33,890 nucleotides of DNA, from positions 1 through 33,890 of the forward strand of contig JAFRQK010000001.1 of NCBI GenBank assembly GCA_017428635.1, in the 5' to 3' direction. Position numbers and translations under genes: made by a program. Position 1 is the stretch's first letter. Each line of letters opens with the position of its first letter. Below are positions 1 to 33,890 of this stretch, in pieces. Source of the stretch: Clostridia bacterium. GTDB lineage: Bacteria > Bacillota > Clostridia > Oscillospirales > CAG-272. The notes below the pieces were generated by a model that searched no databases, was not told the origin of the DNA, and worked only from the letters and a program-made list of their open reading frames with translations.

Positions 1-1
1 C

Positions 2-2281
2 GCCGACCTTTCGTCTTTTGAAGACGGTGAAAAAGTCAGCGGATGGGCTGACGAGGCGATGAAGTGGGCGGTCGAAGCGGGCCTTATCAACGGCACGGGC
101 GGCAACAAGCTTGCGCCCGACGGAAAGGCGACGCGCGAGCAGTTCGCGGCGATCATCGAGAGATACGACAACACTTTCAAACTGGCGTACAACAGACCGG
201 TCGTGAGATCGCGCTATACCGAACCCGAATACCCGCTCGTGACGGACGCGGATTTCTACGTTTCGACGACGGGATCGGACGAGAACGACGGATCCTTCGC
301 TCACCCGTTCGCGACGTTCGGCAAAGCGGTCGAGGCGGTGCGCGGACTTGACAGAACGGGACGGGACGGCATCACCGTCGCGTTCATGGCGGGCGAATAC
401 GGCGCGATCTCGATATCGCTGACCGACGCCGACTCCGGTACGGAATCGTGTCCGGTCACCTACTGCGCTTACGGCGACGGCGAAGTCGTTTTCAACAACG
501 GGTTCGACGTCAAGGCGTCGGAATTCGTTCCCGTAACGGAAGAAGAAAAAGCCCTGTTCCCGTCAAAGATGAAGGATCTGATCAAAAAAGCGGATATCTC
601 CGACAGACTTACAAATTACGATCCGCGGATGCAGCTCGTTCTTAACGACGGAGGCAGGCTGTTCCTCGCGCGTTTTCCGAACGTTTTTCCGGACGGCACC
701 GACGATCTGATCACCAAGGCGGGGTACACGACGGACAAGGACCATATCAGAATAACGGCGAAACTGTTCAAAAACAGGATAGACAGGTATCATAACGTCA
801 GCGACCTGATCCTTTACGGATATCTCACGACCGGGTGGTACAAGGACACGCTCGAGACGGCGGGCTTTACCGTCGATCCCGAGAGCGGCGGATACGATTT
901 CCTCATCCCTCATCCGGAGACTGCGAGAATGGGGTATCTGCGTTTTTCCGAACTCGACGGATTCGACAGCGCTTACTGGAACAAAACGGCGCTTTCCGGT
1001 ATCTCGGAGGAACTCGACGACAAAACCGAGTACTGGATCGACAAGGAGAGCAGGGTGCTGTACGCGGTGGATCCCTCGTCCGATTTCTATTTCACAGCGG
1101 GCGATACGCCGATGATAACGATGAACAAAGCGTCTTATATCAGTTTCACCGGCCTTACCTTCAAAAACTCGAACGAAAGAGAGATCGACGGGCTGTACTG
1201 CTCTCATATTTCGCTTTATCTCTGCGATTTCAGCGGATGTTCGGCTGAATCGATGATCTTTATCGACAGGTCGGACAACCTGACGGCGACGTGCTGCGAT
1301 TTTTCGCTCTGCGCGGGCGAGGGGCTGATGTTCGCCGGAATGAAGCCGGATCCGGACGGGCGAAGATACTATATCGATAACGGCGTCAGAATAGAAAACA
1401 ACTATTTCACTCTCACCGGCCTGACCTGCGGTAACTACGCCGCCGCCAGCGTGAGCAGGATGTCGGGAGCCGTCGTTGCGCACAATTATTTCAAGGACGG
1501 CCTTTGGGGCGGAATCTGCTTTTCCGGCGCGTCGAATACGACGATCGAATACAACGTTTTCGACCATATGATGTGGAACGGGGACGATTTCGGCGCCGTT
1601 TACAACTGGGGCAGTATCGAATGTAACGGAAACGTGATAAGATACAACCTGTTCGTCGATATCACCGGCGGTTCGAACGGCAGAATGGCGATTTATCACG
1701 ACGGCACCATCGGCAACGAGGTGTACGGCAATATCTTCTGGAACTGCGACAGCCCGGTCGTCAACAACGACGTTTCGACCTACAACGTTTTCAGGGACAA
1801 TATCATTATATCGAATGACAAAGGCAGCGGCGACTTCGTCGTTTACAACACGGGAGGCACGGAGGACACCGAAAATGCGATAGCGGCGGGGGACCCCGAC
1901 GTCCTCAAGAATCAGGAACATTATAAAGCGTGGATCTCGGCGTTCCGTAACTTCGACTCTCTGCCCGACGCGAAAGCGGCGCTCCTCGAAAACGGACGCT
2001 GGGCGGGCTATTTCGACAAGACGACGGATCTGTCGCGCATTCTCGATCCCGAGTTCTGTCTGTACAATTCGCTCACCGTGACGGGCAACAGGGTCATCAG
2101 CCCGGGCGGAGCGGTCCAGGAGTTTACCGAACTTTTGAAAAAGCACTCCGTGATCGGGGACAACGTCGGGATCGCGACGACGGAGGATCCGTATTTCATA
2201 AATCCTTCGGTCGGCGACTACCGTATGAAAGACGGCGCCGGTCTCCCGGAGATCCGTTTCGATCTGATCGGCAGATACTGA
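2..2281 (+). CDS. SLH-anchored right-handed beta-helix protein (paralog A), 5' partial
   Basis: The reading frame is open from base 2, so the N-terminus (signal peptide, SLH1, SLH2 and part of SLH3) lies outside the window; the ATG at 59 is internal. The first ~60 codons finish an SLH domain (GWADEAMKWAVEAGLI, then TREQ). A linker and the segment DADFYVSTTGSDENDG follow, which is the usual entry into GH141/pectate-lyase-like beta-helix proteins. Further family marks are DADSGTESCPVTYCAYGDG, a FLARFPN strand, and many short helix rungs rich in N, D and aromatics. The C-terminus is GDYRMKDG...LIGRY, shared by all six paralogs here. Likely role: wall-attached glycan-binding or glycan-cleaving protein; substrate unknown. 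It heads a four-gene run and ends 37 bp before the next start. Its central acidic motif is IYHDG where most paralogs have YLDD. Family assignment is confident, enzymatic activity is not. Confidence 0.85.
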   Translation, partial: ADLSSFEDGEKVSGWADEAMKWAVEAGLINGTGGNKLAPDGKATREQFAAIIERYDNTFKLAYNRPVVRSRYTEPEYPLVTDADFYVSTTGSDENDGSFAHPFATFGKAVEAVRGLDRTGRDGITVAFMAGEYGAISISLTDADSGTESCPVTYCAYGDGEVVFNNGFDVKASEFVPVTEEEKALFPSKMKDLIKKADISDRLTNYDPRMQLVLNDGGRLFLARFPNVFPDGTDDLITKAGYTTDKDHIRITAKLFKNRIDRYHNVSDLILYGYLTTGWYKDTLETAGFTVDPESGGYDFLIPHPETARMGYLRFSELDGFDSAYWNKTALSGISEELDDKTEYWIDKESRVLYAVDPSSDFYFTAGDTPMITMNKASYISFTGLTFKNSNEREIDGLYCSHISLYLCDFSGCSAESMIFIDRSDNLTATCCDFSLCAGEGLMFAGMKPDPDGRRYYIDNGVRIENNYFTLTGLTCGNYAAASVSRMSGAVVAHNYFKDGLWGGICFSGASNTTIEYNVFDHMMWNGDDFGAVYNWGSIECNGNVIRYNLFVDITGGSNGRMAIYHDGTIGNEVYGNIFWNCDSPVVNNDVSTYNVFRDNIIISNDKGSGDFVVYNTGGTEDTENAIAAGDPDVLKNQEHYKAWISAFRNFDSLPDAKAALLENGRWAGYFDKTTDLSRILDPEFCLYNSLTVTGNRVISPGGAVQEFTELLKKHSVIGDNVGIATTEDPYFINPSVGDYRMKDGAGLPEIRFDLIGRY
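80..162 (+). repeat. 83-bp block identical in paralogs A and D
   Basis: Identical to 8333-8415, covering the second half of SLH3. Upstream of it (bases 1-48) paralog A is instead identical to 2768-2815 of paralog B. Confidence 0.9.
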
Positions 2282-2303
2282 TATGCCTCGCAGGAAGACA
2301 AAG

Positions 2304-2309
2304 AAAGGA
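2304..2309 (+). promoter_or_regulatory. Ribosome-binding site deciding the start of paralog B
   Basis: AAAGGA lies 9 bp before the ATG at 2319. An in-frame ATG at 2283 exists but would add twelve basic residues in front of a normal signal peptide and has no Shine-Dalgarno sequence, so 2319 is preferred. Confidence 0.75.
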
Positions 2310-2318
2310 ACGTCTGCA

Positions 2319-5054
2319 ATGAAAAAACTACTCTCGGTTGTTCTTGTTCTCGTTATGACCGCCGCGGCGATCGCCTCAACGCTCCCCGCCGGAGCGCTGA
2401 AGGTCTCTTTTTCCGACGTCGCCGAAGACAGGTGGAGCCATGATTCCGTCGTTTACGTCGTCAAAGAGGGATATATGCAGGGCGTCGGGGGAGACAGATT
2501 CGATCCCTCGGGTCACCTGACCCGCGCGATGGTCGCGACCGTCCTGTGGCGGCGCGAGGGATCTCCCGCGCCCTCCGCTCCGAGCGGATTCGAGGACGTC
2601 CCCGATGGCAAGTGGTACACCGACGCCGTGGCGTGGGCGAAAGAGACGGGTATCGTCAACGGGCTCACCCCGACGACGTTCGGACCAAACTCATATATCA
2701 CCAGAGAACAGCTCGGAACGATGCTCTTCCGTTTTTCGTCTTCCGCGCCGGTATCCGTACCGGAACGCGCCGACCTTTCGTCTTTTGAAGACGGTGAAAA
2801 AGTCAGCGGATGGGCCGACGAGGCGATGAAGTGGGCGGTCGAGGCCGGCCTTATCAACGGAACGGGCGGGAACCGTCTCGCTCCCGAAGGAAAGGCGACG
2901 CGCGAACAGTTCGCGGCTATCATCGAGAGATACGACAACACCTTCAAGCTGAAATACAATACTCCCGTCCTCCGTTCTCACTATACCGAGAAAGATTATC
3001 CGCTCGTGACTGACGCCGATTTCTACGTCAGCACGACCGGATCGGACGAGAACGACGGCTCCTTCGAGCATCCGTTCGCCACGTGGAACAAAGCGGCGGA
3101 AGCGGTCCGCGAACTCAAGAAAACCGAATCGGACGATATCACCGTCGCTTTCATGGCGGGAGAATACGGACCTCTTTCGCTCGAACTCACCGCGGAGGAC
3201 TCGGGGAGCGAGACGCAGAGGATAATCTACTGTAAATACGGCGACGGAGACGTCGTCTTCGACAACGGTATGACGGTAAAGGAGGACGAATTCGTTCCGA
3301 TCTCTGAAGAAGAAACAGCGACCTTTTCCGAAAAAGCCGCCGAAAAGATCAAAAAAGCCGACGTGACCGGAAAGCTCGACGACTTCCGGATCACCGACCT
3401 CGTCCTCTCCGAGGGCGGGGAGATGACGGTTGCCCGTTATCCGAACAAGTTCGACGACGGTATGGACAAACTGATGCAGGGCGGTCACACGGTGGACGAG
3501 GATCACATCCGAGTCTATAATCAGATCCTGAAAAATCATATCCTGAGATACGGTTCGACGGACGGCGTGTATCTTTACGGGTACATAACGCTCGGATGGT
3601 ACAAGGACTATATCGAGACCGACGGCAGTTATATCGACCCCGAGACGGGCGATCCGGTCTTCCGCGTCGTTAATCTGGACAAAACGCGCGGCGGAAGTCT
3701 TCGGTTCGGAGACGGATTCGAGACGGACTTTTATCAGATGGCGGTCATCAACGCGCCGGAGGAACTCGACTATGCGGGCGAGTTCATCCTGTCGCGCGAC
3801 AAGAATACTCTTTACGTTTACGATCCCGAGGGCGATTACGTTTTCCTGAAGGAAGGCGATATGATCACGATGGATCACGCCGACTGTATATCCTTCGTCG
3901 GTCTGACGCTCAAAAACACGCTTTCGATGATAATCACCGCGGAGCATTCGCACGGTATCACGATGGACGGATGCCGGATCAGCGGGAGCGGCGCTCACGA
4001 AGCCGTCTCGTTCAGACATTGCGACGAGGGAAGGCGATACGACGTCACCGTCAAAAACTGTGAGTTCTCGTTCACGGCGGCGACGGCGCTCGAAGTCAAC
4101 GTAGGATACGATCTCGATCAGGTTCGCGACACGAACCTTCTGTTCACGAGTTCCGAGGGGGTCCTCATCGACAACAACCTGTTCACCCGCACGAGCCTGA
4201 CGATGGGCAACTGCGGCGCGGTCGCGGTCCACGTTTTCGGACCGACCGTTTCGCACAACGAATTCATCCGCTGCTACTGGGAGGGCATCGACTTTCGCGG
4301 GTCGGTAAACATGACCGCGGAGTACAACGTCTTCAACGGCGTCTGCTGCAACGGCGACGACACGGGAATGATCAACAACTGGTTCAGCATCGACCGGTGC
4401 GGCAACGTGGTGAGGCATAATCTGTTCATCAATTCTCTCGGCGGCTCGATAAACGGATGTTTCGCGCTTTATCTTGACGATACGACCGGTACGTCGGTAT
4501 ATTCGAATATCTTTTATGATATCGCGATAACGGCGAGCAACAACGGCGTCTGCAAATTCAACACGTTCTGCGACAACGTGATCGTCAAACCCTACTGCCC
4601 GGAGGGGACGGGGTGCGATTACAGGACGGGCGGCACGGAAGGCGTTGCGGCGATGATGGAGGAACACGGCGATCCGTCGTGCCTGCTCACGTACGGCGAC
4701 CGCGGAAGGTGGATAAACGTATTCAACCTTTTCGACGAGCATCCCGAATACAAGGAGAAGGCGGGTGAGCGCTGGGACGGTTATTTCGACATCACGACCG
4801 ACGTCGAAAAGTGGAACACTCCCGAGTACTGCCTGAACAATTCGCTCGTCATCACAGGCAACCTCGAGATAAACGAGACGGCGGCACCGCGCGATTATAA
4901 CGAGCTGATAAGAAGATACTCGGTCATCGGAAACAACGTATATTACACCGCTGAGGAGAATCCGCTGTTCGTCAATCCCTCGCGCGGCGACTACCGCTTC
5001 CGCTACGGAGTCGACTTCCCCGAAGTTTTCTTTGAGAGTATTGGCAGATATTGA
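2319..5054 (+). CDS. SLH-anchored right-handed beta-helix protein (paralog B)
   Basis: This is a 911-aa secreted protein. Residues 1-26 form a signal peptide (MKKLL followed by a hydrophobic core and an Ala-rich end). Three SLH domains lie at about 31-74, 91-137 and 150-198, with TRAM, TREQ and TREQ at the positions of the classical TRAE motif. From about residue 230 (DADFYVSTTGSDENDG) the rest is a right-handed parallel beta-helix of the GH141/pectate-lyase-like type, including a TVARYPNKF strand. Acidic motifs are NGDDTG and YLDD (Y near residue 718); these are candidate active-site residues by analogy with related beta-helix glycosidases, which is inference. The protein should be held on the wall polymer by the SLH domains. 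It is probably co-transcribed with its neighbours: 37 bp after paralog A and 21 bp before paralog C. Bases 2704-2786 are identical to 5455-5537 in paralog C. Confidence 0.9.
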   Translation: MKKLLSVVLVLVMTAAAIASTLPAGALKVSFSDVAEDRWSHDSVVYVVKEGYMQGVGGDRFDPSGHLTRAMVATVLWRREGSPAPSAPSGFEDVPDGKWYTDAVAWAKETGIVNGLTPTTFGPNSYITREQLGTMLFRFSSSAPVSVPERADLSSFEDGEKVSGWADEAMKWAVEAGLINGTGGNRLAPEGKATREQFAAIIERYDNTFKLKYNTPVLRSHYTEKDYPLVTDADFYVSTTGSDENDGSFEHPFATWNKAAEAVRELKKTESDDITVAFMAGEYGPLSLELTAEDSGSETQRIIYCKYGDGDVVFDNGMTVKEDEFVPISEEETATFSEKAAEKIKKADVTGKLDDFRITDLVLSEGGEMTVARYPNKFDDGMDKLMQGGHTVDEDHIRVYNQILKNHILRYGSTDGVYLYGYITLGWYKDYIETDGSYIDPETGDPVFRVVNLDKTRGGSLRFGDGFETDFYQMAVINAPEELDYAGEFILSRDKNTLYVYDPEGDYVFLKEGDMITMDHADCISFVGLTLKNTLSMIITAEHSHGITMDGCRISGSGAHEAVSFRHCDEGRRYDVTVKNCEFSFTAATALEVNVGYDLDQVRDTNLLFTSSEGVLIDNNLFTRTSLTMGNCGAVAVHVFGPTVSHNEFIRCYWEGIDFRGSVNMTAEYNVFNGVCCNGDDTGMINNWFSIDRCGNVVRHNLFINSLGGSINGCFALYLDDTTGTSVYSNIFYDIAITASNNGVCKFNTFCDNVIVKPYCPEGTGCDYRTGGTEGVAAMMEEHGDPSCLLTYGDRGRWINVFNLFDEHPEYKEKAGERWDGYFDITTDVEKWNTPEYCLNNSLVITGNLEINETAAPRDYNELIRRYSVIGNNVYYTAEENPLFVNPSRGDYRFRYGVDFPEVFFESIGRY
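2704..2786 (+). repeat. 83-bp block identical in paralogs B and C
   Basis: Identical to 5455-5537, spanning the end of SLH2 and the linker to SLH3. Flanking bases differ between the two genes. Confidence 0.9.
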
Positions 5055-5075
5055 TACAGTTGAGGTGAACGTATT

Positions 5076-7787
5076 ATGAAAAAGTTATTGTCCGCACTGA
5101 TTGCTCTTGTAATGATCGCCGCGGCGGTCGCCGCGGTCCCCGTTTCGGCGAAACAGCTTTTCTCCGACGTTGCGGAAAACCGCTGGAGCGCATCCTCGAT
5201 CAGGTACGCCGTCAACATGGGTTACATGAACGGCGTAGGGGACGGAAAATTCGATCCCAAGGGTCCCCTGACCCGCGCGATGGTCGCCACGGTTTTGTGG
5301 CGGCGCGAGGGATCTCCCGCTCCCGCCGCTCCGAGCGGATTCAAGGACGTACCGGAAGGTAAGTGGTACACCGACGCCGTGGCGTGGGCGAAGGAAACGG
5401 GGATCGTCAACGGGCTCACCCTGACGACGTTCGGCCCGAACTCGTATATCACCCGAGAACAGCTCGGAACGATGCTCTTCCGTTTTTCGTCTTCCGCGCC
5501 GGTATCCGTACCGGAACGCGCCGACCTTTCGTCTTTTTCGGACGATGAAAAAGTCAGCGGATGGGCTGACGAGGCGATGAAGTGGGCGGTCGAAGCGGGT
5601 CTTATCAACGGGATGAGCGGGAACCGTCTTTCGCCTGACGGGAACGCGACGCGCGAGCAGTTCGCGGCTATCATCGAGAGGTACGACAACGCCTTCAAAC
5701 TCAAATACAACGAACCGGTCGTCCGTTCTCACTATACGGAAAAGGATTACGGACTTGCGGATGACGCCGACTTTTTCGTCAGTCCGACGGGTTCCGACGA
5801 AAACGACGGAACGTTTGACCGTCCCTTCGCCTCGTGGAACAAAGCCGCCGAGGCGGTGCGCGAGCTGAAGAAGACGAAGGCCGGCGATATCACCGTCGCG
5901 TTCATGGCGGGAACTTACGACTCTCTGAACGTCGTGCTGACGGAGGAAGACTCCGGATCGCCCGAACAAAGGATCACGTACCGCGCTTACGGCGACGGCG
6001 CCCCGGTATTCGAGGGCGGGACGGTCTTTTCAGCGGACGATTTTGCCGATCTCGACGCGGATGAGGCTGCGCGCTTCACCGCAAAAGCCGCCCCGATGAT
6101 CAAAAAGATCGATCTCGCGTCGAGAATATCAAATACTTCGTCTTTCAGGATCTTCGGAGAAGACGGGATCCTGTATCCCGCGAGATACCCCAACAAATAT
6201 GACGACGGCACGGATCAGCTTATGACGGCTGCGAAGACAACGTCGGATTTCACTATGCAGATCACGATGAAAAACATGAAGACCCGTATTGAAAAATACA
6301 ATGATATTTCCGGTCTTCAGATATACGGCTTCCTGACTTACGGCTGGCACAAGGAAACGCTGTCGGTCGGCGATTATGACCCCGAAACGGGTTCCTTCAT
6401 CGTTCCGGACGCGTCGTCCTCGTATTACGCGCAGCTTTCGGGGGCGCCGGGGCTCAGGTATGTGGTGGAGGAAGACGGCACAGTCTGGGGAAAAGAAGAC
6501 GTCACGTTCGCGTTCGTGAACATGCCGGAGGACCTTGATTACGACGGCGAGTATCTGTTCGACAAAGAGACGGGGACGCTGTACGTTTATAATCCGAAAG
6601 GCGAGTACATCGTCCCTCAGCGGACTACGGGCGTCAAACTGAACGGCGCGAATAATATAACGATCTCGGGCTTTTCGTTCATCGGATCGGCGGACGCGCC
6701 GATAAGAGCGGCGTCTTCATGCAGTTTCTACCTTGACAACTGCAAGTTCCGTGTGACCGGAAGCAACGAGTTCGTCGTCGTCGAGCGGGCGGTCAAGGGC
6801 GTCGATTTCGACTTCCGTCTGACGAACTGCGATTTTGAGTCGGCCCCGTTCGTCGCGGTCCGCGTCCATCCGCAGCAGGAAGGCGCGACAAGATACGACT
6901 ACCCGGTCAGCGGGATCTACGACAACAACCGGTTCTCAAAGATCGGTATCGGTCAGGACGGCGGGGTCGCGCTGTTCATCCGAGATCACGAGACCGCCGT
7001 CATATCCCACAACGAATTCGAGGACTGCGCGAGATACGCGTTCACGTACGGAGGATGCAACAACCTCACGATCGAATACAACGTTTTCAGAAGATGTATG
7101 TACAATTCGGACGACGGCGGCGTTATCTACTGCGGCAACGACAGAACGGAGTACGGCAACGTGGTCCGGTACAATATCTTCTATCCCACCTCCTGGTACG
7201 GGATATACGTTGACGACGGAGGAGTAGGCGTCGAGGCGTACGGCAATATCTTTTACGGCGTGGGCTGCGCCATAGTGTCGCACGAGGGCAGGGACAACAA
7301 CCTGCACGACAACGTTCTGATCGACACGGGCGTTTCCGTCACGCACGAGATCTACGATAATATGCTTGACGCTATGAGGGCGGGGACGCTCGATCTGACG
7401 GACAGAAACACGGCTTGGGGCGAGTATTACGGGAAATGGGTCGATTACTTCTCCATGCTCGAAGCGAACCCGTATTACAAAGGGATCGTGCTGACGGAAA
7501 GGCCCGAAGTGTTCGGTCTTTCGGTCGATCCCGCGGACATTCTGAAGAGCAATTTCGTACTTGCTCCGTACAACGTTTTGAAGAACAACCTGTCCGTATC
7601 GTTACATCCGGAAATTGAAAAAGTTTCCGTTGACGACAGCATCGGCGATCTCGTCGACGTTGAGGGCAACCGTACGGTCGGGACCGACGTGAATCCCGGA
7701 TTTATCAACCCGACGCTCGGTGACTACCGGCTGAAAGACGGCGCGGATTTCATTGATATTCCTTATTCTGAAATAGGCAGATATTGA
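5076..7787 (+). CDS. SLH-anchored right-handed beta-helix protein (paralog C)
   Basis: This 903-aa protein has the same plan as paralog B: signal peptide at about 1-25, three SLH domains to about residue 200, then a beta-helix starting at DADFFVSPTGSDENDG. GAGGTGA at 5062-5068 sits 7 bp before the ATG. The middle is the most divergent of the set: it has its own segment around residues 450-470 and reads NSDDGG and YVDD (Y near residue 711) at the acidic positions, with one Leu-to-Val change from YLDD. The C-terminus is GDYRLKDG...SEIGRY. Substrate specificity probably differs from B and D, given the divergent rungs behind a nearly constant SLH part. The stop codon lies 20 bp before the start of paralog D. 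Alternative reading: a non-catalytic adhesin, since beta-helices can bind without cutting. Confidence 0.9.
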   Translation: MKKLLSALIALVMIAAAVAAVPVSAKQLFSDVAENRWSASSIRYAVNMGYMNGVGDGKFDPKGPLTRAMVATVLWRREGSPAPAAPSGFKDVPEGKWYTDAVAWAKETGIVNGLTLTTFGPNSYITREQLGTMLFRFSSSAPVSVPERADLSSFSDDEKVSGWADEAMKWAVEAGLINGMSGNRLSPDGNATREQFAAIIERYDNAFKLKYNEPVVRSHYTEKDYGLADDADFFVSPTGSDENDGTFDRPFASWNKAAEAVRELKKTKAGDITVAFMAGTYDSLNVVLTEEDSGSPEQRITYRAYGDGAPVFEGGTVFSADDFADLDADEAARFTAKAAPMIKKIDLASRISNTSSFRIFGEDGILYPARYPNKYDDGTDQLMTAAKTTSDFTMQITMKNMKTRIEKYNDISGLQIYGFLTYGWHKETLSVGDYDPETGSFIVPDASSSYYAQLSGAPGLRYVVEEDGTVWGKEDVTFAFVNMPEDLDYDGEYLFDKETGTLYVYNPKGEYIVPQRTTGVKLNGANNITISGFSFIGSADAPIRAASSCSFYLDNCKFRVTGSNEFVVVERAVKGVDFDFRLTNCDFESAPFVAVRVHPQQEGATRYDYPVSGIYDNNRFSKIGIGQDGGVALFIRDHETAVISHNEFEDCARYAFTYGGCNNLTIEYNVFRRCMYNSDDGGVIYCGNDRTEYGNVVRYNIFYPTSWYGIYVDDGGVGVEAYGNIFYGVGCAIVSHEGRDNNLHDNVLIDTGVSVTHEIYDNMLDAMRAGTLDLTDRNTAWGEYYGKWVDYFSMLEANPYYKGIVLTERPEVFGLSVDPADILKSNFVLAPYNVLKNNLSVSLHPEIEKVSVDDSIGDLVDVEGNRTVGTDVNPGFINPTLGDYRLKDGADFIDIPYSEIGRY
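5455..5537 (+). repeat. Second copy of the 83-bp B/C block
   Basis: Identical to 2704-2786; lies in paralog C. Confidence 0.9.
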
Positions 7788-7792
7788 TTTTG

Positions 7793-7797
7793 AAAGG
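7793..7797 (+). promoter_or_regulatory. Ribosome-binding site deciding the start of paralog D
   Basis: AAAGG sits about 10 bp before the ATG at 7808. The frame can be extended to a TTG at 7784 that overlaps the upstream stop codon, but this has no Shine-Dalgarno sequence of its own and would place polar residues before the signal peptide. Confidence 0.7.
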
Positions 7798-7807
7798 GCA
7801 ACGCGTT

Positions 7808-10537
7808 ATGAAAAAGGCATTATCCGCTTTGATCGCAATCGTTATGCTCGCGGCGGCGCTTGCCGCGTCGATACCCGCGTCGGCGAAGGGTCTCTTTTCC
7901 GACGTTGACGACGGCAGATGGAGCGCGTCGTCTATCACGTACGCCGTTAATAACGGCTACATGAACGGCGTGGGGGACGATAAGTTCGATCCGTCGGGAC
8001 CCCTGACCCGCGCGATGGTCGCGACCGTCCTGTGGCGTCGCGAGGGATCTCCCGCGCCCGCCGCTCCGAGCGGATTCGAGGACGTGCCCGATGGCAAGTG
8101 GTACACGGACGCCGTTGCGTGGGCGAAGGAAACGGGTATCGTCAACGGGCTCACCGACAAGACGTTCGGTCCGAACTCGTATATCACCAGAGAACAGCTC
8201 GGAACGATGCTCTTCCGCTTCTCCGCGACCGCTCCGGTATCCGTGCCGGAACGCGCCGATCTTTCGTCTTTTGACGATGATGAAAAAGTCTCGGGCTGGG
8301 CCGACGAGGCGATGAAGTGGGCGGTCGAGGCCGGCCTTATCAACGGCACGGGCGGCAACAAGCTTGCGCCCGACGGAAAGGCGACGCGCGAGCAGTTCGC
8401 GGCGATCATCGAGAGGTACGACAACACCTTCAAACTCAAATACAATACTCCGGTCATCCGTTCTCACTATACCGAGAAAGAATACCCGCTCGTAGAAGAC
8501 GCGGATATATACGTCGCAACTGACGGAGACGACGGAAACCCCGGAACTTTCGACAAACCGCTCGCAACTTTCGCGGGCGCCGTCGCGAAAGTCCGCGAGA
8601 TAAAGGCGTCGAAGACGGAGGGCGATATCGTCGTCGCGTTCAAGGCCGGGAACTACGGTCCTCTCTGTGTCGAACTGACGGCGGAGGACTCCGGTACGGC
8701 GGAGCAGCGGATCGTTTACTGCAAGTACGGCGACGGCGACGTCGTCTTCGACAACGGTCTGACCGTCGGCGCGGGCGAGTTCGTTCCGATCTCCGAGGAC
8801 GAAAGATCGCTCTTTTCCGAAAAGGCGGCCGATAAGATCAAAAAGGCGGACGTCACGGGCCGTCTCGACGGGTACGTCATAACCGATCTCGTTCTCTCGG
8901 ACGACGGGGAGATGACCGTGGCGCGTTTTCCGAACAGATTTGAGGACGGGACCGATCATCTTATACGCGGAGGCCACACGGTCGACGAGAGCCATATCTC
9001 GATCTACAATTCGGTCTTCAAAAACAGGATCAAAAATTACGCGTCGACCGAAGGGCTTTACCTTTACGGATTCATTACGCTCGGGTGGTATAAGGATATC
9101 ATCGAGACGGACGAATGCACGGTCGATCCCGAATCGGGCGACCCGGTATTCCACGTGATCGGTCTGGAGAAAACGAGAGGCGGGAACCTCCGGTTCGGAG
9201 AAGGGTTCGAAAAGCTTTATTATCAGATGGCGCTCGTCAATATCTTCGAGGAACTTGACGCGAAAGACGAGTTCATCTTCTCGCGCGACAAGAACACGCT
9301 GTACGTTTACGATCCGGACAGCGATATGGTCTTCGTAAACGGCGGCGATATGATCTCGATGGATCACGCCGACTATATCTCGTTTATCGGGCTGACGCTC
9401 AAAAACTCCAAAGGGAGAATGATAAACGCCACGGTTTCGCACGACGTCACGTTTGACAGATGCGCGGTGTCGGGGTCCGCTTCCAAATCGGCGCTCTTCT
9501 TCGGCAACTGTGAGCTCGGACGGGACTTCAACATCAGGATCCTCAACAGCGAATTCTCCATGACCGCGGCGTACGCCGTCGACGTTTGCTATTCCAACGT
9601 TCCCGACTCGGGCAGAAACGGCGGCAAAAAGTTCGGCGAACTGATCGACACGGCGAACGGCGTCGTAATCGACAACAATCTTTTCACGAAGTCCTCGCTC
9701 GTGATCGGCAACACCGGAGCCGTCGGGGTAGACGTCACGGCGCCCGTCGTTACGCACAACGTGTTCTACAAGTGCTGCTGGTGCGGGCTGGACTACTCCG
9801 GGACGATCAATATGCTCGCGGCGTACAACGTCTTCGATCAGGTGTGCTTCAACGGCGACGATACCGGAGCGCTGAACACGTGGTACTCCACCGACTACTG
9901 CGGCAACGTGATAAGAAACAATCTGTTCGTCAACGTCCCCGTTTACGGTCTGTACCTTGACGACGTTGTCGGAAACAGAGTGGAGTCGAATATCTTTTAC
10001 GAAGTAGGGACCACTTCCGTGAACAACGGCATCTGCAGATACAACACGTTCTGCGATAACGCACTGATCTATCCGGGCAGGGACGGCGGCTCGGGCTGCG
10101 GTTTCAAAGTGTACGGATCGGAAGCGGTCGAGGAGGCGATGAAGGATAACGACGATCCGTCCGTGCTCACTTCGGTCGGAGACTGGGGACGGTGGAACAA
10201 CACGCTCAAGTACTATTACGACAACCCCGAGGTCCTGGAGCGCGCCAGGGAGATGTGGCCCGATTATTTCGAGATCACGACGGACGTCACCAGATGGCAG
10301 GAAAAGAATTACTGCTCGTACAACTCGCTCGTCATAACGGGCAACCGCGAGATAAACGAAGCCGGAGAGGCTTACGAATATCCCGAGATACTGGCAAAGT
10401 ATTCGACGATAGAGAACAACGTCGGTATTCCGACCGACGAGAATCCGCTTTTCGTCAACCCGACGCTGGGCGATTACCGCCTGCGCGAAGACGCCGGTAT
10501 TCCCGATCTGGAATTTGAAAAAATAGGTCGATACTGA
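7808..10537 (+). CDS. SLH-anchored right-handed beta-helix protein (paralog D)
   Basis: This 909-aa protein has a signal peptide (MKKALSALI...ASA), three SLH domains to about residue 200 and a beta-helix from about residue 230 (DADIYVATDGDDGNPG). It is closest to paralog B over the catalytic-type region: both read KIKKADVTG, a TVAR strand, GGHTVDE, and NGDDTG followed by YLDD. The C-terminus is GDYRLREDAG...EKIGRY. It is the last gene of the A-D run; a weak hairpin follows, and a new promoter starts at 10593. Bases 8333-8415 are identical to 80-162 of paralog A although the flanks differ, a sign of gene conversion. Expected location is the cell surface; the glycan target is unknown. Confidence 0.9.
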   Translation: MKKALSALIAIVMLAAALAASIPASAKGLFSDVDDGRWSASSITYAVNNGYMNGVGDDKFDPSGPLTRAMVATVLWRREGSPAPAAPSGFEDVPDGKWYTDAVAWAKETGIVNGLTDKTFGPNSYITREQLGTMLFRFSATAPVSVPERADLSSFDDDEKVSGWADEAMKWAVEAGLINGTGGNKLAPDGKATREQFAAIIERYDNTFKLKYNTPVIRSHYTEKEYPLVEDADIYVATDGDDGNPGTFDKPLATFAGAVAKVREIKASKTEGDIVVAFKAGNYGPLCVELTAEDSGTAEQRIVYCKYGDGDVVFDNGLTVGAGEFVPISEDERSLFSEKAADKIKKADVTGRLDGYVITDLVLSDDGEMTVARFPNRFEDGTDHLIRGGHTVDESHISIYNSVFKNRIKNYASTEGLYLYGFITLGWYKDIIETDECTVDPESGDPVFHVIGLEKTRGGNLRFGEGFEKLYYQMALVNIFEELDAKDEFIFSRDKNTLYVYDPDSDMVFVNGGDMISMDHADYISFIGLTLKNSKGRMINATVSHDVTFDRCAVSGSASKSALFFGNCELGRDFNIRILNSEFSMTAAYAVDVCYSNVPDSGRNGGKKFGELIDTANGVVIDNNLFTKSSLVIGNTGAVGVDVTAPVVTHNVFYKCCWCGLDYSGTINMLAAYNVFDQVCFNGDDTGALNTWYSTDYCGNVIRNNLFVNVPVYGLYLDDVVGNRVESNIFYEVGTTSVNNGICRYNTFCDNALIYPGRDGGSGCGFKVYGSEAVEEAMKDNDDPSVLTSVGDWGRWNNTLKYYYDNPEVLERAREMWPDYFEITTDVTRWQEKNYCSYNSLVITGNREINEAGEAYEYPEILAKYSTIENNVGIPTDENPLFVNPTLGDYRLREDAGIPDLEFEKIGRY
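8333..8415 (+). repeat. Second copy of the 83-bp A/D block
   Basis: Identical to 80-162; lies in paralog D. Confidence 0.9.
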
Positions 10538-10544
10538 TAACTTC

Positions 10545-10569
10545 CGCGTCCGGAACGCGTCGAATTTTG
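10545..10569 (+). terminator. Weak candidate terminator after paralog D
   Basis: A 5-bp stem (CGCGT/ACGCG, loop CCGGA) lies at 10545-10559 and is followed by a short AT-rich stretch with only four T in a row. It is much weaker than the other terminators in the window, so read-through into the lipoprotein gene is possible. Confidence 0.3.
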
Positions 10570-10592
10570 CGTATTAAAAACCGCTTCACGTA

Positions 10593-10621
10593 TTGAAAAA
10601 CCCGTTTGAGTGTGATATAAT
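10593..10621 (+). promoter_or_regulatory. Sigma-A-type promoter of the lipoprotein gene
   Basis: TTGAAA at 10593-10598, a 17-bp spacer and a perfect TATAAT at 10616-10621. The start codon is 42 bp downstream. Confidence 0.85.
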
Positions 10622-10663
10622 CTCAAGCGGTTCAAAACTGAAAAAATCAAAGGAGAAAAGATC

Positions 10664-11203
10664 ATGAAAAAACTCAGAATCCTCGCGATCGTAATGGCTG
10701 CAGTTCTTACGCTTGCAGTTCTCGTTTCTTGCGGCGGCAAAACGGAGACCCCCTCGGGTTCGGATGCTCCCGCAGGACCGGACGCTCCCGCTGACGAGGT
10801 CAAGGGCGCTATGGATGAACACGGTTACTACAAGGTATTCGTTCCGGAAGGGTACACCCTGAAGCATGAAGACGTTTTCGGCGACGAAAGCCCGAAATCC
10901 TTCAACATCAACAACGACGAAAGCTCCTTCGACTATTTCATGTTCAACATGTATGACGAAGACAACGCCACGTCGAGCGTTGATATGACCAAAGAGATGA
11001 ACGACGGCGCCGCGGACGTCACCCTCGATCTCGACGGTGTGAAGTGGACCGGTGTTGCATACGAATCTCTCGGCATCGCGTGCTTCTCGCTTTACGCCGA
11101 TTTTGACGGCAATTTCGTTCTTGTCAGCGGCGCGGGCAACGCGTACGACAGCGCGATCGTCAAGACCGTTCTCGGATCTCTCGAGGTCAACGTAACGGAA
11201 TAA
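10664..11203 (+). CDS. Small secreted lipoprotein of unknown function
   Basis: This 179-aa protein begins with a lipoprotein signal (MKKLRILAIVMAAVLTLAV) ending in the lipobox LVSC, so Cys23 should be lipidated and the protein anchored to the outer face of the membrane. A Pro/Ala/Ser/Asp-rich linker (about 26-45) leads to one compact acidic domain of about 130 residues with aromatic strands (YYKVFVPEGY, FDYFMFNMYD, WTGVAYESLG). No catalytic motif is evident and I do not recognise the family. It has a strong AAAGGAG site 8 bp before the ATG, a near-consensus promoter and a perfect terminator, so it is a well-expressed single-gene unit. Its position between surface-protein genes suggests an envelope role, which is inference only. 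Confidence 0.85.
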   Translation: MKKLRILAIVMAAVLTLAVLVSCGGKTETPSGSDAPAGPDAPADEVKGAMDEHGYYKVFVPEGYTLKHEDVFGDESPKSFNINNDESSFDYFMFNMYDEDNATSSVDMTKEMNDGAADVTLDLDGVKWTGVAYESLGIACFSLYADFDGNFVLVSGAGNAYDSAIVKTVLGSLEVNVTE

Positions 11204-11220
11204 TTTTCCGACGGTAAAAA

Positions 11221-11248
11221 ACGGAGCCGGCTTTCCGGCTCCGTTTTT
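11221..11248 (+). terminator. Intrinsic terminator of the lipoprotein gene
   Basis: A perfect 10-bp stem at 11221-11230 and 11235-11244 with a CTTT loop, followed by a run of five T (11244-11248) and more T-rich sequence. Confidence 0.92.
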
Positions 11249-11306
11249 GTTTGCTTTTGCGGCGGAAAAGATGGCGCGAAAAGGAAACGCGGCCTTCTTT
11301 TTCCCC

Positions 11307-11336
11307 TTGACTTTATCTTTGTTTATGATGTAGAAT
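11307..11336 (+). promoter_or_regulatory. Sigma-A-type promoter of the SLH-only gene
   Basis: TTGACT at 11307-11312, an 18-bp spacer and TAGAAT at 11331-11336. The start codon follows 39 bp later. Confidence 0.8.
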
Positions 11337-11362
11337 AGTCACAGAGGAAACGATTATTATAA

Positions 11363-11370
11363 AAAGGTGA
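11363..11370 (+). promoter_or_regulatory. Ribosome-binding site deciding the SLH-only start
   Basis: AAAGGTGA lies 5 bp before the ATG at 11376. The in-frame GTG at 11367 is inside this site and so cannot be the start. Confidence 0.8.
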
Positions 11371-11375
11371 CAAAA

Positions 11376-12050
11376 ATGAAAAAGATCATCAGGACAGTAT
11401 CGCTCGTTACTGCCGCCGTCCTTATGCTGTCGGTCTTCGTGATCGGAGCGTCGGGATCTCCCGTTTCGTTCACAGACGTACAGACCGGCCGCTGGAGTTA
11501 TTCCGATATCGAATACGCGGTCGAAAAGGGTTTCATCAAGGGCGTGGGAGGCGGACGCTTTGCTCCCGAGGAGGCTTGTACGCGCGCTATGGTCGTGACC
11601 GTCCTTTACCGCGCCGAGGGGGAACCGGAAGTCGTCTTCAGTCCCGTTTTTTCCGACGTTCCCGCCGGCAAGTGGTACTCGAACGCGGTGATCTGGGCGC
11701 AGAGCAAAGGGATCGTCAAGGGAACGACGGATACCACGTTCAGTCCGGACGCCAAAGTAACGAGAGAACAGCTCGCGACGATCTTCTTCCGGTACGCTTC
11801 CTTTAAACAGTACAAGCTGGAGCTTGGCTCAGAGCTGTCGGGTTTTACCGACAGCGCCAAGATCTCGAAATACGCGTCGGAGGCGATAAAGTGGGCGGTC
11901 GAGATCGGACTCATCAAGGGGTTGACCGTCAATACGATCGGGCCCCGCGGATCTGCAACGCGCGAACAGTTTGCGGCTATTATGGTGAGATTCGACAAGT
12001 ATCCGTTTTCGGAAGGCAACGTCGAGACCTGGATAATTCCGATCGAATGA
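11376..12050 (+). CDS. SLH-domain-only surface protein
   Basis: This 224-aa protein has a signal peptide (about 1-27, MKKIIRTVSLV...) followed by three SLH domains filling nearly the whole chain (about 30-75, 90-135, 150-197), with the sequence marks FTDVQTGRWSYSDIEYAVEKG, FSDVPAGKWYSNAVIWAQ and YASEAIKWAVEIGLI. Only about 25 residues follow the last SLH domain, so there is no effector domain. The SLH part is related to that of the beta-helix paralogs but clearly divergent, so it is not simply a recent truncated copy. Possible roles are wall-polymer occupancy, an S-layer-like filler, or the remnant of a larger SLH protein; a complete promoter, RBS and terminator favour a functional gene. It faces the kinase/PqqD/peptidase operon and shares its terminator. 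Confidence 0.9.
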   Translation: MKKIIRTVSLVTAAVLMLSVFVIGASGSPVSFTDVQTGRWSYSDIEYAVEKGFIKGVGGGRFAPEEACTRAMVVTVLYRAEGEPEVVFSPVFSDVPAGKWYSNAVIWAQSKGIVKGTTDTTFSPDAKVTREQLATIFFRYASFKQYKLELGSELSGFTDSAKISKYASEAIKWAVEIGLIKGLTVNTIGPRGSATREQFAAIMVRFDKYPFSEGNVETWIIPIE

Positions 12051-12052
12051 AT

Positions 12053-12091
12053 AAAAAAGGGCGGTACCGCAATAAGCGGTACCGCTTTTTT
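12053..12091. terminator. Bidirectional terminator between convergent transcripts
   Basis: Arms at 12061-12070 and 12076-12085 are both GCGGTACCGC, separated by AATAA, with six A on the left and six T on the right. It can stop the SLH-only gene (+) and the peptidase operon (-). Each arm is itself a palindrome, so alternative local pairings are possible. Confidence 0.9.
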
Positions 12092-12096
12092 GTTTT

Positions 12097-12552
12097 TCAG
12101 TCCCGGGCCCCGCCTTTTTTGCGGATCCCGAGTTTTCGCGCGATCCGACCGGCAAAGCGGCGCAGACGGGCGAAAAAAGCGCGGACGGGGTAGATCCCGC
12201 ACCACACGCGGACGTAGGTCCTGTAACCGCGATCCGTAACGCGGTGCTTTTTTCCTTTGCGGACAAAATCGGTCAGCACGCCGATAACGGCGCCGTCGGG
12301 AACGTTCTCGAGCGAATACGTGTTGTCGCCGCGGATGAGATAATGGCCTTCCCTCACTTTGATCACGCGGTGCAGTACGTGATCCGCTCCGCGCCGGTAG
12401 AGCGCGACGTCGTGCTTTTTCAAGCGGGAGGAGGGGACCCGGATCGTCACCAGATCTCTGTTCTGGCGCAGCATCGGCTCCATGCTCACCCCGCGCGTTC
12501 GGTAGACGAGTACGCCGTCCCGTGCGAGGATATCCTCAAAAGAAACGTTCAT
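12097..12552 (-). CDS. S24/S26-family (signal-peptidase-like) protease
   Basis: This 151-aa protein carries the serine-protease signature GVSMEP with candidate nucleophile Ser23, a DVALYRR strand, LHRV with His61 at the position of the general base in SipW/ER-type signal peptidases (no Lys in that place), and RGDN at 74-77. The tail is strongly basic. There is no clear N-terminal membrane helix, unlike ordinary type I signal peptidases, so this is probably a dedicated processing enzyme rather than the housekeeping one. The start at 12552 overlaps the stop of the PqqD-like gene by 4 bp (ATGA), showing translational coupling; a longer upstream frame to 12642 only runs through that gene. It is the third gene of the kinase, PqqD, peptidase operon. 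Its substrate is unknown and no leader-peptide gene is visible nearby. Confidence 0.8.
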   Translation of the reverse strand: MNVSFEDILARDGVLVYRTRGVSMEPMLRQNRDLVTIRVPSSRLKKHDVALYRRGADHVLHRVIKVREGHYLIRGDNTYSLENVPDGAVIGVLTDFVRKGKKHRVTDRGYRTYVRVWCGIYPVRAFFARLRRFAGRIARKLGIRKKGGARD

Positions 12553-12809
12553 TCCGTCAGCGCGCCTATCGATCTGAGATCTGCGAGGACCTTCGCCACG
12601 TCGGCGGAGATCCGGTCGCGCGGAGCGTCGTATTTTTCGCACATCGCGTCGACTATCTTCTCCTCGGTCGTATCTTCCTTAAGGCAGTCGATTATGAAAG
12701 CGGCCGTTTTGTTGCTGCGGACTATGCCGCGGAACGCTTCCGCTCCGACCGGTACGAGAAACCGTACGTCGTCGACGTCCTGTGAGATAAAATCGGGTTT
12801 CAGTTTCAT
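12549..12809 (-). CDS. PqqD-like peptide-binding protein (RRE fold)
   Basis: This 86-aa protein matches the PqqD/RRE pattern: an N-terminal strand pair (LKPDFISQDVDDVRFLVPVG), then NKTAAFIIDCLKE, then an acidic helix ending in a DLRSIGALTE-type helix. PqqD proteins bind leader peptides of ribosomally made peptides and present them to modifying enzymes; that role is established for the family and inferred here. It starts 15 bp after the HprK-like gene with a GGGAG site and overlaps the peptidase gene by 4 bp. No radical-SAM enzyme, cyclase or peptide transporter lies in the window, so its usual partners are missing unless the HprK-like kinase is the modifying enzyme. Confidence 0.8.
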   Translation of the reverse strand: MKLKPDFISQDVDDVRFLVPVGAEAFRGIVRSNKTAAFIIDCLKEDTTEEKIVDAMCEKYDAPRDRISADVAKVLADLRSIGALTE

Positions 12810-12824
12810 ATTGTTACTCCCTGA

Positions 12825-13592
12825 TCATTGATTTTTGATGTCGGTGATGTCCTCGTCCGGTCCGAATATCCCGTCCCGGGCGACGCGCGCGGCTTCGGGA
12901 TCCGTGTTGCATCCGAGGACGTAAAAGTCCGTCATATCGAGCAGCCTTTTTTCCATACCGATGATCCGCATTGCCGTCGGCGGATCGTTTGACATAAAGG
13001 CGTGGCCCGTCAGGAGCTGGAAGGCGTCGGCGCGTTCCATCGGGCCGATCCGGTTGACGGGTGCCCGCTCGAGTTTTACGATCGCCTTGAGCGGCGCGGA
13101 GATATTGCTGCCCAGACGGTGTTTCCCGCGCCACGGAGACCCGCACACGGTAACGCGGTCTTCTTCGATACGCAGAAGCGGTTTATCGTCGTTTATCATC
13201 ACGACCCGGTCTCCGAACGTTTCCCTCCACAGACGGGTGTGAGTGCTTTTACCGGTCCCGCTTTTGGCGGTAAAGACGATCGCCTCGCCGTCCGAACGGA
13301 CGGCGGAGCCGTGCATAAGAAGCACGTTTTCGGCGACAAGCTTTTCGGCTAAAAGGCTGTGAATGGCAAGATTTTCGACTTTTACTTCCGTTTTCGGAAG
13401 AAACAGGCCGAGGTCCGTGCTGCGCGCCCGCTTGAAATCGGATATGATCCTTTCAAAGTCGGCGTCCGTCGGTTGAACACAAAAACGGGGGTCTTCTTCA
13501 CTTAAAAAATCTCGAAAAAAAGTCCGGTTTTGCTCGAACCGGCACCGTATAAGCGCCGGAACTCCCGCCAGCTTGACTCGGAATTCGTACAT
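12825..13592 (-). CDS. HprK-like serine kinase / P-loop protein
   Basis: This 255-aa protein has the layout of HprK-like kinases found in RiPP clusters: MHGSAV (residues 93-98), the Walker A loop AKSGTGKST (109-117, Lys115), NDDKP (134-138) as Walker B/catalytic aspartates, and SPWRGKH (152-158). The first ~85 residues are a separate divergent domain. Relatives phosphorylate serines on lasso or other modified peptides, or are uncharacterised partners of PqqD-like proteins. It lacks the full N-terminal domain of true HPr kinase/phosphorylase, so carbon-catabolite control is unlikely. It is the first gene of its operon, with GAGGTGA 5 bp before the ATG and a promoter at 13613-13641. The target is probably a short peptide encoded elsewhere, which is inference. 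Confidence 0.78.
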   Translation of the reverse strand: MYEFRVKLAGVPALIRCRFEQNRTFFRDFLSEEDPRFCVQPTDADFERIISDFKRARSTDLGLFLPKTEVKVENLAIHSLLAEKLVAENVLLMHGSAVRSDGEAIVFTAKSGTGKSTHTRLWRETFGDRVVMINDDKPLLRIEEDRVTVCGSPWRGKHRLGSNISAPLKAIVKLERAPVNRIGPMERADAFQLLTGHAFMSNDPPTAMRIIGMEKRLLDMTDFYVLGCNTDPEAARVARDGIFGPDEDITDIKNQ

Positions 13593-13612
13593 TAAATCAC
13601 CTCAACAAAAAC

Positions 13613-13641
13613 ATTTTAACCCATAAACGCGATAAATGCAA
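13613..13641 (-). promoter_or_regulatory. Promoter of the kinase/PqqD/peptidase operon
   Basis: On the minus strand, TTGCAT (13641-13636), a 17-bp spacer and TAAAAT (13618-13613). The -35 hexamer is weak, but spacing and position (21 bp before the gene) fit. Confidence 0.6.
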
Positions 13642-13686
13642 GTGAGAAAACGGTTATTTGATAAAAATGGGGCCGTCCCGCTTTTA

Positions 13687-13715
13687 TTGCATTTTATCAC
13701 GCCGTTTGGTATAAT
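13687..13715 (+). promoter_or_regulatory. Promoter of paralog E
   Basis: TTGCAT at 13687-13692, a 17-bp spacer and a perfect TATAAT at 13710-13715 with an extended -10 (TGG just before). It is divergent from the minus-strand promoter about 45 bp away and uses the same -35 hexamer. Confidence 0.75.
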
Positions 13716-13748
13716 TGAATCACAATAAACCGAAGGGGACGTTTTAAT

Positions 13749-16454
13749 ATGAAGAGATCTCTTTGCTTATTGATAGCGATCATAATGACTGCGGCCGTTC
13801 TGACGGCCGTTCCGGCGAACGCGAAAAAACCCGTTTTTTCCGACGTTGCCGAAAACCGATGGAGTTACGGATCCGTTACGTACGCCGTGGAAAACGGATA
13901 TATGAACGGCGTCGGAGACGGGAAATTCGATCCCTCGGGATCCCTTACCAGAGGAATGGTCGCCACCGTTCTGTGGCGTCGCGAGGGTTCTCCCGCGCCC
14001 GCCGCTCCGAGCGGATTCGAGGACGTACCGGCGGGCAAATGGTACACGGATGCCATTGCGTGGGCGAAGGAAACCGGAATCGTCAACGGCCTCACCCCGA
14101 CGACGTTCGGGCCGAATTCTTTCATAACGAGAGAGCAGCTCGCCACCATGCTTTTCCGTTTTGCCTCGACCGCGCCGGTGTCGGTACCCGAACGCGCGGA
14201 TCTTACGCCGTTTCCCGACGGCGGAAAAGTGTCCGGCTGGGCCGACGAGGCGATGAAGTGGGCTGTCGAAGCGGGTCTGATCAACGGGACGAACGACGGC
14301 AGACTCGCGCCGGGCGGCAAAGCGACGCGGGAACAGTTTGCGGCGATAATCGAGAGATACGACAACGCGTTCAAACTCACGTACAGAGCACCGGTCCTGC
14401 GTTCTCATTACACCGAGCCGGAGTATCCGCTCGTGACGGACGCGGACTTCTACGTCAGCACGACCGGATCGGACGGGAACGACGGGTCCTTCGAGCATCC
14501 GTTCAGAACGTTTGAGCACGCGCACGAAGTGGTAAAGGAGATACCGAAGACCGCCGAGACGGGCGGTATCACCGTCGCGTTCATGGCGGGAAACTACGGC
14601 CCTCTGAGCGTCGACATGAACTGGGAATCGGGAAATCCCGAGTGCCCGGTCACTTACTGCGCGTACGGCGACGGGGACGTGATCTTCGACAACGGATACA
14701 ACTTCACGGCGGATTCCTTCGTCCCGATCGACGAGAGTGAAAAGGCGTTGTTTACGAGCAAAGCGCTCAAGGGCGACAAGATTAAAAAGACGGATATGTC
14801 GTCCGTCATAGCGCCGGGAACGTACGATCTTGACTGTTACGTCTATTCCGACAACGCTCTGTGTACCGTCGCGCGTTACCCGGACAAATACGAAGACGGG
14901 ACGGACCAGCTCATGAAGGGAGCGGGGTACACTTCCGACGAAACGCATATCCGTATCACGTACAGCGGCATGAAAAACAGACTCGCGTCCTATCACACTC
15001 TTGACGGCGTGAAGCTTTACGGATACCTTACGACGGGGTGGTCCAAGGACACGCTTTCGATCGGCGGGTACGACCCCGAAACGGGCGACGTGCTGATATC
15101 CGATCCCGAAAACGCGAGAATGGGATCGCTCCGCTACCCTGAGTTCCCGAGCGCCGAATTTCACGAGTCGGCGATCCTGAACGCGTCGGAGGAACTTGAC
15201 GCGCCCGGCGAATACTGGGTCGACCCCGCGACGTCCGTTATGTACGTTTACGATCCCAAGGGTGATTACCATATCTGCGGCGGCGGGACGATGATACGGA
15301 TAAACTACACGAGCGATATCACCCTGCGCGGCCTCTCGTTCCGCAATATGGGAGATTACGCCGTATACGGAAACAGGGCTCACGATATTACGATCGATCT
15401 TTGTGATTTCAAATACTGCGGCGGGATGTTCGCGGTCGAGATAGGCGCCCACGAACCGGGACGCGACCTCAACTTCACGATGACGCGCTGCGACTTCGAT
15501 CTGATGATGGACTGCTGTCTGTGCCTCAGCGGCGGCGACGTATCCGAGAAGATAGGCTACGCGACGCATATGAACGCGCTGATCGACAACAACTCCTTCA
15601 AAAATTACAATCTCTTCCTGAACGAGCAGTTGGGAATTTATATCACCGGCTGCGACGAGGTCATGATCTCTCATAACGAATTCATAAACGGAGGAGACGG
15701 CTCGGTCTACTACGGCGGAAGTCAGAACGTAGTAATGGAGTACAACTACTGCAAAAATCAGATCAGGAACGCCTCGGACGCCGGCGTGTTCTGTACGTGG
15801 AACGATTTTGAGCACCGCGGCAACATCGTCAGATACAACCTGATCGATACCGTATCTTCGCATGGAGTAGGCGGGTTTTCCGCGTACCTCGACGACTACT
15901 CGGCGGGTACGTCGTTTTATTCCAATCTGCTCTTCAACGCCAGCGAATTCGTCGTCCACAACGGCAGGGACAACGTGATGAAGGACAATATCCTCATCAA
16001 CACGGACGGATCCGTCAGCGGATTCAGCGTGACCGTGCAGCAGGCGGTCTATATGCCCGAAACGCTCGGTCAGTTCGACGAAGACGATCTTGCCATCGTC
16101 GAAAGCTGGAACGATCTTTTTGCAAAATACGAGAAAAATCCCGCGCTCAAGGCGTACGCCGAGGAACACTGGAAGGAGATATTCGATCTGACGACGGATC
16201 TTGAGAGGTGGGACGACCCGAACTTCGTCCTCGCAAGAAAAGAAACGATAACGAACAACAGGTTCATCAATTTGAAGGGCGCGATCGCCGTACCGACCGA
16301 CGAATACGTCGTTAAATATTCGACGATCGAGGGCAACGTCGGGTACACACTCGACGAGAATCCGTTCTTCGTCAACCCGTCTCGCGGCGATTACCGCTTC
16401 CGGGAAGGCGTCGGCTTCCCGGATATCCATTTTGAAGAGATCGGAAGATATTGA
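13749..16454 (+). CDS. SLH-anchored right-handed beta-helix protein (paralog E)
   Basis: This 901-aa protein has a signal peptide (MKRSLCLLIAIIMTAAVLTAV...NA), three SLH domains to about residue 200, then a beta-helix from about residue 230 (DADFYVSTTGSDGNDG). It is closest to paralog F: both read KGDKIKKTDMSSVIAPGTYDL, a TVARYP strand, NAxDxGVFCTWNDF and YLDDYSAG. GAAGGGG lies 10 bp before the ATG, and the gene has its own promoter, apart from the A-D operon. The C-terminus is GDYRFREG...EEIGRY. Bases 14211-14512 match 33890-33589 of paralog F in inverted orientation with four mismatches. Location: cell wall surface. Function: glycan binding or cleavage by family, substrate unknown. No strong terminator follows, so some read-through into 16603 is possible. 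Confidence 0.9.
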   Translation: MKRSLCLLIAIIMTAAVLTAVPANAKKPVFSDVAENRWSYGSVTYAVENGYMNGVGDGKFDPSGSLTRGMVATVLWRREGSPAPAAPSGFEDVPAGKWYTDAIAWAKETGIVNGLTPTTFGPNSFITREQLATMLFRFASTAPVSVPERADLTPFPDGGKVSGWADEAMKWAVEAGLINGTNDGRLAPGGKATREQFAAIIERYDNAFKLTYRAPVLRSHYTEPEYPLVTDADFYVSTTGSDGNDGSFEHPFRTFEHAHEVVKEIPKTAETGGITVAFMAGNYGPLSVDMNWESGNPECPVTYCAYGDGDVIFDNGYNFTADSFVPIDESEKALFTSKALKGDKIKKTDMSSVIAPGTYDLDCYVYSDNALCTVARYPDKYEDGTDQLMKGAGYTSDETHIRITYSGMKNRLASYHTLDGVKLYGYLTTGWSKDTLSIGGYDPETGDVLISDPENARMGSLRYPEFPSAEFHESAILNASEELDAPGEYWVDPATSVMYVYDPKGDYHICGGGTMIRINYTSDITLRGLSFRNMGDYAVYGNRAHDITIDLCDFKYCGGMFAVEIGAHEPGRDLNFTMTRCDFDLMMDCCLCLSGGDVSEKIGYATHMNALIDNNSFKNYNLFLNEQLGIYITGCDEVMISHNEFINGGDGSVYYGGSQNVVMEYNYCKNQIRNASDAGVFCTWNDFEHRGNIVRYNLIDTVSSHGVGGFSAYLDDYSAGTSFYSNLLFNASEFVVHNGRDNVMKDNILINTDGSVSGFSVTVQQAVYMPETLGQFDEDDLAIVESWNDLFAKYEKNPALKAYAEEHWKEIFDLTTDLERWDDPNFVLARKETITNNRFINLKGAIAVPTDEYVVKYSTIEGNVGYTLDENPFFVNPSRGDYRFREGVGFPDIHFEEIGRY
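14211..14512 (+). repeat. Left copy of a 302-bp inverted repeat (paralog E / paralog F)
   Basis: Base-by-base comparison with the reverse complement of 33589-33890 gives four mismatches, at 14330, 14389, 14471 and 14498. It covers SLH3, the linker and the start of the beta-helix. Similarity drops sharply after 14512; on the other side the second copy leaves the window, so the full length is unknown. Confidence 0.9.
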
Positions 16455-16486
16455 CGCGCGCCTCTCCCCTTTTTCCGCAAACCGTT

Positions 16487-16515
16487 TTGCCACGGCGGGC
16501 AACCTGTGCTATAAT
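16487..16515 (+). promoter_or_regulatory. Promoter of the unknown envelope pair
   Basis: TTGCCA at 16487-16492, a 17-bp spacer and a perfect TATAAT at 16510-16515. The leader to the start codon at 16603 is about 80 nt and contains the palindrome CCCGGCCGGG at 16552-16561. Confidence 0.8.
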
Positions 16516-16602
16516 AGTTTCGACCGAAACCGCATCAGTCTTCGGGAGCGTCCCGGCCGGGCGCATTTCCGACACGACTGTGAAAGGAGATGACACCACG
16601 CT

Positions 16603-17235
16603 ATGAGATCACCGAAATTCGGTATGAGCGCTCTGATCCTGATCCTGATCCTCGCATCCGCGTTCGGCTTTTTCTTCTCGGTCAAGATGGTCGATTTTTC
16701 CGCGCGCTCGTACGCGAACGATTACCTCATGATCGACGACAGCGAATACGCCGTCCGCTACTCTAATCAGGCGCCCAACGGTATATACCGCGGCAAGTTT
16801 GAGAACACCGCCGAACTTGTTGCCGAAGGGTTTTTCGGCTACGACTGGGGCGCCGCGCTCAGCGGCGACACGCTGATCGTGAACGAGTACGGCAACACGA
16901 GCCTCGGTCTTATGCTGTGCGATCTGGTCCGCATCGACCTCAACACGGGAAAGAAAGAGGTCCTTATGCGCGACACGACCCTTCGCGGCCGCTGCGCGTC
17001 CGGCGAACTCGTCTGCGTCAGCGGAGTGATGATGGACGTCAACGCTCCGAAGACCAATCCCCTCTGCGCGTTCTTCTGTCTCGGCAATCCAGACAGCAAA
17101 CCGGGCACCGCGCTGATATCTTATCTCGACCCCGCCACCGGAGAGGTGCTTTACAGCGTCCGGGAAAAGGAGTTTCCGGACAAGATCTTTGAAGCGCGTT
17201 TCCTCGACCGCACTCTTGAGGAGGTCATGGGATGA
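16603..17235 (+). CDS. Membrane-anchored extracytoplasmic protein, function unknown
   Basis: This 210-aa protein has one N-terminal hydrophobic segment (about residues 8-30, SALILILILASAFGFFFSV) that looks like a signal anchor, since no clear cleavage site follows. The outer part has short beta-rich stretches, including NGIYRGKFENT, GDTLIVNEYG and LVRIDLNTGKKEVL, which recall blades of beta-propeller or DUF5050-like proteins; with only two or three blade-like stretches a full propeller is not formed. There is no enzyme motif. The start has a very strong site (AAAGGAGATGA, 9 bp upstream). Its stop overlaps the next start by 4 bp (ATGA), so the two proteins are probably made in equal amounts and may form a complex. 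Family not recognised. Confidence 0.8.
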   Translation: MRSPKFGMSALILILILASAFGFFFSVKMVDFSARSYANDYLMIDDSEYAVRYSNQAPNGIYRGKFENTAELVAEGFFGYDWGAALSGDTLIVNEYGNTSLGLMLCDLVRIDLNTGKKEVLMRDTTLRGRCASGELVCVSGVMMDVNAPKTNPLCAFFCLGNPDSKPGTALISYLDPATGEVLYSVREKEFPDKIFEARFLDRTLEEVMG

Positions 17236-17738
17236 AATTCGGAATAACGAATAAAAACAGTCTCAGCGGCGCATGGCTCGCCATCCGCCTGTTCCAGGTG
17301 ATCTCGTTCGTTCCCGCGGCGTTTTTTCTCGTGATCTCCGGATACCGCGGGATCCTGTTGGAGAACAACGTTTTATCCCAAATCTTTTCGTGCGGCCTGT
17401 GCGCCCTGCCCTGCGGTGAGACCGCGGGACTGTCCGCGCTGTACCGCCTCTCGCACAGCGAGATCCTCGCCCATTTCCTGCTGCTCGGGATCGCTCTTGC
17501 CGTCGGACTCATCACGGGTCCTATCCTGCGCGGCTCCGAAAAAGCGGGGCGAGTACTGCGTTTCGTTATGCTCGGCGTTCTCGCGCTTGATATCCCTCTC
17601 GGGATACTGTTCAATATCTACGGGTATTTCGGCCTCGTTCCGGTGATCTGCGGCTCTGCGATCCGTCTCGGTTTCGCCGCTCTGATCGTCGCCGACCTCA
17701 TCGCGGCGAGGAAAGCGAACGCCGCCGATCCGGAATAA
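17232..17738 (+). CDS. Small polytopic membrane protein, function unknown
   Basis: This 168-aa protein has four or five hydrophobic segments: about 14-35, possibly 48-65, 77-98, 107-127 and 130-157. Loops are short and the C-terminus is charged. No transporter, enzyme or sensor motif is visible and I cannot place it in a family. Translation is coupled to the upstream gene through the ATGA overlap at 17232-17235, and a strong terminator follows, so the pair forms a complete two-gene unit. A simple reading is a membrane partner that holds or assembles the upstream extracytoplasmic protein; this is inference from gene order only. Confidence 0.8.
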   Translation: MKFGITNKNSLSGAWLAIRLFQVISFVPAAFFLVISGYRGILLENNVLSQIFSCGLCALPCGETAGLSALYRLSHSEILAHFLLLGIALAVGLITGPILRGSEKAGRVLRFVMLGVLALDIPLGILFNIYGYFGLVPVICGSAIRLGFAALIVADLIAARKANAADPE

Positions 17739-17752
17739 AATCCCGACAAGCG

Positions 17753-17785
17753 AAAACCTCTTCTGCCTCGGCAAAAGAGGTTTTT
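17753..17785 (+). terminator. Intrinsic terminator of the unknown envelope pair
   Basis: Stem 17753-17762 with 17775-17784 (AAAACCTCTT/AAGAGGTTTT), with further pairing inside the loop (TGC/GCA), ending in a T-run. The A/T-rich stem base allows weak bidirectional function. Confidence 0.85.
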
Positions 17786-17905
17786 CCGTTGTTTTCGCCG
17801 CCGACCGGACCGTCCGGAGACGTTCGCGCGGAAAAGAAAAAACTGCGGGTTTGAAAAACAACTCTCTGTAGCCCTCAAAAAACTTCAAAAAAGAGGTCGT
17901 TCGTT

Positions 17906-20599
17906 ATGAAAAAAGCATTCGCTCTTATCGTCGTTCTGTCCGTTCTGCTGGCGGGTCTGTCCTCGCTCGTTCCCGCGTCGGCCGGACCCCTTCCGTTCCG
18001 CGACGTTCCGGAGAACGCGTGGTTTTATTCTCCCGTTCTCACCGTATGGGAAGAGGGAATAATGAAGGGCACGTCCCCCGATACGTTTTCCCCGAACAGC
18101 CCGATGACGCGCGGACAGATCGTGACGATCCTCGCGAGACTTTCGGGGGAAGAATACGCCGGGGCGGCGAAAGACGCCCCCTTCCGCGACGTTCCCGAAA
18201 ATAAATACTACGCCGACCCGATCGGATGGGCGTTCGGCCGCGGGATCGCGAAAGGCATGAGCGAGACGAGATTCGAGCCTGAAAAGCCGGTGCTCCGTCA
18301 GGAGTTCGCGGCGTTTCTCGTGAGATATATGAGACATATGAAAATCACGCTCCCCGAAACAGACGCGGAACCGTTCCCGGACGCCGTTCCGGCCTGGGCG
18401 GCGGCGGACGTCGAGACGCTCCACAGAACGGGGCTGGTCGAGGGAGACCATTCGGGCAGATTCAACCCGGGCAAAAAGATGACGAGAGCGGAAACGGCGA
18501 CGGTGATCGGGAGACTGCTTAAACTGACAGCCGGGACGTCTCTTGACGGGGCTTCCGTGATATACGCCGAAGGCAGCGAAGACGCGGCAGAGCGCGTCGC
18601 GTGGCAGATCGAAAAACTCACGGGACTTCGTCCCTCCGTCGCGAAGGACGAATCGCCCGACAGCGGTCCCGAGATCGTCCTCGGCGTGACGAACCGCGGC
18701 GGACCGGACCCCGCGGGCCTCGGTAAAGAAGGTTACGAGATCAGCCGCGACGGAGATACCGTCTTCGTCACGGGCGAGACGCCCGAAGGCGTATACCGCG
18801 GCGCGGCGGCGCTTCTGAAATCGGGGACGGTTCGAGGAGAGTCGCTCGTCATACCCGACGGTGCGTTCGGCCGCTTCCCGTACGAATATCCGATAGGATC
18901 GCTCACCGTAAACGGGCGGCCTATATCAGACTACGTGATCGTCTGCCCCGCCGACACGTCCGAATCGGTCAGAACGGGTGTGGGCGATATAGTAAAATAC
19001 GTCGAAAAAGCGTGCGGGACGACGCTCGCGGTGACGGACGAGAAAACGTCTCCGGCGATCATTATCGACCCCTCTCCCGTCACGGTCGAGGGTTCGTTCA
19101 ACAACAACGAGGAGAATTATTCGATCCGGTCTGAGGGCGACGATATCGTCGTCAGGGGATCGCCCGTCCGCGGCGCGATGTACGGATGTTACGCCCTGCT
19201 CGAAGACTGCGTCGGATGGTATTTTCTCACCCCGGAAGTCGATTATATCCGCGCGGCGGAGCAGGTCGACGTAAGCGGCGTCGATATCGTTTATTCCCCC
19301 GCGTTCGAATACAGGAACAACTATTGGCCCGGGGCGATCGGCTCGGCGGAATTCTGCGCGAAAAACCAGCTCAACGCAAATATAACTTCCGAAAAATACG
19401 GCGGAGGCATCAGCTATACCGGCGGATCCGTCCATACGTTCCAGGCGCTGACGAACTACGAATACGATCAGGGGATGCAGCCTTGTCTCAACGACGAGGC
19501 GATCTACGATACCATATACGGAAACGTGAAAAAGATCCTCCTCGAGCACCCCGACGCGCGCGTGATCTCCGTCTCGCAGAACGACAATTCCAATTACTGC
19601 AAGTGCGAAAAATGCGCCGCTGTCGCCGAGGAAGAGGGATCGGAGGCCGGGAACGTCATCCGTTTCGTCAACCGTATCGTCCGCGACCTCAGGGCGGAGG
19701 GATACGACAAAGTGTCGATCCATACGCTCGCATATATGTACACGGTTAAAGTCTGCAAAACGAAGCCGGACCCCGGCGTCATCATCCAGTACTGCACGGC
19801 GGAGAACTGCTTTGCTCACCCGACGTGGGACGAAGACTGCTTTACGAACGGCGCGCACGCGCAGAATATCGCCGCGTGGAGCGAAGTCACCTCCCGGATC
19901 TGGGTGTGGGATTACGGCACGCACTTCTCCAACTATCTCGATTACAACGTCAACTATAACTACGACGTCCTTTGCGGAAATATAAAGTATTTCCGCGACC
20001 ACGGCGTTTCGGGCCTGTTCAATCAGGGAGCTTACACCTCGGGCGCGAGGACGGGCGAATTTTCGGAAATGAGGACTTTTCTGCTCGCAAAGGCGATGGA
20101 AGATCCCGATATGACGAAGGAGCGGTATTCCGACCTGATGAACGCGTTTCTCGAGGGCTACTACGGCGTCGAATCCGCGCCGTATATCCGCGACTATATC
20201 GACCGTCTGATTGCGGCGGAATCGGAATACTGCGACGGCTGGATCGACTACGACGACAAGACGAAAGAGCTGTCGAGGGCCATGCGTCTTCGCAAACTGT
20301 TCTCCGTATTCGAAGAAGATTTTACCGAGGCCGCGCTACTCGCCGATACCGCGTACGGGTTCGAGTGCGTTTCGATCGACCGCATCCAGTTCGACTACAT
20401 CGTCCTCGAACTGCGCTTCTTCCGCGAGTTCGGAAAGGGATCCGACGAGGTCGACCGCGAAATACAAAACGTCGCGTATGAATTGTATCTTAAACTCAGA
20501 AAATACGGAATTACCCTGAACGAAGGCAGAAGACGCCCCGATTTCGACGGCCCGGAGTCGATCACCGTCCCGCCGTCGAAATGGAAACTTCTTTCCTGA
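17906..20599 (+). CDS. SLH-anchored DUF4838 (glycosidase-like) surface protein
   Basis: This is an 897-aa protein. Residues 1-26 are a signal peptide. Three SLH domains lie at about 28-70, 88-135 and 145-192. Two successive segments resemble the N-terminal alpha/beta domain of GH20/GH67-type enzymes: about 215-310 (VIYAEGSEDAAERVAWQIEKL...GYEISRDGD...GVYRGAAALL) and about 342-457 (VIVCPADTSESV...YSIRSEGDD...AMYGCYALLED). From about 460 follows DUF4838, marked by SVSQNDNSNYCKCEKC (Cys565, 567, 570) and GNVIRFVNRIVRDLRAEGY. DUF4838 is predicted, not proven, to be a TIM-barrel glycoside-hydrolase relative. Likely job: wall-attached handling of amino-sugar or uronic-acid glycans. AAGAGG lies 9 bp before the ATG; no convincing promoter is seen in 17786-17890. 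The duplicated N-domain is unusual. Confidence 0.85.
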   Translation: MKKAFALIVVLSVLLAGLSSLVPASAGPLPFRDVPENAWFYSPVLTVWEEGIMKGTSPDTFSPNSPMTRGQIVTILARLSGEEYAGAAKDAPFRDVPENKYYADPIGWAFGRGIAKGMSETRFEPEKPVLRQEFAAFLVRYMRHMKITLPETDAEPFPDAVPAWAAADVETLHRTGLVEGDHSGRFNPGKKMTRAETATVIGRLLKLTAGTSLDGASVIYAEGSEDAAERVAWQIEKLTGLRPSVAKDESPDSGPEIVLGVTNRGGPDPAGLGKEGYEISRDGDTVFVTGETPEGVYRGAAALLKSGTVRGESLVIPDGAFGRFPYEYPIGSLTVNGRPISDYVIVCPADTSESVRTGVGDIVKYVEKACGTTLAVTDEKTSPAIIIDPSPVTVEGSFNNNEENYSIRSEGDDIVVRGSPVRGAMYGCYALLEDCVGWYFLTPEVDYIRAAEQVDVSGVDIVYSPAFEYRNNYWPGAIGSAEFCAKNQLNANITSEKYGGGISYTGGSVHTFQALTNYEYDQGMQPCLNDEAIYDTIYGNVKKILLEHPDARVISVSQNDNSNYCKCEKCAAVAEEEGSEAGNVIRFVNRIVRDLRAEGYDKVSIHTLAYMYTVKVCKTKPDPGVIIQYCTAENCFAHPTWDEDCFTNGAHAQNIAAWSEVTSRIWVWDYGTHFSNYLDYNVNYNYDVLCGNIKYFRDHGVSGLFNQGAYTSGARTGEFSEMRTFLLAKAMEDPDMTKERYSDLMNAFLEGYYGVESAPYIRDYIDRLIAAESEYCDGWIDYDDKTKELSRAMRLRKLFSVFEEDFTEAALLADTAYGFECVSIDRIQFDYIVLELRFFREFGKGSDEVDREIQNVAYELYLKLRKYGITLNEGRRRPDFDGPESITVPPSKWKLLS

Positions 20600-20641
20600 C
20601 GCGCAAAGCGAGAACGGATCAATATTGTGTCGCAAAACCAA

Positions 20642-20676
20642 AACCCCGCAGAGCCGTCCGCGGGGTTCGCTTTTTT
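20642..20676 (+). terminator. Intrinsic terminator after the DUF4838 gene
   Basis: Stem AACCCCGC (20642-20649) with GCGGGGTT (20660-20667), a 10-nt loop, then CGC and a run of six T (20671-20676). Confidence 0.85.
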
Positions 20677-20741
20677 GCGGTCACAGACCCGGATCTCCCC
20701 GAAGGAACGTCACGGCGCGCCCCCCCGACAGGCGATTCTTG

Positions 20742-20770
20742 TTGTTTACTTCCGTTTCGTATGGTATAAT
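20742..20770 (+). promoter_or_regulatory. Promoter of the phosphatase gene
   Basis: TTGTTT at 20742-20747, a 17-bp spacer and TATAAT at 20765-20770 with an extended -10 (TGG). Transcription should begin near 20777, which rules out the longer upstream open frame from 20625. Confidence 0.8.
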
Positions 20771-20788
20771 TAAAAAAAAGCGAAAAAT

Positions 20789-20793
20789 GGGGA
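20789..20793 (+). promoter_or_regulatory. Ribosome-binding site deciding the phosphatase start
   Basis: GGGGA lies 8 bp before the ATG at 20802. The in-frame ATG at 20787 is only about 10 nt from the expected transcript start and has no site of its own. Confidence 0.6.
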
Positions 20794-20801
20794 ACGAGCG
20801 T

Positions 20802-21842
20802 ATGATCCACCTTATCTCTCCCGAGAACGGAGCGGAGTTTTCCGTCCTGACGGACGTGCAGAAACAACTCATAAAACAGAGCCTCGCGGGGACTTTCACC
20901 CGATTCGGCAATTACGGCGAAGAGAACGACGACGACGCGTCGGCGCCCGCAGTGTGCGTTTTCAGATGGCGCGCCGACGAGACGGACTTCCCGACGTCTC
21001 TTGAGATCTCCGAGGCGGAAGATTTTTCCGTTCCTTCTCACGTCGATATTTCGGGGACGTTCCAGTCGGCAACCGACGGCGACCTGTTCGCGACGGGGCG
21101 AAATTTCATGACCGGGAAAAAGTACTTTTGGCGCGTGGCGCAGAACGGCGAGTATTCACAAGTCAGATCCTTTGCCACTCTGCCCGATCCGATCCGCCCT
21201 CTGTCCGTCGACCGCGTTCCGAATTTTCGCGACCTCGGAGGAAGAATAAACGCCGAGGGCCGAAGAATGAAGCAAGGGCTCCTCTATCGCGGAAGATTCC
21301 TCGAATGGGAGGAGGACGACCGGTACGGTCTGACCGAAAACGGAAAGATAACGTTCGCCGAGAAACTCGGGATCAGGACAGAGATCGACCTGCGCGAGGA
21401 AAAAGAGGGAAAGATGACCGTCAGCCCCGCCGGACAGAGCGTCCGTTACGTCCAGGTATCGCACGACAGTTCGTGGGGCGGCACGCTGAACGACCGAGGC
21501 ATGGGTCAGCTCGATCAGATATTCGCCGTGCTGTTCGATCCCGCGTCGTACCCCGTATATTTCCATTGCTTCGCCGGAGCGGACAGAACGGGATTCATCT
21601 CCATGATCATCGACGGGATCGTCGGGATGAGCGACGAGAACATTATTCTCGAATACAATTTCACCGCCCTTTTCGATCACCGGAACTGGAAAGAGTGCGA
21701 GGGCGCGAGCGCGTATTTCGCTTTTCTGCGCGAGACGTTCGGAGATCACTCGCTCTCCGAGCTTATAATGCTCCACCTTACGAACTACGGGATCGACAGG
21801 GATAAGCTGATCCGGCTGAAAGAATTTCTTCTGGAAGACTGA
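20802..21842 (+). CDS. Tyrosine-protein phosphatase with N-terminal Fn3-like domain
   Basis: This 346-aa cytoplasmic protein has no signal peptide. Residues 1 to about 125 look like a fibronectin-III-type sandwich (VFRWRADETDFPTSLEIS, KKYFWRVAQNGEYSQVRSF). The rest is a Y_phosphatase3-type domain with PNFRDLGG, GLLYRGRFL, IDLREEKEG and the P-loop HCFAGADRTG, in which Cys256 is the nucleophile and Arg262 binds phosphate. The reaction would be hydrolysis of phosphotyrosine, or perhaps phosphoinositide or another phosphoester, since this family is broad. The gene has its own promoter and terminator. It could counter protein-tyrosine kinases of surface-polysaccharide assembly, but no such kinase is in the window. 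Confidence 0.9.
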   Translation: MIHLISPENGAEFSVLTDVQKQLIKQSLAGTFTRFGNYGEENDDDASAPAVCVFRWRADETDFPTSLEISEAEDFSVPSHVDISGTFQSATDGDLFATGRNFMTGKKYFWRVAQNGEYSQVRSFATLPDPIRPLSVDRVPNFRDLGGRINAEGRRMKQGLLYRGRFLEWEEDDRYGLTENGKITFAEKLGIRTEIDLREEKEGKMTVSPAGQSVRYVQVSHDSSWGGTLNDRGMGQLDQIFAVLFDPASYPVYFHCFAGADRTGFISMIIDGIVGMSDENIILEYNFTALFDHRNWKECEGASAYFAFLRETFGDHSLSELIMLHLTNYGIDRDKLIRLKEFLLED

Positions 21843-21935
21843 ATGGCGGATACGATCGACCGCTGTTTCGCCCTCTCGGAAGGACGGCAAACGATCCGTT
21901 CCCGCCGCGCGCGGGACGGTTTTGTTAATAGTTAC

Positions 21936-21964
21936 AAAAAACCGCCGCACCGGGCGGTTTTTTT
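21936..21964 (+). terminator. Intrinsic terminator of the phosphatase gene
   Basis: AAAAAACCGCC (21936-21946) pairs with GGCGGTTTTTT (21953-21963) around a 6-nt loop and ends in a T-run. The -35 of the next promoter begins two bases later. Confidence 0.9.
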
Positions 21965-21965
21965 G

Positions 21966-21994
21966 TTGACGAGGCACATAACGGGTGATATACT
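21966..21994 (+). promoter_or_regulatory. Promoter of the giant surface-protein gene
   Basis: TTGACG at 21966-21971, a 17-bp spacer and TATACT at 21989-21994 with an extended -10 (TGA just before). A TATAAT at 21994-21999 would need a 22-bp spacer and is less likely. Confidence 0.75.
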
Positions 21995-22067
21995 ATAATA
22001 AGGAAAAAATACCTGCGGCAAGCGCTTTTCCCGTCACACCTCTGTCAAGACGAAAGGAACAACGAAT

Positions 22068-25000
22068 ATGAGAAAAATCATTTGCATTATCCTGACTCTT
22101 CTGATGGCGATGCCCATGTTTTCCAATGCGTGCGTGTCTGTTTCAGCCGCGGGCGCCGACGTTTCGCGCGTTGACGAAACGCGTGCGGACACGGTCGCCC
22201 CGGAGATCATACGCGCCGTAAACGAACCGGCGGCTCCTCTGGGCGAGGGCGCGGACGATGAAGGCGGCTCGTATTTCGGAGACGAATACGACGCGAGGCC
22301 TCTTCTCATCCTCGGGGAATCCGTTGAAGTCCCGTTCGACGGCACGGAATTATCCGGCGTATACCGTTTTTCCCCGGAAGCCGACGGTATATACGTGTTT
22401 TATTCAACGGGCTATGCCGATACTCTCGCGACCCTTTTCGACAGCGAGGGCTATGAGCTCGGATCCGACGATGACAGCGGAGACGAAATGAACTTCCTGA
22501 TCGAACAGAGTCTCGAAGGCGGAAAGACCTATTTTCTGTTTACCGATCGTTATTCGTACGATAACGAAACGTTCGCGGTCACCGTTGTGCGCCTGCCGGA
22601 GATCACGGGTCTGTCTCTCGCTCTGACACGCCCCGACGCGTCTCTTGTCGAAGGGGTGAGCGACGGTTTTTGGGGCTCGTATTACGATGAAACCGCAGAA
22701 GATTATCTGCCGTATTACAGTTTCAGCGAAAACGCCCTGTTCAGGGTGCTGACGGGGACGATCGAATACGACGACGGTTCGAGCGAGACGCTCACTTCCG
22801 AAAGCAGACACGTTATTATCACTTATGACTGCAGAAACTGGACGGCGGGCGGAGAGAGCAATACCGTTTTAGTCAGCTGTGATTACAGTATCGTGTCCGC
22901 CGAGATAAACGTTCCCGTTATCTCTTTTGCGGAGTTCGCATCAACGATCCCGACCGTCGGGCAGGGCGAGACGGTCACGGTCGATTACGACCTCACGAGG
23001 GAATCGGGAATGCTCGCTTTCACTCCGGACCGCGACGGTTGGTATGAGTTCGGATTTGAAAGTTCTTTTCAGATATTTGCCGAGTTATACGATTCTGATC
23101 TCGAAAGCATCGATTCTGTCCGCGGATATGATCTTATCGTTCTTCAGAAACTCGAAGGCGGTAAAACCTACGTGCTGAGTACCGGTTCTTATTACGGCAG
23201 CACCTCCGGGAAAATCGAGGTTTCAGCGCGGAGGCTGCCCGATATCACGGGGATCTCGGTCGCTCTGAAAAGTCCCGACGCAGTGCTCGTTCAGGACTGG
23301 ACCGGCGGATATTGGAGCGACTATTACGACGAGGATCTCGGCGAATACGTCCGTTACTACCGTTTCTACGCCGACGATATCTTCTCGATCCTGACTGTCA
23401 CGGCGGAGCTCGAAGACGGTACGAGCGCGGTACTTAAATACAACGATAAACGCCTCACTTATTCCTTTGACTGCGAAAACTGGACGGTCGGCGGCGAAAA
23501 CAACGCCGTCTCGGTTTCGGTTCGCCAAAGCTCGCTTACGGCGGATGTCAACGTGCCTGTCGTCTCGTTTTCGGATTACATATCGTTATGCCCCGTTCTA
23601 ACGACGGAGGAACCGGTCACCGTCAATTACACCGGAACCGAGTTTTCTGGCATGCTGTCTTTTACTCCCGAGACGGACGGGTATTATGAGTTTACTTCCT
23701 CCGGTAATTTCAGCAGAGCCATTCGGTTATGCGATTCGAACGGAGATCTGAAAACAACAACGATAGAATTCGGTTCGTATGAGACCGGAACGTTCTTCAT
23801 AGAACTTGAGGGCGGTATGACGTACGTTATGTTCACGTGTATCACTACGTCAAACGTCACGGGAGAATACGTGATATCCGCGGCGCGCAAGCCCGGGATC
23901 GCCGACATCTCGATCAAACTGAAAGATCCCGACGCCGCGCTCGTTCAGGGTCTGAGCGGCGGATACTGGTCTTATTCAGGCGGCTACTATTATTACGAAA
24001 CGGAAGCCGTTTTGTCCCTCCTGACGATCACGGTTGAATACGATGACGGAACGAGCGGCGTAATTACCGGCTACGGCGACGATTACTATTTCAGTTTCAG
24101 TCCCCGCCTCTGGACGCCGGGCGGCGAAAACAATACGTTCAGGGTTATTTCGGAGTACTCAGACGTATCCGCGTCAATAAACGTTCCCGTTATATCGCTC
24201 GGGGATTACGCGTCGGGGTGTCCGGCTCTTACGGAAGAAGAGCCCGTCGCCGTCAATCGCGACGGTACGGAACTTTCCGGTTTCGTCACGTTCACTCCCG
24301 GGGCGGACGGATGGTATGAATTCTCGATCAGCGGAGACTATTACAAAAACGTCTATCTGTATGATTACGACGGAAAATCGTTAAAGAGCAATTCCGGTCA
24401 GGATTTTACGCTTACCTGCAGACTTGAGGCCGGAGAGACGTACGTCCTGCGCTCGCGAAGCACGCAAAGCGACGCGGGGCAAAGTACGGTATCCGTGTCC
24501 CGGTTGCCCGAGATCACGGGACTGACCCTCTCGCTTCGTAGCCCCGATTCTGCGCTCGTCGAAGGATGGAGCTCCGGTTATCGGCGCACCTATTACGACT
24601 ACGATCTCAACCAGTACGTCGAATACTATTACTATTACGACGGCGCGATTTTCCGGATTTTGACGATCACCGCGGAGTTTGAAGACGGAACGAGCTGTGT
24701 GCTGGACTATGAAGATCCCATGCTCTCGTATTCGTATAACTGCACCTCCTGGACGCAGGGCGGTGAGGACAATACCGTTACGGTGAGATCGAATTATTCA
24801 GACGCATCGGCGTCGATAAGCGTTCCCATCGTGCAGTTCTCCGATTACCTGCCCTTGTGTCCCGTTATCACGGCGGGGGATCCCGCGACCTTCCAATACG
24901 ACGGATCGAGGCTTACCGGCACAACGGTTTTCGTTCCCGAGACGAACGGATGGTATAATTTCTCGATCAGCGCAGACACTTACTTATACGGAAGTCTGTA

Positions 25001-28000
25001 CGGTTACAACGAAGGATCGTTAGAATCGTTAAAGAGTTCCTACGGTTGGAATAAGCTGTCGTTTACGGCAAGACTTGAAGCCGGAAAGACGTACGTCCTG
25101 AGTACGCAAAGCGATTACGGCGAAGCGGTCCGCTTCACCGTATCCGTTACGCGCTTGCCCGAGATCACCGGTCTTTCGCTCACGCTTAACGATCCCGATT
25201 CCGTGCTCGTCGAAGGCTGGAGCGACGGAGGATGGGAAGAAGGCGACAACGGCGCAAAGTATTACAATTACAGCGTCGACACGGTCTTTTCCATCCTGAC
25301 GGTCACCGCGGAATATGACGACGGCTCGAGCGGCGTGCTGGATTATTACGACCCCGCGCTGTCGTATTCGTATACCTGCGCCGACTGGGTGCCAGGAGGC
25401 GAGAGCAATACCGTTACGGTGAGCGCAAATTATACGGACGTATCGGCGTCGGCAAACGTTCCCGTACTGACTTTCGAAGAATTCATTCTGAGGTGTCCGA
25501 CCGTCAGGCCGGGTGAACCCGTTACCGTGGATTACGCGGGAAACCCGATGTCCGGGGTCGTCGTTTTCACTCCCGAACAAAGCGGACTGTACGAAATTTA
25601 CTCGACCGGAACGTATGACACGTTTCTTACCCTTTGCGATTCCGAAGGAAATGAGACAGCCTACGACGACGACAGCGGATCGGACCGTAATTTCCGTCTT
25701 ACCCTCCTTCTGGAAGAAGGAAAAACGTATTATCTGCAGACCCAGACGTACAACCCGAAAAACAGCGGGACGTACGTCGTGCACGCCGAACGTCTGCTCA
25801 ATATCACGGGGCTCTCGATCGCGCTGTCCGATCCCGACTCGGCGCTCGTCGAAGGCTGGAGCGGCGGAGAATGGTATTATAACGATTACGACGTAAAATA
25901 TTACAAATACTATTCCGGCACGACCTTCTCCATCCTGACGATCACCGCGGAATACGAAGACGGATCGAGCGGTGTGCTCGAATACAACGATCCCATGCTC
26001 TCGTATTCGTTTAACTGCGACGGCTGGACTCCGGGCGGCGAAAAGAACACCGTTACGGTGAGATCGAATTACTCGGACGCATCGGCGACGATAAACGTCC
26101 CCGTCATAACTTTCGCCGATTACATAGCCGCGCGCCCCGTTCTCACGACTGAAGATCCCGTCACCGCAAACTTCGACGGGACGGAGCGCTCCGGTTTGAT
26201 GACTTTCACGGCCGAGACGGACGGATGGTATAAGTTCTCGGTCCGAAGCAACTATTACAACTACGTCCTCCTGTACCTTTACGACAACGGGTCGGCAAAG
26301 CAAATAGCAAGTTCCGACAGTGATAATGCATCGCTTACGTATAGGCTCACAGCCGGAAAGACGTACGTTCTGCGCACGCGGCAATACCCGGAGAGCGGCA
26401 TGGGAGAATACACGGCCTCCGTGACGCGCCTGCCCGATATCACCCGCCTGACGCTCTCGCTGAACGACCCCGACTTTGCGCTCGTCGAAGGATGGAGCGA
26501 AGGAAGATGGGTTTACGTCGGTTCTGACGCCGCGTTTTACGACTTCGATTACGACGAGATCTTCTCGAATCTGACGATCACCGCGGAATATGAAGACGGA
26601 ACGAGCGGTGAGATCGATTATTACGACTTCCGGCTCTCGCATTCGTACGACTGCGCCGATTGGACTCCGGGCGGTAACGGCAATACCGTTACGGTGAGCG
26701 TGCGATACACGAACGTGTCGGCGTCTGCAAACGTTCCCGTCGTAACGTTCGCCGATTACATAGCCGGGCGTCCCGTTTTAACGACGGAGGAGCCCGTCAC
26801 CGCCTTCTACGACGGATCGGAACGTTCCGGCATGATGAGTTTTACTCCCGAAAAGAACGGATGGTATACGTTCACGGTCAGCGCAGACTGTTACGTAAAC
26901 TTCGACCTGTTCGATTTCGTCAACGGATCGATCGGGTCAATGTCAGGATACGGCGGCACGAAAATATCGTTTACTCAAAGGCTTGAGGGAGGAAAGACGT
27001 ACGCCATGCGTACGCTGAGCACGGAAGGTACCTCTGCGAAATTTACGGTGTCCGTGACGCGCCTGCCCGATATCACCCGTCTGACGCTCTCGCCTGTCGA
27101 TCCCGACTCGGCGCTCGTCGAGGGACGGAGCGGAGGCTGGTGGTTCGACAACGGAGCCGGCGTCAGATATTACAGTTACCCCTCCTCCTCGGTCTTCTCA
27201 CTCCTGACGATCACCGCGGAATATGAAGACGGAACGAGCGACGAGATCGATTATTACGATTCCCGGCTCACGTATTCGTACGACTGCGCAGGCTGGGCTC
27301 CGGGCGGCGCCGACAATACCGTTACGGTGAGCGCGAGATACACGGAAGTATCGGCGTCGGCAAACGTTCCCGTCATAACGTTCGCCGATTTCGTATCCGG
27401 TTGTCCCGTTCTCACGACGGAAGATCCGGTCACCGTCATCTACGACGGGACGGAGCGCTCCGGTATGATGACTTTCACTCCCGCTGCTGACGGATGGTAT
27501 GAGTTCTCGACCTACGGAAGCAGTCTGGGATATACCTCGATATTCGATCTCAACGGAAACTATATATCGGATGATCTCGCCCATCTCGAGGGCGGAAAAA
27601 CGTACGCTCTGTTTTCCGGACCCGGTTATGCCGGTACGGGCGAAACCGAGTTCTCGCTGTCGGTGCGCCGTCTGCCGGATATCACCCGTCTGACGCTCTC
27701 GCCGGTCGATCCCGACTTTGCGCTCGTCGAAGGATGGAGCGAAGGAAAATGGGTTTACGTCGGTTCTGACGCCGCATTTTACGACTTCGATTACGCCGTG
27801 ATCTTCTCGAATCTGACGATCACCGCGGAATATGAAGACGGAACGAGCGATGAGATCGATTACTACAACTTCCGGCTCTCGTACTCGTATAACTGCGCCG
27901 GCTGGACTCCGGGCGGCGACGGCAATACCGTTACGGTGAGCGCGAGATACACAGACGTTTCGGCGTCTGCAAACGTTCCCGTCATAACGCTCGCCGATCA

Positions 28001-31000
28001 CTTATCCGCGCTTCCCTCCATCAAGGAGGACGATCCGGTCGTCGTCGACTTCGACGGGACGGAACGCTCCAGTTGGATGACTTTCACTCCCGCGGCTGAC
28101 GGATGGTATGAGTTCTCGGCCTACGGAAACTATAACCTATACGTCGGGCTTTACCGTTACGACGACGGATCGATGTCGTTTACGGAAAGCCGCGACGGTT
28201 CGGATATTTCATTTAAGGTAAGACTTGAAGCAGGAAAGCCGTACCTCCTTCGCACTCAGATCCTGAACGGCGGCGCGGGAAAATTCACGGTGTCCGTGAC
28301 GCGTCAGCCCGACGTCACCGGCCTGACCCTCTCGCTGAACGGTCCCGACTCGGCGCTCGTCGAAGAATGGAGCCGCGGAGACTGGGAATACAACGATTAC
28401 GGCAACGCGTATTACTATTACTACTACTCTTCCGCGATCTTCCCGCTTATGACGATCACCGCGGAATATGCGGACGGGACGAGCGGCGTGCTGGATTACG
28501 ACGATCCTATGCTCACGTATTCGTATAACTGCGTCGGCTGGGCGCGGGGCGGTGACAGCAATACCGTTACGGTAACGGCGCGATATACGGACGTTTCTGC
28601 GTCGATCAACGTTCCCATTACGACGTTTGACGTCTTTGCGCCCGGGTGGCCGACAATTACGGAGGGCGTACCCGTAACGGTGGATTACGCCCGCGATATT
28701 ACCGACGGCGTCTTCGTTTTCACTCCCGAACAAAGCGGACTGTTCGATATTTACTCGACGGGAGAGTTCGACACGTATCTTATAATCCGAGACTCAAGCG
28801 GAAACAGGATAACCTATGACGACGACTCCGGAGAAGGAGCCAATTTCCGTTCCGTGTACCGTCTCGAGGGCGGGAAAACGTATTATCTGCAAACGCGTCT
28901 TTACTATGAGGACAAAAATGGAACGTACACCGTACACGTAGAGTTTTTACCCGACATAGCAAGGCTCTCGGTCACGCTGAGCGATCCCGGCGCGATGCTC
29001 GTTGAAGGATGGGGAGACGGGTATTGGACAGGCGATTACGAATATAGCAGGTATTACTATTACAGGCCCTCCGAAGTCTTCTCGATCCTGACGATCACTG
29101 CGGAATTCGCAGACGGCACGAAAGCCGTGTTGAGTTATGACGACCCCCGGATCTCGTATTTATACAGCTGTATGAACTGGAAACCGGGCGGGAACAGAAA
29201 CACCGTCACGGTGACGGCGAAAAACGCCGGCGCGTCGGTATCGGTAAACGTTCCCGTCGTATCCTTCGACGAATTCGTTTCAGGATGCGCGATCCTGACG
29301 GTCGACGAAGACGCCGCCGTCCGTTACGACGGGACGGCGAGGTCGGGTATCGTCGCTTTCACTCCGGAGACGACCGGTATTTACCATATTTATTCGACCG
29401 GCGGGTACTCCACTCACGCGTATCTTTGCTATCAGAGCGGAGAAACCATGCTGATATGCCATTACGGCGGATTTGACGAAAACTTCCGCATCGACTGCAG
29501 ATTACAGGGCGGAACAACGTATTATCTGTTCACCAGCGCGCAAAACGTCGATTCGGCCGGATACACGGTGTGCGCCGAAACGGAAAAGGGGATAAAGTCG
29601 ATCTCGCTGTCGCTCAACTCGCCCGAAGCCGCGCTCGTAACGGGAGAAGGCGGAAAATGGAACTGCGATCAGCCCGATAACGAATACTACGAATTCCTCC
29701 CCGAAACGATATTCTCGATCATTACCGTCACGGCGGAATATGAAGACGGGACCACGGAGACTGTCGACTACCGGAGCGGTCGTATCTCGTTCTATTACAA
29801 CTGCGCTCAGTGGGCCGCGGGCGGAGAAGCGAACCGTCTTACGGCCTATGACGGTGTCAGCGGGGCGTGGGCGTCGATAAACGTACCCGTCTCTGCTGCG
29901 GCGTCAGAACACAATTTAGTGCACCACGACGGCAAAGAACCCACCTGCACGGAGATCGGCTGGTATGCGTACGACACGTGTACCGATTGCGATTACACGA
30001 CGTACCGTGAGATCCCGGCTCTCGGCCACAACTTCGGCCCGTGGACGGCGGTCGGCGCGATAACGTGCACCGAAGGCGGCACCGAAGAGCGCGTCTGCTC
30101 ACGCTGCGGCGAAAAAGAAACGAGAACGTTCGACCCGACCGGTCACAACTTCGAAAGCTGGACCGTCAAAGTCCCCGCGACCTGCACGGAAAAAGGCATC
30201 GAGGAAAGGGTTTGCTCAAGATGCGGAGCGACCGAGCAGAGAGACATCCCCGCCAAGGGTCACGATTATGAAAACACCGTGGTTGCTCCGACCTGCACGG
30301 AACAGGGTTACACAAGGCACGTTTGCCGTGTTTGCGGCGACACCTACGTCGACGCGACAGTCCGCGCAACGGGTCACGCATGGGGCCCGTGGACAGTCGT
30401 CACACCCGCGACGGAGACGGAGGATGGACTTGAGAGAAGAGTCTGCGCGTCCGATCCCGCTCACGTTGAAGAAAGGATCATCCCCAAGAATTCGCACGTT
30501 CACGATCTGACGGAGGTCCGCGGGACCGAGGCGACGTGTACCGCCGACGGAAACATAACGTATTACGTCTGCGCGGGGTGCGGAAGGTACTTCGCAGACA
30601 GTGAAGGCGCCGAAGGGATCAACGCGGAAGACACCGTCATTCCCGCGCTCGGTCATAACTTCGGCTCATGGACGACTGCCGCGGCGGCAACGTGTACCGA
30701 GAACGGTTCCGAGGAGCGCGTATGCTCAAGATGCGGCGAAAAAGAAAGCAGACCGGTCGCGGCAACGGGTCACAACTACGTCGCGGAGGCGACCGCGCCG
30801 ACGTGTACCGCGCTGGGCTTTACGACCCACACGTGTTCGAAGTGCGGCGATAAATACGTCGATACGTACGTCGACGCTCTCGGCCACGATTTCGGCGCCG
30901 ACGGAAAGGCCGCAACGTGCTCACGCTGCGGCGCGAAAAATCCGAGCGTGCCGACGATCAAGTTCAAGGACGTACCCGATAACGCGTACTATAAGACCGC

Positions 31001-31487
31001 GGTCGACTGGGCGGTGGCAAACGGTATCACGTCGGGCACGAGTTCAACGACGTTCTCGCCGAACGCCGGATGCACGCGCGGTCAGGTCGTCACGTTCCTG
31101 TGGCGCGCTGCGGGACAGCCCGAACCCGCCGCGGGAACCAAGAACCCGTTCCGTGACGTCAAGGAAAACGATTATTTCTACACCGCGGTTCTTTGGGCGG
31201 TAGCAAACGGTATCACGTCGGGCACGAGTTCAACGACGTTCTCCCCGAAAGCAGTTTGCACGAGAGGACAGATCGTCACGTTCCTGTGGCGCGCGGAGAA
31301 AGAACCGAAACCGAAGAACCCGAGCAACCCGTTCAGTGACGTCAAGGCCAAAGATTACTTCCATACCGCCGTCCTTTGGGCGGTCGAAAAGGGGATCACG
31401 CTCGGAACGGACAAAACTCACTTCAGTCCGTCCGCCACCTGCACCAGAGGTCAGGTCGTCACCTTCCTCTACCGCGATATGGGCTGA
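22068..31487 (+). CDS. Giant SLH-anchored repeat protein (12 x PPC-like/Ig-like, Cys-rich repeats, 3 SLH)
   Basis: This 3139-aa (about 340 kDa) secreted protein starts with a signal peptide (MRKIICIILTLLMAMPMF...SAA). From about residue 70 to 2610 twelve units of 203-215 aa follow. Each begins with a PPC-like beta-sandwich (FTPE.DGWYEF..., LEGGKTY, then a Thr/Val strand) and ends with a Big_3-like Ig domain (ITGLTLSL.DPDSALVEGW, LTITAEYEDGTS, Y.C..W.PGG..NTVTV, SASANVPV). Next comes a region of eight to nine Cys/His repeats (PTCTE.G, C..CG, IPALGH), and last three SLH domains from about residue 2966 (FKDVPDNAYYKTAVDWAV), with TRGQ in the TRAE place. It is likely a long adhesin or stalk holding its N-terminus far from the wall. 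GAAAGGA lies 9 bp before the ATG. No catalytic domain is seen. Unlike the other SLH proteins here, the anchor is C-terminal. Confidence 0.9.
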   Translation: MRKIICIILTLLMAMPMFSNACVSVSAAGADVSRVDETRADTVAPEIIRAVNEPAAPLGEGADDEGGSYFGDEYDARPLLILGESVEVPFDGTELSGVYRFSPEADGIYVFYSTGYADTLATLFDSEGYELGSDDDSGDEMNFLIEQSLEGGKTYFLFTDRYSYDNETFAVTVVRLPEITGLSLALTRPDASLVEGVSDGFWGSYYDETAEDYLPYYSFSENALFRVLTGTIEYDDGSSETLTSESRHVIITYDCRNWTAGGESNTVLVSCDYSIVSAEINVPVISFAEFASTIPTVGQGETVTVDYDLTRESGMLAFTPDRDGWYEFGFESSFQIFAELYDSDLESIDSVRGYDLIVLQKLEGGKTYVLSTGSYYGSTSGKIEVSARRLPDITGISVALKSPDAVLVQDWTGGYWSDYYDEDLGEYVRYYRFYADDIFSILTVTAELEDGTSAVLKYNDKRLTYSFDCENWTVGGENNAVSVSVRQSSLTADVNVPVVSFSDYISLCPVLTTEEPVTVNYTGTEFSGMLSFTPETDGYYEFTSSGNFSRAIRLCDSNGDLKTTTIEFGSYETGTFFIELEGGMTYVMFTCITTSNVTGEYVISAARKPGIADISIKLKDPDAALVQGLSGGYWSYSGGYYYYETEAVLSLLTITVEYDDGTSGVITGYGDDYYFSFSPRLWTPGGENNTFRVISEYSDVSASINVPVISLGDYASGCPALTEEEPVAVNRDGTELSGFVTFTPGADGWYEFSISGDYYKNVYLYDYDGKSLKSNSGQDFTLTCRLEAGETYVLRSRSTQSDAGQSTVSVSRLPEITGLTLSLRSPDSALVEGWSSGYRRTYYDYDLNQYVEYYYYYDGAIFRILTITAEFEDGTSCVLDYEDPMLSYSYNCTSWTQGGEDNTVTVRSNYSDASASISVPIVQFSDYLPLCPVITAGDPATFQYDGSRLTGTTVFVPETNGWYNFSISADTYLYGSLYGYNEGSLESLKSSYGWNKLSFTARLEAGKTYVLSTQSDYGEAVRFTVSVTRLPEITGLSLTLNDPDSVLVEGWSDGGWEEGDNGAKYYNYSVDTVFSILTVTAEYDDGSSGVLDYYDPALSYSYTCADWVPGGESNTVTVSANYTDVSASANVPVLTFEEFILRCPTVRPGEPVTVDYAGNPMSGVVVFTPEQSGLYEIYSTGTYDTFLTLCDSEGNETAYDDDSGSDRNFRLTLLLEEGKTYYLQTQTYNPKNSGTYVVHAERLLNITGLSIALSDPDSALVEGWSGGEWYYNDYDVKYYKYYSGTTFSILTITAEYEDGSSGVLEYNDPMLSYSFNCDGWTPGGEKNTVTVRSNYSDASATINVPVITFADYIAARPVLTTEDPVTANFDGTERSGLMTFTAETDGWYKFSVRSNYYNYVLLYLYDNGSAKQIASSDSDNASLTYRLTAGKTYVLRTRQYPESGMGEYTASVTRLPDITRLTLSLNDPDFALVEGWSEGRWVYVGSDAAFYDFDYDEIFSNLTITAEYEDGTSGEIDYYDFRLSHSYDCADWTPGGNGNTVTVSVRYTNVSASANVPVVTFADYIAGRPVLTTEEPVTAFYDGSERSGMMSFTPEKNGWYTFTVSADCYVNFDLFDFVNGSIGSMSGYGGTKISFTQRLEGGKTYAMRTLSTEGTSAKFTVSVTRLPDITRLTLSPVDPDSALVEGRSGGWWFDNGAGVRYYSYPSSSVFSLLTITAEYEDGTSDEIDYYDSRLTYSYDCAGWAPGGADNTVTVSARYTEVSASANVPVITFADFVSGCPVLTTEDPVTVIYDGTERSGMMTFTPAADGWYEFSTYGSSLGYTSIFDLNGNYISDDLAHLEGGKTYALFSGPGYAGTGETEFSLSVRRLPDITRLTLSPVDPDFALVEGWSEGKWVYVGSDAAFYDFDYAVIFSNLTITAEYEDGTSDEIDYYNFRLSYSYNCAGWTPGGDGNTVTVSARYTDVSASANVPVITLADHLSALPSIKEDDPVVVDFDGTERSSWMTFTPAADGWYEFSAYGNYNLYVGLYRYDDGSMSFTESRDGSDISFKVRLEAGKPYLLRTQILNGGAGKFTVSVTRQPDVTGLTLSLNGPDSALVEEWSRGDWEYNDYGNAYYYYYYSSAIFPLMTITAEYADGTSGVLDYDDPMLTYSYNCVGWARGGDSNTVTVTARYTDVSASINVPITTFDVFAPGWPTITEGVPVTVDYARDITDGVFVFTPEQSGLFDIYSTGEFDTYLIIRDSSGNRITYDDDSGEGANFRSVYRLEGGKTYYLQTRLYYEDKNGTYTVHVEFLPDIARLSVTLSDPGAMLVEGWGDGYWTGDYEYSRYYYYRPSEVFSILTITAEFADGTKAVLSYDDPRISYLYSCMNWKPGGNRNTVTVTAKNAGASVSVNVPVVSFDEFVSGCAILTVDEDAAVRYDGTARSGIVAFTPETTGIYHIYSTGGYSTHAYLCYQSGETMLICHYGGFDENFRIDCRLQGGTTYYLFTSAQNVDSAGYTVCAETEKGIKSISLSLNSPEAALVTGEGGKWNCDQPDNEYYEFLPETIFSIITVTAEYEDGTTETVDYRSGRISFYYNCAQWAAGGEANRLTAYDGVSGAWASINVPVSAAASEHNLVHHDGKEPTCTEIGWYAYDTCTDCDYTTYREIPALGHNFGPWTAVGAITCTEGGTEERVCSRCGEKETRTFDPTGHNFESWTVKVPATCTEKGIEERVCSRCGATEQRDIPAKGHDYENTVVAPTCTEQGYTRHVCRVCGDTYVDATVRATGHAWGPWTVVTPATETEDGLERRVCASDPAHVEERIIPKNSHVHDLTEVRGTEATCTADGNITYYVCAGCGRYFADSEGAEGINAEDTVIPALGHNFGSWTTAAAATCTENGSEERVCSRCGEKESRPVAATGHNYVAEATAPTCTALGFTTHTCSKCGDKYVDTYVDALGHDFGADGKAATCSRCGAKNPSVPTIKFKDVPDNAYYKTAVDWAVANGITSGTSSTTFSPNAGCTRGQVVTFLWRAAGQPEPAAGTKNPFRDVKENDYFYTAVLWAVANGITSGTSSTTFSPKAVCTRGQIVTFLWRAEKEPKPKNPSNPFSDVKAKDYFHTAVLWAVEKGITLGTDKTHFSPSATCTRGQVVTFLYRDMG
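22275..29895 (+). repeat. Twelve tandem coding repeats of about 610-645 bp
   Basis: Unit ends were placed at the NVPV-type strand near 22910, 23552, 24181, 24825, 25460, 26095, 26733, 27362, 27972, 28608, 29252 and 29880. Middle units (6-9) are the most alike; units 1-3 and 12 are the most divergent, as expected for an array that grows and is homogenised in its centre. Confidence 0.85.
29926..30945 (+). repeat. Cys/His-rich coding repeats in the giant protein
   Basis: Eight to nine units of about 30-45 aa with the pattern CTE..., C-x2-C-G and a closing GH. Most units hold three Cys plus His. The fifth unit has lost the second Cys of the pair (VCASDPAH). Such repeats occur in many Firmicute surface proteins; a metal-binding or disulfide role is plausible but not shown. 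Confidence 0.8.
31017..31243 (+). repeat. 41-bp direct repeat inside the C-terminal SLH domains
   Basis: Bases 31017-31057 and 31203-31243 are identical and encode the same ANGITSGTSSTTFS stretch in SLH1 and SLH2 of the giant protein. SLH3 is different at the DNA level, so the first two domains stem from a recent duplication or conversion. Confidence 0.85.
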
Positions 31488-31494
31488 ACGAAAA

Positions 31495-31530
31495 AACAAA
31501 AAAGCGGCGCCTTACAGGGCGCCGCTTTTT
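31495..31530. terminator. Bidirectional terminator between the giant gene and paralog F
   Basis: An 11-bp stem (31501-31511 with 31518-31528) with loop TTACAG, an A-rich left flank and a T-run on the right. It suits the end of the giant gene (+) and, read backwards, the end of paralog F (-). Confidence 0.88.
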
Positions 31531-31609
31531 CTGTCGGGGCGATCCGCTTTTCGTGTCAGCGGACGCGGGAGATCCTCTGCCGGAAATTCCGGCACGTTCC
31601 GGACAGACC

Positions 31610-31640
31610 GACAGCCTTCCCCCGACGGGGGAAAGCTGTC
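31610..31640 (-). other. Strong hairpin just after paralog F
   Basis: Arms 31610-31623 and 31627-31640 around a 3-nt loop pair at all 14 positions on the minus-strand transcript, where the odd position is a U-G wobble; on the plus strand the same position is a C-A mismatch. There is no T-run right after it, so it may act as a 3' stability element or as a partner of the terminator further on. Confidence 0.6.
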
Positions 31641-31646
31641 AAAAAA

Positions 31647-33890
31647 TCAGTACCTTCCTATCTCTTCAAAGCGGATATCCGGGAAATCAACGCCTTCCCT
31701 GAAGCGATAATCGCCGCGGGACGGGTTGACGAAAAACGGGTTTTGATCGAGCGTGAACGACTCGTTACCCTCGATCGTCGAATATTTGACGATGTATTCG
31801 TTTGTCGGAACGGCGATCTTATTCTTTGAGTTGATAAATTTGTTGTTCGTGATCGTTTCGTTCCTGGCGAGAACGAAGTTCGGGTCGTCCCACCTCTCAA
31901 GGTCCGTCGTCAGATCGAAGATCTCCGGCCAGTTTGCTATGGCGTTCGCCTTGAGCGCGGGATTCTCCTCGTATTTCGCAAAAAGATCGTTCCAGTTTTT
32001 CACCCAGTTCAGGTCGTTCTCGCTGAACTGACCGAGCGTTTCGGGCTGATAGATCTCCTGCTGCACCGTCACGTTAAATCCGCTCACCTTGCCGTCCGTG
32101 TTAATGAGGATATTGTCCCTCATAACGTTGTCTCTGCCGTTGTGAACGACCATCTCGCTGCCGTTGAAGAACAGGTTTGAATATACCTCCGTTCCGGCGG
32201 AATAGTCGTCCAGATACAGGGAGAATCCGCCGACTCCGATATACGACACGTCCTCGATTATATTATATCTGACCTTGTTACCGCGGTGGTAGAAGTCGTT
32301 CCACGTGCAGAACACGCCTCCGTCGGCCGCATTCAGCATCTGATACCTGCAGTAGTTATACTCCATTATCACGTTCTGGCTTCCGCCGTAGAAGACCGCG
32401 CCGCGTCCGCCGTTTATGAATTCGTTGTGAGAGATCTTGACCTCGTCGCAGTGAGAAATATACATCGCGCTCTCTTCATTGAGGAAGAGATTGTAATTCG
32501 TAAATGAGTTGTTGTCGATCAGCGCGTTCATGTGCGTCGCGTATCCGATCCTCTCCGAAGTGGATTTGCCGAAGATACCGAGGAAGCAGTCCATCGAGCG
32601 GTCGAACTCCGAGTTCGTGAGACGGAAATCGAAGTCGCGGTCGGGGTCGTGATTCTCGAAATAGATCCCGAACATACCGCCCAGACAGTTGAATTCACAC
32701 TGATCGATCTCTATCGAATGGCAGTTCCATCCCTCGAGAACTCTTTCCTTCGCGTTGACGAAAGACAGACCGCGGAACGTTATATCGTTCGCACCGCTCA
32801 TCACGATCATTTTATCTTTTACGGTCATGTGATAGTTGCCGACGGGATCGTAAACGTACATCACGGACGTCTCGGGATCGACCCAGTATTCGCCCTTATA
32901 GTCGAGTTCCTCCGTGACGTTCATAAGCGCGGCGGCGAAGTGGTCGGGCCAATAGAACTCGCCTTCCCTGAGCCACCCCATCCTCGCTTTTTCGGGATCG
33001 GTAATGAGGCACTCTCCCGTCTCCTCGTTGAAGCCGCCGACGGAAAGGGTGTCCTGGAACCATCCGGTCGTCAGGTAACCGTACAGCTTGAATCCTTCGA
33101 GCGTGTGATAACTCTTTATATGGTTCAAGAACAGCGTGTTGATTATCTTGATATGATTACTGTCCGTCGCATAGCCTGAAGCGGGGAAGAACTGATCCGT
33201 CCCGTCGTCGTATTTGTTCGGGTAGCGCGCGACGGTGCACAGTCCGCTGTCGGAAAAAACGTAGTATGAAAGGTCGTAAGTTCCCGGCGCTATGACGGAA
33301 GACATATCCGTCTTTTTGATCTTGTCGCCCTTGAGCGCTTTGTCCGTAAACCACGCCTTTTCGCTCTCGTCGATCGGCACGAACGAATCGGCCGTGAAGT
33401 TGAATCCGTTGTCGAAGATAACTTCCCCGTCGCCGTATTTGCAGTAGGTGATCGGACACTCCGGCGTTCCGGAATCCGCGTCGGTCAGCGTGATATCGAG
33501 CGCGCCGTAATTGCCCGCCATAAAGGCGACGGTAATACCGTCACGTCCCGTTTTGTCGATAGCGCGCACCGCCTCGACCGCTTTGCCGAACGTTCTGAAC
33601 GGGTGCTCGAAGGACCCGTCGTTCCCGTCGGATCCGGTCGTGCTGACGTAGAAGTCCGCGTCCGTCACGAGCGGATACTCCGGCTCGGTGTAATGAGAAC
33701 GCAGGACCGGTTCTCTGTACGTGAGTTTGAACGCGTTGTCGTATCTCTCGATTATCGCCGCAAACTGTTCACGCGTCGCTTTGCCGCCCGGCGCGAGTCT
33801 GCCGTCGTTCGTCCCGTTGATCAGACCCGCTTCGACAGCCCACTTCATCGCCTCGTCGGCCCAGCCGGACACTTTTCCGCCGTCGGGAAA
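31647..33890 (-). CDS. SLH-anchored right-handed beta-helix protein (paralog F), 5' partial
   Basis: The frame is open to the right edge of the window, so the signal peptide, SLH1, SLH2 and the start of SLH3 are missing; the GTG at 33872 is internal. The visible 747 residues begin FPDGGKVSGWADEAMKWAVE and continue through a linker into the beta-helix (DADFYVSTTGSDGNDG). It is the nearest relative of paralog E (shared KGDKIKKTDMSSVIAPGTYDL, NAADGGVFCTWNDF, YLDDYSAG, end EEIGRY) but faces the other way. Its segment DKTGRDGITVAFMAGNYGA...TLTDADSG is instead closer to paralog A, so it is itself a mosaic. Role as for the other paralogs: surface glycan binding or cleavage. It is convergent with the giant gene, sharing a terminator. 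Confidence 0.87.
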   Translation of the reverse strand, partial: FPDGGKVSGWADEAMKWAVEAGLINGTNDGRLAPGGKATREQFAAIIERYDNAFKLTYREPVLRSHYTEPEYPLVTDADFYVSTTGSDGNDGSFEHPFRTFGKAVEAVRAIDKTGRDGITVAFMAGNYGALDITLTDADSGTPECPITYCKYGDGEVIFDNGFNFTADSFVPIDESEKAWFTDKALKGDKIKKTDMSSVIAPGTYDLSYYVFSDSGLCTVARYPNKYDDGTDQFFPASGYATDSNHIKIINTLFLNHIKSYHTLEGFKLYGYLTTGWFQDTLSVGGFNEETGECLITDPEKARMGWLREGEFYWPDHFAAALMNVTEELDYKGEYWVDPETSVMYVYDPVGNYHMTVKDKMIVMSGANDITFRGLSFVNAKERVLEGWNCHSIEIDQCEFNCLGGMFGIYFENHDPDRDFDFRLTNSEFDRSMDCFLGIFGKSTSERIGYATHMNALIDNNSFTNYNLFLNEESAMYISHCDEVKISHNEFINGGRGAVFYGGSQNVIMEYNYCRYQMLNAADGGVFCTWNDFYHRGNKVRYNIIEDVSYIGVGGFSLYLDDYSAGTEVYSNLFFNGSEMVVHNGRDNVMRDNILINTDGKVSGFNVTVQQEIYQPETLGQFSENDLNWVKNWNDLFAKYEENPALKANAIANWPEIFDLTTDLERWDDPNFVLARNETITNNKFINSKNKIAVPTNEYIVKYSTIEGNESFTLDQNPFFVNPSRGDYRFREGVDFPDIRFEEIGRY
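33589..33890 (-). repeat. Right copy of the 302-bp inverted repeat (paralog F / paralog E)
   Basis: Reverse complement of 14211-14512 with four mismatches. The match reaches the window edge and probably goes on beyond it. Confidence 0.9.

Follow-up and report, generated by a model that had tools for sequence, protein, structure and literature searches.

The window, the whole 33,890-nucleotide stretch of DNA analyzed here, is the entire contig C33 of a 2.27 Mb assembly in 79 contigs that is 96% complete. Reading its open reading frames confirmed a locus of three genes at 12097..13592, on the minus strand throughout:

12825..13592, minus strand: HprK-like peptide kinase (LppK-like), 255 aa
12549..12809, minus strand: stand-alone PqqD-type RiPP recognition element (RRE; LppB-like), 86 aa
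12097..12552, minus strand: SipW/SEC11-type Ser-His-Asp leader peptidase (LppS-like), 151 aa

A 15-nt gap separates the kinase stop from the PqqD gene, whose own stop shares 4 nt (ATGA) with the peptidase start, the packing given in a preliminary description of this DNA; an alternative, longer peptidase frame is possible from a GTG at 12642. That description had remarked on the absence of a radical-SAM enzyme, transporter or clear precursor beside the trio, and our search of the window found none adjoining it; an exporter and a nucleotidyltransferase are also absent beside the trio. Among the frames listed for the window there is no credible YxxP precursor, the best score of our leader profile (below) being 4.4 bits, and antisense frames (cluster c11), considered as a cis precursor, were taken as artefacts of G+C-rich DNA. 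The genome does have one PF14907 nucleotidyltransferase gene, but at a different site that resembles a polysaccharide locus.

The trio sits inside an array of genes for large, secreted-looking proteins with SLH domains (59-16454 and 31647-33872), of which the one member scanned has a right-handed beta-helix region; in a congener record, L032, the trio lies beside genes related to this array. A gene for a tyrosine-phosphatase-family protein (20625-21842; PF13350, E 6.8e-26) is placed between those for an SLH/DUF4838 protein and a 3139-aa SLH protein. Apart from the trio, contig C16 (L079 8533-9915, minus) encodes a radical-SAM protein with an N-terminal PqqD-like domain, presumably resembling a SCIFF-type maturase.

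A comparable enzyme set was published in May 2026 with the LPP (linear polyphosphorylated peptide) RiPP family, whose cluster in Paenibacillus alginolyticus is lppA-K-B-S-D-N (Popov et al., 2026; PMC13381572). According to the main text of that paper, the Paenibacillus kinase-RRE-SipW-like set experimentally polyphosphorylates and cleaves a YxxP precursor: LppK polyphosphorylates core Ser3, and LppB binds the YxxP leader and is required for cleavage after Thr(-1) by the SipW-like LppS. LppB holds the leader with residues N33, Y60 and D70, of which the Asn33 and Asp70 equivalents occur widely in the RREs of PQQ and lasso systems too (PMC13381572).

The active sites of the window proteins bear out the identities that the preliminary description had proposed. 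It had called the first gene a P-loop serine-kinase relative, and among 37 aligned relatives the invariant residues (window numbering) include the Walker A residues G112, G114, K115 and T117 together with H94, H118, N134, D136 and K137; a loss of active-site residues in homologs, which that description had set against its own reading, was not seen in these 37. D135, read from the alignment, is present in the window and in 30/37 relatives, and the published His-Lys-Asp-Asp motif was mapped onto the window kinase by position alone, with neither PadeK nor LppK in the alignment. The kinase has distant similarity to that of the SynChlorMet cassette (ScmC) and to HprK_rel_A/B, with scores far under the curated cut-offs: its matches to ScmC (TIGR04249; E 6e-4, 19.2 bits vs a cut-off of 125) and HprK_rel_A (TIGR04352; E 9e-4, 18.4 bits vs a cut-off of 200) are weak, and 30 and 18 of the 37 relatives, respectively, matched these models at E up to 0.01. 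We know of no SipW-like peptidase in SynChlorMet or HprK_rel cassettes.

The leader-peptide-binding fold of the second protein is upheld by a match to PF05402 above cut-off (E 2.6e-14); it also matches the lasso B1 model NF033530 below its cut-off (E 6e-10). N33, Y60 and D70 are all present in the window protein and recur in 47, 47 and 50 of 54 aligned relatives, the equation with LppB being by numbering only, as LppB was outside the alignment. For the peptidase, matches to archaeal-type signal peptidase I (TIGR02228, E 4e-5) and PF00717 (E 0.003) both fall under curated cut-offs, and a profile search of the PDB returned signal peptidase IB (E 4e-4) and human SEC11A (E 5e-4). S23, H61 and D76 are invariant in 30 aligned relatives, so the earlier claim of a SipW-like protease with His in place of the usual Lys is correct; these residues fit a putative peptidase of the SipW/SEC11 type. 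By eye, no membrane stretch is apparent at its N-terminus.

The kinase was found in 24 of 59 related genomes, the window's own included, and a single scan of genome_contigs added 47 kinase loci, by title mostly from Clostridia with a few Erysipelotrichaceae, many of them from animal guts. The best match among named records is L032, a Clostridia MAG from sheep omasum, with 67% kinase identity; a single-protein scan of viral contigs turned up no relative. After two loci were dropped, profiles of the three proteins (K/D/S) were applied to 75 kinase loci: PqqD is nearby in 53, PqqD and peptidase in 38, a contiguous K-D-S order in 33, and neither partner in 20. In four loci the order extends to K-D-S-A-N, the trio being followed by genes for an ABC exporter (MsbA-like) and a nucleotidyltransferase (PF14907). 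An NTP transferase occurs in 11/75 loci and a radical-SAM gene in 9/75, and a cis YxxP peptide, exporter and nucleotidyltransferase accompany the trio in some relatives. Related kinases with PqqD and peptidase absent nearby (L045, L047, L060-L066, L069, L072, L074, L075 and L078) come in many cases from Ruminococcus MAGs, some with recurring neighbors of their own. The isolate Butyrivibrio fibrisolvens D1 has a distantly related set on its plasmid pNP243 (L225), where genes for the kinase, a YxxP peptide, PqqD and an S24/S26 peptidase adjoin a lasso cluster; the core of this peptide is rich in Cys, Pro and Tyr.

A search for a conserved short ORF around the kinases of relatives, as the preliminary description had proposed, revealed a family of peptides of ~30-90 aa with the leader KKxYxxPE[IM]EIIxFxxED[VI]ITxS, followed by divergent cores that are short, acidic and Gly-rich. 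A leader profile matched the family at >30 bits, on the kinase strand near the kinase, with the next match at 7.4 bits; it was trained on 18 of those matched peptides, with L053, L055 and L058 outside the training set. An initial leader pattern proved too narrow. A looser leader pattern was noisy, occurring in 29/677 frames just upstream of the kinase vs 282/9849 elsewhere, and was discarded. In a leader logo of 48 peptides, counted from the Tyr, D(+14) is present in 92%, T(+17) in 77% and S(+19) in 90%, and the top residue in columns +20 to +25 reaches at most 29%. The values for Tyr (92%), P(+3) (79%) and E(+6) (85%) are partly by construction, as the anchoring pattern demands Y, F or H at 0, restricts +3 and +6, and excluded 2/50 peptides. 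In a set that includes repeated loci, 53/55 cores have a negative charge and 55/55 have Ser or Thr. An SD-like site precedes 50/57 peptide starts (seven of the 57 being repeated loci) vs 24% in shuffled upstream sequences, and 28 of 42 differences between two homologues in G049 fall at third codon positions, the pattern that translation would produce.

At L113 1630-2415, and near peptides in L082, L096, L148 and L175, lie genes for Ser/Thr-rich proteins, lipoprotein-like or membrane-anchored, that end in an ELPxxPx-like tail. ELP motifs in some peptide cores resemble the tail of the neighboring lipoprotein (permutation p 0.013 over eight hand-picked pairs), a similarity that is suggestive only.

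Profile A1, built without any peptide from the genome of the window, detected two YxxP peptides there, both on other contigs: one on C44 (E 5.4e-9) and one on C50 (E 4.9e-5). The C44 peptide (11-130) begins just 10 nt into its contig; next come genes for a radical-SAM protein of 461 aa and for a lipoprotein-like protein of 261 aa with the C-terminus YELPEIPIG. The absence of a radical-SAM enzyme noted earlier thus holds beside the trio but not beside this peptide. The C50 peptide (L114:8545-8658, minus) lies 18 nt behind the gene for a secreted-looking protein of 1556 aa, which has a hydrophobic stretch at the N-terminus and matches Cleaved_Adhesin in three places. Two congeners are similarly arranged: G001 has two YxxP peptides and G002 four, none on the contig of the trio, and on G001 C94 a radical-SAM gene follows the peptide, as in C44. 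At E 0.01 no peptide was detected in nine other genomes of the genus, of which eight also lack a kinase match and one (G008) has a distant kinase. Of the two substrates suggested in the preliminary description, one encoded elsewhere gains support from the C44 and C50 peptides; a surface protein does not, the indication for it coming from gene neighborhood.

Kinase and peptide co-occur across genomes. Among the 59 relatives the kinase is present in 19 of 20 genomes positive for the peptide with A1; leaving out the six genomes that donated to A1, the peptide is found in 13/18 kinase-positive vs 1/35 kinase-negative genomes. Two further draws comprised 295 genomes from the order and 391 from the class. 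Genomes counted as fresh in them exclude the 59 relatives by handle only, and their independence may be incomplete, because several of the 47 genome_contigs loci feed the profiles and some may recur among the drawn genomes. The order draw gave 65 genomes with both, 21 with the kinase only, six with the peptide only and 203 with neither, such that the kinase is present in 65/71 peptide-positive genomes; the six exceptions include G281, which is 81% complete and has ten peptide matches. In the class draw the corresponding numbers were 47, 64, 1 and 279, with the kinase in 47/48 peptide-positive genomes. Kinase-positive genomes in which no peptide was detected are common (21/86 in the order draw, 64/111 in the class draw). 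When kinases of the class draw, earlier genomes left out, were split by hand near 203 bits, a peptide accompanied 39/57 full-length, trio-type kinases vs 4/49 shorter or weaker ones. Individual genomes of this draw can hold many peptides, with 19 matches in G529 and 14 in G337.

Many peptide genes lie directly behind genes for giant surface-type proteins. At 23/40 earlier loci and at 15/22 newly found loci (30 less seven repeats and one unlocated, with sequence examined to ~500 aa upstream), the peptide is preceded on its own strand by a frame of 300 aa or more that stops no more than 60 nt away. The control, short intergenic frames having an SD-like site, gave 11/150 (Fisher p 6e-10, comparing the new loci). 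A strongly hydrophobic N-terminal stretch is present in 17/23 of the large upstream proteins, and four of the other six extend past the contig or the sequence examined. Several have surface-type domains (Big_2, InlB repeats, LRR_5, TIG, GH88, Cleaved_Adhesin), and three of nine scanned for domains had no match. Twelve aligned giant proteins share a C-terminal domain of ~270 aa, here A5 (for example L114 8680-9489(-), L149, L144 and L146), for which we found no convincing Pfam or NCBIfam match. A5 is present in 11/59 relatives, ten of which have the kinase. It is not always paired with a peptide: a leader peptide follows 13 of 27 located domain proteins (11 passing the SD filter and two outside it, G029 C78 and G056 C9). 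In the window's own genome there are seven A5 matches, one of which, on C50, is followed by a peptide; of the peptide-free remainder four were inspected and two deduced from there being two profile peptide matches.

Judged by sequence, the enzyme set is known in kind, appearing to be the K-B-S core of the LPP family. Both systems cluster an HprK-like kinase, a discrete RRE with N33/Y60/D70 and a SipW-like Ser-His-Asp peptidase; in both, the YxxP leader is hydrophobic at +5 and has a Thr close to its end, with a conserved Ser just past the Thr; and in some relatives an exporter and an NTP transferase lie beside the trio, as in LPP clusters. Unlike the LPP cluster, the window trio has no neighboring precursor, exporter (LppD) or NTP transferase (LppN), and precursors are dispersed and multiple. 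The leaders also differ, the motif here contrasting with YxxPxVLxHQxIxFETxxS as given for LPPs (PMC13381572): the distance from Tyr to Thr is two residues longer and, if the cut follows Thr, the Ser is at +2 rather than +3. The hosts here are Clostridia, with peptide genes often behind giant surface-type proteins, whereas LPPs often accompany capsule loci in Bacilli, their role being stated as unknown (PMC13381572). In the main text of that paper the terms 'surface protein', 'Clostridia', 'secreted' and 'orphan' found no match. Among the matches listed in our literature searches it was the one match for a kinase-PqqD-S24/S26 set, and the LPP name occurs there alone. As far as the literature searched shows, neither a form acting in trans on several precursors nor a pairing of such peptides with giant surface-type proteins has been described.

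Phosphorylated lasso peptides are a further point of comparison. The lasso kinase BsfK is reported to phosphorylate Ser3, with its B1 protein speeding phosphorylation (PMC10368454), and PadeK, ThcoK and PsmK/PsmN are further lasso-peptide kinases (PMC9266682). As these papers describe them, paeninodin-type and Bsf systems resemble ours in a precursor-acting kinase with His-Lys-Asp-Asp, a B1 RRE and a YxxPxL leader, and in some the kinase has a nucleotidyltransferase partner, a likeness to relatives of the trio. In contrast to lasso systems, the peptidase here is SipW-like, and a B2 cysteine protease was not found above cut-off: the best PF13471 match in the window's own genome has E 0.03, with none at E 0.001. 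PF13471 is present in 2/59 relatives, one of them kinase-positive (G043), and kinase-positive G058 has a match below cut-off.

We consider it likely that the trio forms the core enzymes of a RiPP system of the LPP type working in trans, which would bind, phosphorylate and cut peptides made from other loci. The bind-modify-cut logic put forward in the preliminary description agrees with the Paenibacillus precedent (PMC13381572), with the conserved residues and with the co-occurrence of kinase and peptide. The PqqD protein would bind the YxxP part of leaders made from other loci (C44, C50); the kinase would phosphorylate a Ser of the peptide, most likely the one in ED[VI]ITxS, where the leader block ends; and a cut at that point, by analogy after Thr(+17), would be made by the SipW-like peptidase. 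This would place the phosphate, again by analogy, on Ser(+19) as core residue 2. A short, acidic, Gly-rich phosphopeptide would be released. We infer the action of the trio on these peptides, as well as the exact site, export and function. Because so many peptide genes are directly behind giant surface-type proteins, the mature peptide is, on the basis of gene order, probably a companion of these proteins at the cell surface.

The position of the trio inside an array of secreted-looking SLH proteins, and the giant surface-type proteins preceding many peptide genes, could instead be read to mean that the trio targets neighboring S-layer (SLH) or other surface proteins, the kinase being a surface-protein kinase and the peptidase providing a signal-peptidase-like step. 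We find this unlikely: the YxxP-holding residues are retained in the PqqD protein, the kinase accompanies peptides in the draws of 295 and 391 genomes, the surroundings of the trio differ in relatives, and a cytosolic kinase and peptidase would need to act before export. The radical-SAM genes that follow the peptides in C44 and G001 C94 raise a different reading, in which a radical-SAM enzyme is the main modifier of the trans peptides and the trio acts on some unrelated substrate. Only 3/22 trans loci have a radical-SAM match beside the peptide, however (L113, L148 and, weakly, L154), the kinase is present in all but one of the peptide-positive relatives, and the eight same-genus genomes without the kinase also have no peptide at E 0.01; we regard this reading as very improbable.

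The trio might also be a remnant or outlying tailoring module of a lasso pathway with its cyclase and B2 protease elsewhere. The match of the PqqD protein to the lasso B1 model NF033530, counted here as its best although under cut-off, points that way, as do the YxxPx[ILM] leader and the kinase, which resemble those of lasso systems, and the distant kinase-peptide-PqqD-peptidase set beside a lasso cluster in Butyrivibrio fibrisolvens. Against this, PF13471 is not above cut-off in the window's own genome and is found in just two relatives, and a SipW-like peptidase occupies the place of B2. Membership of a standard lasso cluster, which the preliminary description had named as an outcome that would overturn its account, does not apply as far as tested, and we hold a lasso origin to be extremely unlikely.

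Returning to an LPP-type system acting in trans, we tentatively suggest, as one possibility and with less confidence than we place in the enzyme core itself, that in Clostridia one central kinase-RRE-peptidase set matures a repertoire of short phosphopeptides. Many of these would each have a giant secreted protein of their own, to which the phosphopeptide may be a dedicated partner: an anchor, a folding or assembly factor, or a contact-dependent signal. The combination of one trio with several peptides and giant-protein neighbors gives a concrete hypothesis on the role of LPPs, with many natural pairs. A further implication may be that genome mining by cluster overlooks RiPPs of this type, since their precursors are ~40 aa and lie on other contigs than the enzymes. 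If the reading of the peptides as surface partners is true, LPPs would belong to the biology of surface proteins and not to that of secreted antibiotics.
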